Source: Ensifer aridi
GTDB taxonomy: Bacteria; Pseudomonadota; Alphaproteobacteria; Rhizobiales; Rhizobiaceae
Length of the DNA: 64,000 nucleotides
NCBI RefSeq assembly: GCF_002078505.1
Contig: NZ_LUAV01000022.1
Coordinates: forward strand, 1 to 64,000
Direction of reading: 5' to 3'
Part shown: positions 1-64,000 of the stretch, piece by piece
Position numbering within the stretch: the first letter of the stretch is position 1
Layout: each line of letters opens with the position of its first letter
Position numbers and translations under genes: made by a program
The notes under the pieces: model-generated
The model's input: the letters and a program-made list of their open reading frames with translations, nothing else
Database searches by the model: none
Told to the model about the DNA's origin: nothing

Positions 1-796
1 CCTGGCATTGCCGACCATTCGTAACCGACATCGAAGCTGATCGTCTACGGGCTATGTGTATGAACGTTGATAATCATCTCGCAACTTCCGGAACTCTCGC
101 GCCAGACCGGGCAAACCACCATCAACTCGCCGGCCCCGAAGGAAGATGGCTGGTCGGCGAGGTAAGAGGAAAGCTCGTTCAGAGGGGCCGGGGTGGCGGC
201 TCTCGGGTATCCCGCACTGATCCTTGCTGACGATGGCGACGCGGTACGGGTTCACCGCTGATCTGCCTCCGCGATTGGCCTCAACGCCGGCGGAGCGCTG
301 ACCTATACGGCCCGTGTCTTCGACACGATCGCCGCCCTGCCGAAAGAGTATCAAAGGCTAACGAGGGCCGGTCCGCCGGCCCTCGCCTCAGCATCCAAAA
401 GCAAGCGCCTTGAACAAGCCAGGTCCTCGTCATTGAGAGTGATTTTGCGCCGTTTAACGGTCGCATGCATCGGTGCGCGATGCAAATTGATCAACTTGAA
501 TGCTTTCCGAGCGCAGCCTCGCCCGACCTCCATCTCAATTGGAGAAGCGACCGACGCAAAGGCGCGCGGCGGCCGGGGCGAGGTTCCGTTTCGGCGCAAA
601 TGGACAGGACGTTAGCGTTTCCACGCGAACGTTCACCGCAATTCGCGAAGCTGAAGCGGCGGTGACCCGTCCACGTCGGTACCCAGCTTGTCACTACTCT
701 ACATAGTTTGTCAGTTTGTCGAAATACAGACAATTCGCAATCCGGTATAACCGCCATAATGCGATGCGTGTCCGATCCTGGAATGAGGAACCTGCC
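1..796. other. Left end without a supportable gene
   Basis: I see no convincing coding region before the TPR gene at 797. Short open frames exist on both strands, but they are arginine-rich or lack ribosome sites. A stretch read on the plus strand from about 290 to 400 has protein-like composition (it includes a segment reading TARVFDTIAALPKEYQRL) and could be the tail of a decayed gene, but I cannot name a family. A long minus-strand frame starting inside the TPR gene runs into this region and is a shadow. Confidence 0.5.
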
Positions 797-2116
797 ATGA
801 CCCACCTCGACAGCCGCGGCCTTCCCCTCTCGACGACGTCGGACCTCGCGGCCGAGCGCTACCGACATGGGGTCGATCTGCTCCTCTCCACTTGGCCCGG
901 CGCCGCGGAAATCCTGGAGGAGGCAATCGCGGCTGACCCCGACTTCGCTCTCGCTCACGCGGCGCGCGCGCGTCTGCACGCCATCCGTACTGAGCTTGCC
1001 TCGGCCAAGGCGCGGATCGCAGCGGCGGAGGAGATCGTTGCCCGGCGCGGAACCGAGCGGGAGCGGAGCCATGTGGAGGTCCTTTCCCTCGCCATCAATG
1101 GTCAGCCCGCCAAAGCGTTGGAGCGGGCGCTCGCGCACGCCGACGCTTGGCCCCGCGACATCCTGATTCTCTCGCTGCCGCTCGGTGCCTTCGGACTCCT
1201 CGCCTTCTCGGGGATGGCGGATCACGACCAGGCGCGCGTGGATCTCTGTGAGCGCCACGCGCGGCACTTCGACGCCGATGATTGGTGGTTCCTCACCTAC
1301 CGGGGCTGGGCCCATGCCGAGAATGGCAACGTGACGCTCGGTCGAGCGCTCACGCAACGCGGCTATGATCTGCGGACCGAAAACGCGAACGCGGCGCATG
1401 CGCTTTCGCATGCGATGTACGAGGGCGGCGCGGGCGAGGAGGCCGAGAGGCTGATCGCAGACTGGCTGCCTCGCTACGACCGCACCGGCATCCTCCACGG
1501 TCACATCGCCTGGCACTCGGCATTGGGCGCCCTGGAGCGAGGTGATCCGGAGAGCGCTCTCGCGATCTACGCGGATTACATTCAGCCTTCGGCTACGGCC
1601 GGAATGCCAGTCAACGTGGTCAGCGATACTGCCTCCTTCCTATGGCGGCTCCAGGCATACGGCCACACGGTGCCGGCGGGACTGTGGGCGGCGGCAGCAG
1701 CCTATTCCGGCGAATATTTCCAGAAGGCCGGCTTCGCTTTCGCGGATGTCCACATGGCCCTGATCGCGGCCGCGGTCGGCGACAGGGCTGCGGTCGAGCA
1801 GCGGGTGCAGGCGTTGACGGACTTGCTCGAGGCAGGAGCCCTGGCCGCGGGGCCAGTCGTGCCGGCGATCTGCCGCGCTGCCTTGTCCTTCGCGAATGAG
1901 GACTACGCAGGCTGCGCCCGCACCCTGGAGCCGATTGCGGCCGAGGTCGTGCGCATCGGCGGCAGTGGCGCCCAGCGCGAGTTAGTCGAGGACATGCTCC
2001 TCCTGGCCCTGATGCGTAGCGGTGAGGCTGTGAAAGCCCGTGAGCTGCTCGACCGCCGCCTGCACCGACGTCCATCGCCGCGCGACACGCGCTGGCACGC
2101 CCTGCTTGCAGCCTGA
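797..2116 (+). CDS. Tetratricopeptide-repeat protein
   Basis: A 439-residue soluble protein built of alpha-helical pairs. It resembles the bacterial TTC38/StaR-like TPR proteins, which have no known catalytic role and probably serve as scaffolds. Helical repeats such as AAEILEEAIAADPDFALAHA appear from about residue 30 onward. I chose the ATG at 797 because GAGGAA lies six bases upstream; the frame is open further upstream but has no ribosome site. It is followed by a LysR regulator on the same strand about 200 bases on. No signal peptide or membrane segment is visible. The specific function is unknown. Confidence 0.75.
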   Translation: MTHLDSRGLPLSTTSDLAAERYRHGVDLLLSTWPGAAEILEEAIAADPDFALAHAARARLHAIRTELASAKARIAAAEEIVARRGTERERSHVEVLSLAINGQPAKALERALAHADAWPRDILILSLPLGAFGLLAFSGMADHDQARVDLCERHARHFDADDWWFLTYRGWAHAENGNVTLGRALTQRGYDLRTENANAAHALSHAMYEGGAGEEAERLIADWLPRYDRTGILHGHIAWHSALGALERGDPESALAIYADYIQPSATAGMPVNVVSDTASFLWRLQAYGHTVPAGLWAAAAAYSGEYFQKAGFAFADVHMALIAAAVGDRAAVEQRVQALTDLLEAGALAAGPVVPAICRAALSFANEDYAGCARTLEPIAAEVVRIGGSGAQRELVEDMLLLALMRSGEAVKARELLDRRLHRRPSPRDTRWHALLAA

Positions 2117-2320
2117 CGATCCCCCTTCGCATGCTGATGCCCGCGTTGCCACAAGGTCACGCAAGTTGGTCGGGGATGCCGATGTTCCAAGGCTCGCGGT
2201 AGTTCGGCGGTGGCGTATGCTGGCCATCGACGGCAATACGCTCGACGGAGCAAGCCGCTGGCGGAGATGCTACTTTCGACCGCAAATGGTCGCGACGGCC
2301 GTTCCGAGCGGGTGATCAGA

Positions 2321-3244
2321 ATGAACAGGAAGTCGCCAGTATATCTCAATGCTCTGCGCGCGTTTGAAGCTAGCGCGCGTCACGGCAGCTTTTCGGGCGC
2401 TGCCGATGAGCTCAGTGTGACAGCAGCGGCGGTTGGGCAGATGGTGCGGGGGCTCGAGGATTGGCTGGGAATGCCACTATTTCAGCGTAGCGCTACCGGG
2501 AAAACCAGACTCACTTTAACCGAAAGCGCCGAGCGCGCGCTTCCGGATATCCGAGCGGGACTCGATCTCCTCGGGATTGGACTGGACCGGCTTCGAGAAT
2601 TGACAACGAGCGGCATTCTGAACGTTACCGTCAGTCCCGCTTTCGCCGCCAAATGGCTGCTACCGCGCATCGATCGCTTCCAAGCGAGGTGCCCGGAAAC
2701 AGATATCCGGCTCGAAACAAGCTTGAGGCTCGTCGACTATAAGGCGCATGGTATCGACGTCGGTGTGCGCTACGGAGAAGGCTCTTGGCCGGGTCTCGTT
2801 GCAGAGAAGCTGATGGAGGAGGAAATCTTTCCCGTCTGCTCCCCTACCTACTCCGATCTGGCCAATTTGACCGAGCCCGCAGATCTCACGCGAACCACAC
2901 TCATCCACGATCTCTCTGTCGACCCCGCGATCGGTTTCGTCACCTGGGACATGTGGCTGCAAGCTGCCGGTGTGCCTGAGGGGCAACCGCAGAGAGGGAT
3001 GAGGATCGACAATTCAGCGGCGGTGCTTCAGGCCGCGATCGAGGGGCGAGGCGTGGCTCTGGCACGCAGCATTCTGGCGAACGATGATCTGGCGGCGGGG
3101 CGAATCCTGCGTCTGTTCCCCGAAGTCAAAGTGCCTTCGAAGTTGGCCTACTATGTCGTTTATCGGGCGGAATATTCGTCGCTTCCGAAACTCCGGGCGT
3201 TCCGGGATTGGCTGATCGATGAGGCGACGTCCCTTCGGTCCTGA
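2321..3244 (+). CDS. LysR-family transcriptional regulator (GcvA-like)
   Basis: A 307-residue LysR-type regulator. The N-terminal winged helix-turn-helix (about residues 5-65) begins with YLNALRAFEASARHGSFSGA and a recognition helix near VTAAAVGQMVRGLED. The rest is a periplasmic-binding-fold effector domain with the GVALARSILANDDLAAGR segment typical of the GcvA branch. The length is normal for the family. The ATG at 2321 directly opens the conserved N terminus. It stands between the TPR gene and the redox operon starting at 3471, so it may regulate either, but no operator is obvious. The effector is not predictable. Confidence 0.88.
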   Translation: MNRKSPVYLNALRAFEASARHGSFSGAADELSVTAAAVGQMVRGLEDWLGMPLFQRSATGKTRLTLTESAERALPDIRAGLDLLGIGLDRLRELTTSGILNVTVSPAFAAKWLLPRIDRFQARCPETDIRLETSLRLVDYKAHGIDVGVRYGEGSWPGLVAEKLMEEEIFPVCSPTYSDLANLTEPADLTRTTLIHDLSVDPAIGFVTWDMWLQAAGVPEGQPQRGMRIDNSAAVLQAAIEGRGVALARSILANDDLAAGRILRLFPEVKVPSKLAYYVVYRAEYSSLPKLRAFRDWLIDEATSLRS

Positions 3245-3470
3245 TTTGAGCATCAGTTAGCATATCTCAGAGTCCCTGGAGAAAGCCCGGCGAAGTTTTT
3301 CTTTGCCGCAGGCAAGAAACTCTCATTTGTCAAGGCAGGCTCTCAGCGGCATTTCAAGTGTCCATGGCGCACGTGCTTGCACTGGAAAATCTCCACCGGG
3401 ACGGCTCCTCATTGAGGAGTCCACTGACCACGTGGGCAACTTATGCTAGGCGACGCTAGAGAGGATGATC

Positions 3471-3752
3471 ATGGCTTATCTTGAAATCACGATGCAGATC
3501 GCTGCTGAGAACCGCCGCGCTGCCGCAGGCGTCTATCAGAAGTACAAGGAGCCGTTTCTGTCGCAGATCGCTGGCGCGACATCCAAAGAGCTACTCATCC
3601 GCGACGACGACGTTCAGGTTCTCCATGGTTTCAACAGCGTCGAGGACGCAAAGGCCTATCTCGAGAGCGCACTGTTCACCGATGATGTTTTGGCCGGGCT
3701 GAAGCCGCTTCTGGCAGCCTCACCGGAAATCCGCATCTACGCCGTGGCCTAA
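3471..3752 (+). CDS. Small dimeric alpha/beta-barrel protein, unknown substrate
   Basis: A 93-residue protein beginning MAYLEITMQIAAENR. Its size and alternating strand-helix pattern resemble dimeric ferredoxin-like barrels (antibiotic-biosynthesis-monooxygenase or EthD-like), but I see no decisive motif. The ATG at 3471 fits the GAGG six bases upstream better than the ATG at 3465, which abuts it. It is the first gene of a tight run with an amine oxidase, an alcohol dehydrogenase and a cupin, so a redox role is likely, though inferred. Confidence 0.7.
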   Translation: MAYLEITMQIAAENRRAAAGVYQKYKEPFLSQIAGATSKELLIRDDDVQVLHGFNSVEDAKAYLESALFTDDVLAGLKPLLAASPEIRIYAVA

Positions 3753-3794
3753 GCCACAGGGAACGGGTCGGATCGCCGGCCCTTCATCTTTGCA

Positions 3795-4946
3795 ATGAGC
3801 TCATCTGTGTCACAAATCATTCTGATCGTTGGCGGCGGGCTTGCGGGCCTGACCGCAGCCAGTCTCCTCCATCGAGCCGGTGTCGGCTTCAAGCTTCTTG
3901 AGGCTCGAGATCGCCTGGGAGGCCGAATTCTGTCCGTCGACGCCACCGGTGAGCCATCGGGCGACGGCTTCGATCTGGGCCCGTCCTGGTTCTGGCCCGG
4001 CTTGCAGCCGGCTATGGGGGACCTCGTCCATCTTCTCGGGCTTCACTACTTCGAACAGAACAGCGATGGCGACGTGATCTTCCAGCGGATGTCCCGCGAA
4101 GCCCCTCAGCGCTATCGCGGAATGCGACAGGACCCGCAGTCCATGCGGCTCGTCGGCGGCACGGGCGCGATCATATCGGCGCTTGCCGAAAGCCTGCCCG
4201 CACAAAGCATTCAGCTCAGTGCGCGGGTGACACATGTCTCGCTCGAAGGCCAAGAGGTCGTTGTGCAGTATGTCGATGGAAGCGGATCGTCCCATAAGCA
4301 GCGGGCGTCGCATGTTTTGTTCGCACTGCCGCCGCGTCTGCTCGAGGCAAAGGTGTTGTTTTCCCCCTCGCTCGACTTCGCGACATCCGAGCGATGGCAG
4401 CGAACTCCGACCTGGATGGCGCCCCATGCAAAGTTCTTCGCCCTCTACGACCGCCCATTCTGGCGCGACGCCGGCCTCTCCGGCACGGCGCAAAGCCTGG
4501 TGGGCCCACTGGTAGAGATACACGATGCGACAACCGCTTCGGGCCGGGCTGCTCTGTTCGGCTTCGTCGGCCTTCCGGCCGAGCAACGCGCAGCCGTCGG
4601 ACGCGATGCGATCGTCGCGGCTTCGGTCCAGCAACTCGCGCAGATGTTCGGCCCGCAGGCCGCCAGCCCGCGCGCGACATTGTTCAAGGACTGGACGGAC
4701 GACCCCTTGACCGCGACCGCCGACGATAGGGCGGGCGGCCATCCCAGTTCCGATCGACGGCCATGGGTCAATGGAAAATGGCGGGATTACATCTCGCTGG
4801 CTGGCAGCGAGACCAGCCTGAGCGAACCCGGTTACCTGGCCGGCGCGGTTGAAGCCGCCACTCGAACGGCGAACGAAATCATCAGCAGACTGGGCAGGTC
4901 CGAGCGACAGGCGTTCGCCCCGTCGTCCGAAGTATCCCGGGCATAG
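3795..4946 (+). CDS. Flavin-containing amine oxidase (NAD(P)/FAD-binding)
   Basis: A 383-residue FAD-dependent oxidoreductase of the monoamine oxidase/phytoene desaturase superfamily. The N terminus has the dinucleotide fold (VGGGLAGLTAASLL, about residues 12-25) followed by the family signature LEARDRLGGRI. The C terminus has the second FAD contact, SEPGYLAGAVEAA. The family oxidises primary or secondary amines to imines with release of hydrogen peroxide; the substrate here is unknown. It is shorter than typical monoamine oxidases (about 450 residues). It lies 42 bases after the small barrel protein and 12 bases before the alcohol dehydrogenase, so the genes are probably co-transcribed. Confidence 0.85.
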   Translation: MSSSVSQIILIVGGGLAGLTAASLLHRAGVGFKLLEARDRLGGRILSVDATGEPSGDGFDLGPSWFWPGLQPAMGDLVHLLGLHYFEQNSDGDVIFQRMSREAPQRYRGMRQDPQSMRLVGGTGAIISALAESLPAQSIQLSARVTHVSLEGQEVVVQYVDGSGSSHKQRASHVLFALPPRLLEAKVLFSPSLDFATSERWQRTPTWMAPHAKFFALYDRPFWRDAGLSGTAQSLVGPLVEIHDATTASGRAALFGFVGLPAEQRAAVGRDAIVAASVQQLAQMFGPQAASPRATLFKDWTDDPLTATADDRAGGHPSSDRRPWVNGKWRDYISLAGSETSLSEPGYLAGAVEAATRTANEIISRLGRSERQAFAPSSEVSRA

Positions 4947-4958
4947 GGACTGAGAACC

Positions 4959-5993
4959 ATGAAGGCCACCTACCGAGCCATGCAGGTGAAGACGCCCGGC
5001 AACCTTGAACTGGTTGAGCGACAGACGCCTGCTCCAAACCCGGGTGAAGTGCTAATCGCCGTTGAGGCCTGCGGCATCTGTGGCGCGGATGCGAGCGACA
5101 TCGACAATGCCGATCCGGCGCTGCAGCCGCGGGTGCCCGGTCACGAAGTGGTCGGCCGCATCGTTGCCATTGGTGCAAACACGCCGTCTATCTGGAAGGT
5201 CGGACAGCGCGTCGGAGTCGGTCGTCTCGGCGGCCATTGCAACGAATGCACCGAATGCCGCCGAGGCCGTTTCAACCTCTGCCGCAATCAGCCCATTGTC
5301 GGATCCTCCTGCGATGGTGGCTATGCCGAGATAATGATCGCGCGAGCAACAGGGCTTGTCTCCATTCCGGACGAACTGTCGTCCGAGGAGGCCGCGCCCA
5401 TCCTCTGCGCCGGCATTGCCACGTTCAACGCGCTGAAGAAATCCGGCGCCGAGCCCGGCGATACCGTTGCCGTTCTTGGCATTGGCGGTCTCGGCCACAT
5501 GGCGCTGCAGTACGCCCGCAAGATGGGATTTCGGGTGATCGCAGTAGGCCGCGGCGAGGATATCGCCGCGGACGCCGCGAGGCTTGGAGCACATCGATAC
5601 ATCGACACCTACGTGGAAAACCCTGCCGATGCAATCAACGCGATGGGCGGTGCCAAAGCGATCCTGACCACGACCGCCAATCCGACGGCCGTTAGCGCGT
5701 TGATGCCCGCGCTTGCTCCGGAGGGGCGTTTGATCGTGCTCGGAGTCGGCAAGGATCCGCTGCCCGTTTCGACGCGATCCCTTGTAGGGGCCGAACGCAG
5801 CATAGTCGGATCGATCACGGGCTCTCCCTACGAGAACGAGAAAACGTTGGATTTCAGCGTTCTGACGGGCGTGCGACCGATGATCGAGACCATGCCGCTG
5901 GCGCGGGCTGAAGACGCAGTTCAAAAAATGAGGTCCGGTGACGCGAAATTCCGGATCGTGCTCACGATGGGAGACCAGACCGATGCGCATTAA
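4959..5993 (+). CDS. Zinc-dependent alcohol dehydrogenase (MDR superfamily)
   Basis: A 344-residue medium-chain dehydrogenase. Visible features are the catalytic-zinc cysteine in ACGICGAD, the VPGHEVVG motif, the four-cysteine structural zinc lobe (CNECTECRRGRFNLC) and the NAD-binding GIGGLGHMALQYA. It should oxidise an alcohol or reduce an aldehyde with NAD(P); the substrate is not predictable. The start at 4959 follows the amine oxidase stop by 12 bases, and its 3' end overlaps the cupin gene by 11 bases. It could process the aldehyde released by the neighbouring amine oxidase (inference). It is distinct from the alcohol dehydrogenase at 47185-48237. Confidence 0.9.
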   Translation: MKATYRAMQVKTPGNLELVERQTPAPNPGEVLIAVEACGICGADASDIDNADPALQPRVPGHEVVGRIVAIGANTPSIWKVGQRVGVGRLGGHCNECTECRRGRFNLCRNQPIVGSSCDGGYAEIMIARATGLVSIPDELSSEEAAPILCAGIATFNALKKSGAEPGDTVAVLGIGGLGHMALQYARKMGFRVIAVGRGEDIAADAARLGAHRYIDTYVENPADAINAMGGAKAILTTTANPTAVSALMPALAPEGRLIVLGVGKDPLPVSTRSLVGAERSIVGSITGSPYENEKTLDFSVLTGVRPMIETMPLARAEDAVQKMRSGDAKFRIVLTMGDQTDAH

Positions 5994-6663
5994 TGAAGAC
6001 CTGACGAAACCGGTGATCGTTCACTCGGCAAAACTCGACTGGATTCCCAGTCCCTCCGCAGGCGTAGATCGCCGCATGCTTTACCGCATCGGCGGCGAGA
6101 TGGCGCGCGCGACCACGATTGTCCGCTACGCGCCGGGAAGCATGTTTCCGCGCCATGTCCATAGCGGCGGCGAGGAAATCCTCGTGCTTGAGGGCACGTT
6201 CCAGGACGAGCATGGCGACTATCCGGCGGGTTGCTATTTCCGTAACCCGCCCGGCACCTCGCATGTGCCGGCGGCGAAAGACGGCTGCACAATCTTCGTG
6301 CGTCTCTGGCAATATCGTGAGGGCGACGATGCGCAGATCGTTCGCCAGCCCGGCGAGGGTGAGGCAGCGCCGTTGCGCGACGGGGCCGACGCCGCGCGTA
6401 TCCTTTTCGACGACGGGAAGGAACGCGTTTCAATCGAGGAATGGCGGCCCGATTCCGCCATTACGATCGAAAATCAGCGTGGTCTCGAATTCCTGCTGCT
6501 TTCCGGCAGCCTCGTAATTGGCGCCGAACAACTGGAGCCGCAGAGCTGGGGCCGGCTGCCCGCAGGCGAGCCGCTTAAGGCGACGACCGGACCTGAGGGC
6601 GCTGAGATCTGGATCAAGGAAGCACCACTTCAGCACCCGGACGTATTGCAGATTCCCGGTTGA
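5983..6663 (+). CDS. ChrR-like cupin-domain protein
   Basis: A 226-residue protein with two cupin repeats. The first carries metal-ligand-like residues in FPRHVHSGGEEILVLEG and the following PAGCYFRNPPGTSH; the second (about residues 140-215) is degenerate. This matches the cupin part of ChrR anti-sigma factors, but without the N-terminal anti-sigma domain. No ECF sigma factor is nearby. The ATG at 5983 overlaps the alcohol dehydrogenase stop, indicating translational coupling. It may be a metal-binding sensor or a small-molecule-modifying cupin. Confidence 0.8.
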   Translation: MRINEDLTKPVIVHSAKLDWIPSPSAGVDRRMLYRIGGEMARATTIVRYAPGSMFPRHVHSGGEEILVLEGTFQDEHGDYPAGCYFRNPPGTSHVPAAKDGCTIFVRLWQYREGDDAQIVRQPGEGEAAPLRDGADAARILFDDGKERVSIEEWRPDSAITIENQRGLEFLLLSGSLVIGAEQLEPQSWGRLPAGEPLKATTGPEGAEIWIKEAPLQHPDVLQIPG

Positions 6664-6855
6664 GAGCCGCAGCTGGGATCTCGTAGAGACGGTCACCACA
6701 TGCGGATGACCGCGTCGCCGGCATGGTGGAAAAATAGTAGCGGAAAATCGCGCATCCCGTTCTGCAAGATCTGGGTCCCAATAGCATAAGCGCCCTGTGC
6801 CTGCGTCCAACAGCGCGCCGCCGGGGCAATTCGATTTTTTGGCCAATCAAGACAA

Positions 6856-7746
6856 GTGCGAATTCCATTCATGAGATATAACCGCGTTGCGTTTGCCACT
6901 GGGGCAATGATGGCCGCTGCGATATTCCTGTTCTCCATGAGGTCGGAGGCCGGGCCACTTTGTCCGAAGGGCGATGAGCTGAAGGTGCGTTTGCCGGACC
7001 CCGTTTCGGGCCGTCAATATGAGATCTATGTCAGCCTGCCCGCAGACTATGCGATGAACTCCGATAGATCCTATCCCCTGGTAATCATTGCGGATGGCGG
7101 CCGGGCGTTTTCGAAGCTCAAGTGCGATGCCCGCACGCTCGAGAACAGCAAGGCCATTAGGCAATCGATCATCGTTGGTCTCTCCTATGCGCTCGGCGAT
7201 GATCTTCAGGACAGCAGACGTCGCGACTACACACCTGCGGCGCTCCCGAAGGGGGGAAAACTCTATGGGGGCGCCGCCGCCTATCAACGCTATCTTCGTG
7301 ATGTCGTCCTCCGGTATGTCGAGGACCACTACCGTGTGGCCCCCACGAACCGCATTTTCTGGGGGCACTCATATGGCGGTCTTTTTGGCGCGCACATCCT
7401 GCTGACGGAGCCCTCGCTCTTCAAGACCTATGTCCTTGGAAGTCCGTCCTTCTGGTTCGCGAACGAAGCGATATACGATCTAGAGGCGCGCTACGCTGAG
7501 ACAAACCGGCAGCTTCCAGCGACCGTTTTCCTCTATGTCGGAGGGCTGGAGACCGCACGTTATGATCCTGCAAGAAAGGGAAGAACCCGCGACATGATCT
7601 CAGGGATGCAGAAATTCGAAGAGCGACTCCAAGCACGCCGTTACGAAGGCCTTCAAATCTCCTCGATCGTCATCACCGGAAAGGATCATGTCAGCTCTGT
7701 AAGGCCCGGATTCGGTTGGGCGTTGAAGGCGGCACTCCGAGATTGA
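6856..7746 (+). CDS. Secreted alpha/beta-hydrolase of the esterase D/IroE-like family
   Basis: A 296-residue hydrolase with an N-terminal hydrophobic segment (about residues 12-27), probably a signal peptide cut before the GPLCPKGD region. The nucleophile elbow is GHSYGG with the serine at residue 172; an acidic residue and the histidine of GKDHVSS near the C terminus would complete the triad. Similar proteins hydrolyse esters or siderophore trilactones in the periplasm. The start is GTG at 6856 or ATG at 6871. The gene stands alone, about 190 bases after the cupin gene. Nothing nearby indicates the substrate. Confidence 0.8.
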   Translation: MRIPFMRYNRVAFATGAMMAAAIFLFSMRSEAGPLCPKGDELKVRLPDPVSGRQYEIYVSLPADYAMNSDRSYPLVIIADGGRAFSKLKCDARTLENSKAIRQSIIVGLSYALGDDLQDSRRRDYTPAALPKGGKLYGGAAAYQRYLRDVVLRYVEDHYRVAPTNRIFWGHSYGGLFGAHILLTEPSLFKTYVLGSPSFWFANEAIYDLEARYAETNRQLPATVFLYVGGLETARYDPARKGRTRDMISGMQKFEERLQARRYEGLQISSIVITGKDHVSSVRPGFGWALKAALRD

Positions 7747-7959
7747 CCGATTGCCGCTCCGCGTCTTGAACAGACTGCCAGCAAGCGCATTCACGGCATA
7801 ACCACGGTCAGTACTCGCGAAGCAACTGAGGAGCGGTCGGTCTCGGCCGCATGGCGCTGTAACTCTTGGGATCTAAGCATCGGCCCGAACAAGAGATGCA
7901 TGCCTGGAAGGCGCAGACAGGCTGTCGATGCTGACCTTAACGAACGCCGCAATTCAGTC

Positions 7960-9174
7960 CTAGTCACCGGAAATCCTGCAAACTGCAGCCTTTAGCCGGA
8001 CAATCGCCTCGTCGACCGTTGCCCGGGCGCAGCCGAGGTTCACGCGCATGTAACCGTGGCCCTCCATGCCGAACTTCTGCCCCTTGTCGAGCCAGAGCCG
8101 CGCCTCGGTCAGCATGAATCTTTCCAGTGCTTCGGCATCCAGACCCAACGCCCGGCAATCCATCCATGCGAGATAAAGCGCGTCCGCCGGAAGCACAGTG
8201 AGCCCCGCATTCCACCCGTTGATCTCGGCTGCGAAATGGGCGTGGTTGGCGCGGACGTAGGTGATAAGGCTATCAAGCCATGCCTCCCCGTGGATATAGG
8301 CGGCTTCGGCCGCAACCATGCCCATTGAGTTCACACGAGGATAAAGGTTGCGTTCCAGCTGGCGCTGGAATTCCGCGCGTAGACGCGGATTGGGGATGAA
8401 GGCATTCGCGCACTGCAAGCCCGGCAGGTTGAAGGTCTTCGAGGGCGCGGTGCAGGTGATCGAATTTTTGGCGAACGCCTCGGACAGGCTGGCGAACGGC
8501 ACATGCCGGCAGGCGGGATTCATGACCAGGTCCTGGTGGATCTCGTCGGAGACGACGAGAATTCCGTGACGGGCGCAGATTTCGCCCATGCTGCGCAGTT
8601 CGTCTTCGGTCCAGACATTGCCGGTCGGGTTGTGCGGGTTCGAGAGGATGAAGATCTTCGTGTTCGGACGGATCGCGGCCTCGAACACGGCGGCATCATA
8701 GCGGTAGCCAGTCTCGGTCCGGGTGAGCGGCGCACGCGCGGGAAACCGCCCATTGATGAGAACGTCGTCGTGGAAATGCGCATAGACCGGCGGCTGGATC
8801 AGAACGGTATCGCCGGGAGCCGAAAAGGCTTGCACGATGGTCTTGAGCGCGGTGATCACGCCGGAGACCGGCACCACCCAATCGGGCGCGACCTCCCAGC
8901 CGAAGCGACGCTGCTGCCAGCCGGTCACGGCGGCAATATAGCTGTCACGCGCGCCGAAGGAATAGCCGAAGACACCATGCTGCGCAGTCTCGACAAGCGC
9001 ATCGCTCACACATTGGGGTGCGCGAAAGTCCATGTCGGCAACCCACATCGGCAGGGGATTGGCAGCCGCCGCTTCCGCCGGAAGGAAGAACCTCGCGCTG
9101 TCCCATTTGAGCGAGTTCGAACCGCGACGGTCGGTCGCCTCGTCAAAGTTGATCACCTGAGCATGCATATTCAT
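7960..9174 (-). CDS. malY: MalY/PatB-type cystathionine beta-lyase (PLP aminotransferase fold)
   Basis: A 404-residue fold-type I PLP enzyme. The Schiff-base lysine is K246 in APSKTFNLPGLQ, and the LSNPHNPTGNVW and SDEIHQDL motifs are intact. MalY/PatB proteins cleave C-S bonds of cystathionine or cysteine, giving pyruvate, ammonia and a thiol. It lies 46 bases downstream of the ABC transporter ATPase on the same strand, so the transporter may import a sulfur-containing amino acid that this enzyme cleaves. That link is inference. Confidence 0.9.
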   Translation of the reverse strand: MNMHAQVINFDEATDRRGSNSLKWDSARFFLPAEAAAANPLPMWVADMDFRAPQCVSDALVETAQHGVFGYSFGARDSYIAAVTGWQQRRFGWEVAPDWVVPVSGVITALKTIVQAFSAPGDTVLIQPPVYAHFHDDVLINGRFPARAPLTRTETGYRYDAAVFEAAIRPNTKIFILSNPHNPTGNVWTEDELRSMGEICARHGILVVSDEIHQDLVMNPACRHVPFASLSEAFAKNSITCTAPSKTFNLPGLQCANAFIPNPRLRAEFQRQLERNLYPRVNSMGMVAAEAAYIHGEAWLDSLITYVRANHAHFAAEINGWNAGLTVLPADALYLAWMDCRALGLDAEALERFMLTEARLWLDKGQKFGMEGHGYMRVNLGCARATVDEAIVRLKAAVCRISGD

Positions 9175-9220
9175 GAGTACCTCGTCTGAAAACTGTGGGA
9201 GCGCTGGGCAAGGCGTCGCC

Positions 9221-10009
9221 TCAGTGGCGGAGGATCTGGCTCAGGAACAGCCGTGTGCGCTCGGATTGCGGGTTGTTGAAGAAGTCGTGCGGATTGTTCT
9301 CTTCGACGATCTGTCCCTGATCCATAAAGATCACGCGATTGGCCACGGCTTGCGCGAACCCCATCTCGTGCGTGACACAGAGCATGGTCATCCCCTCCTC
9401 TGCGAGCTCGATCATCGTGTCCAGCACCTCCTTAATCATCTCGGGGTCGAGCGCGGAGGTTGGCTCGTCAAAGAGCATGATCCGTGGCTTCATGCAGAGC
9501 GAACGGGCGATGGCCACCCGCTGCTGCTGGCCGCCCGAGAGCTGGCCGGGGTATTTGTTGGCCTGCTCGGGGATCTTGACCTTTTCCAGGAAGTGCATTG
9601 CCGTCTCGATCGCTTCCCTCCTGGGGATCTCGCGCACCCAGATGGGGGCGAGCGTACAGTTCTCGAGGATCGTCAGATGCGGGAACAGGTTGAAGTGCTG
9701 GAACACCATGCCCACCTCCGAGCGCACCTTGTCGATGTTTTTGAGGTCCGATGACAGCTCGATCCCGTCCACCACGATCTTGCCCGCCTGATGTTCCTCA
9801 AGGCGGTTGATGCAGCGGATCATCGTCGATTTCCCCGATCCCGACGGACCGGCGATGACGATGCGCTCGCCGCGTCTCACAGTAAGGTTGATGTCGCGTA
9901 GTACGTGGTAGGTCCCGTACCACTTGTTCATGTCCTCGATCCGGATCGCGACCTCCTCGGACACCCTCATGCGGCTGCGGTCGATCTCGGTTTCTAAATT
10001 GAGTTCCAT
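9221..10009 (-). CDS. aapP: Amino-acid ABC transporter ATP-binding protein (AapP-like)
   Basis: A 262-residue ABC ATPase. Walker A is GPSGSGKST, the signature is [15 protein letters not shown] and Walker B is [14 protein letters not shown], followed by the H-loop in CVTHEMGFA. It is most like the polar amino-acid uptake ATPases (AapP, GlnQ). It powers import through the two permeases encoded just upstream, with a 13-base gap. Length and motifs are all normal. Confidence 0.95.
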
Positions 10010-10022
10010 CAGGTGGGCCTCC

Positions 10023-11312
10023 TTAACGGTGGTCGGTTTTCAGGCGGCGCTCGAGATGCATCGAGTAGCGCGACATGGAGAAGCAGAAGATGAAGAAAAG
10101 CCCTCCGATGAAGATGAAGAGCTCCCAATAGATCCCCTGCCAATCGGTCGTCGCCCGGATCGAATTGGAAAGCGCGATCGGGTCCAGGAGGCCAATGAAC
10201 ACAACGAGGGTCGTGTCCTTGAAGAGGCCGATGAAGGAATTGACTATCCCGGGGATCGATATCTTGAGCGCTTGCGGCATGATCACGAGCCGCTGCGCCT
10301 TCCAGTAGTCCAGCCCCAGTGCTTCGGCCGCCTCGTACTGGCCCCTCGGCAGGGCTGCCAGACCGCCGCGGATCACCTCGGCCATATAGGCGGTGGCGAA
10401 CAGGGTCACCATGATGATCACCCTCAGGATCAGGTCGAAGTTCGTCCCCGGCGGCAGGAAGTAGTTGAGCAGCAGCGAGGCTGTGAAGAGGAGCGTGATC
10501 AGCGGCACGCCGCGGATGAACTCGATGAACACAACGCTGACGGTTTTCACGAGCGGCATTGTCGAGCGTCGTCCCAGTGCCAGAACGATGCCGAGCGGCA
10601 GCGATAACGAGATCCCGGTGACCCCGATGACGATCGACAGCAGGAAGCCGCCCATCTCGCGCGAGGTGACGGCGGGGAGCGACAGCGGAAGGAGCTGCTC
10701 GAGCACCGTCGTGACCGGGCCGGAGGCCAAGAACCACCAGGCGAGCGCCCCGGCGAATGCCAGCCCGACGGCAACGCCGCTTCCGAGCCGCGTCGTGAGC
10801 CGCAAGACGATTCCGCCGACGGTAAATCCAGCGTAGGCCGAGACGGGAAGCCAGAGCGTCCCGCCCCAGATCAGCCAGTACGCGAGGCCTGGGAACACGG
10901 CGCTGAACCAGAGCAGCCTGCGCGGCACGGGCGGGAAGAGGATAGGCGCCATCGCCACGAGCATCAGGACGAAAGCAAGCACCGGCCGCCAATACTGGGC
11001 CGGCGGATAAAAGCCGAACAGAAGCTGCGTCCAGCGATCACGGATGACCGCAAGGCACGCGCCCTCCGCGCCACCCAGGATCTGGCGGCACTCACTAAGC
11101 GAGTTCGCGCTCCAGACGGAGTTGAAGAGCCATGGCGATAACGACCGCGCGATCCAGACCAGCGCGATCAGCGACGCCACGGTCAGGAGCGCACTAAGCC
11201 AGTTGTTAAACAGCTTCTCCCGCAAAAGCTTCACAATGCCAAAGTGGTTGGTAGGCGGCTCGCGGGCAGGCAGCATCTCGCGGCGGACAAAGGTAAGGTT
11301 TCGGTCGCTCAT
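10023..11312 (-). CDS. aapM: Amino-acid ABC transporter permease (AapM-like)
   Basis: A 429-residue inner-membrane permease with many hydrophobic segments. The cytoplasmic EAA coupling loop is visible as [20 protein letters not shown] in the C-terminal third. The long N-terminal extension with extra membrane segments is typical of rhizobial AapM compared with ordinary HisM-type permeases of about 230 residues. It begins one base after the AapQ stop and is followed closely by AapP. It forms a heterodimeric channel with AapQ. Confidence 0.93.
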
Positions 11313-11313
11313 A

Positions 11314-12576
11314 TCAACGCTCCTTCAGCCCGACCCGGGCATTGTAGACGTTCATCGACCCGGAGATGGTGAGGCTCAGCGATAGGTAGATCAGCATGAG
11401 CAGCAGCATGCCCTCGAGTTCGCGGCCGGTCTGGTTGATGGTGATCCCGCCGAACGTCGAGCGCAGGTCCATGTAGCCCACCGCCAACCCCAGCGAGGTG
11501 TTCTTGGTGATGTTGAGGTATTGCGAGATCAGCGGCGGCACGATCACCCGGAGCGCCTGCGGCAGGATCACCAGCCGCATCGTCTTCCCCGGCCGAAGGC
11601 CGAGGGCGTGAGCGGCCTCCGACTGGCCTTTGGAGATCGCAAGGATGCCTGCTCGCACATTTTCGGCGATGAAGGCGCCGGTATAGATACCGAGCCCGAG
11701 CCACATGGCGATCAGCGCATTGCGAAGCTGGAGCCCGCCCTGGAAATTAAAGCCGCGCAGTTCGGGATAGCCGAGATGAAAGCCGAGCGCCCAGAGAAGC
11801 AGGAGTGGCGGACCGGAAAGGACGGTGATGGTCTTCCACCAGGTCACCGGTCTGATGCCGGTCTGGCTCTGTACCCGTTCGGCATGCCGCACCAGTGCTC
11901 GATGGACGAGCCAACACAAGATCACGACCACGACGATGGCGACGACGCTCAAGCTTGGCTGAATGATCCCGAGATTGAGCGTCCCGAGGTCGCGGGTAAA
12001 CAGCGGCTCGGGTACGAAGACGCCGCGATTGGTAATGGCCACTGCGCCGAAGATCATGCTGGCCGTGGCATTCTCGCCCTTGAACGCATTCGGCGCGGGC
12101 ACGGCTTCACTCATGATCGCACCGAAGACCAGGATCCAGAGCAGCAGCGGAATATTGCGGAAGACCTCAACATAGACCGTCATCAACCGCGCAACGATCG
12201 GGTTACCGGACAGTCGCAACACGCCCGCAGCGACGCCGATGATCGTGGCCAGAGCACAGGACAGGACCGCGAGGACCACCGTATTCAAAAGCCCGACGAG
12301 CGCTGCGCGGCCGTGCGTCATCTGGGTGTCGTAGTTGATGAGCCGCTGGTTGATGTCGTAGCCGGCGGTGCTCCATAGAAACGAGAAGGAGAAATCCTTG
12401 CCTAGAAGCGCGAGATTGCGGACCGTGTTGTCCACCAGCCAGGCGATCCCCAGCATGAGGCACATCAGAACGAAGATCTGGATCGTGTAGGAGCGGTAGC
12501 GGCTATCGTTGAGCAGCATGCTCAGACGAAAAGCACGGTGCGGCTCGCGGGTGGAAAAAGTGATTGCGTGTGCCAT
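11314..12576 (-). CDS. aapQ: Amino-acid ABC transporter permease (AapQ-like)
   Basis: A 420-residue permease with about eight hydrophobic segments and the EAA loop EAAHALGLRPGKTMRLVILP. I placed the start at 12576 (MAHAITF) because an AGGGA ribosome site lies about eight bases upstream; the frame is open 24 codons further without one. It lies between the binding-protein gene, from which a strong hairpin separates it, and AapM. It is paired with AapM in the general L-amino-acid transporter architecture. Confidence 0.92.
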   Translation of the reverse strand: MAHAITFSTREPHRAFRLSMLLNDSRYRSYTIQIFVLMCLMLGIAWLVDNTVRNLALLGKDFSFSFLWSTAGYDINQRLINYDTQMTHGRAALVGLLNTVVLAVLSCALATIIGVAAGVLRLSGNPIVARLMTVYVEVFRNIPLLLWILVFGAIMSEAVPAPNAFKGENATASMIFGAVAITNRGVFVPEPLFTRDLGTLNLGIIQPSLSVVAIVVVVILCWLVHRALVRHAERVQSQTGIRPVTWWKTITVLSGPPLLLLWALGFHLGYPELRGFNFQGGLQLRNALIAMWLGLGIYTGAFIAENVRAGILAISKGQSEAAHALGLRPGKTMRLVILPQALRVIVPPLISQYLNITKNTSLGLAVGYMDLRSTFGGITINQTGRELEGMLLLMLIYLSLSLTISGSMNVYNARVGLKER

Positions 12577-12664
12577 TGGCGAAATCCCTGCAAGTCCGTC
12601 GCAACAGTCTTCGCCCGCGCGAAATTCGGGCGGAATGAGCGCTGTCATCGCGTTTCGTCAGGAA

Positions 12665-12691
12665 AGGCGCGCGGCCTTAAGCCGCGCGCCT
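12665..12691. other. Strong intercistronic hairpin between aapJ and aapQ
   Basis: Perfect 11-base arms (12665-12675 and 12681-12691) with a five-base CTTAA loop lie just downstream of the binding-protein stop codon. No T-run follows. Such hairpins typically protect the 3' end of binding-protein mRNA so that it is made in excess over the permeases; that role is inferred from position. Confidence 0.7.
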
Positions 12692-12701
12692 CATGGGGTT
12701 C

Positions 12702-13718
12702 TCACCGGAACGGCTGGGAGTACATCAGACCGCCCTTGGTCCAGAGCGCATTGAGCCCGCGCGTGAGACGGATCGGCGTGTCGTCTCCGAGGTTGGCGGC
12801 GAAGATCTCGCCATAGTTTCCGCCGGCCGCGATGGCGCGCCTGGCCCAGTCGGCATCAAGTCCCAGCATTTTGCCGAGATCGCCTTCCTTACCGAGAAGG
12901 CGGTTGATTTCCGGATCGTCCGAGGCATCTGCAAGCTGGTCCACATTGGCCTTGGTCACGCCCAGTTCCTCGGCGGCAAACAGCGCATTCTGCGTCCAGT
13001 GCACGATGTCCGCCCACTGCTCGTCCCCCTGACGGACGATCGGCCCGAGCGGCTCCTTGGAGATGATTTCGGGCAGGATGACGTGGTCCGGCGGGTTCTT
13101 GAAGCTGGCGCGGACGGAGGCGAGATTGGAGCCGTCGCTGGTATAAACGTCGCACGCTCCCGCCTGATACTGACGCTCTCCTTCGGCGCTTGAATCAACC
13201 GGCACCGGCTCGTAGCTCATCTTGTTGATGCGGAAATATTCGGCCAGGTTGAGCTCGGTCGTGGTGCCGGACTGGATGCAGACGGTGGCGCCGTTGAGGT
13301 CCTTGGCGGAGGACACGCCGAGTTCCTTCTTCACCATGAAGGCTTGCCCGTCGTAGAAGTTGGTGCCTGCGAAGGTGAGCTTCAGGTCGGTGTCACGCGA
13401 AAAGGTCCAGGTCGTCGCGCGCGACAGCACGTCGATCTCGCCGGAAGCCAAGGCGGTAAAGCGGGTCTGGCCTGTGGTCGGAACAAACTCGACCTTCATC
13501 GGGTCGCCGAGCACGGCCGCGGCCACTGCCCGGCAGAATGCGACGTCGAAGCCCTGCCAGACGCCCTTGGCATCGGGAGCGGAAAAACCCGCCGTACCGG
13601 AACTGACGCCGCAGTTGAGCTTGCCGCGTGCCTTTACCTCGTCGAGCGTGCCCGCCATTGCCGTGCCGGACAGTAGAGCGACTGCGCTAAGTGTTAGCAG
13701 GAATAGAGATTTCTTCAT
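12702..13718 (-). CDS. aapJ: Periplasmic amino-acid-binding protein (AapJ-like)
   Basis: A 338-residue solute-binding protein with a clear signal peptide (KKSLFLLTLSAVALLSGTAMA, cut near residue 22). The mature part begins with the KLNCGVSSGTAGFSAPD segment characteristic of AapJ, followed by WQGFDVAFCRAVAAAVLGD and TRFTALASGEIDVLSR. It captures amino acids in the periplasm for the AapQMP complex. It is the first gene of the operon aapJQMP-malY. Length and motifs are normal for AapJ. Confidence 0.94.
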   Translation of the reverse strand: MKKSLFLLTLSAVALLSGTAMAGTLDEVKARGKLNCGVSSGTAGFSAPDAKGVWQGFDVAFCRAVAAAVLGDPMKVEFVPTTGQTRFTALASGEIDVLSRATTWTFSRDTDLKLTFAGTNFYDGQAFMVKKELGVSSAKDLNGATVCIQSGTTTELNLAEYFRINKMSYEPVPVDSSAEGERQYQAGACDVYTSDGSNLASVRASFKNPPDHVILPEIISKEPLGPIVRQGDEQWADIVHWTQNALFAAEELGVTKANVDQLADASDDPEINRLLGKEGDLGKMLGLDADWARRAIAAGGNYGEIFAANLGDDTPIRLTRGLNALWTKGGLMYSQPFR

Positions 13719-13777
13719 TTTCGTTCCCCATTGGTTTTGTTACCGAACGTGAATTTGAAGCTGTTTCTGTGTTCTGT

Positions 13778-14306
13778 TCATTCCTCCTGTTTTTGAGTGC
13801 CGCATAGACTGACCGCGGCTATTTCCATGCGCGCTTCCGCATCCTTCCTCAGCTTCATCCCGAAGCCCGGCGCGGTCGGCACCTTCAACCGGCCGTCAAC
13901 CGGCTGAAGGTCTTCCTCGAACAGGTCGCGATTGCACGATTTCAGCGAGAAGGTGTGGCCCGGCGGCCTTGCCCTTGATCTCCCAGAGCGCTGCATCGAG
14001 CGCGCTCATCGCGCCAAAGATCACCGGCCCTCCGCCTTGCGCCCAGAAAGAATGGCGCAGCATGTGCTCCCATAGGGTCTCGGTGTCGTTCGGGTCATTG
14101 CCCAGCACAAAACGCTCGGCAAGCTTGCGTTTCATCGGACCGGCCGCTTCGGATGCCGTGCCAAAAGCCAATGCAGCCTCGCCTAGTCCGGTGATGCCCT
14201 CATCGGTGTGGATGCCCGCGAAGATGGGACGCCAGAGTGCGATACCATTCTGCCCAGAGAGGTCGATTTCCAGGGTCTCGACTTTGGTTATCTTCATTGC
14301 GACCAC
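13778..14306 (-). pseudogene. Collapsed mandelate racemase/muconate-lactonizing enzyme gene
   Basis: The 5' part (start probably 14297, MKITKVETLEIDLSG, with AGGAG eight bases upstream) encodes about 110 residues of an enolase-superfamily N-terminal domain, through ALDAALWEIKGKAAG. Near 13950-13960 the sequence jumps to the typical family C terminus (CNRDLFEEDLQPVDGRLKVP and then TAPGFGMKL), but in another frame. The barrel domain carrying the catalytic lysines and metal ligands, some 230 residues, is missing. An internal deletion has therefore destroyed the gene. It lies between the aap operon and an MFS exporter. Confidence 0.85.
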
Positions 14307-14350
14307 TCCTGCTGGGTTTCATCCGGTTGCTGAGGTTGCGGGGATCGCAG

Positions 14351-15568
14351 TCATCGCGACCCGCGCACATAAGTCCCGCCAAGCGCGAGAAGGGCCAGCA
14401 CGAGGGGAATGAAGGACAGCGCGAGGATGGTGTTCCAGCCGTAGGCCGTCAGCAGCCCCCCGGAAAGAAACGAGCCGAGGGTCATCATTCCGAACACGGC
14501 GAAGTCGTTGAGCGACTGGACGCGCGCCTTCTCCTCGGGACGATGGCATTCGAGCACCAAGGCCGACGCACCAAGGAAACCGAAATTCCAGCCGACACCG
14601 AGCACGATGAGGGTGATCCAGAAATGCGCCACATCCACCCCCGTCAGCCCGACGGCCGCGGAGATGCCCGTCAACACCAGGCCCGTCATGACCACGCGGG
14701 GTGCACCGAAGCGCGTGATCAGGCGCCCGGTGAAGAAGCTCGGGGCATACATGGCAACCACGTGCCACTGAATGGCGAGGTTGGAGGACTCTTGGCTCAG
14801 ACCGCAGAGCTGCATTGCCAAGGGTGCCGCGGTCATTAGGAAGTTCATGAGCAGGTAGGAGACGACCCCGCAGATCACAGCCGTGATGAAGCGTGGCTGC
14901 CGGGCGATAACACCAAGGGGGCGGCCGCCCGCGGCCTCCACCTTAGTCGGCGTCGGAAGCCGAACTCCGATCAAAAGCAGCGCCGAGAGTGCCGCCACTG
15001 CAGCCTGGGCAAGGTAGCTCGCCGCGAACATGTAGGGCATCCAGAGATACATGGTGTGATTGACAAGCTGCGGCCCGATCACGCCGGCCAGAACACCTCC
15101 GGCCATGACGAGAGACAATGCACGTGGGCGCCGTTCAGCCGGAACGCAGTCGGCCGCCGCGAAGCGGAAGGAAAGTACCACTGCGGCGTAGACGCCCCCA
15201 AAGAGCGTCGCGGCGCAATAGAGCCAGAAGGAACCGACCACCACCGCGATCGCCGCCAGAACACCGACGAGCACACCGCAGCTTGTCCCGACCAAAAAAG
15301 CCGTACGACGACCGTAACGTTGCGCGATCGCGCCTGCGGGCAGTGTCGAGAGCGCCATTCCGACGACGAACATCGATATCGGCATTGTGGCGAGTGCCGG
15401 GGTGGGCGCGAGCGTATTGCCGACGATCGCTCCGGTGGAATAGACAACAGCGGAATTCGCGCCGCCGAGCGCCTGCGCAATCGCCAGCCTCGCAAGGTTG
15501 CCGCGCGCGGAGTCATAATGGGCTGAGGCAGCAGGTTCGAGGACATTGCTTGCGGTAATTTCTGACAT
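14351..15568 (-). CDS. MFS transporter
   Basis: A 405-residue major-facilitator protein with about twelve hydrophobic segments and the A-motif-like loop GAIAQRYGRRTAFLVG after the second. It transports an unknown small molecule. It is divergent from an AraC-family regulator at 15732, a layout like E. coli nimT/nimR, where the regulator controls the exporter. Its upstream region contains a 34-base element repeated at 17031 (see that entry). A YcaD/YfmO-like drug exporter is an alternative description. Confidence 0.88.
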   Translation of the reverse strand: MSEITASNVLEPAASAHYDSARGNLARLAIAQALGGANSAVVYSTGAIVGNTLAPTPALATMPISMFVVGMALSTLPAGAIAQRYGRRTAFLVGTSCGVLVGVLAAIAVVVGSFWLYCAATLFGGVYAAVVLSFRFAAADCVPAERRPRALSLVMAGGVLAGVIGPQLVNHTMYLWMPYMFAASYLAQAAVAALSALLLIGVRLPTPTKVEAAGGRPLGVIARQPRFITAVICGVVSYLLMNFLMTAAPLAMQLCGLSQESSNLAIQWHVVAMYAPSFFTGRLITRFGAPRVVMTGLVLTGISAAVGLTGVDVAHFWITLIVLGVGWNFGFLGASALVLECHRPEEKARVQSLNDFAVFGMMTLGSFLSGGLLTAYGWNTILALSFIPLVLALLALGGTYVRGSR

Positions 15569-15655
15569 CCGGCTTCACAAGGCATGAGGACATGGGTCCG
15601 GCGCGAGGGTTCCCACGTCGGTCGAGAGGCGATTGGCATTTGATGTGAAGGTAAG

Positions 15656-15689
15656 TTAGCGGAATTCGATTTGGCTGTATTTCAATGGA
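15656..15689. promoter_or_regulatory. Copy 1 of a 34-base near-repeat in the MFS/AraC divergent promoter
   Basis: The element lies between the divergent MFS and AraC genes. It matches positions 17031-17064 at 27 of 34 bases, including an uninterrupted TGGCTGTAT core. Its place in a divergent control region suggests an AraC operator or promoter element, but binding is inferred only. Confidence 0.45.
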
Positions 15690-15731
15690 CCGACAATCGA
15701 TATAGAATAACTGCCAAATTGGAGCGTTACG

Positions 15732-16562
15732 ATGAACTGGCAGCCAATCACGACCCCATCAGGACTTCGCCCTCCTGAGCCGCTCACGGTGCGGGCGCAA
15801 TCCATCCCGGCGCGACATTACTTCCCGGAGCACTCACATACGTGGCACCAACTGGTCTATGCCATCTCTGGAGTGCTGACGGTCTATACGGAAAAGGAGT
15901 CCTTCGTGATCACGCCGGATCAAGCCGTGTGGCTGCCGACCGGCGTCGTGCATCGGGTCGGTTCGCTTCTCGGCGCGGTTTTTCGCAGCCTCTGGATTGC
16001 GGATGAGGCCGGGGCGAACCTGCCGAAAGTGCCGACGATCTTCATGATGTCGCCATTGCTGCAGGCCTTGATCGTCGAGGCAACGGAACTTGAGGGGCAG
16101 GACGATTGGGATGGCTATGCAGGCCGGGTGACCACCCTCATCCTCGATCAGCTTGTGCGGGTCCAGCCGCTGCCGTCGGCTTTGCCGTGGCCGCGAGGCG
16201 CGCCATTGACGACGCTTTGCGAGGCCCTCTATTTGGACCCGACAGATAACCGGAGTCCGGAGGAATGGGGGCAGGCGCTCAACATCTCGCCTCGGACATT
16301 GGCGCGCCGCTTCAACACGGAGCTGGGCATGAGCCTGCGTTCATGGCGACGGCGTTTGCGGCTCTTTCGGTCTATCGAGCTTCTGGGCGGCGGCCTGGGT
16401 GTGACACAAGTCGCCATGGAGCTTGGCTACGGTTCGACATCCGCTTTTGTGTTTGCCTTCCGCACCGAGATGGGCAGCAGTCCCCAAGCCTATATGCGCA
16501 GGCATGTCACCGAGGGTGCGGGATCGACAACGACGACCGCGGGGCGAAACGTTCCGGCGTAA
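15732..16562 (+). CDS. AraC-family transcriptional regulator
   Basis: A 276-residue regulator with an N-terminal cupin-like sensor domain (PARHYFPEHSHTWHQLVYA) and a C-terminal double helix-turn-helix, with NISPRTLARRFNTELGMSLR as the first and GVTQVAMELGYGSTSAFVFA as the second. It resembles the NimR/YeaM subgroup. It is divergent from the MFS gene, which it probably regulates. The ATG at 15732 has GGAG about ten bases upstream. The effector is unknown. Confidence 0.9.
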   Translation: MNWQPITTPSGLRPPEPLTVRAQSIPARHYFPEHSHTWHQLVYAISGVLTVYTEKESFVITPDQAVWLPTGVVHRVGSLLGAVFRSLWIADEAGANLPKVPTIFMMSPLLQALIVEATELEGQDDWDGYAGRVTTLILDQLVRVQPLPSALPWPRGAPLTTLCEALYLDPTDNRSPEEWGQALNISPRTLARRFNTELGMSLRSWRRRLRLFRSIELLGGGLGVTQVAMELGYGSTSAFVFAFRTEMGSSPQAYMRRHVTEGAGSTTTTAGRNVPA

Positions 16563-16597
16563 GAACGCTCCGCGGCGCGCTACGCCCCCGCCAGCAA

Positions 16598-16823
16598 TCA
16601 TAGGGGCGGATCAAACGCCCGGATTTCCGGCAAGTTGCCATCGAAACGCTCTACCTGAACCGTGCTCAGTTGCCCGGTGCAGCCCTGCGCCAGCGCGGAA
16701 GTGCCAATGTCGCGGGTCAGGACCATTGGGATTGCCGTGAACGCAGAGCGGCTTCTCCTCGTTCGGATCGGCGGGATCATACCAAGCACCGGTTGAAGAC
16801 ACCGCGCCGGACACCGTCCGAAA
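16598..16823 (-). pseudogene. C-terminal fragment of a molybdopterin oxidoreductase (BisC/TorZ-like)
   Basis: Minus-strand reading gives [14 protein letters not shown], then PLCVHGNPN, and after a frameshift [18 protein letters not shown] and [17 protein letters not shown]. This is the C-terminal cofactor-binding tail of biotin sulfoxide/TMAO-type reductases. There is no start and no upstream domain, and at least one frameshift, so it is dead. It abuts a middle fragment of the same kind of gene on the opposite strand, which implies an inversion. Confidence 0.8.
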
Positions 16824-16828
16824 GGGCG

Positions 16829-16960
16829 ATGCCGGCGAGCCATGCGCCGCGGTTCGTTGCAGAGCCGGACGATGCGCCGAGCGGCAAGCTGCAGATTTAT
16901 TCCGAGACGATCGCGAGCTTCGGGGAGGCGGACTGTCCGGGACATCCCACCTGGCTTGGG
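16829..16960 (+). pseudogene. Middle fragment of a molybdopterin oxidoreductase, inverted relative to its neighbour
   Basis: About 44 codons on the plus strand read [19 protein letters not shown] followed by PGHPTWLGP, which matches the central region of BisC/TorZ-like reductases. The next residues do not continue the family. Together with the adjacent minus-strand C-terminal piece it is the wreck of a single gene split by inversion and deletion. Confidence 0.8.
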
Positions 16961-17030
16961 CCGGTCTATATCCCACTGACACCCTATGTCAGCTCGACTT
17001 CGGCGGGCACAGCTTTGCCTCGAAGTAGTA

Positions 17031-17064
17031 TTAGCGCCCGTCGATCTGGCTGTATCTCAACGGA
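17031..17064. promoter_or_regulatory. Copy 2 of the 34-base near-repeat
   Basis: It matches 15656-15689 at 27 of 34 bases. Here it lies in decayed sequence beside the molybdopterin fragments. It may mark a lost promoter controlled by the same AraC regulator, for example that of the broken reductase. Confidence 0.4.
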
Positions 17065-17780
17065 ATGACATTCAGCATCGAATATCCGTCAACTGAGCTT
17101 GCCCATGCCATGGTAACCAGCACCAAGGCATCGGGGCGCTTGCCAGCGGCGACGATCTTTTCATGAATTCCCTTCGCGAAGCGGCGCGAAGATGTTGTGT
17201 AACGCTGGCGGGGCTGCCGGTTTGCTGTCGCCGCCGTTACAAAGCTGGCGTGCAAGGACGTGCGGCTCTTCCTAAATGTGGAAGTCTGCTTTCATCGAGA
17301 CAGCGGTAGCTGGTTTTTTGCGGCTTGAACTTCTGCTGTCCACCCACCCGTGCCTCTGATGGCGACACCTGGAAGGACCGCTTCGGGCCGAACTCGGCCC
17401 TACCAGGCGCCAATTCGAACGTCTTGAAAGTCCGCAATCACGCCGTTCCGGCCGATGATTTCCGGACCAAAGTGTCCAACCCTCTCGCGACGGATGGAAC
17501 CGGAAAGAGCGACCCCTTGCGGACCTCAGCTCGTTCAGCCAGAGCGGCTGTATCCAAGGCGGGATCAGCCATTGCGGTGACGCGCATTTGTGGACCTCGG
17601 GCCCTTTCCTTGGCTTTTCCGCCGCTGCCAGGTGCTCCTCAATGAGGGCAAGGATCCATGCGCGCAACATAGCACAAGCGGTCGCGCTTCGCGTTTCGGA
17701 ACGCCCCGCCGAAGGACGAAGCTCGCGCGGAACATCGCGGCGTCGCAGCGATTTGGTGTACAAACCGGGAGGCAATCGAA
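17065..17780. other. Decayed region without a supportable gene
   Basis: About 700 bases with only arginine-rich or short frames and no ribosome sites in front of plausible starts. I could not recognise any family. It probably belongs to the same rearranged stretch as the molybdopterin fragments. Confidence 0.5.
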
Positions 17781-18356
17781 TTGTCGTCCATTGCACGCGT
17801 TCCTGTTTCGGATAGCACCGTGTCCTCGGACCAGGGGATCAGTGCGGCAGGCCTGAAACGCCGGTCGCTGCCAAGCCGGAGCAGCCCGTTCACGTCGGCC
17901 GTCACCAGCGGCACCATCGCAAGCCTGGTGACGACGGCGGCGCTGGCCCTATTCGCCGGATTGGAGCGACGGAGCATTTTCCAGCCAACCAATGCCACGA
18001 GCCATTGGCTTCATGGCGAGAATGCCGGCCACGTTAGGGTTGCGGACGCGAAGCACACGTTGCTCGGCTACTGCACTCATCATCTGTCGGCGATCTTCTG
18101 GGCTCTGCCCTTCGAAGCATGGCTGGCGGGCGGCCGCTCCAGGAAACCGGCCGTCGTACTGCGGAAGGCGGCGCTGACGGCCGCCGTTGCGTACCTCACC
18201 GACTACCACCTGGTTCCGAAGCGGCTGACACCCGGTTGGGAGACCGTTCTCTCGAAGAGATCGATCGGACTGACCTACGCCGCACTGGCGCTCGGTCTGG
18301 CGGCGGGAGCCCTGGTGTCACGGAAATCGCAACATCCGAGTCATGGCGCCAAATGA
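17781..18356 (+). CDS. Small hypothetical membrane protein
   Basis: A 191-residue protein with a TTG start at 17781, supported by GGGAGG eight bases upstream. Hydrophobic segments lie near residues 40-62, 95-115, 128-142 and 162-180, suggesting a four-helix inner-membrane protein with a histidine-rich turn (GYCTHHLSAIFW). I do not recognise the family. It stands alone in a region of small rhizobial genes. Confidence 0.65.
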   Translation: MSSIARVPVSDSTVSSDQGISAAGLKRRSLPSRSSPFTSAVTSGTIASLVTTAALALFAGLERRSIFQPTNATSHWLHGENAGHVRVADAKHTLLGYCTHHLSAIFWALPFEAWLAGGRSRKPAVVLRKAALTAAVAYLTDYHLVPKRLTPGWETVLSKRSIGLTYAALALGLAAGALVSRKSQHPSHGAK

Positions 18357-18468
18357 ACTTCCTTGCCGGCGCCGACAACAGCGGGCTACCGATCTGTCAA
18401 GACGGCCGTATTAAAACAAGGGCGCAAATATACTGATGTCTTAGAGGAGCAGCTCTAACGGAGACCAG

Positions 18469-18762
18469 TTACCGATACCGGCTCACCATCTTCGCTTCAG
18501 CGCGAGAGCGCGGATTGCCAGCTTCGCTGCATGCAAATGACGCCTCAAGGCATGCCGCCATGAAGCAGTTCCTAGCCGAACTCGCATACTCCGCGTGATG
18601 CAACGCTGCGCGACAGGCGAGGACGGCACGTGCGTGCAGCGGTCCATGGCTCGGCCACTCATTCTCCAGGAAATCAAGGGCGTCATAGGGCCCGCAGAAC
18701 TGGCGTCTCATGCCATTTTGTAGCGTTACCCACAGGGGTCCACGCCAAGGCACTTCCTTCAT
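18469..18762 (-). CDS. DUF982 family protein
   Basis: A 97-residue protein of DUF982, a small family found mainly in Rhizobiales and often on plasmids. The pattern is clear: GPLWVTLQNGMRRQFCGPYD, then ALDFLENEWP, ACRAAL and ACLEASF. The start at 18762 has GAGGAGG about seven bases upstream. Its biochemical function is unknown. Unlike many family members it carries several cysteines. Confidence 0.85.
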   Translation of the reverse strand: MKEVPWRGPLWVTLQNGMRRQFCGPYDALDFLENEWPSHGPLHARAVLACRAALHHAEYASSARNCFMAACLEASFACSEAGNPRSRAEAKMVSRYR

Positions 18763-18857
18763 TTTCGGACCTCCTCAAAGGTCGTACTCAGAACCGCCAA
18801 CCCATCCTGTTCGTTCCCCACACTACAATGATTCTTTGCCCGTGGTCACCCATTCAG

Positions 18858-18898
18858 GCCCGCCTATCGCGCTGCTGTGTCCGAGCGGGCTCTTTTTT
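18858..18898 (+). terminator. Rho-independent terminator on the plus strand with no gene in front
   Basis: Arms GCCCGC (18858-18863) and GCGGGC (18885-18890) are followed by TCTTTTTT. No plus-strand coding region ends here; the neighbours are both on the minus strand. It may end a short unannotated RNA: a TACAAT box at 18824-18829 would start a transcript of about 65 bases, but the matching -35 is poor. Confidence 0.5.
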
Positions 18899-18901
18899 GC
18901 C

Positions 18902-19105
18902 CTAGCGGACTTTGACTCTTTCAAGCAGATCAGCCGGGTTCCTGACGCCTTCCTGGTACAGCGCGATCAGCCTCTTTGCGAGTTCTTCAGCTTCCGGCGC
19001 ATCGGACTTCAGCTTCGTCCTGGCGAGTTCGTTCTCGAACAGACGTTGGAGGAAATTAAGATCATCCGGACGGATGACGCAGTCGGAATCGCGAAAAGGA
19101 TACAT
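18902..19105 (-). CDS. Small hypothetical protein, rhizobial
   Basis: A 67-residue soluble, charged, helical protein beginning MYPFRDSDCVIRPDDLNFLQ. I chose the start at 19105 because GGAGG lies about seven bases upstream; the frame extends further without a ribosome site. The pattern of a short N terminus followed by two helices recurs in uncharacterised rhizobial small proteins, but the function is unknown. Confidence 0.65.
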   Translation of the reverse strand: MYPFRDSDCVIRPDDLNFLQRLFENELARTKLKSDAPEAEELAKRLIALYQEGVRNPADLLERVKVR

Positions 19106-19485
19106 GACGCGGCCTCCATGGTTGGGGCGAAAGCGTAAAGTATCTTCCCGCCAGCGGCGCCCTTGCCCATAGCCGCTGATGGTAGGAAGAATGCGCCTCA
19201 AATGAGGCATTTGGAAGGGGTGCTCACTGGCTGTTTGACCCGGTACAAAGATCGGTTTGGGCAGTTCGCCGTCCGGTCACGGGATGAGGGATGACTGAAC
19301 CGTGCCCGGCGCGCTTCGCGGCCTTTCTGGGCCTTGAACGCACGAGGAGATACGGGGCGTCATCAGAATGAGGTGCCACCAAAAGATATTATGAGCCTGT
19401 GTGTTAGTGCCCGACACTTCGCATTGGCAAGCAGTTAGCCCTTGCCTCACACTCCATCTTGAAGTCGTGATGTTGACGATATATA
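19106..19485. other. Intergenic region, nothing recognised
   Basis: About 380 bases with no plausible gene. The part nearest the DUF433 gene turns AT-rich, consistent with promoter sequence. Confidence 0.45.
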
Positions 19486-19501
19486 TTCCGATCGATCGGA
19501 A
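19486..19501. promoter_or_regulatory. Perfect 16-base palindrome upstream of the DUF433 gene
   Basis: TTCCGATCGATCGGAA is a perfect palindrome 20 bases before the start of the antitoxin-like gene, next to an AT-rich stretch with TTGACG at 19473. Toxin-antitoxin operons are usually repressed by their own antitoxin at such sites, so this is a likely operator; binding is inferred. Confidence 0.55.
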
Positions 19502-19521
19502 GATTTGATCGGCAGGCCCAC

Positions 19522-20175
19522 ATGCCCGCAGTTGCGGAAATGCTGAAGGCGAGCGAGGCCGCTGTCGTCTCGCGCGTGAGCCTGCGCGACGTGAACCGCG
19601 TCATCGACGAGCGCATTCTACCGGAAGCGTTCGTGTCGCTCGATAACGGGCGGTATGTTCTCGCCGGTGCGTGCTCTTTCATCGCCTTCTATTTCGAGAG
19701 CGCCAGGCGCCTCACTTCAGAAGAGCGCCTGTTCGCCATCAAGACCGCTGGCGCCCGACTGACGCGGTCCCGCGCCCTCGCATGGGCTGCGCTGCTGCGT
19801 CAGGACTGGACCGTGCGCGACGAATTCCTCACCATCGATCTTTTGCCCTTCGTCAAGGGTACCAGCGAAAGGCTGGACGATCTGGCAGCAGCGCGTGAGG
19901 TCGTTTCAATCTCGCCAGAGGTTTTAGGCGGAACGCCGGTTATCAGAGGCACTCGTGTTCCTGTCTACGATGTCGCCGCATCTGTGGCAGCCGGGCATCC
20001 AGTCGAGCGTATTCTCGACACCTGGCCAAACCTTGATGCCGAGAAGGTTCGCCTCGCCGTGATCTACGCTGAGGCAAACCCGCTACGCGGGCGGCCGCGC
20101 GTATCGGGCGATCTGCCAGAGGGCTCTACTATTATTGCCAACCGCCGTGTCGCCCGCCGCAGGAAGGCGGGATGA
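19522..20175 (+). CDS. DUF433 (VapB-like antitoxin) protein
   Basis: A 217-residue protein. The C-terminal half holds the DUF433 core (SPEVLGGTPVIRGTRVPVYD followed by VAASVAAGHPVERILDTWP), a winged-helix fold found in antitoxins paired with DUF5615 PIN-like toxins. The N-terminal half is probably the DNA-binding or dimerisation extension seen in longer members. Its stop overlaps an ATG that begins a PIN-like toxin remnant, confirming the pair layout. A perfect palindrome lies just upstream. Confidence 0.82.
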   Translation: MPAVAEMLKASEAAVVSRVSLRDVNRVIDERILPEAFVSLDNGRYVLAGACSFIAFYFESARRLTSEERLFAIKTAGARLTRSRALAWAALLRQDWTVRDEFLTIDLLPFVKGTSERLDDLAAAREVVSISPEVLGGTPVIRGTRVPVYDVAASVAAGHPVERILDTWPNLDAEKVRLAVIYAEANPLRGRPRVSGDLPEGSTIIANRRVARRRKAG

Positions 20176-20261
20176 AATTCCTGATTGACGAATGCCTCAG
20201 CCCGGAACTCGCAAAAGTCGCGTGCCGAAAGAGTAGTTGGAAAGGGCGTGCGGAAACATGA
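20172..20261 (+). pseudogene. Truncated DUF5615 PIN-like toxin
   Basis: Starting at an ATGA overlap with the antitoxin gene, the frame reads MKFLIDECLSPELAKVA, the exact N terminus of DUF5615 PIN-like toxins with its first conserved aspartate. It then diverges and stops after 29 residues, where the family needs about 110. The toxin is therefore inactive and the antitoxin an orphan. Confidence 0.8.
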
Positions 20262-20730
20262 CTGTAACAGCAAAGCCGCCAAAGCTTTTGTACAAATATC
20301 GGGCTTTCAGGCCGCGCCTTCTCGACGCCGACCGAGGCGGCCGCCGTTTGTGAGGTCGGCATCAACGTCGGTCCACAATAACATCGATAAACGGATCATC
20401 GGACCCGCTTTGCCGGTCACCGAAGCCGCACGATCACTGATAACGATCTGCTTCGTCTGAAGCTCTGGTACGGCGTCGGATCGATCCTCTCGGCCCCTCG
20501 TGCTCGGCGAAAAGATCGAATATGCTGCCCTGGACGGTGCGTTCTTGGCGCATTGTCGGCTCCGGCGGCTGCGGGTTTGTCTTTAGAGTCAGTGGCTTGA
20601 TTCTAAAGTGTCCCTAAAACCGCCGGGCCTTGCCCGCACAAAAAGCGATTTCCGCAATAAAGCTTGCTGTTTATGGACGAGCACTAGCTAGTTATCACCT
20701 GCTCGATTTGAACCTGCAGTCGTCAGGATT
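20262..20730. other. Decayed intergenic region
   Basis: About 470 bases follow the truncated toxin with no supportable gene. The abrupt end of the toxin frame suggests a recombination boundary near 20225-20260. Confidence 0.5.
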
Positions 20731-20967
20731 TTACGCCTCGCGTGCAAACTGGCGTTCTTCAGTTGGGATCACCAGCTCGACGTGGCTCACACCCAAGGCT
20801 TGAGCCAGCTGGTAAAGAGTAATCACGGTAGGGTTGCGCCGCCCGCGCTCAAGGCCACTCAGATATTGCTGGCTGAAGCCGGAACGAGCCTCGACCTCTT
20901 CCTGTGTCAGGCCTTTCTCCCGACGCAGGCGGGCGAAATTCGAGCCGACCAGTTTGCGCATATCCAT
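20731..20967 (-). CDS. XRE-family helix-turn-helix regulator
   Basis: A 78-residue protein that is essentially one Cro/CI-type HTH domain: FARLRREKGLTQEEVEARSG, then FSQQYLSGLERGRRNPTVIT and LYQLAQALGVS. It probably binds DNA as a dimer and may repress neighbouring genes. No strong ribosome site is visible, and the start could be 20967 or two codons later. Its target is not evident. Confidence 0.85.
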   Translation of the reverse strand: MDMRKLVGSNFARLRREKGLTQEEVEARSGFSQQYLSGLERGRRNPTVITLYQLAQALGVSHVELVIPTEERQFAREA

Positions 20968-21168
20968 GCGCCAAAAGATCGTCGTTTACACACTCTAAGT
21001 TTATCAACTAAAGTATGTAAAACGCGTTAGCATCGAAATGCCTTTCGATCCACGGCAGCAGCTTAAATGTCGAGTTTTGATTCAACGGCCTTGGCTCGAC
21101 GCGGGGATGGAGCGGTTTGAGCGATATGCGGAAATTTGGTTCTGGGCGGTGAAATCAGGGAGAAGCGG

Positions 21169-21498
21169 ATGAACGATATTGGCTCATCCGAGGTGAACGA
21201 CGCAAGAAGGGGGAAAGAGGCGCGCTACAGTGCGATGAACAAGTCAGAGCTTGAAGCACTGGCAGTCTCTGCGGTTCGCAAACACCGCCGACTTCTCGCG
21301 GCCGATCAGGCCGTCTACGAAGAGTGGTCGCGCGCAAACGACGATCCGTCGATCTCTGGTTCCGTGCTTCAGACGCTCCAAGACGAATACATCGCGCGCC
21401 AAAAGATCTCCGAGGCTCAACAGGAGGAACTCTCGGAAATTCTGGATGCACTCGGCTTCATTCCCGTCGTGCCTGTGGAGGATGAGAACTCGAACTAG
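21169..21498 (+). CDS. traM: TraM, antiactivator of TraR
   Basis: A 109-residue protein matching the TraM family: a helical region LEALAVSAVRKHRRLLAADQ and a C terminus with EILDALGFIPVV, like the SILGFIPKV ending of Ti-plasmid TraM. TraM binds TraR and blocks activation of transfer genes until enough acyl-homoserine lactone accumulates. The ATG at 21169 has GGGAGAAG upstream. The gene is convergent with traR, ending three bases from its stop. Confidence 0.85.
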   Translation: MNDIGSSEVNDARRGKEARYSAMNKSELEALAVSAVRKHRRLLAADQAVYEEWSRANDDPSISGSVLQTLQDEYIARQKISEAQQEELSEILDALGFIPVVPVEDENSN

Positions 21499-21501
21499 AT
21501 G

Positions 21502-22206
<705 letters not shown>

Positions 22207-22368
22207 TTACATTTCTCCTATCTTCTTGACCCGGCGAGTTCGTTCATTAACGATGGCGCTCAGCCCGATGTGATACGACCTTAAGCCGGTTGGGCCATCG
22301 ACCACGGCCTGCGATTGGCCGCACGGAAGGACCGGCCGCAGAGTCAGCAGCGCCCGGCAAGCTGCATG

Positions 22369-23940
22369 TCAAATGGTTCCGGCGGCCATTTCCTTGGCAA
22401 TATGGTCCGCCTGGCGGATAGCCAGTGCAACGATCGTCAGTGTCGGGTTTTCTGCTCCGCCCGTGGTGAACTGGCTCCCGTCGGATATGAAGAGATTCTT
22501 GACGTCGTGCGTCTGGCCCCATTTGTTGACCACACCGTCAGAAGCCTTGTCGCTCATGCGGTTGGTTCCGAGGTTGTGGGTTGAAGGATAAGGCGGCGTC
22601 GGGAAGGTGCGGATCGCTCCAATGGCCGAGTAGAGGGCCATCCCTTGCTTGTAGGCATGGTTGCGCATCGCCTCGTCGTTCGGATGGTCGGTGAACCAGA
22701 CATCCGGGATCGGCATGCCGTACTGATCCTTGAGCTCGCGATGCAGCTTCACCGCATTCTGCTCCTGCGGCATGTCCTCGCCGACGATCCACATGCCCGC
22801 CATGTTGGCATAGTTGTCGAGCGCGGAGGTGAAGGATCTCCCCCAAGCTCCCGGATCGAGAAAGGCGGCCAGGAAGGGTAGGCCCAGCGACAGGGTTTCC
22901 ATCTCGTAGCCCCCGGCGAAACCACGAGACGGGTCGTGCCGCGCCTCGTCTCGAATGATGCCTGCCATCGTGGTGCCGCGGTACATATGCACGGGCTTTT
23001 CGAAGACAGCGTAGACCGAGCCAGTGGTGTGCCGCATGTAGTTCTTGCCAACCTGACCTGAGGAATTCGCCAGACCGTCGGGGAATTTAGCCGAGTGTGA
23101 ATTGAGCAGCAGGCGCGGGCTTTCGATCGAGTTTCCGGCAAGACAGACGATCCTGGCCTTCTGCTCATGCAGTTTGCCCTCCTTGTCGGCATAGACGACG
23201 CCCGTCACCTTGCCGGTCTTGTCGTGCTCGATCTTGACCACATGCGCGTTTGGTCGAACCTCTAGCTTGCCGGTTGCCTCGCCCTTCGGGATCTCCGTGT
23301 AAAGCGTCGACCATTTGGCGCCCCACTTGCATCCCTGGAAGCAGAAGCCGGTCTGCTGACAGCTCATCCGGTCGTCCCGATCGGCCGAGTTGATGGCCAT
23401 TCGGCCGGTGTGACATTCCTTGTAGCCGAGCTTGTCGGCACCGGCCTTGAAGACCATGAAGTTGTTGTTGCCCGGAAGGCCTTCGATGTCGTTGGTACGG
23501 GTCACACCCATCTTGTCCTCGGCCTTGGTGTAGTAGGGCTCGAGTTCGGCAAGCGTCAGCGGCCAGTCGTTGAGGTTGGCGCCCTCTATCCTTCCGTAGT
23601 GCGTGAGGGTCTTGAACTCGTGCTCCTGGAAGCGCAGTGATGCACCGGCCCAATGGGTCGTTGTGCCGCCGACTGCCTTGACGATCCAGGCGGGCAAGTT
23701 GGGGAAATCCTTTGAAACGCGCCAGCCGCCGCCGGTCGTGCGATGATCGAGCCATGCAAGCTGGGCGAAACTCTCCCATTCGTCGTTGATGAAGTCCTCG
23801 AATTCGATGCGGCTACCCGCCTCGAGAATGAGGACGTCGATGCCCCTTTGCGCAAGTTCATTGCCGAGCGTGCCGCCGCCGGCGCCGGAACCAATAATGA
23901 CGACCACACCGTCGTCCTTGAGATCATATGGAGCTGCCAT
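22369..23940 (-). CDS. GMC-family dehydrogenase, large flavoprotein subunit; candidate acetol dehydrogenase
   Basis: A 523-residue FAD enzyme of the gluconate/fructose dehydrogenase branch of the GMC family. The FAD motif is IIGSGAGGGTLGNELAQRG (about residues 15-33). Central cysteines (SCQQTGFCFQGCKWGAKWS) and the C-terminal HNLGTNRMSD and GAENPTLTIVALA segments are typical. It has no signal peptide and would be exported with its Tat-signal partner encoded just upstream. The ATG at 23940 has GGAGG seven bases upstream. Being in one operon with glyoxalase I suggests that it makes methylglyoxal, for example from acetol; this is inference. No cytochrome c subunit follows. Confidence 0.85.
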   Translation of the reverse strand: MAAPYDLKDDGVVVIIGSGAGGGTLGNELAQRGIDVLILEAGSRIEFEDFINDEWESFAQLAWLDHRTTGGGWRVSKDFPNLPAWIVKAVGGTTTHWAGASLRFQEHEFKTLTHYGRIEGANLNDWPLTLAELEPYYTKAEDKMGVTRTNDIEGLPGNNNFMVFKAGADKLGYKECHTGRMAINSADRDDRMSCQQTGFCFQGCKWGAKWSTLYTEIPKGEATGKLEVRPNAHVVKIEHDKTGKVTGVVYADKEGKLHEQKARIVCLAGNSIESPRLLLNSHSAKFPDGLANSSGQVGKNYMRHTTGSVYAVFEKPVHMYRGTTMAGIIRDEARHDPSRGFAGGYEMETLSLGLPFLAAFLDPGAWGRSFTSALDNYANMAGMWIVGEDMPQEQNAVKLHRELKDQYGMPIPDVWFTDHPNDEAMRNHAYKQGMALYSAIGAIRTFPTPPYPSTHNLGTNRMSDKASDGVVNKWGQTHDVKNLFISDGSQFTTGGAENPTLTIVALAIRQADHIAKEMAAGTI

Positions 23941-24017
23941 GATATCCTCCCGAAAAGTACCCTGCGGCGCACAAGCCTCCGCCTGCCCCCCGCCTCCTCC
24001 GGCGCGGGCGCATTTGC

Positions 24018-24548
24018 TCAAAGCCACTCGATGTCGTTGAAGCCGCGGTCGATGTAGCCGCCCTCAGAGTAGGATTCGCCTTCATAGCCGAAGATCGGCC
24101 AGAGCTCCTTTTGATCGTAGAGGCTCACCACAAGGTCGCCCCGTACCGCCTGGAAGAAGGGCGTCGTCTCGATCTCGCGCAGGATCGCGACCCGATCGCG
24201 CTCCCACGACAGGCCGCGATAGCCGCCGCTGCCGGCGCGCTTGTCGAGATCGGCGACGCCGTCCTCTATGAGGGCCTTGTGCGACGCATCCTTCGCGGCT
24301 CTGGTGTCCTGTCCCTTGATCGCGATCGCATAGAAGCGGTCGGCGAGCTGGTCGTGCGGATAGATGTCGCGGGCGATCAGGATTAGGGTCGCGACAGTTT
24401 CCGGACTGAGCGCTGTCGCCTCCAGGCCCCAAGCGTTCTCGGGACTGATGACCGCGCGACCAGAAACGATCAGGGCCGCGCCGACCGTTCCGCGTTTCAG
24501 CAATTCACGGCGCGAGATGCCGCGCCGGTTGTCGTAGATAGTCGCCAT
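24018..24548 (-). CDS. Tat-exported small subunit of a GMC dehydrogenase (gluconate 2-dehydrogenase subunit 3-like)
   Basis: A 176-residue protein with a twin-arginine signal (SRRELLKRG, arginines 13-14, then a hydrophobic stretch). The remainder fits subunit 3 of membrane gluconate dehydrogenases, which chaperones and exports the flavoprotein subunit. The start at 24548 has GGGAGG about nine bases upstream. It precedes the flavoprotein gene by 77 bases, the normal order for this pair. Confidence 0.85.
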   Translation of the reverse strand: MATIYDNRRGISRRELLKRGTVGAALIVSGRAVISPENAWGLEATALSPETVATLILIARDIYPHDQLADRFYAIAIKGQDTRAAKDASHKALIEDGVADLDKRAGSGGYRGLSWERDRVAILREIETTPFFQAVRGDLVVSLYDQKELWPIFGYEGESYSEGGYIDRGFNDIEWL

Positions 24549-24621
24549 TGGCCATCCTCCCTTTTGCAATCGCCTGCGAGGCAGGCATCTCAGGCGGCGC
24601 CCTCGTCCAGGGGCCACGCCA

Positions 24622-25017
24622 CTATTTGAATCGACCATGACGCTGCAAAACCTCGATCTTGTAGCCGTCCGGATCGGTGATGAAGAAGAAGCGGGCGAAG
24701 AGAGCGCCTTCGCGGTTGAATTCGACGATCTTATTGGGGTTCAGGCCGGCAGCCGCGACGCGCCCATGCACGCTATCGAGATCATCCACTGAAACTGCGA
24801 GATGGCCGTAGCCGTCGCCAAGGGTATAGGGCTCGGTACGGCCCTTGTTGATGGTAAGTTCGACCTCGAATTCGCTCTCATCATTGCTCATGTAGATAAG
24901 CGTGAAGGTGTCGAAATCCAGCCGATCGGCCACCTTGAGTCCGAAGGCCCTGTCATAGAAATCAATCGAACGCGCTTCGTCGAGAACGCGAATCATCGAA
25001 TGGATTGCTTTTGCCAA
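24622..25017 (-). CDS. gloA: Glyoxalase I (lactoylglutathione lyase)
   Basis: A 131-residue VOC-fold protein that aligns along its length with E. coli GloA. All four metal ligands can be placed: H6 (AIHSM), E53 (EVELTIN), H72 (GYGHLAVSVDD) and E122 (DPDGYKIEVL). The enzyme converts the methylglyoxal-glutathione adduct to S-lactoylglutathione. The start is TTG at 25017 with GGGGAGG seven bases upstream. It is the first gene of an operon with the Tat subunit and the GMC dehydrogenase, tying methylglyoxal disposal to that dehydrogenase. No glyoxalase II is in the window. Confidence 0.9.
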   Translation of the reverse strand: MAKAIHSMIRVLDEARSIDFYDRAFGLKVADRLDFDTFTLIYMSNDESEFEVELTINKGRTEPYTLGDGYGHLAVSVDDLDSVHGRVAAAGLNPNKIVEFNREGALFARFFFITDPDGYKIEVLQRHGRFK

Positions 25018-25151
25018 CGTCGTGCCTCCCCATATGAGGAGACGCTAGCTCGCGATCGAGACGCATTGGTAGCAGCGGATTACCGCAGGCAAAAAAGACC
25101 GCCAAAATGCGGTGTCAGGGCGAGAGCGGGGTGAGTTCGCCCACGGCCGAT

Positions 25152-25165
25152 GTTTGACATCAAAC
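25152..25165. promoter_or_regulatory. Inverted repeat between gloA and the RHH regulator
   Basis: GTTTGA and TCAAAC, two bases apart, lie in the 190-base space between the divergent gloA operon and the ribbon-helix-helix gene. A TTGACA box overlaps it (25154-25159). It is a natural operator candidate for the adjacent RHH protein, but binding is inferred. Confidence 0.45.
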
Positions 25166-25209
25166 GCCGGGGAGGCATACTGGAAATCACAGGAATAGAG
25201 GGGGGAAGC

Positions 25210-25509
25210 ATGTGCGAGATCTATGCGGGTCAGAACCCTGAGCGATACCGCCCGATTAACCGTTCCGTTCGCATTGGCGGCCATTCGACGAGCATTCAGC
25301 TCGAAGCCGCCTTCTGGGTGCTGATCGACGAAATTGCCGAAAAACAAGGCTTTTCGACTGCCCGGTTTCTGTCGACCCTCTACGACGAAGCGTTGGAGCT
25401 CAACGGCTCGATATCGAATTTCAGTTCGCTGCTTCGCACGAGCTGTCTGATCTACCTGATGAATGGTGACAAGGCGCAGTCACAGACATTTCGGGTCGCC
25501 GCCGAATAG
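25210..25509 (+). CDS. Ribbon-helix-helix domain protein
   Basis: A 99-residue protein of the small alphaproteobacterial ribbon-helix-helix group (RHH_4-like). The core is SVRIGGHSTSIQLEAAFWVL followed by a helical FSTARFLSTLYDEA. The start at 25210 has GGGGGGAA directly upstream. It is divergent from the gloA operon. A paralogue with the same GHSTSI motif lies at 46806-47066, next to the alcohol dehydrogenase, so the two may be sensors or repressors of linked operons. Confidence 0.82.
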   Translation: MCEIYAGQNPERYRPINRSVRIGGHSTSIQLEAAFWVLIDEIAEKQGFSTARFLSTLYDEALELNGSISNFSSLLRTSCLIYLMNGDKAQSQTFRVAAE

Positions 25510-25556
25510 GCTTCGCTATTCCTGCCGCAAAGCCTGCCTGCTATGGCTTCGTCCGT

Positions 25557-27275
25557 TCAGCACCAGCGCAACCGTTTCGAGGTCCGGCCAATACCCGGGT
25601 TGAAGCAGTTGCACGGGTCGAGTTCGCGATAGTGGGCCACCGCGGCATCCTCGGCTTTGTAGAGATGGCCGACGTTGTGCTCGGCCGGGTAGCGCGCATT
25701 TCGCCGGTCCAGCAGTTCGAGGATCTTGTGTTCAGTTTCCAGCCAGTCGACTCCCTTCTTGACGATATAATCCTGATGGAAGACGTGGCAGAAGAAGTGT
25801 CCATAGTAGAGCTTTTTCAGGATCAGTTGCTCGACCTCGTCAGGAAGCCTTTCCATCCAATCGGTCTCATTCCTTGGCAACGCGACGTCGAGAGCGACGA
25901 TACCCCCGGTCGTCGCTCCATGGATGGCGCGGTAGCGCACGGCTGCCCCGGCCGTTGCGAAACGATTGAGGAACGCGGCCGGTCCCTCTTGCGGGGTGCA
26001 TTCGAAGAAATCGCCGGCTTCGGAAGGGAAAAGGGACGCTAGAAGGCTTCTCGATTCATTTACCGTTGAGCCTGCTGTCTTGATCATCAGATGATGCTGG
26101 AACCGGTCGCGGAATTGCTTGAGCCGCGGGGGAAGGTGAGACGGAAAGAGACGGCTGAAAGCTTGCATGACCCGGTCACTCAAGTTCGCCGGCAGGAATG
26201 AAAGCCGTTCCGCGAACGCGTCGAACCGGCTCTTCGCGGCAAAGAGCTTCGGCAGGTGTCCAGTCCCCAACGTCTTGATGAGAAGAAAGGTATCCTTGCC
26301 ATAGCACTCCGCGATGTCGAAGGCATCACGATGAATGTACTCCGCCGCGATAGGTAGTATGGAAAAGGACGAAAGCATGGCGCGCCTGATACGCGTGAGT
26401 TCGTCGGGATCGTTAGTGCCGATGTAGAAGACCCGTGCATCCCTGACCGCTTCGAATGTGTCGAGCCGCACCGCGAAGACGATGACCTTGCCCGCTGACC
26501 CGGAGACTTCGAACAGCCGCCTTGGATCCGCATTGAACCGAGCGGGCGTGGGAGCATCAATGTTGCGGACGTGATCGGCGTATTCGCGATCTGATGCAGC
26601 CTTGCTGCCATCCCACATGACTTGGTCGGGCCGGTACTCCTTTCGGTCCAGGCGGGAAAGCATTTCCTCCGGGTTATCTCCGAGGTCAATACCAAGGTGA
26701 TTGACCAGACTTAGCCTTCCGTCCGCATCAACTCGGGCGTACAGCGCGAGTTCGGTGTAGGCCGGGCCTCTTTGGATGAGGGATCCGCCGGAGTTATTGC
26801 AGATCCCGCCGATCACGGAGGCGCCAAGGCAGGATGATCCAATAACGGAATGCGGCTCGCGTCCGAGCGGCTTCAGCGCCTTTTCGAGTTCGTCCAAGGT
26901 CGTTCCAGGAAACGCGACAACCTGCCGACCCTCTGCCAGGAGACGAAGGGACTTGATCCGCATTGTGTTGATGACGACCACGTCGCGGTCATACCCAACA
27001 CCGTGAGGGGTTGAGCCTCCGGTCAACCCTGTATTCGCCGCCTGAGCGATAACGGCGTTCCCGCCATTCACGCAGGTCTCGAGCACTCTCCAGAACTGCA
27101 CAAGCGTCCCCGCCAGGACAACTGCGACCGCCTCTCCTTCGCCGAAGCGGTAGCCGCGTGTGAAGCGCCGCTGTCGCTGAGGAGAGCACAGAACAAATCT
27201 AGCTCCAACGATCTCCTCAAGCTGGCGGCGGAGCGGTACGCATGGTCGTTTTGTTGCCGCCGCAGGGGCCATCAT
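25557..27275 (-). CDS. dld: Quinone-dependent D-lactate dehydrogenase (Dld)
   Basis: A 572-residue FAD enzyme of the same length as E. coli Dld (571). The FAD_binding_4 region includes NTGLTGGSTPHGVGYDRDVV and GSSCLGASVIGGICNNSGGS. The C-terminal half has the membrane-associated Dld domain ending with YPAEHNVGHLYKAEDA and DPCNCFNPGIG. It oxidises D-lactate to pyruvate and feeds electrons to quinone at the inner membrane. The product of the glyoxalase route is D-lactate, so its position next to gloA is meaningful. An 18-base palindrome lies about 98 bases upstream. Confidence 0.95.
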   Translation of the reverse strand: MMAPAAATKRPCVPLRRQLEEIVGARFVLCSPQRQRRFTRGYRFGEGEAVAVVLAGTLVQFWRVLETCVNGGNAVIAQAANTGLTGGSTPHGVGYDRDVVVINTMRIKSLRLLAEGRQVVAFPGTTLDELEKALKPLGREPHSVIGSSCLGASVIGGICNNSGGSLIQRGPAYTELALYARVDADGRLSLVNHLGIDLGDNPEEMLSRLDRKEYRPDQVMWDGSKAASDREYADHVRNIDAPTPARFNADPRRLFEVSGSAGKVIVFAVRLDTFEAVRDARVFYIGTNDPDELTRIRRAMLSSFSILPIAAEYIHRDAFDIAECYGKDTFLLIKTLGTGHLPKLFAAKSRFDAFAERLSFLPANLSDRVMQAFSRLFPSHLPPRLKQFRDRFQHHLMIKTAGSTVNESRSLLASLFPSEAGDFFECTPQEGPAAFLNRFATAGAAVRYRAIHGATTGGIVALDVALPRNETDWMERLPDEVEQLILKKLYYGHFFCHVFHQDYIVKKGVDWLETEHKILELLDRRNARYPAEHNVGHLYKAEDAAVAHYRELDPCNCFNPGIGRTSKRLRWC

Positions 27276-27622
27276 TTTTTCTCCGATGATGTCAATTCGT
27301 CGCCAACGGCCTCGAAGCCTTGCTTCGCCGTTTAGTGCGCTCGGGACAATAAGGCCTGGGCGCTGCTTTGTGGTGGTAACATGTCACCACTGACGCGTGC
27401 CGGATACGACAAAGACCCACGCAACTTTCTCGCTGCAATCAAGCTGGCTGCGACACGCATCTGGATCAGGTGGTCATGAGTCTATGCCCTAGACAACACC
27501 TCTCTCAAATCGCGCCCTGGGGAAAGGATGGCCGGTCCCGTGCTAGGATGAGAAGGCTAACACCTCGATAGCGAGAGGGGTGCACCAAGGGCCGTGAAAA
27601 TGATCAGGATTCCGATCATCGT
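27276..27622. other. Intergenic region upstream of dld
   Basis: About 350 bases with no gene, between the dld start and the patatin-like gene stop. It holds the 27373-27390 palindrome and a small inverted repeat (ATGATC and GATCAT, 27600-27620) near the end of the patatin gene. I found no -24/-12 promoter for dld. Confidence 0.55.
27373..27390. promoter_or_regulatory. 18-base palindrome upstream of dld
   Basis: GTGGTAACATGTCACCAC is symmetric except for one base pair. The GTGGT/ACCAC arms recall operators of FadR-type GntR regulators such as LldR, which control lactate genes. No such regulator is in the window. It lies 98 bases before the dld start and is a likely dld operator by position. 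Confidence 0.55.
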
Positions 27623-28708
27623 TCACTCCGTCGCGGGGCTGTTGGATGGCGCGTCGTCGATCTGGGGCAACCTGAAACTGTCACTGAACAGCTGACCGAG
27701 ATCGAGCGTCGAGCGGACGCCAAGGTCATCGAAATGCTGGTCGATAAAGCTTTCGGCCCAGGTCCGTCCGCGCTCCTTGAGATAGAGGAGATAGCTCCAT
27801 TCGGGCGCAAATTTGCTTGAGGCGCTAAGGTCCTGGACCTCCTCGTGGGCATGGATCAGATGAACGTAGCTGTCCCGATATCGCTCGGACTCCAGCCCTT
27901 CCGCCTCGATCAACTCGTGCAGGAGGTGGATGGAACGCAACTCGTTCAGGAGCGCTGCATTGAAGGTCACTTCGTTCAGCCGGTTGATGATTGCCCGGCC
28001 GGTCGTCGGCAATTCCTCGCGGATAAGCGGGTTGATCTGGACGATCACGATGTCTCGGGTGGCGCGATCGTCGACAAGCGGATAGAGAGCGGGATTGCCG
28101 ATATAGCCACCATCCCAATAGGCTTCGCCGTCGATCTCGACCGCCTTGAACATGAACGGCAGGCAGGCGGACGCCATGACGGTGTCGATCGAGAGATCGG
28201 GTTGCGTGAACACCTTGGCCCGGCCCGTGCGCACGTTGGTAGCCGTGACGAACACCTTCAGGCTGGAGCACCGATTGACTGCGTCGAAATCGTTTGTGCC
28301 GGCGATCAGGTCGCGCAGAGGATTGATGTCGAACGGGTTCAGTTGATAGGGAGAGAACAGCCGCGTAACCTGTTCGAACCAGATATAGGCCGCGGAGTGG
28401 TCGAGACTGTAATTGTTCGACATGCGATCCCAAAGGGTGCGCTGCAGCGGAGACCAACGCGCAGCGTCGCTGACTGCCTTCCAGAATCCTGCCAACGCCT
28501 CGCGTCCACCTTCCGCCCCACCTTTCTCCAGGCCGTCCGCAAGCACGACTGCATTCATTGCGCCGGCGCTCGTCCCGCTGATACTGCAGATGCGGATGCG
28601 ATTATCTTTCAACAGCCGATCCAGCACTCCCCAGGTCAAAGCACCGTGGGACCCGCCACCCTGAAGCGCCAGATCTACGCTTTTTTTCAGTTTCACTTGG
28701 TCGGACAT
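27623..28708 (-). CDS. Patatin-like phospholipase
   Basis: A 361-residue cytoplasmic lipid hydrolase. The oxyanion motif is QGGGSHGA (about residues 16-23), the nucleophile is S47 in ISGTSAGA and the catalytic aspartate is D199 in YWDGGYIGN. The ATG at 28708 has GAGGC upstream and is preferred over the GTG ten codons earlier. It follows acetoacetate decarboxylase by 42 bases. In many bacteria patatin-like genes accompany acetoacetate and hydroxybutyrate genes, possibly to release acyl groups from lipid or polyhydroxybutyrate stores (inference). Confidence 0.88.
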   Translation of the reverse strand: MSDQVKLKKSVDLALQGGGSHGALTWGVLDRLLKDNRIRICSISGTSAGAMNAVVLADGLEKGGAEGGREALAGFWKAVSDAARWSPLQRTLWDRMSNNYSLDHSAAYIWFEQVTRLFSPYQLNPFDINPLRDLIAGTNDFDAVNRCSSLKVFVTATNVRTGRAKVFTQPDLSIDTVMASACLPFMFKAVEIDGEAYWDGGYIGNPALYPLVDDRATRDIVIVQINPLIREELPTTGRAIINRLNEVTFNAALLNELRSIHLLHELIEAEGLESERYRDSYVHLIHAHEEVQDLSASSKFAPEWSYLLYLKERGRTWAESFIDQHFDDLGVRSTLDLGQLFSDSFRLPQIDDAPSNSPATE

Positions 28709-28750
28709 GGGATTGCCTCGGCTCTCGCGTGTCGACACTTTGATCGCGGT

Positions 28751-29527
28751 TCACGCGGTGTGCGGTTCCGCCAGGTAGTCGTGAACAACTGTGCCGAGGT
28801 CGAGCGTCAGATCCGCAATGAAATGGGCAGCTGAAACGACCTCCAGAACCGGTAGATCGGCAACGGGCGCGAGCGCGTGTGGCCGTAAGTCCAGGCTTGC
28901 GGGACCGCCCCATGCGCCCTTCAATATCACGTCCTCCATCTTAAGGCTTACGAGTTCGCAGACGCGCAGACTGCCATCGACATGCGGGATAATCTTCAGC
29001 AGGAACGTCGGCTTGCACAGCGAGGCCAGCACCTCGGTGTGGTCGAGTGCCCAATGTTTAAAGCCCATGGTGCCTGTTGCGATCCGGACCGGGCCGTAGT
29101 CGAGGGTGCCCACCAGTGTGTCCCTATAGACCTCGACGGCAGGATGCGCGTATTTCTTCGGGAACCCCCACAACTCACGGCCACCAAGAATTGGCGGTCC
29201 GTCGTCCAAATACATTGCGTGCGAATAGCCGCCTATCACGTCGTTAAACCGAACGGGAATGACCTGGCCAGATTCAATGTAGCTCCCGAAACCCGCAGAG
29301 TCGGGCATTCGAATAAACTCAAACTGTACTAAGGGATCATGGAATTCGAGAGGCTGAGGGACCACGCCGCGCAACCGGTCGGGGTCCGTCCGGTAGGTAA
29401 TGATAAGGTACTCGCGATCGACGAAGCGATGTGGTCCCCTTGGGCAGGCAGGGCTTGTCAGCGGCATCGAATAGGCTTGGGCACGCACATCTCTGGACTT
29501 CAAGGCTACCACCTCGTGGCTCTGCAT
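28751..29527 (-). CDS. adc: Acetoacetate decarboxylase
   Basis: A 258-residue protein with the adjacent active-site lysines K124-K125 in [11 protein letters not shown], matching K115-K116 of the clostridial enzyme. The N-terminal [20 protein letters not shown] and the [10 protein letters not shown] segment are typical. It converts acetoacetate to acetone and CO2. It is the first gene after a sigma-54 promoter (29571-29585), so acetone supply is probably co-regulated with the monooxygenase, an enzyme type known to oxidise acetone. Confidence 0.92.
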
Positions 29528-29570
29528 CCCTAATGAGGATGCTCACACTGCTAAGATCTGCATGCGCCAA

Positions 29571-29585
29571 GCAAGGGGCATGCCA
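29571..29585 (-). promoter_or_regulatory. Sigma-54 (-24/-12) promoter of the adc operon
   Basis: On the minus strand the sequence reads TGGCAT-N5-TTGC, one mismatch from the consensus TGGCAC-N5-TTGC. It would start transcription near 29560 and leave a leader of about 33 bases before the adc start, which fits well. Confidence 0.75.
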
Positions 29586-29747
29586 AATAGTAATATATTG
29601 CCTGAATTATTTTTTTAGGATTACCGCAACGGCCGCTGGCCTGTGGACCCATCTGATTTGACCTTTTTGTAAGAATCCCGTCATTCCCGGGTCAACAAAC
29701 CCGTCGCGAGCCCCCGTTATCTTCGATCAGGGACCGACTGCACGGGG

Positions 29748-29783
29748 TCGTGCCATCCTCGGAGCTCGTGCCATCCTCGGAGC
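29748..29783. repeat. Perfect tandem repeat, 2 x 18 bases
   Basis: The unit TCGTGCCATCCTCGGAGC occurs twice without a break, just before a phospholipase-D-like pseudogene. It could be a duplication scar or a pair of protein sites; nothing else supports a role. Confidence 0.6.
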
Positions 29784-29789
29784 TAACGC

Positions 29790-30145
29790 GTGAAATACCT
29801 AGAGCGCATGGGGCGGCGAGGATCCCGCCCATTCCATACTGTGATCTCCACGACCTTCGCGATCGAGTTCGGCGCCTTCGAAGAGCTCGTGCTTCCCCAC
29901 CTGATAGCGAGCGGGGCCAGCAATCTCCTTCTCGTCTCGGATGAACGGATGGCGTCTCTCTACTGTCCGACGGCTCTGAACTTCCGATGCAGTTGGGCCG
30001 TGACTACGAGCTGTTTTCGCCTCCGGTCGCGAAGGGGTTGTTTCACCCAAAGGTTGAGCTTCAGATCGGCCGGCGCTCGGGCAGGCTGTTCGTCGGTTCC
30101 GCCAATATTACCGCCGGGGGCTTGGCAGGGAACGCCGAAGCGGGC
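29790..30145 (+). pseudogene. Frameshifted, truncated phospholipase-D-like gene
   Basis: The first frame encodes RPFHTVISTTFAIEFGAFEE and LIASGASNLLLVSDERMASL. After a small indel near 29960 the next frame continues with LSDGSELPMQLGRDYELF and then FHPKVELQIGRRSGRLF and VGSANITAGGLAGNAE, the H-x-K and G-S-x-N elements of a PLD domain. At about 30145 the similarity ends abruptly. Both the frameshift and the lost C terminus make it inactive. Confidence 0.75.
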
Positions 30146-30673
30146 CGGCCTACAGCATGGCCATGGTCTGATCCTTGACCTTGTTGACCGCGCCGGTCTG
30201 CGGCTTGACCCTGAACTGAGGCACGCCCTCCAGACGCTGATGCCACCAGAATCCACTGACTGTATGCTTGTTGAAGAGGTTTTCCAGCATGGTGCCGTGG
30301 CTGAGGAGAATGACCTGCAACCCACTTGGGGTTAGCAGGACGGGCCAGCGCAGTGCGCAGCAGCTCGACGAGGCACAGCTTGTCTTTGCTGGTGCAGAAG
30401 CTGCAGCCGCGTGATCAGCTCGGCTTCACTCAAGCCGTCAAAGTGGATCCCGTGCATCCTCGATCTCCGTTCCCCCCAATGGTCAGGCCGAACATTCGCG
30501 AGCGCAATCACCCGCCGACCGCAACCCACAGAAACCGTCGGCAAGCCGTCATCCACCAACATCCGAGCGTAGCAGCCCATTACTACCAATAAACCTTGCA
30601 ATTTGCTAAGCTGCCAGACTTGAGGAGTGTTCGGCAGACGCTCCGACCAACGAGATCCTTGGGAGGAGGTTCG
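30146..30673. other. Rearranged region between the PLD remnant and the next gene
   Basis: No intact gene. The minus strand between about 30150 and 30450 has protein-like pieces in different frames (for example ILLSHGTMLENLFNKHTVSG and EAELITRL), so it may hold another broken gene that I cannot name. Confidence 0.45.
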
Positions 30674-31156
30674 ATGGTCGAAATCATTTCGAGGCGCGAC
30701 GGCCCGCGACGCGAGGACGCTGAGATCAAGCAGTTGATCGAGCGCAACCGGTCCGTCATAACGCGCATTGCCGATCACATCAGCGGCGGCGCCTATTCAG
30801 CCAACAAGACGGCAATTCCGCCAACACAAAAGGCTGAAGGCCTGATTATCCATCACGTAGGTTCAGGATCAGCGTCCTCCGCGGAGGCGTTGCCCTACAT
30901 CCGGATCAGCTTGAATGGCCGGGTGGTTGTGGTGGACAGGAATACCGGGCGCCAAATCCACTATCTCGGTGAAATCCGACGGAAAAATGGTGTGGAGGTC
31001 TTTGTGCTCGCCACGAAGGAGAACGGCTTCATCTCCCCGTTGGACGAGACCTTCACCGACGCGCTTTCGGATTTCGACGGCAGGACCCTTGAGTCGAAAT
31101 ACACCGAAGAGAAACTCGCAGAAGAAATCAGCTCGGCTCTTGGGATCACCACGTAG
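30674..31156 (+). CDS. Hypothetical protein
   Basis: A 160-residue soluble protein beginning MVEIISRRDGPRREDAEIKQ, with an acidic, helical C terminus (ESKYTEEKLAEEISSALG). The start at 30674 has GGAGGAGG six bases upstream. The N-terminal helix is followed by a beta-rich central part (YIRISLNGRVVVVDR). I do not recognise a family. It lies 106 bases before a sigma-54 activator gene on the same strand and may be co-transcribed with it. Confidence 0.65.
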   Translation: MVEIISRRDGPRREDAEIKQLIERNRSVITRIADHISGGAYSANKTAIPPTQKAEGLIIHHVGSGSASSAEALPYIRISLNGRVVVVDRNTGRQIHYLGEIRRKNGVEVFVLATKENGFISPLDETFTDALSDFDGRTLESKYTEEKLAEEISSALGITT

Positions 31157-31262
31157 CTATGGCGCAGCTCAGCCCGGCCCCTTAGTCGTCATCATCGCTC
31201 GAAATAGAGGATCTCAAGCAGAGACATAAGCCGACCCAGAAGAAAGGACCAAGCGCACCAGG

Positions 31263-33278
31263 ATGTCGTCAGAAGGAAAGGTCAGAGCACCGCTAATGCT
31301 GGCGGGTGATTACGACGAATATGCGACGATGTCCGCCTGGGAAAACCTATTGTCCGGAGAAGCCGGAAAGGCCCGTCGCGAACATCCGGTACGCGGGATC
31401 ATCCATGATTCCTGGGGGCGTTGCATATCTGGCGGTATCGACGCTCAGCAACACGAAGCCCCCCTCAGCAACAGCAAGGATGACCTCGAATGCCTGACCC
31501 GCAATAGCAGCGAGTTGTTGACTGCGGCTCGCCGCTCCTTTGCGGTCGTCGGAAACCTTCTCGACGGCACCGGAGCAATGCTCGTGTTGGCCGACGAAAA
31601 TGGTGTGTTGATTGACGCGATCGGTGACAAGCGCACAATTCACGATGGAATGGATATCCATCTCGCCATTGGCGGCAAGTGGACCGAGGACGTTGTCGGC
31701 ACCAACGGAATCGGCACCGCGCTTTGGGCCGGAGAACCCGTCTTCGTGCATGCTGCGGAACATTTCTGCGCCGGCATAAAGTCGTGGACCTGCGCCGGCG
31801 CACCGATCCGCGATCCGTTCGACGGACGGATCATCGGCGTGGTTGACCTGTCCGGCCACCCGGACATCTTCCGGCCGCACAACACCGTGCTGGTTGCGGC
31901 CGCTGCGCGGGAGATCGAGAAGGCCCTGGCCGACCACCAGAACACCCAACGCACCCGCCTGCTTGAAGCCTTCATCGCCGAAGCACCTTGCTACAGACGC
32001 ACCGACGGTCTGATAATCATCGACCATCTTGGACGGGCCGTCTATTGCAACAACGTTCCCGCCAACAGGCTGGCCGAATTTCCCGAGCCGCTTTCGACAG
32101 GGCGCGGCCGGCGGTTGCTGCCTGCAGCGGGGCCTCGCACAATTGCCGAACTCGCTGCTGCGCTTCCCGACCGGCTGCGCTCTTGCCACGTGAGCCCCCT
32201 CACCGTGGACGGTGATTTTCAGGGCGCGGCTCTCGTGTTTCCGGCCGGAGCCAACCAAGTAGCCATTCCTTCCCCCCGGCGCCCACGATGGCCGACGCCC
32301 GAAGTGGCCAAGCTGATCGTCGGTCAAAGCGAAGCGATGCATGCCGCTATCGATGTGGCTTGCAGGGTCGCCCAATCGAGCGAAGGCACCTCACTGCTGA
32401 TCGAGGGTGAAACGGGCGTCGGCAAAGAGCTTTTCGCCCGGCTGGTTCATCTCGTCAGCCGGCGCTCGGATAGTTCGCCATTTATCGCCCTCAACTGCGG
32501 GGCAATCACGCGGGAGTTGTTCGGCAGCGAGCTTTTCGGCCACGTCGCCGGTGCATTTACGGGGGCAAGCCGTGAGGGAAAGGCGGGGGCGTTCGAATTG
32601 GCCAACGGAGGGGTTCTCTGTCTCGACGAGATCGGCGAGATGCCGCTGGACATTCAACCTTTCCTGCTGCGCGTTCTGGAAGAGCGTGTCGTCTATCGCC
32701 TCGGAGACAACCGTGGCCGGCCAGTCGATGTACGTCTGATCGCCTCGACGAACCGCGACCTGAAGCAAGAGGTGGCAGCGGGGCGGTTCCGGCGTGATCT
32801 GTACTACCGGATAAGCACCGTTGTTATCAACGTGCCGCCGTTGCGCGAACGGGATGGCGACATCGCCCTCCTGCTCGATCATTTCAACCGTAACATTGCC
32901 GAGCGGACCGGCGCCCCGCCGCTTGATTTCGCTGCCGAGGCGTTCGACAGCCTTCTCAACTACTCATGGCCAGGAAACGTGCGCGAGTTGAAAAACGTGG
33001 TCGAAAGGCTTCATGTCCTGACGGGAGGCCAACAAGTCGACTTGGCCGATCTACCGAGGGAGATCACGGAGCGTGCTGCGGCCTGGACCGCCTCGCCAGG
33101 AGGCGAATCCGGAAGTGAAATGCACTGTCGTATCGCGAATGCGGATGAGAAGTTCCTCCGAGACGCTCTCGAGGCCGAGCATGGCAATCTGAGCCGGGTT
33201 GCCCAGAGGCTGGGAATTTCGCGGCCGACCCTCTACCGTAAGCTCGAGCAGTACGGCATCCGTCGCAGCTTCACTTAA
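31263..33278 (+). CDS. Sigma-54-dependent activator, AcoR-like, with intact GAFTGA loop
   Basis: A 671-residue enhancer-binding protein. A GAF-type sensor region (about residues 80-230, with the family segment [17 protein letters not shown]) precedes the AAA+ domain: Walker A GETGVGKE (382-389), the sigma-54-contacting GAFTGA (430-435) and Walker B VLCLDE (451-456). The C terminus is a Fis-type HTH ([20 protein letters not shown]). AcoR-type regulators of ketone, acetoin and propane genes share this architecture. It is the best candidate activator of the three -24/-12 promoters in the window. It is convergent with katG. Confidence 0.92.
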
Positions 33279-33289
33279 CTTCAGTGAAG
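33269..33289. terminator. Hairpin over the activator stop codon
   Basis: Arms CTTCACT (33269-33275) and AGTGAAG (33283-33289) flank the stop codon of the sigma-54 activator. No T-run follows, so termination is uncertain. Confidence 0.4.
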
Positions 33290-33325
33290 AGACCCACGCG
33301 TGATCAGAGCGTCGTCGTCGAAACA

Positions 33326-33351
33326 ACGGGTCCGGAGGAGTCCGGACCCGT
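33326..33351. terminator. Strong hairpin between the convergent activator and katG
   Basis: Perfect 11-base arms (33326-33336 and 33341-33351) with a GGAG loop lie between two convergent genes. Without a T-run it may act as a bidirectional transcription barrier or 3'-end stabiliser for both mRNAs. Confidence 0.6.
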
Positions 33352-33422
33352 AGGCTGCGATTCGTAATCGCGAGACCTCATGTGGCCGGGAAGCGCAAGC
33401 GTGATAAGGCGGAGAACCCTCC

Positions 33423-35678
<2,256 letters not shown>

Positions 35679-35718
35679 TTATCCCGGGCCGCCCCTGAGC
35701 GGGACGCGCCCATTGCGC

Positions 35719-37347
35719 CTACGGACGGCCGAGTTTCTCCGCTCCGCCGCCGAGGGCCGGTCCGGCTGTCGGGTCCTCATCCTCGGCAAGGTCGCCGACC
35801 AGCGTTTCCGTCGTGAGAATGAGCTTGGCCACCGAGGCTGCATTCTTCAGCGCCGTGCAGGTAACCCGCACGGGATCGATGATGCCGGCGTCGTACATGT
35901 TCTGATATTCTCCGAGCGCAGCATTGTAGCCGAAGCCGCCGTTGACGCCGGAGACCCTGGCCACGACGGCTTCAGGATCGCCGCCGGCATTTTCGACAAT
36001 CCGCCAGAGCGGTCGCGACAGCACTGATTTCACGAGCCGGACGCCCTCGGCGACATCACCTGAGGCCTTTGCAAGGACGGCATCCAGAACCGGCGCGATC
36101 TGCGCGAGTGCCGTGCCGCCGCCTGCGACGACGCCATCCTCGACGGCCGCCCTGACCGCGTGCAGCGAATCCTCGATAAGTTGTATCGTCCGCTTCTGCT
36201 CGACGGGAGTAACACCGCCCGCATAGAGAACCGCCGTGCCGCCGGACAATTTGGCCAGCCGCTCACGCAATTTGTCCTGCTCTATGTTGGGCGGAGCCAC
36301 TTCATATTGCCGCTGCACCTGCGCGCGCCGTGCGGCGACCTTCGACGCGTCGCCACCGCCACCGATCACCGAGGTGTGGGTGGCGCTGGTGCGTACGCGC
36401 TCGGCGGTTCCGAGATCGTCGTCGGTGACGTCCTCCAGCCTTCCGCCGAGATCACGGGCAATGACCCGGCCCCCGCAAAGGATTGCAAGGTCCTCGAGCA
36501 TTGCCTTGCGCCAGTGGCCGTATTCCGGGGGGTGCACGACGAGGTATTTTCCGGGACCGTCCCGTCCAAGCAGGGTAACGACCACATCCGGAGACACTTC
36601 CTCGGCAATTATGAGAAGCGGCCGGCCAGCCTTTTCTGCGAGCGCGCGGACCGCGTCGAGCGCCTGCGGTTCGCGGACCTTGAGATCCGTCATCAGGATG
36701 AACGGCCGGTCAAGCACGACCTCCATCTTCTCCTGGTCCGTGACCATGTGATGGGAGAGATAGCCGCGGTCGAAGGACATACCCTCGACGACATCGAGCG
36801 TCGTGTCGGTCGTCACGCTGAAATCGGTGGTAATGACACCCTCGACACCCACCCTTTCATAGGCTTCGGCGACAAGCGCGCCGAGCTTCGGGTCCGTCGC
36901 GGCGATATTGGCAACGGCGGCGAGACTCCCGTTCATGGCCGGCTTGGCTGAGGCCCTCAGCGCCTCGACGACGCTGGAGACCGCAAGATCGATCCCCTTG
37001 CAGAGATCGACGGACTTTGCACCACGCTCGTTCGCCTCGATCCCTTTCTGGACGAGAGCGTTGGCAAGGACGATTGCCGTTGTGGTGCCGTCGCCAGCGA
37101 TCTCGTTCGTCTGCATGGACACCTCGCGGACAATCTGCGCGCCCATGTTTTCGAAGCGGTCGTGCAGTTCGATTTCGGACGCGATGCTGACGCCGTCGCG
37201 TGTGACCATTGGTGTGCCGATCGGCCGGTCGATCATGGCATTCATGCCTTTCGGCCCGAGTGTGGGCTCGACGGCTGCAGCCAGCTGATAAACGCCGCGG
37301 GCGAGTGCGCGCCGGGCCTCAGAATTGTGGATCAAAAGCTTGGGCAT
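35719..37347 (-). CDS. groEL: GroEL-type chaperonin dedicated to the monooxygenase
   Basis: A 542-residue group I chaperonin with the ATP-site signatures VEPTLGPKGMNAMIDRP and IAGDGTTTAIVLANAL. It diverges from housekeeping GroEL and ends in GGGAEKLGRP without the usual GGM tail. There is no groES beside it. Propane monooxygenase clusters of actinobacteria carry a similar chaperonin (MimG) that is needed for the large hydroxylase subunit to fold; the same role is likely here. It follows the MIP18-like gene by 63 bases with two small hairpins between. Confidence 0.93.
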   Translation of the reverse strand: MPKLLIHNSEARRALARGVYQLAAAVEPTLGPKGMNAMIDRPIGTPMVTRDGVSIASEIELHDRFENMGAQIVREVSMQTNEIAGDGTTTAIVLANALVQKGIEANERGAKSVDLCKGIDLAVSSVVEALRASAKPAMNGSLAAVANIAATDPKLGALVAEAYERVGVEGVITTDFSVTTDTTLDVVEGMSFDRGYLSHHMVTDQEKMEVVLDRPFILMTDLKVREPQALDAVRALAEKAGRPLLIIAEEVSPDVVVTLLGRDGPGKYLVVHPPEYGHWRKAMLEDLAILCGGRVIARDLGGRLEDVTDDDLGTAERVRTSATHTSVIGGGGDASKVAARRAQVQRQYEVAPPNIEQDKLRERLAKLSGGTAVLYAGGVTPVEQKRTIQLIEDSLHAVRAAVEDGVVAGGGTALAQIAPVLDAVLAKASGDVAEGVRLVKSVLSRPLWRIVENAGGDPEAVVARVSGVNGGFGYNAALGEYQNMYDAGIIDPVRVTCTALKNAASVAKLILTTETLVGDLAEDEDPTAGPALGGGAEKLGRP

Positions 37348-37410
37348 AGTTCCTCCTTCCGCCCCGAGGGCGGCTCCTCCATCATTGTCTCGCTTGGCGA
37401 GGTTGTCGTA

Positions 37411-38220
37411 TCAGCGCTGCACGTGCCTGCCGGTACAGTTGCGCGGCGGGACGCGGTCGAGAATGAAATCCACCAAGGTCGGTTCTCCGTCGACGACGTC
37501 CATTTCCTTGTAGCGGGTTGCCTTCAGTCCACGGCAGAGTGCGCCGTTGAATTCCATGTTGATGCGCACTGCCCTGAGTTCGGCGAGATAAGCGCCGAAG
37601 GCATCCGGGGGGATCTCCCGATTGTCCCAGGTGACGAACGCCGGTTCGCAACCTTTTCGCCCGGGCCAACGTTCGATCAGTGCCTCGCGGTATCGCGACT
37701 TCATGGCCTCCGCTTCGTCGCCGCCAATCGTCGCGACATCGAAGGAAGACAGGTCCATGCCGAGGATTTCCCTGTCGGTCAGTCCCTGTTTCCGAAGGGC
37801 GAGCAGAACCGCCTCCTGCCGCCGCTTGAACGCCTTCAAACGGAAAGTCTCGCGCAGTGCATCGATGTCTTGGTCACTCGACAGCTCGTCGAAAATCTGG
37901 CTGAACGGCTTGCCGGCCGCGATACCGCGATTGACCTCTTCGGCGAACATGTGGTCGTGAAGCCGGATCGTGTAGGCAGGAGCCCAGGAGAGCGCGTCGA
38001 GCGCCTGGCGGATGCCGTCGAGCATCAGAAAGGCGAAGCTCGGCGAGCACCAGTAGGTGGGCAGCCGGAAATCCACCTCCACCGATCCGTTCTGCATCAC
38101 ATCGGCGCGCTCGACGAAACCCATTTCGGTCACAGGCTCGTCCAGCTCCGGATCGTTGACTCGTGCGAGGCGAGCCCAAAGCTCGGCCCGGCGGTTGTTG
38201 AAAGAGGGGGCCGTACTCAT
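37411..38220 (-). CDS. MIP18/DUF59-type iron-sulfur assembly-like protein
   Basis: A 269-residue protein. The N-terminal 110 residues match the MIP18 (DUF59) family, with DPELDEPVTEMGFV and a cysteine at residue 58 in FRLPTYWCSPSFAF. The remainder is an extension of unknown function. DUF59 proteins help insert iron-sulfur clusters, and a gene of this kind is a usual companion of propane monooxygenase operons. It may help load the reductase cluster or the diiron site. It lies five bases after the amidohydrolase gene. Confidence 0.85.
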   Translation of the reverse strand: MSTAPSFNNRRAELWARLARVNDPELDEPVTEMGFVERADVMQNGSVEVDFRLPTYWCSPSFAFLMLDGIRQALDALSWAPAYTIRLHDHMFAEEVNRGIAAGKPFSQIFDELSSDQDIDALRETFRLKAFKRRQEAVLLALRKQGLTDREILGMDLSSFDVATIGGDEAEAMKSRYREALIERWPGRKGCEPAFVTWDNREIPPDAFGAYLAELRAVRINMEFNGALCRGLKATRYKEMDVVDGEPTLVDFILDRVPPRNCTGRHVQR

Positions 38221-38225
38221 GGCCC

Positions 38226-39248
38226 CTACTCCGCCGCCACGCTGAACGGCGACGCGGCAAGCGCCGCCTTCCTCGCGGCAACGTCGATGTCGTAAAGCCG
38301 GGCGGCGTTCAGGCCGAGTATTTTTTCCTTGATCTCGGGCGTCAGTTCCAGGCCGCGTTCGCGGGCAATATCCTCGGGCAGGTCGAAGGCCCAGAACTTC
38401 TCGACCAGCCAGCGCGGCTTCCAGATGGCGTAATCCGAGCCGAAGAGGAGCTTGTCAGGTCCAAGCCAAAATAAAAGTTCCGCCATCACCTCGGCGAAGT
38501 AGCGCGGCCTCGAATGAATGAACGGCATCGCAACCGCGAGCCCGCCATAAACATTCGTCTCCTGCACCGCAATCCAACAGAAATCGTCGAGCCGCGGCAG
38601 CCCGCAATGTTCAATGATCCAGTTGAGGTTCTGGAAGTCCGTGGCCGCATAGTCGACGTCGTGGACGTCGAAGGCATCCTTGCTCAGCGGAATGATCGTC
38701 GGGCCCTTGTGGACATGGACGTTTTTGATGCCGAGCTTCTCGCACAGCTCGAAGCACTTGTAGGCTTGGGGGTCGGTGAGCTTCCATCCCCTGGAGGCGC
38801 CGTTCCATTCGGCCGTGTACATCTTCACGCCCTTGACGTCGTACGTCTCCTTCATGAAATGGATGTACTCAAGCGCCTTCTCCCCGTCCCGTGGATCGAA
38901 GGAACCGTTTACGATGAAGCGGTCGGGGTAGAGCTTGGCCATCTCGGCGTTTCGCTCGATGGTGTTGAAGCCGTTCTTGTAGAAGTCCTTGAGATAGGTG
39001 GACTGCACGATCGCGACGTCGTCGGGACCCTCGATGAACAGGTCGCGATAGAGGTCGTCGGCCGTGTATTTCTCGAATTTTTCCTTCGGCCAGAGCTGTT
39101 CTGCGGGGCTCAGCGCCGTGTGGTAGGCGTAGAAGCAATCCACGAACTGCTTGCCATGAATATTGCGCTGGTTTTCGGGGCTTCCGTCCCAGAAGTGGGT
39201 GTGCCCATCGACCACGAAAATCTCTTTGCCGTCCGGTGTCTTGTACAT
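38226..39248 (-). CDS. Amidohydrolase-family protein of the propane monooxygenase cluster
   Basis: A 340-residue TIM-barrel metal hydrolase of the amidohydrolase_2 type. The metal-binding HxH is H16-x-H18 in VVDGHTHFWDG; further histidines occur in NVHVHKGPTIIPL and IIEHCGLP. The aspartate-containing LFGSDYAIWKPR closes the site. The same gene follows the coupling-protein gene in actinobacterial mim/prm clusters, where its exact role is not settled. It is separated from prmD by a strong hairpin. Confidence 0.88.
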   Translation of the reverse strand: MYKTPDGKEIFVVDGHTHFWDGSPENQRNIHGKQFVDCFYAYHTALSPAEQLWPKEKFEKYTADDLYRDLFIEGPDDVAIVQSTYLKDFYKNGFNTIERNAEMAKLYPDRFIVNGSFDPRDGEKALEYIHFMKETYDVKGVKMYTAEWNGASRGWKLTDPQAYKCFELCEKLGIKNVHVHKGPTIIPLSKDAFDVHDVDYAATDFQNLNWIIEHCGLPRLDDFCWIAVQETNVYGGLAVAMPFIHSRPRYFAEVMAELLFWLGPDKLLFGSDYAIWKPRWLVEKFWAFDLPEDIARERGLELTPEIKEKILGLNAARLYDIDVAARKAALAASPFSVAAE

Positions 39249-39277
39249 GACTTCCTCCTCAGTTCATGTGTGATGGT

Positions 39278-39302
39278 AACGGTGCGCCGGCGGCGCACCG
39301 TT
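39278..39302 (-). other. Perfect hairpin between prmD and the amidohydrolase gene
   Basis: Eleven-base arms (39278-39288 and 39292-39302) with a three-base loop lie in the 69-base gap. It divides the oxygenase structural genes from the accessory genes. Minus-strand RNA has only two Us after the stem, so partial attenuation or mRNA processing is more likely than full termination. Confidence 0.65.
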
Positions 39303-39317
39303 TTCTCGCGGTCCTGG

Positions 39318-39686
39318 TCAGATGTATTCGAACACCTCGTCCATATCGCCGAACAGGATTACCGTGTTGTCGTCGATGCGGACCATCCGCCCGTAGTGGG
39401 TGGACGTGTTCACCTCGAAGATCTCCGCCGTCATCTCGCGGCCGAGGAACTCGCTGATTTCATCCATCTTGAAGATCAGCTTGCCGTTGCCGTCGATGCG
39501 GATCATCGCCGGCTGGTAGGTGACGATGACGCCCGGCTTCTGGCCCATGAACTCGGCGATGGCACGCGCCTCGACGGAATCGTTCATGGTGACCCCACAC
39601 TGATGCGAGATCGTCTGCTCGAAGGTGATGTCCTTCATCGATTTGAAGATATTGGAATTCGAAGCGTCACGTGCTGCTGTTGACAT
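39318..39686 (-). CDS. prmD: Propane monooxygenase coupling (effector) protein
   Basis: A 122-residue MmoB/DmpM-family protein. The family pattern is visible in VGVTMNDSVEARAIAEFMG-like sequence near residues 30-50 and PAMIRIDGNGKLIFKMDEIS in the middle. It binds the hydroxylase and tunes electron transfer and substrate access without carrying a cofactor. It follows prmC by 17 bases. It is also known as MimD. Confidence 0.9.
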   Translation of the reverse strand: MSTAARDASNSNIFKSMKDITFEQTISHQCGVTMNDSVEARAIAEFMGQKPGVIVTYQPAMIRIDGNGKLIFKMDEISEFLGREMTAEIFEVNTSTHYGRMVRIDDNTVILFGDMDEVFEYI

Positions 39687-39703
39687 GTGCGTTCTCCCTG
39701 ATG

Positions 39704-40762
39704 TCAGCTGTTGAGATCGAGTTCGCCGAGGATTTGCCCGATCCGCTCCTGGGATTGTGCACGGATGTCGTCGAACGAGATCGGCTTGGAATGCGGCATC
39801 GACCAGATCGGCTGCAGGCCGAGGGCGGCCTTGTCGGCAAGCGCCCGATGCTTGGAAAGCCAGCTGAGGAAGAGCTGTCGGTTGTGGGCGCCGTGCACCT
39901 CGTCCTGAGCGAGCAGGTAGATGAGGTCGATGGTGTTCGCGAGATTGCGTTCGTAGTCGGCCTCAGCCGCCGAGATCACCGGCGGGGTGATGAAATCGTG
40001 GTTGGCTGCCGCTGACTGCATCAGGAAGCCGGAGCGGAACAGTTCGCCAACCAGCGGTTCGAAGACGATGTTGATCGCGAAATACTGCTCGAGATAGTCC
40101 GCCGAGCCCATGATCGTCTCGACCGCCTCGCGCGTGCCCTGCCAGATCCGGTCTTCGAGCCAGGCCTTTTTGCCGAGCGCGTCGTCCCATCCCGGGATGT
40201 CCATGCCGATTTCGGCGAGATAAAGTGTGATGTCCTGGGCAAGCCGCAGCTTGTAGGAAGAATTGGTCAACGTGGCATTGTTGATCATCTGGGTGTAGCC
40301 ATAGCGTTGCGCCTGCATCAACGAGGTTCCGAGACCGAATTCCGCGTGCTTCCAGGCGCCGAGATGCGATTGCAGGATCTTCACCCAAACCTTGTCATAG
40401 GTCTTCGGCGCACCGGACTTCCGGCCGTTGGCAATGACGCTCTGCACCATCGTCTCGATCTTCGACTGCCGCTGATAATGGGTGCGTTCCCATTCCTGGT
40501 CGGGGGCACGGAAGGCGTGCCAGTTCGAGCTGAGCGCGGCCGTGTTGTCCTTCACGTAGGCGCCCTTGCCGTTCGAGAAATTGATAATCCAGTTCTGGAT
40601 CAGATACCGTTCGGGATCGGGCTGGACGTCGACTGTGACGTCCTCATAGTGGGTGGCACGCTGGCCGCGTGGATCGTAATAACGGTACTTGCGGCTGTCG
40701 GAATCCGCGAATACGGCGGCGCCGGCCGCTCCTGAACCGACTGAACTCGAAATCGCTGGCAT
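39704..40762 (-). CDS. prmC: Propane 2-monooxygenase hydroxylase small (beta) subunit
   Basis: A 352-residue protein of the ferritin-like methane/phenol/toluene hydroxylase family, lacking iron ligands as expected for a beta subunit. Typical segments are PERYLIQNWIINFSNGKGAY near the N terminus and KHAEFGLGTSLMQAQRYG in the middle. It pairs with the large subunit to form the (alpha-beta)2 hydroxylase. It lies 52 bases after the reductase gene. Also called MimC. Confidence 0.93.
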   Translation of the reverse strand: MPAISSSVGSGAAGAAVFADSDSRKYRYYDPRGQRATHYEDVTVDVQPDPERYLIQNWIINFSNGKGAYVKDNTAALSSNWHAFRAPDQEWERTHYQRQSKIETMVQSVIANGRKSGAPKTYDKVWVKILQSHLGAWKHAEFGLGTSLMQAQRYGYTQMINNATLTNSSYKLRLAQDITLYLAEIGMDIPGWDDALGKKAWLEDRIWQGTREAVETIMGSADYLEQYFAINIVFEPLVGELFRSGFLMQSAAANHDFITPPVISAAEADYERNLANTIDLIYLLAQDEVHGAHNRQLFLSWLSKHRALADKAALGLQPIWSMPHSKPISFDDIRAQSQERIGQILGELDLNS

Positions 40763-40814
40763 GGTTTCTCACTCCCTTGTTGCCGTTGCTAAAAATGTCC
40801 CGCCCGGGCACTCC

Positions 40815-41876
40815 TCAATGGCCCGGTGTGGCGCTGGACGACGTGGTGAACTTGTCGAAGAAGATCCGCTCCGCTTCGAACCCGTTCATGAACAGGACAG
40901 GTTGCAGCGCGTCGATCATTGGCGGGGGTCCGCAGGCATAGACATCGCCCTGCCCGTCCACCCCCAATTCCTTCAGCGTGGCATCGACGCTTTCATGCAC
41001 GAAGCCCCGCGAGCCCTCCCAGGAGGCGTCGCCGTTGGCATGCGACAGCACGGGGATGAAATTCACGCTGGGGTGGCGCGCCGTCAGATCGGCGATCCGA
41101 TCGAGATGGAAGAGATCCTCGCGCGTCCGGGCGCCGTAGAAGAAATAGACCGGTCGTTCTTCGCCGCTCTTCAGGTGATCGTTCAGGATCGACCAGATCG
41201 GCGACATCCCCGAACCGGCGCCAACGAGCACGAGTGGTCCATCCCGCCCCTCACGCCGGAAGCAGGTACCGTAGGGTCCTTCTATGGTGACTTCGGCTCC
41301 GACCCGGATTCCTCCGGAATCGAGCTCTCCCGAGAATTTTCCTTCGGGGTATTTCTTGATGATGAAGGAGAGCTTTTCGGCTTCGTCCGGCGTATTTGCC
41401 ATGGAGAACGAGCGCGTAATCGTCTCCCCTTTTTCCGTTGTGACTGTGATGTCGACATATTGACCGGCCCAGAACTTGATCGACGAATCGAGTTCGATCT
41501 CAATCCCGCGGATGTCGTGTGTCAGCCGCTCGATATGGGCGATCCGTCCGTGATAGGTCTTGACCGCGGTCGACTTTGAGAGGACCTCCTCATCATAGTT
41601 GAGCAGTTCCACTGCCATGTCGGAGTAGGCGAGCGTGCGGCACAGGAGTATGTGGCCGGTGTCCTTCTCCATGTCGTTAAGTGCAAAAGTCGAATATCTG
41701 AGCATGTCGACCTCGCCCTCCAGCAGCACGCATTTGCACGCAGAACACTGTCCTTCCTTGCAGCCGTGCGGCAGCGCTATGCCCTGGCGAAATGCCGCAT
41801 TCAGAACCGTCTCGCCGCTCTCGACCTCGAATTCGACGCCGACCGGCTCCAGACGCACTGTGTGAGCGTCACTCAT
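40815..41876 (-). CDS. prmB: Propane monooxygenase reductase
   Basis: A 353-residue electron-transfer protein. A plant-type 2Fe-2S domain has C39, C44, C47 and C79 (GCKEGQCSACKC and LLCR). The FAD domain carries RSFSMANTP and the NAD domain GAGSGMSPIWSI, with CGPPPMID at the C terminus. It passes electrons from NADH to the diiron hydroxylase. The start at 41876 has GGGAGG eight bases upstream and overlaps the stop of a 64-residue membrane protein gene by ATGA, so its translation is coupled to that gene. Also called MimB. Confidence 0.94.
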   Translation of the reverse strand: MSDAHTVRLEPVGVEFEVESGETVLNAAFRQGIALPHGCKEGQCSACKCVLLEGEVDMLRYSTFALNDMEKDTGHILLCRTLAYSDMAVELLNYDEEVLSKSTAVKTYHGRIAHIERLTHDIRGIEIELDSSIKFWAGQYVDITVTTEKGETITRSFSMANTPDEAEKLSFIIKKYPEGKFSGELDSGGIRVGAEVTIEGPYGTCFRREGRDGPLVLVGAGSGMSPIWSILNDHLKSGEERPVYFFYGARTREDLFHLDRIADLTARHPSVNFIPVLSHANGDASWEGSRGFVHESVDATLKELGVDGQGDVYACGPPPMIDALQPVLFMNGFEAERIFFDKFTTSSSATPGH

Positions 41877-42067
41877 GTTACTAGCCTCCCAATTGCGAAT
41901 ACCTTCACTCGTATTTCCGGCTTCTGGCCGAGCGCGCCCCGGTAGCCGGCGGTCGCATTCTTCCAGTCGTCGGCCGGAGCATTTGCCCCGGTGACGATGA
42001 AGACGGTCGCGGCAATGGCTGCCCAGAGCGCAACGGCGATGGGCAAGATGTAGCGAGCGCGTGACAT
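41873..42067 (-). CDS. Small single-pass membrane protein between prmA and prmB
   Basis: A 64-residue protein: SRARYILPIAVALWAAIAAT begins a hydrophobic helix (about residues 6-26), followed by about 38 polar residues that would face the periplasm. The stop overlaps the reductase ATG (ATGA), and a GGGTGG site lies about seven bases before its own start. Codon use in the first two thirds matches the neighbours. It is not one of the four known enzyme components, and I do not recognise a family. It could anchor the enzyme complex at the membrane or be a leader controlling prmB translation. Confidence 0.65.
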   Translation of the reverse strand: MSRARYILPIAVALWAAIAATVFIVTGANAPADDWKNATAGYRGALGQKPEIRVKVFAIGRLVT

Positions 42068-42088
42068 TTGAGGCCACCCAGCCTTTGT

Positions 42089-42112
42089 GCGGGCCGGCCG
42101 AAGCCGGCCCGC
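42089..42112 (-). other. UUCG-capped hairpin directly after the prmA stop
   Basis: Ten-base GC-rich arms (42089-42098 and 42103-42112) enclose CGAA on the plus strand, so the minus-strand RNA has a C(UUCG)G tetraloop, an unusually stable cap. It begins eight bases after the prmA stop and precedes the small membrane protein gene. It probably protects prmA mRNA or limits downstream expression. Confidence 0.75.
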
Positions 42113-42119
42113 GCTGCCA

Positions 42120-43787
42120 TCAATTGAAGGGCCGCACCTGGAAGCCGGCGCGGTATTCGGCGAGATGCTTCTCGCGGGCGTCCGGGGTCATTTCGCGCAG
42201 CAGGGTCAAAGGCGACTGCAGCGTGTGGCCACGAACGTCGTCGAGGGTCCACATCTCCTTGTCGTCGAACCGCAGATGCGGTTGCGGAACGAGCGTCTTG
42301 CCGTCGGAGCGGACGAAATTGAGATCCTTGATCGCATCGGCGAGATCCCAACCGTGATAGAGGGTCTCCCACTCGCGCTTGCCGCTGAAGCGGCCCATGG
42401 CCGGGGTCGGACGCCCCTGGTACTCGTCGGAGAAGGCCTCCACCGCCGTCCAGCGATCGATCTCGTGTGCGAAGGTGTGGAGTTGCCCGTCGATCACGTC
42501 GGTGACGATGTCTTCGCGCACGACGCATGGCACCAGGCTCGACCAGCAGCGATGCGGATAGACGTAGCCGACATCCTCGTTGAAGGTGATGACCTTCTCG
42601 CCGCGATGGCTGAGCTTGTCGTACCACTTCCAGAAGTCGCCGAACTGGGCATACCAGCCCGGATACTTATGCTCGAACCACTCGAAGTCCTGCTCGCGCT
42701 GGGCTTCGATGCGCCAAAAATTGACCGGCCAGCCGACTGCGAAGAACTGCGCGATCTTGTGGACGTAGAACTTCTCGGTGATGCGTTTCCACGCAGTCTG
42801 GACGTCGTCGTGGTGGATCTTGATGCCGTATTTCTCGAGCGGCAGCATGTAGGTGCGGTAGTAGTCCTCGAAGATCCAGCGATGCCACATCTCCGCATAG
42901 GATTCCTTCGACTTGTCGCGGTTGGTGGTACCGTATTCGATGAAGGTGCCGATGGCGGCGTCGACGATCGCGTGGTTCTGCCAGAAGGCGTAGCGCATGT
43001 CGCGCTCGAGGAGCAGATGGTTGTCCGGTTCCTTCAGTGCCGCCATCAGCAGCGAGTGACCGTTGCCGATGTGCCGGCTCTCGTCGGATTGCACGGAGAG
43101 GAACACGGTCGGCAAGGCGTAGTCGCCGTTGCGGGCCGCTTCCGACGGCATCGCGACGAAGAGCGTGTTGGTGAATGCGGTCTCGGCGACGACGGTGAGA
43201 TACATACAGGCGGCCGTCATCGTGTCGCCGGTGATGAAGCCCTCGCCGAACTGGCGGCCGATCGTCGTGGCGTAGCACTTGCCGAAGGCTTCCTCGGTGA
43301 TGTCGAAGCCGGCGGGATCGATGTAGTTCTCCATGTACCACTTCTTCAGATTCATCTGGATGGTGGAATGGCGAAACTCGTCGACCATCTGCATGGTGAA
43401 GCCGGTTCTGAGATCCTCACCGGGGGCAAGGCGGGCGACCATTGCCATCGAGCGCGCGGCCGAAATTTCCGGGAAGGGAATGATCGCCAGGAAGAGCTTC
43501 ATCCACTCCACCCAGCGCGGCTCGACATTGCGGAACATGTCGCCACGCAACGCTGCGTCGAGCGCGCCATAGACGCGGTTATCCTTTTCCTCCTGCATCG
43601 GGAAATAGGATCTGAGCACCTGCTTCATCGGATCGCGAGGCGCCTTGGTGATCTTGTAATCCGTCGGGAAGGTCATCGCTTCCTGGACATAGGTCGGATT
43701 CCAGCCGAGATCGGATATCTTCTTCGTCGCCTCACCGACGGATATTCCGCGCTGCGAGGTTATCTTGTTGAGCGTCAACGACGTCAT
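42120..43787 (-). CDS. prmA: Propane 2-monooxygenase hydroxylase large (alpha) subunit
   Basis: A 555-residue diiron oxygenase subunit. The carboxylate-bridged iron site is complete: E107 ([10 protein letters not shown]), E137 and H140 (DEFRH), E202 (VVAETAF), E236 and H239 (DESRH). The length and N-terminal [20 protein letters not shown] fit propane 2-monooxygenases (PrmA/MimA), which turn propane into 2-propanol and can also hydroxylate acetone or phenol. The start at 43787 has GGAGG ten bases upstream. Transcription should begin about 260 bases upstream at a sigma-54 promoter. Confidence 0.95.
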
Positions 43788-44046
43788 GATGCAAAGCCTC
43801 CACGATTTGCGCCGCAGACCCCTTGGCCTGGGCGGAAGCGGCACATCGCCGCGGTTTGAGTTCAAGCGGGCACAGCGGCACGCCTCCTCAGCGCAACCGC
43901 TCCGCCGTAGTGGTTCGCGGCAAAGGTGCTCGTGGGTGGAATGTCGCCAAATCGCGGGCGCTGGCCACGCGACGATTGGCGTCTGAACTCCCTTTCCCCA
44001 CTCCTTCGTTCTTGTGGCACCGCGTCGAGGCGGTGGGCTTCTTATA
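43788..44046 (-). other. Long 5' leader of the propane monooxygenase operon
   Basis: About 260 bases between the predicted sigma-54 start site and prmA. No convincing leader peptide is visible. Minus-strand RNA can form small stems, for example CACCGC with GCGGTG near 44020-44040 and GCGGC with GCCGC near 43850. Its length is unusual compared with the 33-39 base leaders of the other two sigma-54 promoters. Confidence 0.5.
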
Positions 44047-44058
44047 CGAAAGGATGAA

Positions 44059-44073
44059 GCAAGGGCCGTGCCA
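44059..44073 (-). promoter_or_regulatory. Sigma-54 (-24/-12) promoter of the propane monooxygenase operon
   Basis: Minus-strand TGGCAC-N5-TTGC is a perfect consensus element. Transcription should start near 44047. The nested palindrome at 44135-44184 lies about 60-110 bases further upstream, the usual place for an enhancer-binding-protein site. Confidence 0.85.
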
Positions 44074-44134
44074 AGTCGAAAAATCCGCGTCGCAACATTG
44101 ATCTTGGGGATCTTCGCCAGACGTTCCAGAGAAT

Positions 44135-44184
44135 GTGTAAATAATCGCGTTACAAATGTAATTTACATATGTAACGCTTTACAC
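44135..44184. promoter_or_regulatory. Nested palindrome, probable activator enhancer site
   Basis: A 31-base near-perfect palindrome (44147-44177, outer arms GCGTTACA and TGTAACGC, inner ATGTAA and TTACAT) is flanked by GTGTAAA (44135-44141) and TTTACAC (44178-44184). Several TGTAA half-sites therefore sit at regular spacing. Its position upstream of a perfect sigma-54 promoter and between divergent operons suggests binding by one of the two AcoR-like activators. Confidence 0.75.
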
Positions 44185-44232
44185 AACTCCTGATATTTGG
44201 AAAGAATACTTTTAACTCACAATGATTCAAAG

Positions 44233-44260
44233 TTGAAAACTTAAATTTCTCTCCCATAAT
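44233..44260 (+). promoter_or_regulatory. Candidate sigma-70-type promoter of the divergent module
   Basis: TTGAAA (44233-44238) and CATAAT (44255-44260) with a 16-base spacer precede the gene at 44301 in AT-rich sequence. No plus-strand -24/-12 element is visible, so this module may be transcribed by a different holoenzyme from the monooxygenase. Confidence 0.4.
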
Positions 44261-44300
44261 TCTTTACGGATTGAATTTGCCGAATATGGGAGGATCTGTG

Positions 44301-44774
44301 ATGTCGAAAGAGAACAAGGGCCGGCAGGGCCTTGGGCCGGTCACCGGCCACGATAGCAGCGTGACCGGTGACCTGGTGCGGCTGATGCCTCGCGACCTGG
44401 TCTTCCAGATACGCTTCCTCGGCGAGAGCCAATACCGGCTGCAACGCTATTTCCAGGCGTTCATGGAATCTGAGATGGCCGCCCGCGGCCTGACGCCGGA
44501 AACACACCCGATGATCGGGTCATTCATCGAAACCCATGCCACTCTTCTGCGGGACTTCGTCTTTGCGGGTGTGTCTCTGTCTCACCAGTTCCGCCTGGAG
44601 GAAATCGAGCGCTTGCTTGGCGACAAGGCGAACCTCCTGCGCGTGGATCTTTGGGATCAGTTGAGGAGCCATATCGAGATCGCGGAAAGGCAGTTCCAAA
44701 GCCAGCTTTCCGACCTGCCGGAACAGCTTTCTGCCTGGGAAAAGCCTGGGACAGCGCCGGGCGCAAAGCCATGA
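44301..44774 (+). CDS. Hypothetical helical protein, first gene of the divergent module
   Basis: A 157-residue soluble, mostly helical protein beginning MSKENKGRQGLGPVTGHDSS. The central part (YRLQRYFQAFMESEMAARGL and THATLLRDFVFAGVSLSHQF) has no recognised motif. The ATG at 44301 has GGGAGGA about seven bases upstream. It is divergent from prmA across the control region, so a role in the same physiology is likely. The gene ends in ATGA with a possible next plus-strand start. I do not recognise the family. Confidence 0.75.
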   Translation: MSKENKGRQGLGPVTGHDSSVTGDLVRLMPRDLVFQIRFLGESQYRLQRYFQAFMESEMAARGLTPETHPMIGSFIETHATLLRDFVFAGVSLSHQFRLEEIERLLGDKANLLRVDLWDQLRSHIEIAERQFQSQLSDLPEQLSAWEKPGTAPGAKP

Positions 44775-44782
44775 CCGCCACC

Positions 44783-45046
44783 TCAGTGTCTATTGCCGAA
44801 GGGCTGCCAGGCCCCGAGAACGCCAGCCGGATCCTCGCGAAGCGCCTTGTGCACATCAGCCATCAGGGCCGCCGCCATCTCGCCGCCAAGCGCATTGAGC
44901 GCATCCTGCGCCGCCGCCGTCGCATCGGCATCTCCGACGTCCGCCGCCCGCGCCATCACCTTAACACAGGCATGGTCCGGACCCAGGCGCCTCGCAACGG
45001 CATCTCTCAATGCCGCGAAGAATGTCTTTCCTGCCGTTTCGAACAT
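44783..45046 (-). CDS. Possible small acidic helical protein, antisense within the module
   Basis: An 87-residue frame starting MFETAGKTFFAALRDAVARR, with AGGTGG about five bases upstream of the ATG at 45046. Its alanine-rich amphipathic composition (DALNALGGEMAAALMADVHK) looks like a real protein. The opposite frame (44771-45106, plus strand) is arginine-rich, but is linked to both neighbours by ATGA and GTGA overlaps. Codon-position GC does not separate them clearly. I list this one as slightly more protein-like, but at most one of the two is likely real. Confidence 0.4.
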   Translation of the reverse strand: MFETAGKTFFAALRDAVARRLGPDHACVKVMARAADVGDADATAAAQDALNALGGEMAAALMADVHKALREDPAGVLGAWQPFGNRH

Positions 45047-45102
45047 CTGGTCCACCTTTTGCCTCACCTCTCGGCGCACGGCACTAACGATAGGAGGTTC
45101 GG

Positions 45103-45417
45103 GTGAGCAAGCAAGAGCCATCATCTTCCAATTTGCTGCATCGGCGCCTGGCGCTCGTGGCCGAGCTCGCGGGTCTCAACGCCGAACAGCTGAAACTGAC
45201 ACAAGCGCTGGCAGGCACCGAAATGGAGCTGCTGCGCCTCGAGCTCGAAGCCGATGCCAAGGGCGCGGAGCCACAACTGGTGCAGAACTTGCATGGCGAG
45301 CAAGAGAAGGCGTCGGCGATGAGAGCGCGACTAAGGACCTGCGAAGAACACATTGCCAACGCCGAGGAGGCCATGGCGGAAATCGACCGCCTGCTGGAGG
45401 AGAGCGCAGGCGGCTGA
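45103..45417 (+). CDS. Coiled-coil hypothetical protein of the divergent module
   Basis: A 104-residue protein with a GTG start at 45103, supported by TAGGAGG five bases upstream. Almost the whole length is heptad-like helix (LKLTQALAGTEMELLRLELE and AMRARLRTCEEHIANAEEAM), so it probably forms a coiled-coil dimer. It lies 12 bases before the WD40-like gene. The function is unknown; a scaffold or adaptor for its neighbours is plausible. Confidence 0.75.
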   Translation: MSKQEPSSSNLLHRRLALVAELAGLNAEQLKLTQALAGTEMELLRLELEADAKGAEPQLVQNLHGEQEKASAMRARLRTCEEHIANAEEAMAEIDRLLEESAGG

Positions 45418-45429
45418 GGGAGGAGCGAA

Positions 45430-46554
45430 ATGAACCAGGAGAGTGCCCGCAACCTGACAATATTCGACCTGCTCGCGCGAAGCTGGCAACGACGAGCGAC
45501 GGTCATGGACTTGCGTTTCAACGCCGACGGCACGGCGGTCGCCTTCGCCGGCGCTGACGGCAGTTTGGCGATCGCTCCGCTTGCCGACGCGGAATCGCCC
45601 GAGAAACGCATTCGCGTCAGCGCCGATTTCGGCCAGGCGACGATCCGGCCCCGCAAGGCGCCGCCGCCGCCGTTGATCGAGACGGCGACGCTTGGCGATC
45701 GCACACTTCCTCTTGCCGCTGGACCGGCGGATCGTTTCATCGTCGCGAGCGGCGCGGGCGAACTCCTGTTTGTCGACGCCAGCGGCGAGATCGAAAGCGC
45801 CGGAATACGGGTGAGCGGCCCCGTCATGGCGCTTGACCACTGGGCGGCAAACGGAATTACCGCCATGAGCGACGGCGTGGACCTTTTTCTTTCGCACCAC
45901 CGCAGCCCACCCGTTCGGCTGGAACCGGAGAATTGCGGGGTCGCCGCGATTGCGCTGTCGCCGGACGGACTTCACATTGCGGCCGGCACGGCAAACGGGC
46001 TGCTCCTTTGGGAAACCTCGGAGGCGACGGATCCGCAGAGCATCCACCTTCCCGCTCGACCGATCGCGATAAGATGGAGCGGCGACGGCCGCTGGCTGGC
46101 CTGTCCTCTCGGGCGGCAGGGCATTGGACTCGTCGAAGTCGCCACGAAACGGACGGCGGTCCTGCAGGATTTTCCCGTGCCCGTGGAGTCAAGCTGCTGG
46201 AGCGGGCCGTCCAATGCGTTGATCGCCTCAGGAGCATTCCGCATCGCGGCCTGGACGATGGAAGCGCCCCCGCTGGCCGACAGCAGGTCGGGCGCGCTGA
46301 TTGCCGGCCGATCGGGGCTCGTCGCCGTCGACCGCGTGGCCGCCCATCCCACGAGAAATCTGGTCGCCGCCAGCTATGCCAGTGGCCAGATCGTCGTCGC
46401 CCGCATTGGCGGCGCGGACGAATTGGTGGTTCGCCACGCCGGAGAAGCGGTCACCGCGCTCGAGTGGTCGGCCAACGGAAGCCATCTCGCCATCGGTACG
46501 GCGGACGGGACTGCGGCAATTGTCACCTTCCCGCCGCAAATCTTCAAATCATGA
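45430..46554 (+). CDS. WD40-like beta-propeller protein of the divergent module
   Basis: A 374-residue cytoplasmic protein with several degenerate WD40 repeats, for example VMDLRFNADGTAVAFAGADG, AIALSPDGLHIAAGTANGLL and ALEWSANGSHLAIGTADGTA, consistent with a seven-bladed propeller. No signal peptide is visible. The ATG at 45430 has GGGAGGAG upstream. WD40 proteins usually act as interaction platforms. With a coiled-coil partner and tiny helical proteins it may form a complex linked to the monooxygenase encoded divergently. No known family function is assigned. Confidence 0.8.
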   Translation: MNQESARNLTIFDLLARSWQRRATVMDLRFNADGTAVAFAGADGSLAIAPLADAESPEKRIRVSADFGQATIRPRKAPPPPLIETATLGDRTLPLAAGPADRFIVASGAGELLFVDASGEIESAGIRVSGPVMALDHWAANGITAMSDGVDLFLSHHRSPPVRLEPENCGVAAIALSPDGLHIAAGTANGLLLWETSEATDPQSIHLPARPIAIRWSGDGRWLACPLGRQGIGLVEVATKRTAVLQDFPVPVESSCWSGPSNALIASGAFRIAAWTMEAPPLADSRSGALIAGRSGLVAVDRVAAHPTRNLVAASYASGQIVVARIGGADELVVRHAGEAVTALEWSANGSHLAIGTADGTAAIVTFPPQIFKS

Positions 46555-46564
46555 GGAGGAAACC

Positions 46565-46738
46565 ATGCAGACCGAACTGACCCCTGAGGACAAGAGCAAG
46601 GACGAGTTTTTTGCACGCCTCGCCAGCCTTTCGGAAGAAATGATCGCAAAGCACGGCAAGGAGTTCAGCATGGGCGCGCTGGTGCTGGCGGCACGCTGGA
46701 TCGCGGAGGGCCGGACAGCCGCGAACAAGACATCCTAA
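46565..46738 (+). CDS. Small hypothetical protein, last gene of the divergent module
   Basis: A 57-residue helical protein (TELTPEDKSKDEFFARLASL followed by SEEMIAKHGKEFSMGALVLA). The ATG at 46565 has GAGGAGG about six bases upstream and lies 10 bases after the WD40 gene, so it is co-translated. It has no recognised motif. Its size and placement suggest a binding partner of the propeller protein. Confidence 0.75.
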   Translation: MQTELTPEDKSKDEFFARLASLSEEMIAKHGKEFSMGALVLAARWIAEGRTAANKTS

Positions 46739-46805
46739 GCAAGGCTGGCCTTCGTCTGACGTCGAGCGCGCCGGCGCGAAGCCAACCGGCGCCGCTTGCC
46801 GCACT

Positions 46806-47066
46806 TCACCGTCCGCTCTCATGCAGAAGACAGAGGGTTCTAAGCACTGAGGCAAAATTCGGCAGGTCCTCGTACATGTGGGCGGCTTCCTCGTGCAGGA
46901 CAGAAATGAGCTTCGGCGTTGTCACGCCCTCGGCGACCGCCATCGCATCAAGGACCTGCCAGAAGGCGGACTCCAGACAGATGCTCGTCGAATGACCCGC
47001 AATCCTCAGCGGCCGGCTGATTTTCCGGAAAGGCTGCGGACCGCTCGCAGTAAGGGTTTTGCACAT
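46806..47066 (-). CDS. Ribbon-helix-helix domain protein, paralogue of the one at 25210
   Basis: An 86-residue RHH_4-like protein with PLRIAGHSTSICLESAFWQV, sharing the GHSTSI-LE-AFW pattern with the protein at 25210-25509. The start at 47066 has GGAAG about six bases upstream. It lies downstream of the alcohol dehydrogenase on the same strand, after a terminator-like hairpin. Target sites are unknown. Confidence 0.82.
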   Translation of the reverse strand: MCKTLTASGPQPFRKISRPLRIAGHSTSICLESAFWQVLDAMAVAEGVTTPKLISVLHEEAAHMYEDLPNFASVLRTLCLLHESGR

Positions 47067-47142
47067 GCTACTTCCTTCGGGATTCGATAGCGGCCGATCG
47101 ACCTTTGGTCGAAAAGGCGACCGCCGCCCGGACGTCAAAGGC

Positions 47143-47174
47143 GCAGGCGGAAGGCTGAGCGCTCTTCCGCCTGC
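47143..47174 (-). terminator. Hairpin after the alcohol dehydrogenase gene
   Basis: Eleven-base arms (47143-47153 and 47164-47174) with a ten-base loop lie ten bases downstream of the stop codon of the dehydrogenase. The following minus-strand sequence has only a short CCTTT, so it is a probable but not ideal terminator. Confidence 0.6.
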
Positions 47175-47184
47175 ACAGTGCGGC

Positions 47185-48237
47185 TCAAGGGATGAGAACG
47201 GCCCGCCCATGGATGCGACCGTTGTTCAGATCCTGGAGCGCCCGATTTGCGTCGGCAAGACGGTATTCGACCGTTGTCAATTCGACGAGGCCCCGATCGG
47301 CGAGCGCCATCAACTCAACCAGTTCGGCCCACGTGCCGACCAGGTTGCCAACGATGTTCTTCTCGGTGATGACCATGTCGACGGTCGGGACGCGAATGTC
47401 CTCGCCGTAGCCCACGACGTAGTAGCTGCCCATCGGCCGCGTCATGGCGAGCCCTTTGGTCGTCGTGCCTCTCTCGCCGACAAAATCGATGACGGCTTCG
47501 GCACCCTGCCCACCGGTCATTGCGAGCACGGCCTCGACCTCGTTCCCATCAGCCTTGACGAGTTTGTCGGCCCCGATCTTGCCGGCGAGCGCAAGGGAGT
47601 CATCCGATTTGTCGACGACGATGACATCGGCGGCACACATTGCCTTCAGGCACTGGATGCCGATATGGCCGAGGCCACCGGCGCCGATCACGACGCAACT
47701 TTCTCCCGGCAGAAGATGGCGCGTTGCCTTCTTCACCGCGCGATAGGCGGTCAGCCCGGCGTCGGAATACGGCGCGACATCCTTCGGCGCCAGCGTCCGC
47801 GGAAGCGGCACGATGTTGCGCTCCGAGGTGCAGAGATATTCGGCGTAGCCGCCATTGCAATCGAGACCCGGAAATTTTCCCGGGCCGTGCATGTCAAATC
47901 CGCGTCGGCAGGCAAGGCAGGTTCCTCCGGAAATCTTCGGATGGACGATGACCGGATCACCGACCTTGATGCCCTCGACTTCCTTGCCGACCTCTTCGAC
48001 CCATCCGGCATTCTCATGTCCCATGATGAGCGGAAGGAGCTGGTCGCCGCCCGGGTCCATGTGCGGTCGCCAGACGCCCTCGATTATGTGCAGGTCCGTG
48101 CGGCAGACGCCTGCGCCACCTATGCGCACGATGACGTCCGTCGATTTGTTGATTTTGGGATCGGCGACCTCCTCGAGCGAGACCCACTGGTCCGTTTTCA
48201 GGTCGTCGTCGTATCGGTTGAGCACTTGAGCCTTCAT
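47185..48237 (-). CDS. Zinc-dependent alcohol dehydrogenase, probable 2-propanol dehydrogenase
   Basis: A 350-residue medium-chain NAD-dependent dehydrogenase. The catalytic-zinc region is GAGVCRTDLHIIEGVW, with the MGHENAGWVEEVG motif and NAD-binding GAGGLGHIGIQCLK. The structural-zinc lobe is reduced (GGTCLACRRGFDMH). The start at 48237 has AAGGAGGAG upstream. A sigma-54 promoter lies 51 bases upstream, like that of the monooxygenase, so it probably oxidises 2-propanol to acetone. The substrate is inferred from regulation and context. Confidence 0.9.
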   Translation of the reverse strand: MKAQVLNRYDDDLKTDQWVSLEEVADPKINKSTDVIVRIGGAGVCRTDLHIIEGVWRPHMDPGGDQLLPLIMGHENAGWVEEVGKEVEGIKVGDPVIVHPKISGGTCLACRRGFDMHGPGKFPGLDCNGGYAEYLCTSERNIVPLPRTLAPKDVAPYSDAGLTAYRAVKKATRHLLPGESCVVIGAGGLGHIGIQCLKAMCAADVIVVDKSDDSLALAGKIGADKLVKADGNEVEAVLAMTGGQGAEAVIDFVGERGTTTKGLAMTRPMGSYYVVGYGEDIRVPTVDMVITEKNIVGNLVGTWAELVELMALADRGLVELTTVEYRLADANRALQDLNNGRIHGRAVLIP

Positions 48238-48287
48238 CACTGTCTCCTCCTTGCCGGGCAAAGCCCTCCGGCTGCAAGGGGGAATGA

Positions 48288-48302
48288 GCAAGCGTCGTGC
48301 CA
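48288..48302 (-). promoter_or_regulatory. Sigma-54 (-24/-12) promoter of the alcohol dehydrogenase
   Basis: Minus-strand TGGCAC-N5-TTGC is a perfect consensus. Transcription should start near 48276 and give a 39-base leader. An inverted repeat lies about 65 bases upstream. Confidence 0.85.
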
Positions 48303-48365
48303 TTCGCCTTTGACGCGGGGATTCAAGGATTTGCGTGGCCTTCGCATCGCGCAACGCGTCCACCC

Positions 48366-48395
48366 ACTGAACAGCGCCCGCGTCGCCTGTTCAGT
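48366..48395. promoter_or_regulatory. Inverted repeat between the alcohol dehydrogenase and the second activator
   Basis: Perfect nine-base arms ACTGAACAG (48366-48374) and CTGTTCAGT (48387-48395) with a 12-base spacer. It is placed as an enhancer site for the divergent sigma-54 promoter and as a possible autoregulatory site for the regulator starting at 48459. It differs in sequence from the palindrome upstream of prmA. Confidence 0.65.
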
Positions 48396-48458
48396 TTCTG
48401 GTTAAGAGCGCAGGGCACTCGCCGGCAGCCTTAGCGCGGTTACGAGAGGAGGAAAGCC

Positions 48459-50321
48459 ATGCAGCATGTTTCCGGACTCGAGCGGGCACGCGCCGCTCTC
48501 GAACAGGGTGGCCGGATCCCAGCCGCCGCAGTGACACCGCTCGTTGCCGAAAGCTGGCAACGGTGTCGAGACCTCGGCCTCGATCCCTCGGGTATTCCAC
48601 GCGACGTCGTCATTCCCTTCGGCGACGTGCGCCACAGACGGGATGCGAATGCGGTGCTGAGATCCTTGGCGCTTGCAGAAATGCAGCTCCTCCACACGCA
48701 GATCGCAGGTTCGAATTTCATGATCGCGCTTGCGGACGCCGACGGTGTCGTGCTCGACACGATCAGTGACGCGCATTTTGCCGAGAGCTCTGTCGGACGT
48801 TCCATCATTCCCGGCAGCATGTGGGGGGAAAGCGAGCGCGGGACCAACGCGCTCGGCCTCGTCGCGCGGGAACGTCAGCCGGTCGCCGTCTATGGACGCG
48901 AGCACTACTTCAACTGCCATGGGCACCTGAGCTGCATGGCCGCCCCGATCCTGGATACCAACGGCGAGGTCCTTGGCCTGCTGGATGCCTCCTGCTCGAA
49001 CGAAGCACGTCAGCAGCATACGCACGCGCTCGTGCGTATGGCGGCCGCGCAGATCGAGAATGGGCTCATCTTTCGCGAGAAAGCCGGCAATTTCATCTTC
49101 GCCTTCCATCCGCGCGCGGAATATCTCGATACCCTGTCCGCAGGCCTTATCGCCGTCTCGGGCGACGGCACCGTAGTGTTGGTGAACCGACCGGGCATGG
49201 CGCTTCTTGCCGGGCTGCCGGCAGCGCACGGCGTGCATTTCGACCGTCTGTTCGAGGCCGGCTTCGGCGCGGCTATGGATGGGCTGCTGGGCGGCGGGAT
49301 CATCCGCGTTCGCGACCGGGCCGGCAGCGGCGTGTTCATGGTCTGCCGCCAAATCGGTGAGGGCATGGCGATGCGCGCCAGGGCACGGGCCGCCCCCTCC
49401 GTACCGACTCTTATCTGCGATCCCGACGAGCCGGACTTCGTCTGCGAGGATCGGTTGCTCAAGCGCGCCATGGCCGAACTGGCCGAAGCCGCAGCGCTTC
49501 GCATGCCGGTCCATATTTTTGGGGAGACCGGTACCGGCAAGGAGTTGATGGCCCGCCATCTGCATAAGGTAAGCCGGCGAAAGGGTGAATTCGTCGCCCT
49601 CAATTGCGGCGCGATACCGGAGCCACTGTTTATCGGGGAGATTTTCGGTCACGAGCGCGGCGCCTACACGAATGCGCGTGACGACGGTGCGCCGGGGCTC
49701 GCGCGCGCCGCCGATGGCGGCACACTGTTTCTTGATGAGGTTGCAGACATTCCGCTTGCCTCCCAAACGGCGCTTCTTCGCTTTCTCGATTCGATGGAAG
49801 TGCGTGCCGTGGGCGGACAGAAGGTCCACAAAGTCGACGTTCAGATCGTTTCGGCCACAAATCGGAACCTGCACGACATGGTGAAGGACCGGGCGTTTCG
49901 CGCCGATCTGCTCTACCGGCTCAACGCCATCACGATAAAGCTGCCCGCCCTAAGCGAACGATCCGATTTCCCGCTCGTCGTGCAGCACTTGATGAAGAGG
50001 CTTGCGCCTCAGACGGCAATCACGGACGCGGCTATTGCTCGCCTCGCGCAGCGCGCCTGGCCCGGCAACATCCGCGAACTGAACGCGGCTCTCCAGCGGG
50101 CGCTCGTTCGACGGCAGACGGACTATCTCGATGAGGATTCATTCGATGAATCGGATGAGGATGCTGTAATCGATTGCTGCATGAGCTGTCTGGACAATAC
50201 CCTCAGCAGGCGGCGATGCTCCGAAATCCGCACCACTTATCGGCAGACCGGAAACAATGCGTCTGAAACTGCACGTTTGCTCAGGCTCTCTCGAACGACG
50301 GTCCACAAGCACATCCGATGA
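48459..50321 (+). CDS. AcoR-like sigma-54 activator homologue with altered GAFTGA loop
   Basis: A 620-residue protein with the same layout as the activator at 31263. The sensor region has ESWQRCRDLGLDPSGIPRD and ERGTNALGLVARERQPV. The AAA+ domain has Walker A GETGTGKE (355-362) and Walker B TLFLDE (422-427), and a C-terminal HTH ends ETARLLRLSRTTVHKHIR. The sigma-54 contact loop reads GAYTNA (401-406) instead of GAFTGA. The central ATPase remains intact, so the protein may be a weak or specialised activator or an antagonist. It is divergent from the alcohol dehydrogenase. The ATG at 48459 has GAGGAGG upstream. Confidence 0.9.
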   Translation: MQHVSGLERARAALEQGGRIPAAAVTPLVAESWQRCRDLGLDPSGIPRDVVIPFGDVRHRRDANAVLRSLALAEMQLLHTQIAGSNFMIALADADGVVLDTISDAHFAESSVGRSIIPGSMWGESERGTNALGLVARERQPVAVYGREHYFNCHGHLSCMAAPILDTNGEVLGLLDASCSNEARQQHTHALVRMAAAQIENGLIFREKAGNFIFAFHPRAEYLDTLSAGLIAVSGDGTVVLVNRPGMALLAGLPAAHGVHFDRLFEAGFGAAMDGLLGGGIIRVRDRAGSGVFMVCRQIGEGMAMRARARAAPSVPTLICDPDEPDFVCEDRLLKRAMAELAEAAALRMPVHIFGETGTGKELMARHLHKVSRRKGEFVALNCGAIPEPLFIGEIFGHERGAYTNARDDGAPGLARAADGGTLFLDEVADIPLASQTALLRFLDSMEVRAVGGQKVHKVDVQIVSATNRNLHDMVKDRAFRADLLYRLNAITIKLPALSERSDFPLVVQHLMKRLAPQTAITDAAIARLAQRAWPGNIRELNAALQRALVRRQTDYLDEDSFDESDEDAVIDCCMSCLDNTLSRRRCSEIRTTYRQTGNNASETARLLRLSRTTVHKHIR

Positions 50322-50375
50322 CGGTATGTTTCCGAATGGCGCTTCGCGCGCGATCTGTCGAGGGAAGCCGCAACT

Positions 50376-50397
50376 AGCGGACCGGAGATCGTCCGCT
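50376..50397. terminator. Hairpin between the convergent activator and trbI
   Basis: Arms AGCGGAC (50376-50382) and GTCCGCT (50391-50397) lie between two convergent transcription units. It may separate the catabolic region from the trb operon. Confidence 0.45.
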
Positions 50398-50459
50398 GCA
50401 ATGCTCACCCGCGTCAACCAGCGGCAGATGGGAGGACCCAGATCTCTGGCACTGCGCCG

Positions 50460-51758
50460 CTAATTTGCACGATAGCCGGACGGAAAGATGATGTCCTGGT
50501 CGACGAGGACATTGAACTTGTAGCCCGGCCGAATACGGATGGTCGGCTGCACATTCAGATTCTTCGAGATCGTCTGTTCTACCACCTGGCCGAAACCTTC
50601 CGCGAAATTCCGCCTGGCGGCGTCTGAGGCTGTCTCCTGCGTGCTACGCGTCGAACTCTGAGGCATCGACATGTCGATCCCTGTCCCGATCAGCGCGGTC
50701 AACGCGGCCGATCCGAAAGTCCGCCAGAGATGCCGGTCGACCCTGTCAGCAAAGCCGCCATAGCCTTCGGCGTCGGTACCCGCCATGCCACCGATTTGCA
50801 GAGTCGATCCGTTTGGAAAAATGAGATCTGTCCAGACGACCAATACCCGATCCTGCCCGAAGGAAATCTTCGAGTCATATCGGCCGAACAGCTTGGCGCC
50901 TTGCGGGATGAGGACCCGATAGCCGGTCGCGCTGTCGTAGACGTTCTGGCTGACCTGCGCAGAAATGCGCCCGGGTAGGTCGGAGTTGAGGCCGGTGATC
51001 AACGTGGCTGGAATGACCGAGCCGCGCTTCAGCTCATAGGGCGACATTTGAGGCATGATCTTGTTCGGAAGATAACCGAGATCCTTGATATCCTGATTGA
51101 AGTAATCCTCCTTGGACATCTGGCCGTTTTGACCGGCATTCTGCCCCATGAGCCCGGAATTCATCGCAGCGGCATAGAGGTCCGAGGCGCTGTTTGCTGT
51201 CGCCGGTGTATTCTGCTGACTGGCGTCCGCAGCATTTCCCGCCTTCTCGACATCGGAGATATCGACCTTCAAGGGCGATTCGAGTGCCGTGGCGCGCGCC
51301 TGTAGGCGCGCCATCCGCTGGCGCTGAGCCTCGCGAATATACTGCTCGTCCTGCTCGCGCTTCAGTCGGGCCTTCCATTCCTCTTCGGACTCCAACCTGG
51401 GGCGTCGTTCTTCGCGCGCCGCCGGCCGGCGATCGACAACCGGCTCCTGTTTCCCGACCTTCTGCTCGGTGACAGGCGTCGGCTGGAAGGTCTCGCGTTC
51501 GACCGGCTCGCCGATAATGCCGTCCGTTACACCGCGTTTGAGTTGGTCGCCGAAACTGGTCGCGGGCGGGTCCGACGCGCTTTCGATATCATTGCTTCGA
51601 TTGAAGACGAGACCCCGCCATGAGAGGCCGATCACGATGATACCGACGAAGAAAACGATGACGATGATGGCGACAATGATCGGCACGCGATTGAGGCGAC
51701 GCATGCCCTTCTGATCGTCTGCCTGGCTTGACGCGCCGAGTTGCAGCGACTGCACCAT
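50460..51758 (-). CDS. trbI: TrbI, conjugal transfer (VirB10-like) protein
   Basis: A 432-residue inner-membrane protein with a single hydrophobic segment (VPIIVAIIVIVFFVGIIVIG, about residues 25-45), a proline- and charge-rich spacer, and the VirB10/TrbI C-terminal domain (YELKRGSVIPATLITGLNSD and QGAKLFGRYDSKISFGQDRV). It links the inner and outer membrane parts of the type IV secretion channel. The start at 51758 has GGGAGGAG upstream. It is the last gene of the operon. Confidence 0.94.
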   Translation of the reverse strand: MVQSLQLGASSQADDQKGMRRLNRVPIIVAIIVIVFFVGIIVIGLSWRGLVFNRSNDIESASDPPATSFGDQLKRGVTDGIIGEPVERETFQPTPVTEQKVGKQEPVVDRRPAAREERRPRLESEEEWKARLKREQDEQYIREAQRQRMARLQARATALESPLKVDISDVEKAGNAADASQQNTPATANSASDLYAAAMNSGLMGQNAGQNGQMSKEDYFNQDIKDLGYLPNKIMPQMSPYELKRGSVIPATLITGLNSDLPGRISAQVSQNVYDSATGYRVLIPQGAKLFGRYDSKISFGQDRVLVVWTDLIFPNGSTLQIGGMAGTDAEGYGGFADRVDRHLWRTFGSAALTALIGTGIDMSMPQSSTRSTQETASDAARRNFAEGFGQVVEQTISKNLNVQPTIRIRPGYKFNVLVDQDIIFPSGYRAN

Positions 51759-51771
51759 GTGTCTCCTCCCG

Positions 51772-52209
51772 TCAGCTCCGTTGCATGATCGAAAGCGGGC
51801 TTGCTGGTATGGCGCCATCGGACGTCGCCGTATAGGCCCTGCCAAGAGCAATTGACGGCGTCGAAAGTCTTGCGAGCACCTGACCCTCGACGCCATCGAT
51901 CGAGTAGGCGAGTTCGATCGGCTTGACGTCTCGTCCGACTTTCCCGTCGGTAATGACCGTGTAGCCCCAGCCCTTCAGGGCCGCCTCGAGCGCCATCGCG
52001 AACTCCGACGTGTCCTTGTTCATCTTGATGGTTGTCGTGCCGGCGGGGCCGATTTGCTCGGCAAGCCGGCTTGCCATGTCACCCGCGATGGCGCTCGCAG
52101 CGGGCCCGGTCGCCGGCATAGGGGTAGCCTTGGCGGTCAAGCCCACGTCGTGGCTTTGGCAACCGGAAAGAAGACCAGTAACGAGAAGTAAAAGGAAGAG
52201 TTTCTGCAT
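51772..52209 (-). CDS. trbH: TrbH, conjugal transfer lipoprotein
   Basis: A 145-residue protein with a lipoprotein signal ([19 protein letters not shown], lipobox LSGC). The rest matches TrbH of Ti-type trb operons. It is an outer-membrane-associated part of the mating-pair apparatus. It lies between trbG and trbI with gaps of only a few bases. Confidence 0.88.
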
Positions 52210-52212
52210 AGG

Positions 52213-53025
52213 TCAACCTCCCCGCCGGATGGTGATCTGCTGCTGGCGCCAGCCTACACCGGAAACGAGGATCGCCTTGTCGACCGCATAGTCGACGATC
52301 ATCATGTCGTTCTTCATGCGATAGTTGACGATGCGATTCTGCCCGCCGGAGACGACGAACAGCACGGGGGCATCCTGGCCAGAAATGGACCTCGAAAACT
52401 GAATGTAGGTTTTCACCCCGTCCGAATAGACCCGCTTCGGTCTCCACGGCGCGTTTCCACTCACGGAGTAGGAGAAGTTGAGCTTATCCGGCGCGGTTCC
52501 GGGAATACCTCCTGTTTCGAGGCGCGCGTTGATGTCGGCGAGCTTTGTGGAAACATCCTCGGGATATTCGAACCCTACGCGTGCCATGTATTGGCTCGGG
52601 TGGGATTTGAGCTGAATGTGGTATGTGCGACGCGATGTCGTAACCACCATGGAAGTGACGAGACCAGGTTCCGAGGGCTTGACAATCAGATGGACCGCTT
52701 GTCCACCGGTCGCGCCTGATGTCGCCGGTTCGACCTTCCAACGAACGGTGTCGCCAACCAGGACGTCGCGGACGATTTCTCCGCCCTGCAGCTCGATATC
52801 GCAGACCTGCAGCGGAGAGCAGACGACGGACGGCTGCGTTTCCCCGTATAGGAAAATGACCTTTCCATCCGGCCCCGTGGTGACGAGGCCTGGCGTTCCA
52901 CGCCATTTGCTTGACAATTTAGTGCCCCGCACCTCGTTTGTGGTCATGCTTTGTGCGTGAGCGCTCGCCGCAAAGACGAGTCCGGCCATGCACCCGGCGG
53001 CTGCGATCAATCCATTTCTGTGCAT
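52213..53025 (-). CDS. trbG: TrbG, conjugal transfer (VirB9-like) protein
   Basis: A 270-residue secreted protein with a signal peptide (about residues 1-24, ending VFAASAHA) and the VirB9/TrbG beta-rich domain ([20 protein letters not shown] and [10 protein letters not shown]). It forms the outer-membrane core ring with TrbI and TrbH. It starts 18 bases after trbF. Confidence 0.93.
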
Positions 53026-53043
53026 TGCCCGAATCCCCTGCCC

Positions 53044-53706
53044 TTAAAGTTGTGCCGTCCAGTCGAAATCCCGGACGTAGAGACCGATCGGATTGAGGCG
53101 GATGGTTGCCTCGTCCTGCGGCGCGGTCAGCGCGACCGTTAGGATCCCACGAAACCGGCGTGTGCCAATTTCCTTGCCCTTTCGATCCCGCTCGTACTCG
53201 GTCCAGTCGATCTGATAAGTCTGGTTCGAGAGCGCCACGATGTTGTTTACCTCGATGGCGACCGTTGCGGTCTTGGCCTTCTCGAAAGGCGAATTGCCCC
53301 GAAACCACGCGTTGATCTTCTCCGTCGATGGCTCGGACGTTCGAAGAAGCGCATATGTGCGGTCGATATATTGTTTCTGGACGACGGCATCGGGCGTGAT
53401 CGAACGGAAGCTGGTTACGAAATTGCCGAGAGTCGCACGTACCACGCGCACATCCGCATATTCGATCTGTTCAGGGAAGCCGGCTGTCACCGACGTTCCG
53501 AGTTTGTCCACCTCGACGATGTAGGGCACGAGCTTCACCTGGGTACTGAGATACATGGCATATCCGAAGCCGATCACGGCCATGGTCAGGCCCAGAATGC
53601 CGACGAAACGCCACGCCGCGGCGGCTCGCACATAGGATCCGTAACGTTCCGTCCATTCCTGCCGCGCGGCGAGATAGGGATTTTCGGGGACGCGATTCGC
53701 TGCCAT
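53044..53706 (-). CDS. trbF: TrbF, conjugal transfer (VirB8-like) protein
   Basis: A 220-residue inner-membrane protein with one N-terminal transmembrane helix (about residues 34-55, [18 protein letters not shown]) and the VirB8 periplasmic domain ([20 protein letters not shown] and [14 protein letters not shown]). It nucleates assembly of the channel. It lies 24 bases after trbL. Confidence 0.93.
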
Positions 53707-53730
53707 CGATCCATCACTTTCTCGTTGCTG

Positions 53731-54909
53731 TTAGTCTTTGCGTTCGGGGCGAGGCTTGTGCCCGCTGTAACCACCGCGGCTCTCATCGAGCTTGGCGTTG
53801 GCAAGTCCTAGAATGGAACCTGCATAAGCGCCGGGCGAGCCGATCGCCTTCTCTTTTGCCGCGGAACCGGCAGCTTTGCCTCCCGATCCAAACCCGGCGC
53901 CGATTCCTCGAAGAGCTGCACCAGCGAACGATGAGCCAGCCGCTCTGGCGGCCTGACCTGCCGCAAAACCGGCTCCTGCCACGCCTGCCGCGAGGAACCC
54001 TGCGCCAGCGGAGAAGGATGCCGCTTGCCCGCCGTGACGGATCGTTTCCATGCCCCCGGTCACCGATGCACCTTGGACAACGCCCTGAATGATATTCGGC
54101 ACGTAGATCGCAATGATGAAGACGACCACGGCGATCCCGGCAATCGCAAGTGCGGTCTGGAACTGGTCGCCGACTTGGGGCTCATTCGCCAATCCGATGA
54201 GGACTTCCGATCCAATGCGGGAAATCATGACCAGTGCCATGAGCTTCATGCCCACTGAGAAGGCGTAAACCAGATAGCGGACGGCGAAGTCTTTGGTGAA
54301 CGACGACCCTCCAAGGCCAAGCATGATCATTCCGGTAAGTAGGCCGAGATACATCTCAACCATGACGGAGACGAAGATTGCCGCGACAAGAGAGAACGAG
54401 ATGACCACGACCACCATCGCGAAAGCGGCCGAGATAGCGAGTGCATTATCCTCAAAAAGGCCGAACTGAATTTTTTCGGACATCTTGGTTGCAACAGCGA
54501 GCCCGGCGTTGAAGACGTCCGCCGGCGAGGCGGTGCCGCCTCCGGCGCCAATCTGGAAGAGACTGTCGACCACGGCCTTGGCGAAGGTCGGCCCCTGCGC
54601 CAGCACGAAGGCGAAGAAGCCGACGAACATGATGCGCCGGACGAGCTCGGCAAACCAGCTGTCGAGGGCCGCAGCCTGAAGGGCAAGCCAGACCGCTGCG
54701 ATGCCGATCTCGATGGTAGCAAGAATCCAGAACAATGACTTCGCGGCGTCCATGACGGTGGTTTCCCACCCTTTCGCAGCAGTCGTGATCTGGTTTTGAA
54801 GGGACGTCAGCACCGAACCCTCCTGGGCCAATGCGGGCTGCGCGGCCAAGGCGGCGAAACCGGCAAACAGTATCGCGGCGGCAAGAGCCCGGAGTTGGTT
54901 CGCGTTCAT
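53731..54909 (-). CDS. trbL: TrbL, conjugal transfer (VirB6-like) membrane protein
   Basis: A 392-residue polytopic inner-membrane protein with a signal peptide and about five further hydrophobic segments between residues 55 and 255. The C-terminal 120 residues are glycine/alanine-rich and soluble. This is the TrbL/VirB6 layout, which forms part of the inner-membrane pore. It follows trbK by four bases. Confidence 0.92.
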   Translation of the reverse strand: MNANQLRALAAAILFAGFAALAAQPALAQEGSVLTSLQNQITTAAKGWETTVMDAAKSLFWILATIEIGIAAVWLALQAAALDSWFAELVRRIMFVGFFAFVLAQGPTFAKAVVDSLFQIGAGGGTASPADVFNAGLAVATKMSEKIQFGLFEDNALAISAAFAMVVVVISFSLVAAIFVSVMVEMYLGLLTGMIMLGLGGSSFTKDFAVRYLVYAFSVGMKLMALVMISRIGSEVLIGLANEPQVGDQFQTALAIAGIAVVVFIIAIYVPNIIQGVVQGASVTGGMETIRHGGQAASFSAGAGFLAAGVAGAGFAAGQAARAAGSSFAGAALRGIGAGFGSGGKAAGSAAKEKAIGSPGAYAGSILGLANAKLDESRGGYSGHKPRPERKD

Positions 54910-54913
54910 AGGT

Positions 54914-55081
54914 TCACCATTCGACTTTCATCTGACCGCCCAACGTGGGGTACTCTCTCGACGAGCCGAAGAACGTCGCACGGCGCTCTTGTGCTGCTTG
55001 CTTCTCGGAGATGATGAACCAGACGCCGGCACTGCCGATCGTCGCCGCCATTGCGATGAGGACCAGTTTCGCTCTCACCAT
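54914..55081 (-). CDS. trbK: TrbK, entry-exclusion-type small protein
   Basis: A 55-residue protein between trbJ and trbL. The N terminus MVRAKLVLIAMAATIGSAGV is a hydrophobic membrane or signal segment; the tail reads FFGSSREYPTLGGQMKVEW. In IncP plasmids TrbK is the entry-exclusion lipoprotein; the Ti-type gene occupies the same place, although this one lacks an obvious lipobox cysteine. Its ATG overlaps the end of trbJ by seven bases. The C terminus strikingly repeats the end of TrbJ (MKVEW). Confidence 0.82.
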   Translation of the reverse strand: MVRAKLVLIAMAATIGSAGVWFIISEKQAAQERRATFFGSSREYPTLGGQMKVEW

Positions 55082-55878
55082 TCCACCTTCATTTTTTCAC
55101 CGCCGGAAGTGGATGGCGCGGTAGCACCGAAGAACTTCTCCCGCCGTGCCTGAGCGAGGTCCTTGTCGGTCTGCTCGGTCTGAAGCCAGGTACCCATCAT
55201 CGTCATCTGCTGTGAGACGAGGCCGCGGAGCTTCTGCATTTGCGCGACCTGCTGCGTGGCGATCTGATGGCCGACCTGCAATGCCTTCATCTGCCCGTTG
55301 GCTGTCTCTGACATCGACCGTAAAGAGGACATTGTGGTTTCCTCGTTGTCGAACTGATCGGCCGTGAGGCTTGCTGCGTTCAGCGTGCTGGCAATCGTAT
55401 CGCGGTTGGTGTCCGACCAGGTTTGATAGATCGAGGAGAATGTCTCATTGCTCGGCAGGTTGGCCTTGAGGGTGGCATAGCTCTGGAATCGCTGCTGCAG
55501 CACATCATCAGCGTTGCCCATGGAAAAAGCGATGCTCTGGCCCTGATCGACGATGCTGCGGAGCTGATTGAGATCGCTCTCGACCTGCCCCCACATGTGC
55601 GATGGGAGCGTCGCGGTGTTCTGGAGCACGTTTTGATAGATGTTCAGCTGCGTCTCGATCTGTTGCGCGAGCTGGCTGATCTGGGTGAGCTGGTTCTGGA
55701 TCTGCTCGCCAGATTTCCCGACCAGCGCTACGAGCTCACCATTGTTGAGCACCTGTGTCCACTCGGTCGCCGCACCTGTAGCAGTGCCGGCATTTGCCGG
55801 TGTTACTGCGACGATCGTCAGGGCGACGGCTGCCAGACCGGCAAGCAATTCATTCGACGTCGAGCAGCGATGCGGCAT
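55075..55878 (-). CDS. trbJ: TrbJ, conjugal transfer (VirB5-like) protein
   Basis: A 267-residue periplasmic protein with a signal peptide (about residues 1-30, ending AVTPANA) and long helical segments (QLTQISQLAQQIETQLNIYQ). It is the minor pilus or adhesin component. Its start overlaps the end of trbE by 29 bases, and its end overlaps trbK. Confidence 0.92.
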   Translation of the reverse strand: MPHRCSTSNELLAGLAAVALTIVAVTPANAGTATGAATEWTQVLNNGELVALVGKSGEQIQNQLTQISQLAQQIETQLNIYQNVLQNTATLPSHMWGQVESDLNQLRSIVDQGQSIAFSMGNADDVLQQRFQSYATLKANLPSNETFSSIYQTWSDTNRDTIASTLNAASLTADQFDNEETTMSSLRSMSETANGQMKALQVGHQIATQQVAQMQKLRGLVSQQMTMMGTWLQTEQTDKDLAQARREKFFGATAPSTSGGEKMKVEW

Positions 55879-58306
55879 CGTGAACTCCTCTCATTTGAAG
55901 CCATTGGATTGGCCAATTGGGGCCGTGTTCGGAACTGAGCGCGCGAATGCGCTTCAAGTCTTCCTTGCCGGATGCGCCGACGAAGCTGAGCGCCACGGGA
56001 CCGAGCGCCATGTCGAAGAGCCGCCGGCCTTCGGGTGTGACGACATAGTATTCGCGCTTGGGAATCGCGTTCGAAACGATCTCGATCTGCCGCTCGTTGA
56101 ATCCGATCCGTTCGTAGAACTCGCGCGTCCCGGGCTCGCGTGCGGCGCCGTTCGGTAGGCAGATCTTCGTCGGGCAGGATTCCTTCAGCACGTCGATGAT
56201 CCCGGAGCGCTCGGCATCCGAGATAGACTGGGTAGCCAGCACGACCGCGCAGTTCGCCTTGCGGAGCACCTTCAGCCACTCGCGGATCTTACTTCTGAAC
56301 ACCGGATGCCCGAGCATCAACCAGGCCTCGTCCAGCACGATCAGACTGGGCGAGCCGTCGAGGCGCTTTTCAATCCATCGGAACAGATAGGTAAGCACGG
56401 GCACGAGATTGCGCTCGCCCATGTTCATGAGGTGCTCGATCTCGAAGGTCTGGAAGGCGCCGAGCGCCAACCCGTCCTCCTCTGCGTCGAGAAGCTGACC
56501 CATCGGCCCGTCAACTGTATAGTGATGCAGCGCGTCCTTGATCTCGCGCATCTGAACGCCGCTCACGAAATCCGACAGCGATCGACCACGTGCTCTCGCC
56601 ATCAAACCGACTTGCCGCGAGATGGCGTTGCGATGATCGGGCGTGATGGTGACACCCTGCAGCGCGACCAGCATCTCGATCCATTCCGCGGCCCAGGCCC
56701 GATCGCCGTCACTTTCAAGGTTAGACAGGGGGCAAAAGGCCAATGCCTTCCCCTCCTCCGCATTGTCGCCGCCGATCACGTAATGGTCGCCCCCGGCAGC
56801 CAGCGTCAGCGGCAGGAGCGAGCTGCCTTTGTCGAAGGCGAAGATCTGGGCTCGGTCATAGCGTCTGAACTGTGCCGCGATCAGTGCGACAAGTGTCGAC
56901 TTGCCCGAGCCGGTTGGTCCGAAGATCAGCGTGTGGCCGACGTCATCGACGTGCAGATTCAGCCGGAACGGCGTCGAGCCGCTCGCGACCTGCATCAGCG
57001 GCGGAGAATTCAGAGGATAGAAGGGGCAAGGTGCGATCGGGTTTCCCGACCAGACCGAATTGAGCGGGACTAAGTCGGCGAGATTGCTGGTATTGATCAT
57101 TGGATCACGCACGTTGCAATACCAGTTGCCCGGCAAGCTGCCGAGGTAGGCGTCAGTGGCGTTGAGCGATTCGATGCGCGCACCAAATCCTTCGGCTTGG
57201 ATCAGCCGTCGGATCGCCTCGGCTTTTTCCTGCAAGGCTTCCCGATCACTGTCGAAGAGAATGATGACGGGCGTGTAGTGGCCGTAGGCAACAAGTTGCG
57301 AGGACGCGTGCGCGATCGCATCCTCGGTCTCTGCCACCATCATCATGGCGTCCTGATCGACCGACCGGCTTTGCGTCTGGAATAGCTGGTCGAAGAACGG
57401 ACGAACTTTCTGTTGCCACTTCTTACGGGTCCGCTCCAACTTTTGACGCGCCTCTTCCGCGTCAAGGAAGACGAAGCGCGACGACCAGCGATAGGTGAGC
57501 GGCATCAGGTCGAGACTGTTGAGGATCCCCGGCCAGCTCTCCGCCGGCAGCCCGTCGATCGCTACAACGCCGAGAAACCGGTTTTCGACTTTCGGGGTCA
57601 GGCCATGCTCGAGTTCAGCGGTCGCGATCCAGTCGAGATACATCGGAGCATCGGGAAGTCGGATCGGGTGGTTCTCGCCGGTAATGCAGAAGCGGACGAA
57701 TTGGAGCAATTCGTCGTAGCGGGCAACGCGCTCCCCTCCCCTCTCGGCAACCTCGCGCGTTTGCATACGCCGGATCGAAAGCGTGCTCGCGAAATATTGC
57801 TCGATCTCACGGACGGCGTTCTTGAAGATGAAAAGCACCGTGTCGGCATAGGTCTTCTTGCGGCTCTCCTCATCGGAATAGATGTATTTGCTGAGAGCCG
57901 TCCTTTTGGACTCCAACGGCCGGTAGGTGAGGACCAGTGCGTGCTTGCTCTCGAAATGTCCCCGCTCACGCGTGAAATGCGCCCGCCGCTCAGCGTCGAT
58001 CGCCCGCGTGACAGCATCAGGGAAATGGCAGTGGTCTTCCGGGGGATAGTCGATCGTCGGAATACGCACGGCCTCTACCTGGATCATCCATCCGCTTCCG
58101 AGCCGTGACAGGATTGCGTTGATCTGCCTCGAAAATTCGTTGCGCTCGAGGTCGGTGGCGCTTTCGGAATCTGGCCCGGCAAAATACCAACCAGCCATCA
58201 GGCTTCCGTCTTTCAACAGAAGGACGCCGTTGTCGACCAGACCGGCATAGGGCACGAGATCGGCGAACGACGGACCTGTCGCGCGGAAAAGCTTGAGAGC
58301 AACCAT
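55850..58306 (-). CDS. trbE: TrbE, conjugal transfer ATPase (VirB4-like)
   Basis: An 818-residue ATPase that powers pilus assembly and DNA transfer. Walker A is FGPTGSGKSTLVALI near the middle and Walker B is SLIVLDEAWLMLGHP. The N-terminal CagE/TrbE/VirB domain is complete. It starts ten bases after trbD. The length is normal for rhizobial TrbE. Confidence 0.95.
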   Translation of the reverse strand: MVALKLFRATGPSFADLVPYAGLVDNGVLLLKDGSLMAGWYFAGPDSESATDLERNEFSRQINAILSRLGSGWMIQVEAVRIPTIDYPPEDHCHFPDAVTRAIDAERRAHFTRERGHFESKHALVLTYRPLESKRTALSKYIYSDEESRKKTYADTVLFIFKNAVREIEQYFASTLSIRRMQTREVAERGGERVARYDELLQFVRFCITGENHPIRLPDAPMYLDWIATAELEHGLTPKVENRFLGVVAIDGLPAESWPGILNSLDLMPLTYRWSSRFVFLDAEEARQKLERTRKKWQQKVRPFFDQLFQTQSRSVDQDAMMMVAETEDAIAHASSQLVAYGHYTPVIILFDSDREALQEKAEAIRRLIQAEGFGARIESLNATDAYLGSLPGNWYCNVRDPMINTSNLADLVPLNSVWSGNPIAPCPFYPLNSPPLMQVASGSTPFRLNLHVDDVGHTLIFGPTGSGKSTLVALIAAQFRRYDRAQIFAFDKGSSLLPLTLAAGGDHYVIGGDNAEEGKALAFCPLSNLESDGDRAWAAEWIEMLVALQGVTITPDHRNAISRQVGLMARARGRSLSDFVSGVQMREIKDALHHYTVDGPMGQLLDAEEDGLALGAFQTFEIEHLMNMGERNLVPVLTYLFRWIEKRLDGSPSLIVLDEAWLMLGHPVFRSKIREWLKVLRKANCAVVLATQSISDAERSGIIDVLKESCPTKICLPNGAAREPGTREFYERIGFNERQIEIVSNAIPKREYYVVTPEGRRLFDMALGPVALSFVGASGKEDLKRIRALSSEHGPNWPIQWLQMRGVHDAASLLDVE

Positions 58307-58316
58307 GATCCGCTCC

Positions 58317-58616
58317 TCAGTGGCGGCGCCAGGGCGAGGTCGTCGCCCGATAATAGGATCTGTAGGAGATGTGCCGGATATAGACGTTTCGCATCAGCGG
58401 ATCGGACTTGGCCATCATTCGCAGCAACCCGACAATGACGATCCAAACGGCGGCGCCGAAAAGAGCCGAGTAAAGGGTCAATACTACGAAGATCAGGATG
58501 ACCGCGGCGATACCCGTGAGCAGGACCAGTTCCCGGTCGGCACCCATCAACAGGTTCGGACGCGAGAGTGCACGGTGGATGCGATTGCGCTGAAGGCCGG
58601 ACAAGGACTCAGCCAT
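58317..58616 (-). CDS. trbD: TrbD, conjugal transfer (VirB3-like) protein
   Basis: A 99-residue inner-membrane protein with one or two closely spaced hydrophobic helices ([20 protein letters not shown] and [15 protein letters not shown]) and the VirB3 C-terminal [11 protein letters not shown] segment. Its start overlaps the trbC end by eight bases. Confidence 0.92.
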
Positions 58617-58992
58617 GAGTCCCCTCCCCTTCTCCGCTCTGCCCGCTTGGAGTAATCGACTCGTCTGCCAGTCCGATCGAGGCGCCGGTCGCACCGAACA
58701 GGCCGACGATGTTGGTGGCGCCAAGCAGGATGCCGGTGACGAGGACGATATACATGAGCCTCCGCGCGAAATCGTTGAGCTCACCCCCGAAGATCAGCAT
58801 GCCGCCCGCGATGGCAACCGCTGCCAGCGCGATGGCACCAGCGACGGGACCGGTGATCGACTCCTGGATTTGCTGAAGCGGCCCTTCCCAGGGAAGGCCG
58901 CCGCCGGAACTCGCGAGGGCCGGTGCGACAGAGGCAAAAACCAAGGGAGCTGCAAGCAGCGCAATGGCGACTAATGCATTCTTACGCGACAT
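58609..58992 (-). CDS. trbC: TrbC, conjugal pilin (VirB2-like)
   Basis: A 127-residue pilin precursor with a signal peptide ([20 protein letters not shown] followed by LA) and two hydrophobic segments ([20 protein letters not shown] and [20 protein letters not shown]). It is processed to the transfer pilus subunit. The start at 58992 overlaps the end of trbB by 11 bases. Confidence 0.92.
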
Positions 58993-59953
58993 GGCGCGCC
59001 TCCTGTTCTTCGGTGAGCTGGCCGGTTTCGTACTGGCCGTTGACGTACCGCTCGACCTGGATGACATCGCGAACGCGCCGTCCGCGCGGCGTTCTTTCAA
59101 TCGAGATAACGAGATCGACCGCTTCGCCAATCACCTCGTGCATGGGCTGCTGACTGGCCTCCGCGGTGAGTTGCTCGAGCCTGCGCAGTGCCGACATGGC
59201 GGTATTGGAGTGAATAGTTGCCACGCCACCCGGATGGCCGGTGTTCCACGCCTTGAGCAACGTGAGCGCGGCTCCGTCGCGGACCTCGCCCACGACGATC
59301 CTGTCGGGGCGCAGGCGCATCGCGCTTTTGAGGAGCCGCGCCATGTCGACGGTATCGCTGGTATGAAGAAGAACTGCGTTGTCGGCTGCGCACTGGATCT
59401 CGGCGGTGTCCTCCAGAACGACGAGCCGGTCGTCCGGCGCGCTCTTCACGATCTCGCCGATCACTGCGTTTGCGAGGGTCGTCTTGCCAGAGCCAGTTCC
59501 ACCGGAAATGACAATGTTCAGGCGTGAAGCCATCGCGCTGCGGATGGTCGCAGCCTGATTCTCTGTCATCATGCCGGAGCACACATAGTCGTCCAGCGGG
59601 ATAAGACGCGAAGTACGACGGCGAATCGTGAACGCGGGCTTGGCGACCACCGGCGGCAAGAGACCTTCAAATCGGTGGCCGCCGATCGGCAGTTCTCCGG
59701 AGATGATCGGCTGTTCCGTGTCGACCGTCGACTGAAGCGCATGCGCAACGGTGCCGATCACCATTTCCGCCGCAGCTGACGACATCTCTCCGGCCGGCGC
59801 AACGCCATGCCCAAGCCGTTCGATGAACAGCTGTCCATCGGGGTTCAGCATGATATCGACGACGTTGCCATCATCCAATGCGACGCAAAGCTGGTCGCCG
59901 AGGGCGTTCTGAAGCTTGCGGACGAGACGAGCATGGGAGCGAAGCTGTGTCAC
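58982..59953 (-). CDS. trbB: TrbB, conjugal transfer ATPase (VirB11-like)
   Basis: A 323-residue hexameric secretion ATPase. Walker A is [14 protein letters not shown]; the Asp and His boxes ([12 protein letters not shown] and [17 protein letters not shown]) are present. I place the start at GTG 59953 ([14 protein letters not shown] follows) because GAGGAGAA lies six bases upstream and the result has the family length of 323 residues; the open frame extends into traI. It begins 11 bases after the traI stop. Confidence 0.93.
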
Positions 59954-59963
59954 GGACTTCTCC

Positions 59964-60590
59964 TCATGCTGCTTGGCCAAGTCGGCCGATGATCTGAGAG
60001 CGGTAGTCGACGGGGCGGAGCTTCCGAAAAGTGCCCGCATTAGCCGTCAGAGTGCCGGCCACAGCCATGGTCGTCCCGATCCGTCTCGGCTCGCCAAGGC
60101 GCTGAAGCGGCCAACCGACGCGGGCGAGGATCCGTTCAAACCGAATATCAGTCACCGTGACTATTTCGGTGAAACGGTTTGCCAGCGACCATTCGATAAC
60201 CCCCGCAAACATGGTGAGCGTCGCCTCGTGAATGGAACCAGCTCTCCTACCCTCAGCAAGGGAGGTGTCCACGCAAAAGCGCGAGCTCTCGACCATGGAG
60301 GAATGCGCAGTAAGGTGACCTGCAGAAAGGAGCGAGGGGAAGACGTTCGCCACCATCGTGGGGCCGAGTGCTGGAAGAAGGCGGGCACATCCGGCCAACC
60401 GGCCCATCTTGGCGATGGCTAAAATGTAGGTCGGTTGAAGATCGTCGAAAGCATCCGACTCATAGCCTCCTGCAGCATTGACTTCCCAACCCAACCGGCC
60501 GGAAAAGACGCGGGCGCGCAGCTGATGATGGCATTGGAGAAGTCGGGCTTCTTCGACATTCCGGGGCCTTGAGATCGCGAGAACCTGCAT
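59964..60590 (-). CDS. traI: TraI, acyl-homoserine-lactone synthase
   Basis: A 208-residue LuxI-family enzyme that makes an acyl-homoserine lactone from S-adenosylmethionine and acyl-ACP. All landmark residues fall at the canonical LuxI numbers: R25, F29, W35, D46, D49, R70, E101 and R104. As in Ti plasmids it is the first gene of the traI-trb operon. TraR (21502-22206) should activate it, giving the autoinduction loop, and TraM damps it. Confidence 0.95.
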   Translation of the reverse strand: MQVLAISRPRNVEEARLLQCHHQLRARVFSGRLGWEVNAAGGYESDAFDDLQPTYILAIAKMGRLAGCARLLPALGPTMVANVFPSLLSAGHLTAHSSMVESSRFCVDTSLAEGRRAGSIHEATLTMFAGVIEWSLANRFTEIVTVTDIRFERILARVGWPLQRLGEPRRIGTTMAVAGTLTANAGTFRKLRPVDYRSQIIGRLGQAA

Positions 60591-60944
60591 GAATTTCTCC
60601 GTCGTTGAAAATCGCCGCGGAGGTAAGCACGGATCCGAATCGCTGTGCAGTTGTAGAATTCAACAGGGTTGTGCTGGGGGTGATTCGGGCAGTAGATTGA
60701 GTGAACGACGGTTGACGTGTCCCTGCCCGACTGCAGGGTTCACAGGAACAGTTTGGGATCAAGCTAGTGGAAGCGTCGGGCTAAGCCTCGGAACGGAAAC
60801 CAAAAATTCAAGAGTCCCCTTGGGATTTCTCTCCGGACCTTAACCATCTGTTAACCCTAAACTTCTGGACGGGTTAGGAGAATCGTGTTCTATCTTTGGC
60901 GGGCAATGGTCGGTAAACCGGCGGAAGGCCGCTAAGAGGAAAAG
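60591..60944. other. Divergent control region between traI and repA
   Basis: About 350 bases with no gene, separating the traI-trb operon from repABC. In Ti plasmids TraR binds here to raise both transfer and copy number. It contains the 60721 inverted repeat and an AT-richer stretch near 60840-60870 that may hold the repA promoter. Confidence 0.7.
60721..60738. promoter_or_regulatory. 18-base inverted repeat, candidate tra box
   Basis: CCCTGCCCGACTGCAGGG has six-base perfect arms. It matches the length and dyad form of TraR sites (tra boxes) but not the Ti consensus sequence. It is about 130 bases before traI and 207 before repA. Assignment to TraR is inference from location. Confidence 0.4.
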
Positions 60945-62168
60945 ATGGCGATAGCAAACCGAGTGGAATCAGTTGTGTGCTCGAGGGAAGATGCTGGCAG
61001 CAAGATCATGCGCCACGCAGGGCTTCTGTCCGGGCAATTGCAGCAGCTCAGAACTCGCATGTATCCGCCAAAATCGGAAAAGGCCCTACGTTCGTTCTTG
61101 ACCAATGAAGTGTCGAAGCTGACGTCAATACCCGATTCGACCTTAAAGCTCATGTCGACCGAAGGACGCGGACCAGTTCCCAGCAGACTGGAGAATAACC
61201 ATCGCGTCTACACGCTGGCCCAGATCAACGAACTGCGCGAATTGTTCGCGAAGCAGAAGCCGTCGGAGGCCCTGCGATTCCTTCCTCGCCGTCGGCCCGG
61301 CGAGCACCTTCAGGTTCTTGCAATCGCCAACTTCAAGGGGGGCAGCGCAAAGACAACGACTTGCGTGCACCTCTCGCACTACCTAGCCCTCCACGGCTAT
61401 CGCGTTCTCGCACTCGATCTGGACCCCCAAGCATCCTTGTCGGCTATGTTCGGCGCCCAGCCAGAGATTGACGTCGGCTCGAATGAAACGATCTACGCCG
61501 CTTTGCGCTACGACGAAAACGACCGTCGTCCAATCCGCGATATCATTCGCAAGACATACTTCGAAGGCATCGACCTCATTCCAGGCAATCTGGAAGTGAT
61601 GGAGTATGAACACGAAACTCCTCGCGTTTTGGCGAACAAGTCGAGTTCCGGCGCGATCTTCTTCGAGCGATTGAAGCTCGCCCTTTCAGAAGTCGAAGCA
61701 GACTACGACGTCGTAATCCTGGACACACCGCCGTCGCTCGGCTTTCTGACATTAAGCGCGATATACGCTGCGACCAGCATGATCATTACGGTGCATCCGG
61801 CAATGCTAGACGTTGCATCGATGAGCCAATTCCTGCTGATGATGGGCGATCTAATTAGTGTTCTGAATGAGAGCGGCGCTCAGTTGGACCAGGACTTCAT
61901 TCGATACCTGGTAACACGACATGACCCCAATGACGCGCCGCAATCGCAAGTTGTTGCGATGCTCCGCCATATGTTCGGTACAGATGTCCTGTTGCCCACT
62001 GCCATCGAGAGCACTGCCGTTGAAGCCGCTGGCCTCGCGAAGCGCTCCGTTTACGAGCTCGAAATGGGGCAAATCGGACGGGACACCCAAAAGCGCGCCC
62101 GCGAGGCCGTGGACGCCGTAAACGAGGCCATTGTTCGCCTTATCAACGATAGCTGGGGGCGGACATGA
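60945..62168 (+). CDS. repA: RepA, ParA-like plasmid partition protein
   Basis: A 407-residue partition ATPase. A helix-turn-helix region lies in the N-terminal part and the deviant Walker A is KGGSAKTTTCVHL near residue 130, followed by LDLDPQASLSAMFG. With RepB it segregates the plasmid and represses the repABC promoter. The ATG at 60945 has AGAGGAAAAG upstream. Its stop overlaps the repB start by four bases. Confidence 0.95.
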   Translation: MAIANRVESVVCSREDAGSKIMRHAGLLSGQLQQLRTRMYPPKSEKALRSFLTNEVSKLTSIPDSTLKLMSTEGRGPVPSRLENNHRVYTLAQINELRELFAKQKPSEALRFLPRRRPGEHLQVLAIANFKGGSAKTTTCVHLSHYLALHGYRVLALDLDPQASLSAMFGAQPEIDVGSNETIYAALRYDENDRRPIRDIIRKTYFEGIDLIPGNLEVMEYEHETPRVLANKSSSGAIFFERLKLALSEVEADYDVVILDTPPSLGFLTLSAIYAATSMIITVHPAMLDVASMSQFLLMMGDLISVLNESGAQLDQDFIRYLVTRHDPNDAPQSQVVAMLRHMFGTDVLLPTAIESTAVEAAGLAKRSVYELEMGQIGRDTQKRAREAVDAVNEAIVRLINDSWGRT

Positions 62169-63193
62169 GCAAATCTCCTCGTAAGTCGATTGTCGCCAGC
62201 TTCGGACTGCTGTCTGCAGAGCTGGAGAACAAGCTGGCCAGCGATCAGCAGCCAGCGCCCCCTGTTCCATCCGTGGGCAATCGTGTTGGGGCTGGTGTCA
62301 TAGGCGCAGCCCACCGTGCGATCGACGACATTCGATCAGAGCGAGATCGGTTGAAGGCTCTCGTCGAGTCGGGCGGGGGGGCGATTCGCGAGCTGGATCC
62401 TTCCCTCATCGACCCCTCCCCGTACCCGGACAGACTGCCGGATGATGACGAGGCAAGCTTCGAGGCATTCAAACGTTCCATTGAGACCGAGGGCCAAAAG
62501 GTTCCTGTCCAGGTCCGGAAACACCCCTCGTCGCCCGGTCGCTATCAAATCGTGTACGGTCACCGGCGCTGGCTTGCTACCAAGCAGCTCGGCAAGCCCC
62601 TTCGAGCCATCGAGGTGGAAATTTCTGACCTCGATCTTGTTCTCGCGCAGGGGATTGAGAATGCAAGCCGCCAGGACCTGACCTGGATCGAACGGGCGCT
62701 GTTTGCGTCGCGCATGGATGATGCGGGAATCAAGCCGCGCCACATCTACGCGGCGCTTTCGATCGAGGACACTGAACTGGCTCGTATGCGGAATGTCTAT
62801 CGTGTCGTGCCGGCGGATATCATCGAGGCCATTGGACGGGCACCAAAGATTGGCCGGCCGCGATGGCTCGACCTTGCCAAGGCTGTTGCCGGAGATCCGG
62901 ACACTCTCGATTCTATTCGCACTACGTTGGCCAAGGTGGACCCCGTTGAAACTTCCGACAAACGGTTCCAGCGCGTCCTGAGTGCGATCAAGCCAGCCAC
63001 CAAAAAGGGCATAGGGCCGACTCCGATTTCGGATGGTAGCGGTACAAAGCTTGCCGCGTTGGTGATGTCCCCGAAAGAGGTTCGAATCTCGGCCGAGGGC
63101 TCGCTCGGCATCGAGTTCTTGAAGTTTGTTGAGGCGGAACTGCCAAATCTTGCTGCGCAGTTTGCCCTTCAACGAAACCACGAAAAGCCCTGA
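62165..63193 (+). CDS. repB: RepB, ParB-like centromere-binding protein
   Basis: A 342-residue ParB-family protein. The N-terminal ParB box includes FKRSIETEGQKVPVQVRKHP and RYQIVYGHRRWLATKQLGKP. A central HTH follows (LTWIERALFASRMDDAGIKP). It binds parS sites and works with RepA. Translation is coupled to repA through an ATGA overlap. A perfect 18-base palindrome overlaps its stop codon. Confidence 0.95.
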   Translation: MSKSPRKSIVASFGLLSAELENKLASDQQPAPPVPSVGNRVGAGVIGAAHRAIDDIRSERDRLKALVESGGGAIRELDPSLIDPSPYPDRLPDDDEASFEAFKRSIETEGQKVPVQVRKHPSSPGRYQIVYGHRRWLATKQLGKPLRAIEVEISDLDLVLAQGIENASRQDLTWIERALFASRMDDAGIKPRHIYAALSIEDTELARMRNVYRVVPADIIEAIGRAPKIGRPRWLDLAKAVAGDPDTLDSIRTTLAKVDPVETSDKRFQRVLSAIKPATKKGIGPTPISDGSGTKLAALVMSPKEVRISAEGSLGIEFLKFVEAELPNLAAQFALQRNHEKP

Positions 63194-63205
63194 CAGCTGT
63201 CAGGG
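63188..63205. promoter_or_regulatory. Perfect palindrome at the repB stop, candidate parS
   Basis: CCCTGACAGCTGTCAGGG is a perfect 18-base palindrome. Its inner ten bases fit the NNCNGCNGNN core reported for parS sites of repABC plasmids, while the outer GTT/AAC arms are replaced by CCT/AGG. RepB-binding centromeres occur at various places in repABC loci, so this is a candidate. Confidence 0.5.
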
Positions 63206-63239
63206 TTTGTATCTTGTTCAGGAAAGGAAGCGCTGCAAA

Positions 63240-63293
63240 AGAAAAAGGCCCCCCAAACGTTGCCGTCGTGGAAGCCTCTCTCTGTGTGTGACA
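63240..63293 (-). ncRNA. Antisense counter-transcribed RNA of repABC (incompatibility RNA)
   Basis: In the repB-repC gap the minus strand has TTGACG (63322-63327) and GATTCT (63299-63304) with a 17-base spacer. The predicted RNA of about 50 bases ends in a stem (arms about 63246-63253 and 63270-63277) followed by a run of five Us. This is the standard place and form of the small RNA that blocks RepC synthesis and sets copy number and incompatibility. Confidence 0.85.
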
Positions 63294-63389
63294 ACTAGAG
63301 AATCGCATTTCCCCGAATCCCCGTCAAGAGTCTTTGGCACCGATTTTGGTGAGCAGCTTTCTTTTGCCTCTTAGAAGGTGAAGGAAAAA

Positions 63390-64000
63390 ATGCAGAGTGG
63401 AAGTGTGACGACGCCCTTCGGGCGGCGGCCGATGACGCTTGCCCAGGTTCGGCAACAAGTTGCCGCGACCGTCATTCAGCCCGGCAAGTCGGCTGACAAA
63501 TGGAAGGTCTTTCGAGACGCTTCCGAGGCGAGAGAATTGCTGGGACTTCAGGACCGAAGCCTCGCGGTCCTTGACGCCCTGTTGAGTTTTTATCCTGACA
63601 ATGAACTCCGTCAAGACGCGCAGCTCATAGTCTTCCCATCCAATGCGCAGCTGACACTCCGCGCTCATGGCATTACTGGCGCCACGCTTCGTAGACACCT
63701 AGCCCTTCTGGTAGAGGCAGGTCTCATCGTGCGTAAGGACAGTGCGAATGGAAAGCGATACGCCCGAAGGCATAGGTCAGGCGAGATCGAAAGTGCGTTT
63801 GGCTTCGATCTCTCCCCCCTGCTCACCCGTGCCGAAGAGCTTGCTCAAATGGCGCAGCGGGTCGCGGCGGCTCGGGCGGCCTTCAGGAGAGCCAAGGAAA
63901 ATTTGACAATATGCCGCCGGGACGTCCGTAAGCTCATCACTGCGGCGATCGAAGAGGGCGCAGACGGGGATTGGGAGAAGATTAACTCCAAGTACGTCGA
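63390..64000 (+). CDS. repC: RepC, replication initiator (5' part, runs off the window)
   Basis: About 203 codons of RepC are present. The N terminus MQSGSVTTPFGRRPMTLAQV is characteristic, and a winged-helix region (TLRRHLALLVEAGLIVRKDS) lies near residue 110. RepC binds the origin, which in these plasmids lies inside repC itself, and starts replication. The ATG at 63390 has AAGGAAA upstream. The full protein should be about 400 residues; the rest lies beyond 64000. Confidence 0.95.
   Translation, partial: MQSGSVTTPFGRRPMTLAQVRQQVAATVIQPGKSADKWKVFRDASEARELLGLQDRSLAVLDALLSFYPDNELRQDAQLIVFPSNAQLTLRAHGITGATLRRHLALLVEAGLIVRKDSANGKRYARRHRSGEIESAFGFDLSPLLTRAEELAQMAQRVAAARAAFRRAKENLTICRRDVRKLITAAIEEGADGDWEKINSKYV

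Follow-up and report, generated by a model that had tools for sequence, protein, structure and literature searches.

Beside the genes of a soluble di-iron monooxygenase in Ensifer aridi lies a set of five genes (p157, pm, p104, a WD40 beta-propeller gene and p57), which is almost certainly dedicated to the neighbouring group V (Prm/Mim-type) enzyme. This module is a lineage-specific accessory set of the oxygenases of Alphaproteobacteria and Caballeronia. The role that we favour for it, tentatively, is to mature or maintain the oxygenase by folding or iron loading. The features concerned (Table 1) are located in the window, the whole stretch of 64,000 nucleotides that was analysed (contig NZ_LUAV01000022.1).

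Table 1. Oxygenase cluster, control region and module in the window
Feature	Position	Strand	Remarks
GroEL-like chaperonin (MimG type)	35719..37347	-	annotated relatives and HMM matches at loci
Iron-sulfur assembly (DUF59-type) protein	37411-38220	-	named in annotated relatives; HMM match in 80/91 loci
Amidohydrolase	38226-39248	-	named in annotated relatives; HMM match in 80/91 loci
prmD, coupling protein	39321..39689	-	HMM match in 81/91 loci; MmoB/DmpM name in annotated relatives
prmC, oxygenase beta subunit	39704..40762	-	PF02332
prmB, 2Fe-2S/FAD reductase	40815..41876	-	domain matches
prmA, oxygenase alpha subunit	42120..43787	-	PF02332
Sigma-54 promoter of prmA, TGGCACGGCCCTTGCT	44058..44073	-	perfect match
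Palindrome of two TTACANNTGTAA dyads (44150-44161, 44163-44174)	44147..44177		probable upstream activating site
Candidate sigma-70-like module promoter, weak	44233..44260	+	consensus match only; other match 44178-44207 (2 found, 0.4 expected)
p157	44301..44774	+	157 aa, ATG start; first module gene
pm	44783..45046	-	87 aa; divergent from p104
p104	45103..45417	+	104 aa, GTG start; coiled-coil-like
WD40 beta-propeller protein	45430..46554	+	374 aa, ATG start
p57	46565..46738	+	57 aa, ATG start
Alcohol dehydrogenase gene	47185-48237		with sigma-54 promoter at 48287..48302 (-)
Sigma-54 activator (GAF, AAA, Fis-type)	48459..50321	+	domain matches; probable prmA regulator

The oxygenase cluster has the composition of a group V soluble di-iron monooxygenase: alpha and beta subunits matching PF02332, a reductase and a coupling protein, in the order A, B, C, D. 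The window PrmA matches that of Methylocella tundrae at 77%, and from PrmA kinship we infer a propane-type substrate. On the other strand, the first-pass annotation had described four tightly spaced genes of 157, 104, 374 and 57 residues. All four are present opposite prmA, the first of them 513 bp from its start, and are coding beyond chance: comparison of the window with six other loci gives them a dN/dS of 0.09-0.54 (one p57 pair is unchanged). The tight spacing does not hold for the first two, p157 and p104, which are separated by 328 bp containing the minus-strand gene pm. This predicted fifth gene of the module, overlooked in the first pass, has a dN/dS of 0.15-0.32 in five pairs (dS is saturated in the sixth); the plus-strand ORF overlapping it has dN/dS above 1 in 4/6 pairs and stops in 5/6. 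Public records of Gemmobacter, Shinella, Paracoccus and Ponticoccus carry pm as an annotated gene.

Among 91 loci chosen by their WD40 protein, p157 is found in 79, pm in 28, p104 in 87 and p57 in 88, with the start codons of the relatives' small genes picked by script. The gap between p104 and the WD40 gene is at most 30 bp in 85 of 87 cases, and the two overlap in 22. The module can be divergent from the oxygenase genes, co-directional with them or about 10 kb distant, its gene order being kept despite the rearrangement; in Bradyrhizobium sp. CB82 it sits directly downstream of an activator gene. Several copies are plasmid-borne and some are close to IS elements. In wider pairs, dN is 0.09-0.45 for the module proteins vs 0.005-0.04 for PrmA, a faster change that fits helpers rather than catalytic parts.

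The dedication of the module to the oxygenase is evident from the company that the WD40 gene keeps. The 91 loci were selected by the WD40 protein alone. A search with a single peptide pattern gave 88 relatives, of which the best 80 supply the contig loci, and distant relatives are therefore under-sampled; the set also includes 10 of the 12 plasmid records whose coverage was 80% or more (H8 and H12 are left out). PrmA is present in 83 of these loci and other subunits at the locus edge in three, while four are short or edge contigs and one is an orphan; oxygenase genes adjoin the WD40 gene in 86 of the 87 assessable loci. Two contigs (L107 and L119) belong to one genome and carry the two ends of what is probably a single WD40 gene. 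In an order sample of 297 genomes, a WD40 orthologue occurs in 17 of the 20 with PrmA vs none of the 277 without it (p 6e-25), within about 2 kb of the PrmA gene in 15 of the 17; one of the 20 (G224) is not assessable, as only 1.2 kb of contig follows prmA, and the orthologue cut, which requires >260 bits and a match beginning at model position 1-7, was chosen once the gap between 267 and 219 bits was known. In a genus sample, the same 5 of 33 genomes hold PrmA, the full-length WD40 protein and p157 (Fisher p 4e-6). Wherever PrmA reaches at least 88% identity in an assessable genome, the WD40 gene accompanies it (17/17 in the order sample, 5/5 in the genus sample). The first-pass idea of a linked role is partly supported: the genes are associated with the oxygenase far above chance in both samples, and WD40 homologues are consistently found beside monooxygenase clusters, the opposite of the location away from such clusters that had been named as speaking against it. 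On a PrmA tree (99 rows reduced to 53 by near-identity, with the short row L108 dropped), the WD40 label changes twice, counted without L157 and L189, vs a shuffled mean of 10.1; most rows are WD40-chosen, which biases this comparison, and the tree alone therefore cannot prove that the WD40 gene was never lost.

The WD40 gene is undetected in the examined Prm clusters of Azospirillum (two of four plasmid records), Skermanella, Indioceanicola, Methylocella tundrae, Rhodococcus (two records) and genome G355, as well as in the more distant Mycobacterium cluster (37% PrmA). The existence of such clusters indicates that the enzyme type can mature, and catalyse, without the WD40 protein in general. 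Genomes G184 and G199 have p57 without WD40, together with p104 in G184 and a weak p104 in G199. A propeller-like gene behind GroEL in G184 (L155:3314-4423) was considered as the missing WD40 gene and rejected, being a propeller of the YNCE/cytochrome-D1 type. WD40 and DUF59 were likewise rejected as an obligate pair: L103 and L191 carry WD40 but lack the DUF59-type gene between D and GroEL, and L152, L156 and L187 have DUF59 without WD40.

The region between prmA and the module carries a perfect sigma-54 promoter facing prmA, one of only two perfect matches in 64 kb; matches with up to two mismatches are at chance level (32 vs 28 expected). Near the alpha subunit start, 79/83 loci have a site with no more than one mismatch. 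The first pass had read a shared palindrome as the link between the two gene sets. The palindrome is real; co-regulation does not follow from it, since it has the position of an upstream activating site of prmA, and it is probably the activator site of the sigma-54 promoter of that gene. Its conserved unit is the 12-bp dyad TTACANNTGTAA, which occurs just twice in the window and in 67/77 loci vs 0.6 expected in shuffles; no long perfect palindrome is common to all loci. Allowing one mismatch, the window has no sigma-54 box directed at the module, which may therefore not be co-produced with prmA, and across the 91 loci none precedes p157. One-mismatch matches near the p104, WD40 or p57 starts in nine loci are taken for chance or coding sequence. 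Judged by these promoter matches, the module is probably transcribed separately from the sigma-54 promoter of prmA.

The 374-residue protein is a WD40 propeller by profile and by predicted fold, in line with its first-pass description: it matches PF00400 at 47 bits (cut-off 27), ANAPC4_WD40 is also above the Pfam cut-off, and its AlphaFold (AF2) model (pLDDT 93) has a top Foldseek hit to 5yzv (E 1.9e-15). Conserved features of the family are an N-terminal LFDLLARxW and a C-terminal F-K. Two of the small proteins also look as first described, p104 being coiled-coil-like and p157 all-helical in its AF2 model (pLDDT 81.5). The p157 model finds a best Foldseek E of 2.0 and a best VIA-align Z of 5.2, a level common for helical bundles; no credible Pfam family was found for 14 p157 members, and the profile has no match among PDB sequences at E up to 10. 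Neither Pfam nor NCBIfam scans gave a credible family for the window p157 and p104, for the window pm (nine PDB sequence hits at E up to 10, none of them credible) or for 25 p57 members (one such hit, not credible). The statement that none of the proteins is a known monooxygenase component agrees with the Pfam, NCBIfam and PDB sequence searches, which gave no such component, and at least three of the protein families that the module brings match nothing in Pfam or NCBIfam. The conserved pattern of p57 is KDxFF...HGKDFxMGALxLAARxIAE. The protein is found in only one of 289 class-sample genomes, that of the window, though G355 also has PrmA, and it seems well suited as a marker for the lineage of this enzyme.

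Assembly, localisation and sensing were the roles first suggested, and the relationships of the WD40 protein lean towards the first of these. Within the genome, the protein and a propeller beside a CobW-type GTPase are reciprocal best matches, with 30% identity over about 210 residues. At 21 of 25 distinct loci (27 minus the duplicates L161/L166 and L163/L182), the gene of this paralogue shares the strand of the GTPase gene and is within 500 bp of it; at 23 the distance is within 1 kb. Its WD40 and creatininase neighbours would place the GTPase in COG0523 subfamily 5 (ZNG1/CobW-type); PMC2770081 describes prokaryotic subfamily 5 genes as clustering with WD40, znuABC and creatinase genes, several of them behind predicted Zur sites. 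The COG0523-linked WD40 proteins are about 330 residues long and adjoin the GTPase, whereas the prm copy differs in a first part of its own, spanning model positions 1 to about 85, and the annotations of six prm clusters contain no CobW-type gene. A relationship at 30% identity between WD40 proteins is a poor guide to function; maturation is favoured because the nearest genomic relative stands beside a COG0523 metal-chaperone GTPase, and the cluster's own GroEL-like and DUF59-type proteins were counted in its favour.

In the maturation scheme, the WD40 propeller would be a docking platform with the coiled-coil p104 and the two helical proteins p157 and pm, and p57 would be the small factor nearest PrmA. 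The module would either bring apo-PrmA together with iron or keep it ready for the GroEL- and DUF59-type proteins of the cluster; we infer the PrmA contact, the iron loading and the roles of the small proteins. A more specific version is possible but doubtful: a dedicated metallation machine that loads or repairs the iron site of the di-iron oxygenase. It would have arisen by duplication of the GTPase-partner propeller, one or two recruitments to the side of prmA, and the addition of three or four new small proteins. A conserved helper set in dozens of rhizobial genomes makes the route by which such oxygenases acquire iron testable, and may permit heterologous production.

Propellers and coiled coils are typical scaffolds, and the module could instead bring PrmA, the reductase, the coupling protein and the alcohol dehydrogenase together in one assembly, or at the membrane where the gaseous substrate is richest. 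The strict linkage and an evolution faster than that of the enzyme suit this reading as well, but the tests gave no membrane or contact indication and Prm clusters without the module occur, which leaves it rather unlikely. Less probable again is that the module keeps the GAF/AAA sigma-54 activator informed of substrate, product or the state of the oxygenase. Probable transcription apart from the prmA sigma-54 promoter is the pattern for a pre-induction sensor, and the CB82 arrangement would suit one; however, the activator carries a GAF domain of its own, the same activator type is present in the WD40-less Azospirillum and Methylocella clusters, and Pfam and NCBIfam scans show no DNA-binding or signalling domain in the module.

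To our knowledge, the gamma subunit is absent from this oxygenase group, so p157 or p57 might substitute for it as an extra or replacement structural subunit. The all-helical p157 is of a size that presumably resembles the methane monooxygenase gamma subunit, and p57 immediately precedes prmA in Caballeronia, G184 and G199. Yet p157 is undetected in 9 of 40 WD40-bearing tree rows and gave neither a PDB sequence match at E up to 10 nor a confident fold match, and this substitution is improbable. That the genes are neighbours without joint function, linked by shared transfer of a plasmid-borne block, would explain the plasmid copies and nearby IS elements; it is very improbable given the constant presence of WD40 at high PrmA identity, the purifying selection, and the fact that the genes stay together while order and orientation are rearranged. 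Maturation or maintenance of the oxygenase is the reading tentatively retained.

In the open-licence PMC literature, no description was found of a WD40 protein with a propane or soluble di-iron monooxygenase, and Figure 5 of PMC9213486 marks some oxygenase-adjoining genes as function-unknown. The known clusters, prmABCD (Gordonia, Rhodococcus, Methylocella) and mimABCD (Mycolicibacterium), share the subunits and the GroEL-like protein with the window, and that of Rhodococcus also has an amidohydrolase and a metal-sulfur cluster protein (see also the Figure 1 legend of PMC4428276). Unlike the window, the examined Rhodococcus and Methylocella tundrae clusters have no detected WD40, p104, p157 or p57. 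The eukaryotic CIA targeting complex contains the CIAO1 propeller and the DUF59 protein CIA2; the prm cluster likewise contains a propeller and a DUF59 protein, an analogy only, as the two are not constantly paired in prm clusters. Against the Pfam accessory family of PHK/DmpK, 25 p57 and 14 p157 members gave no match at E up to 1. Helpers of this general kind are known: according to PMC7570240, the GroEL-like MimG and PHK/DmpK are needed for, or aid, an active di-iron monooxygenase, and active Mim-type oxygenase was obtained only with a co-expressed chaperonin.

The linkage of the module to the oxygenase is real and strong. Loci were picked by the WD40 family alone: the best 80 of 88 contig relatives from 84,980 species genomes, 10 of 12 long plasmid matches and the window, 91 in total. 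Among these, alpha (PrmA) is found in 83, p104 in 87, p57 in 88 and p157 in 79. In three further loci (L033, L098, L120) other oxygenase subunits are present and alpha lies past the edge, for L033 on the same plasmid, ∼11 kb off. Four loci (L099, L117, L118, L119) are not assessable, as their contigs are short or break off at the WD40 gene; L119 and L107 probably carry opposite ends of one WD40 gene. Oxygenase genes thus adjoin the module in 86/87 assessable loci, bearing out the link between module and oxygenase suggested in the first-pass annotation.

A real orphan module, with no oxygenase within 10 kb, occurs in Phyllobacterium zundukense (L030). Next to it is the VOC, Tat-signal and GMC oxidoreductase block seen also with Azospirillum and Methylocella Prm clusters that lack WD40, an arrangement resembling the remnant of a cluster that has lost its oxygenase. 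Alpha is cut in at least three of the 83 loci (L035, which adjoins IS21; L059; and L108; nine loci checked), where the module appears to have survived the loss of the enzyme. In Pseudogemmobacter bohemicus (L108), the first half of prmA continues directly into the GroEL-like gene's second half, the intervening genes were not found, and WD40 and p57 appear intact.

Genomes drawn by PrmA give the reciprocal view. PrmA, WD40 and p157 share the identical 5/33 genomes of the genus sample. In the order sample, PrmA occurs in 20/297 genomes and a full-length WD40 orthologue in 17, all within those 20 (Fisher p 6e-25); the orthologue lies within ∼2 kb of prmA in 15 of the 17, ∼10 kb away in G082 and on a different contig in G119. 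The contig of G224 ends too early to judge. G184 and G199 have no WD40, and their PrmAs are the least similar two of the sample (80 and 82%); in both, p57 immediately precedes prmA, and p104 is present in G184 (E 2e-7) and weakly matched in G199 (E 0.005). A weak pm-family match (E 1e-5 before iteration) lies near the G199 prm cluster, outside the usual place. Of the 289 genomes in the class sample, two have PrmA and one, the window's own, has p57.

WD40, p104 and p157 were not found in clusters with PrmA 73–80% identical (2/4 Azospirillum records, 1/2 of Methylocella tundrae, Indioceanicola, Skermanella and genome G355), in two Rhodococcus clusters (64%) or in a more distant Mycobacterium cluster (37%); p57 is present in Skermanella. 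A PrmA tree was built from 53 rows, of which 51 were labelled and 40 carry WD40; its deepest branching order is not resolved. The WD40 label requires two changes on it against a shuffled mean of 10.1 (0/500 shuffles as low), which says that WD40 was acquired once or twice. Because most rows entered via WD40, the tree informs on gain; retention is supported by the PrmA-drawn samples and not by the tree.

All four plus-strand genes first annotated are present, and a fifth gene, pm (87 aa), had been overlooked on the minus strand, in the 328 bp p157–p104 gap. It is conserved (14-row alignment), found in 28/91 loci, and starts 33–169 bp from the p104 start in 28/29 loci, as measured from script-chosen start codons. 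Its dN/dS is 0.15–0.32 in 5/6 pairs, the sixth being saturated; the overlapping plus-strand frame has dN/dS >1 in 4/6 and stops in 5/6. In Sinorhizobium sp. 8-89 (L042), pm is interrupted by a stop, and the p157 frame is broken. The p104–WD40 gap is ≤30 bp in 85/87 loci (negative in 22), WD40–p57 gaps are 10–47 bp, and of the 55 loci where pm was not found, 25 have p157 overlapping p104; such short or overlapping gaps fit one operon with translational coupling.

As first proposed, the module includes a WD40 propeller (374 aa), with conserved N-terminal LFDLLARxW and C-terminal F-K, and a protein resembling a coiled coil, p104, whose sequence has few constant positions. p57 is strongly conserved, and p157 is predicted by a structure model to be all-helical except for two short strands; where searched, Pfam, NCBIfam and PDB sequences yielded nothing credible for p157, p57 or pm. 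The module proteins change faster than PrmA (dN 0.09–0.45 versus 0.005–0.04, wider pairs), which suits helpers better than catalytic parts. The PrmAs of the window and L042 share 99% identity despite dS ∼0.6, and the dN/dS of ∼0.008 denotes strong constraint.

The window's only perfect sigma-54 boxes face prmA and a dehydrogenase gene; matches with up to two mismatches are at chance level (32 versus 28 expected). A box with ≤1 mismatch lies near the alpha start in 79/83 loci. The palindrome noted earlier as shared is real, consisting of two dyads TTACANNTGTAA, the sole two in the window even allowing one mismatch, but has the layout of a prmA upstream activating site, putatively for a sigma-54 activator such as that at 48459–50321. 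In 67/77 loci (0.6 expected), the 150 bp preceding the box include a dyad with ≤1 mismatch; in the other 6 of the 83 the script had no box to start from. No box with ≤1 mismatch faces the module in the window or precedes p157 in other loci; one-mismatch matches lie near p104, WD40 or p57 starts in 9/91. Where the module is co-directional and upstream, alpha has a one-mismatch box in Caballeronia (L032, L038), Celeribacter (L102) and Roseicyclus (L115); none was found before alpha in co-directional L037 and L112. Since alpha has its own box even with the module upstream, and none faces the module in the window, the two are probably transcribed separately.

Features of the module and its surroundings (window positions unless a locus is named)
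Feature	Position	Strand	Remark
prmA	42120–43787	-	begins 43787; then B, C, D, amidohydrolase, DUF59-type, GroEL-like
sigma-54 box	44058–44073		perfect consensus match; faces prmA
sigma-70-like	44178–44207		candidate consensus match
sigma-70-like	44233–44260		candidate consensus match
p157	44301–44774	+	first module gene
pm	44783–45046	-	inside p157–p104 gap
p104	45103–45417	+	upstream of WD40
WD40	45430–46554	+	374 aa
p57	46565–46738	+	last of four
PF13467	46806–47066		ribbon-helix-helix
sigma-54 box	48287–48302		perfect consensus match; faces dehydrogenase gene
sigma-54 activator	31263–33278		GAF, AAA, Fis
peroxidase	33423–35672		749 aa
conjugation genes	50460–63193 (range includes the ParA/RepA-like gene)		
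TrbI	50460–51896		
VirB4/TrbE type	55850–58306		
ParA/RepA-like	60945–62168		then another ORF
rpoN	L031:12345–13631		Rhodobacterales
rpoN	L036:13354–14616		Rhodobacterales
rpoN	L037:14341–15600		Rhodobacterales
orphan module	L030:12307–14991		
prmA running into GroEL-like gene	L108:6532–8091		
pm-family match	L156:928–1197		G199

In three Rhodobacterales clusters the module adjoins an rpoN gene, giving the cluster a sigma-54 of its own. A second sigma-54 activator flanks the GroEL end, so that two bracket the prm cluster, and a peroxidase gene of catalase-peroxidase size flanks that end too. Relatives of the ribbon-helix-helix protein behind p57 occur in 27/91 loci and also next to Azospirillum and Methylocella clusters that lack WD40. 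The conjugation genes and the ParA/RepA-like gene suggest that the window belongs to a plasmid-type replicon.

No description of the module was found in open-licence papers. A search of the window genome at E up to 10 gave the WD40 protein a single relative, its reciprocal best match. The relative's gene lies ≤500 bp from a same-strand CobW-type (COG0523) GTPase gene in 21/25 distinct loci and ≤1 kb in 23/25, the CobW-type identity being backed by a Pfam check of three GTPases and the S. meliloti annotation. Against a role in maturation, other Prm clusters manage without the module, and L103 and L191 have no DUF59-type gene between D and GroEL. Maturation is nonetheless the role tentatively favoured, because of the COG0523-linked relative and the GroEL- and DUF59-type genes in the cluster. 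A 2009 comparative study (PMC2770081) describes prokaryotic COG0523 subfamily 5 genes as clustering with WD40, znuABC and creatinase genes, several of them behind predicted Zur sites.
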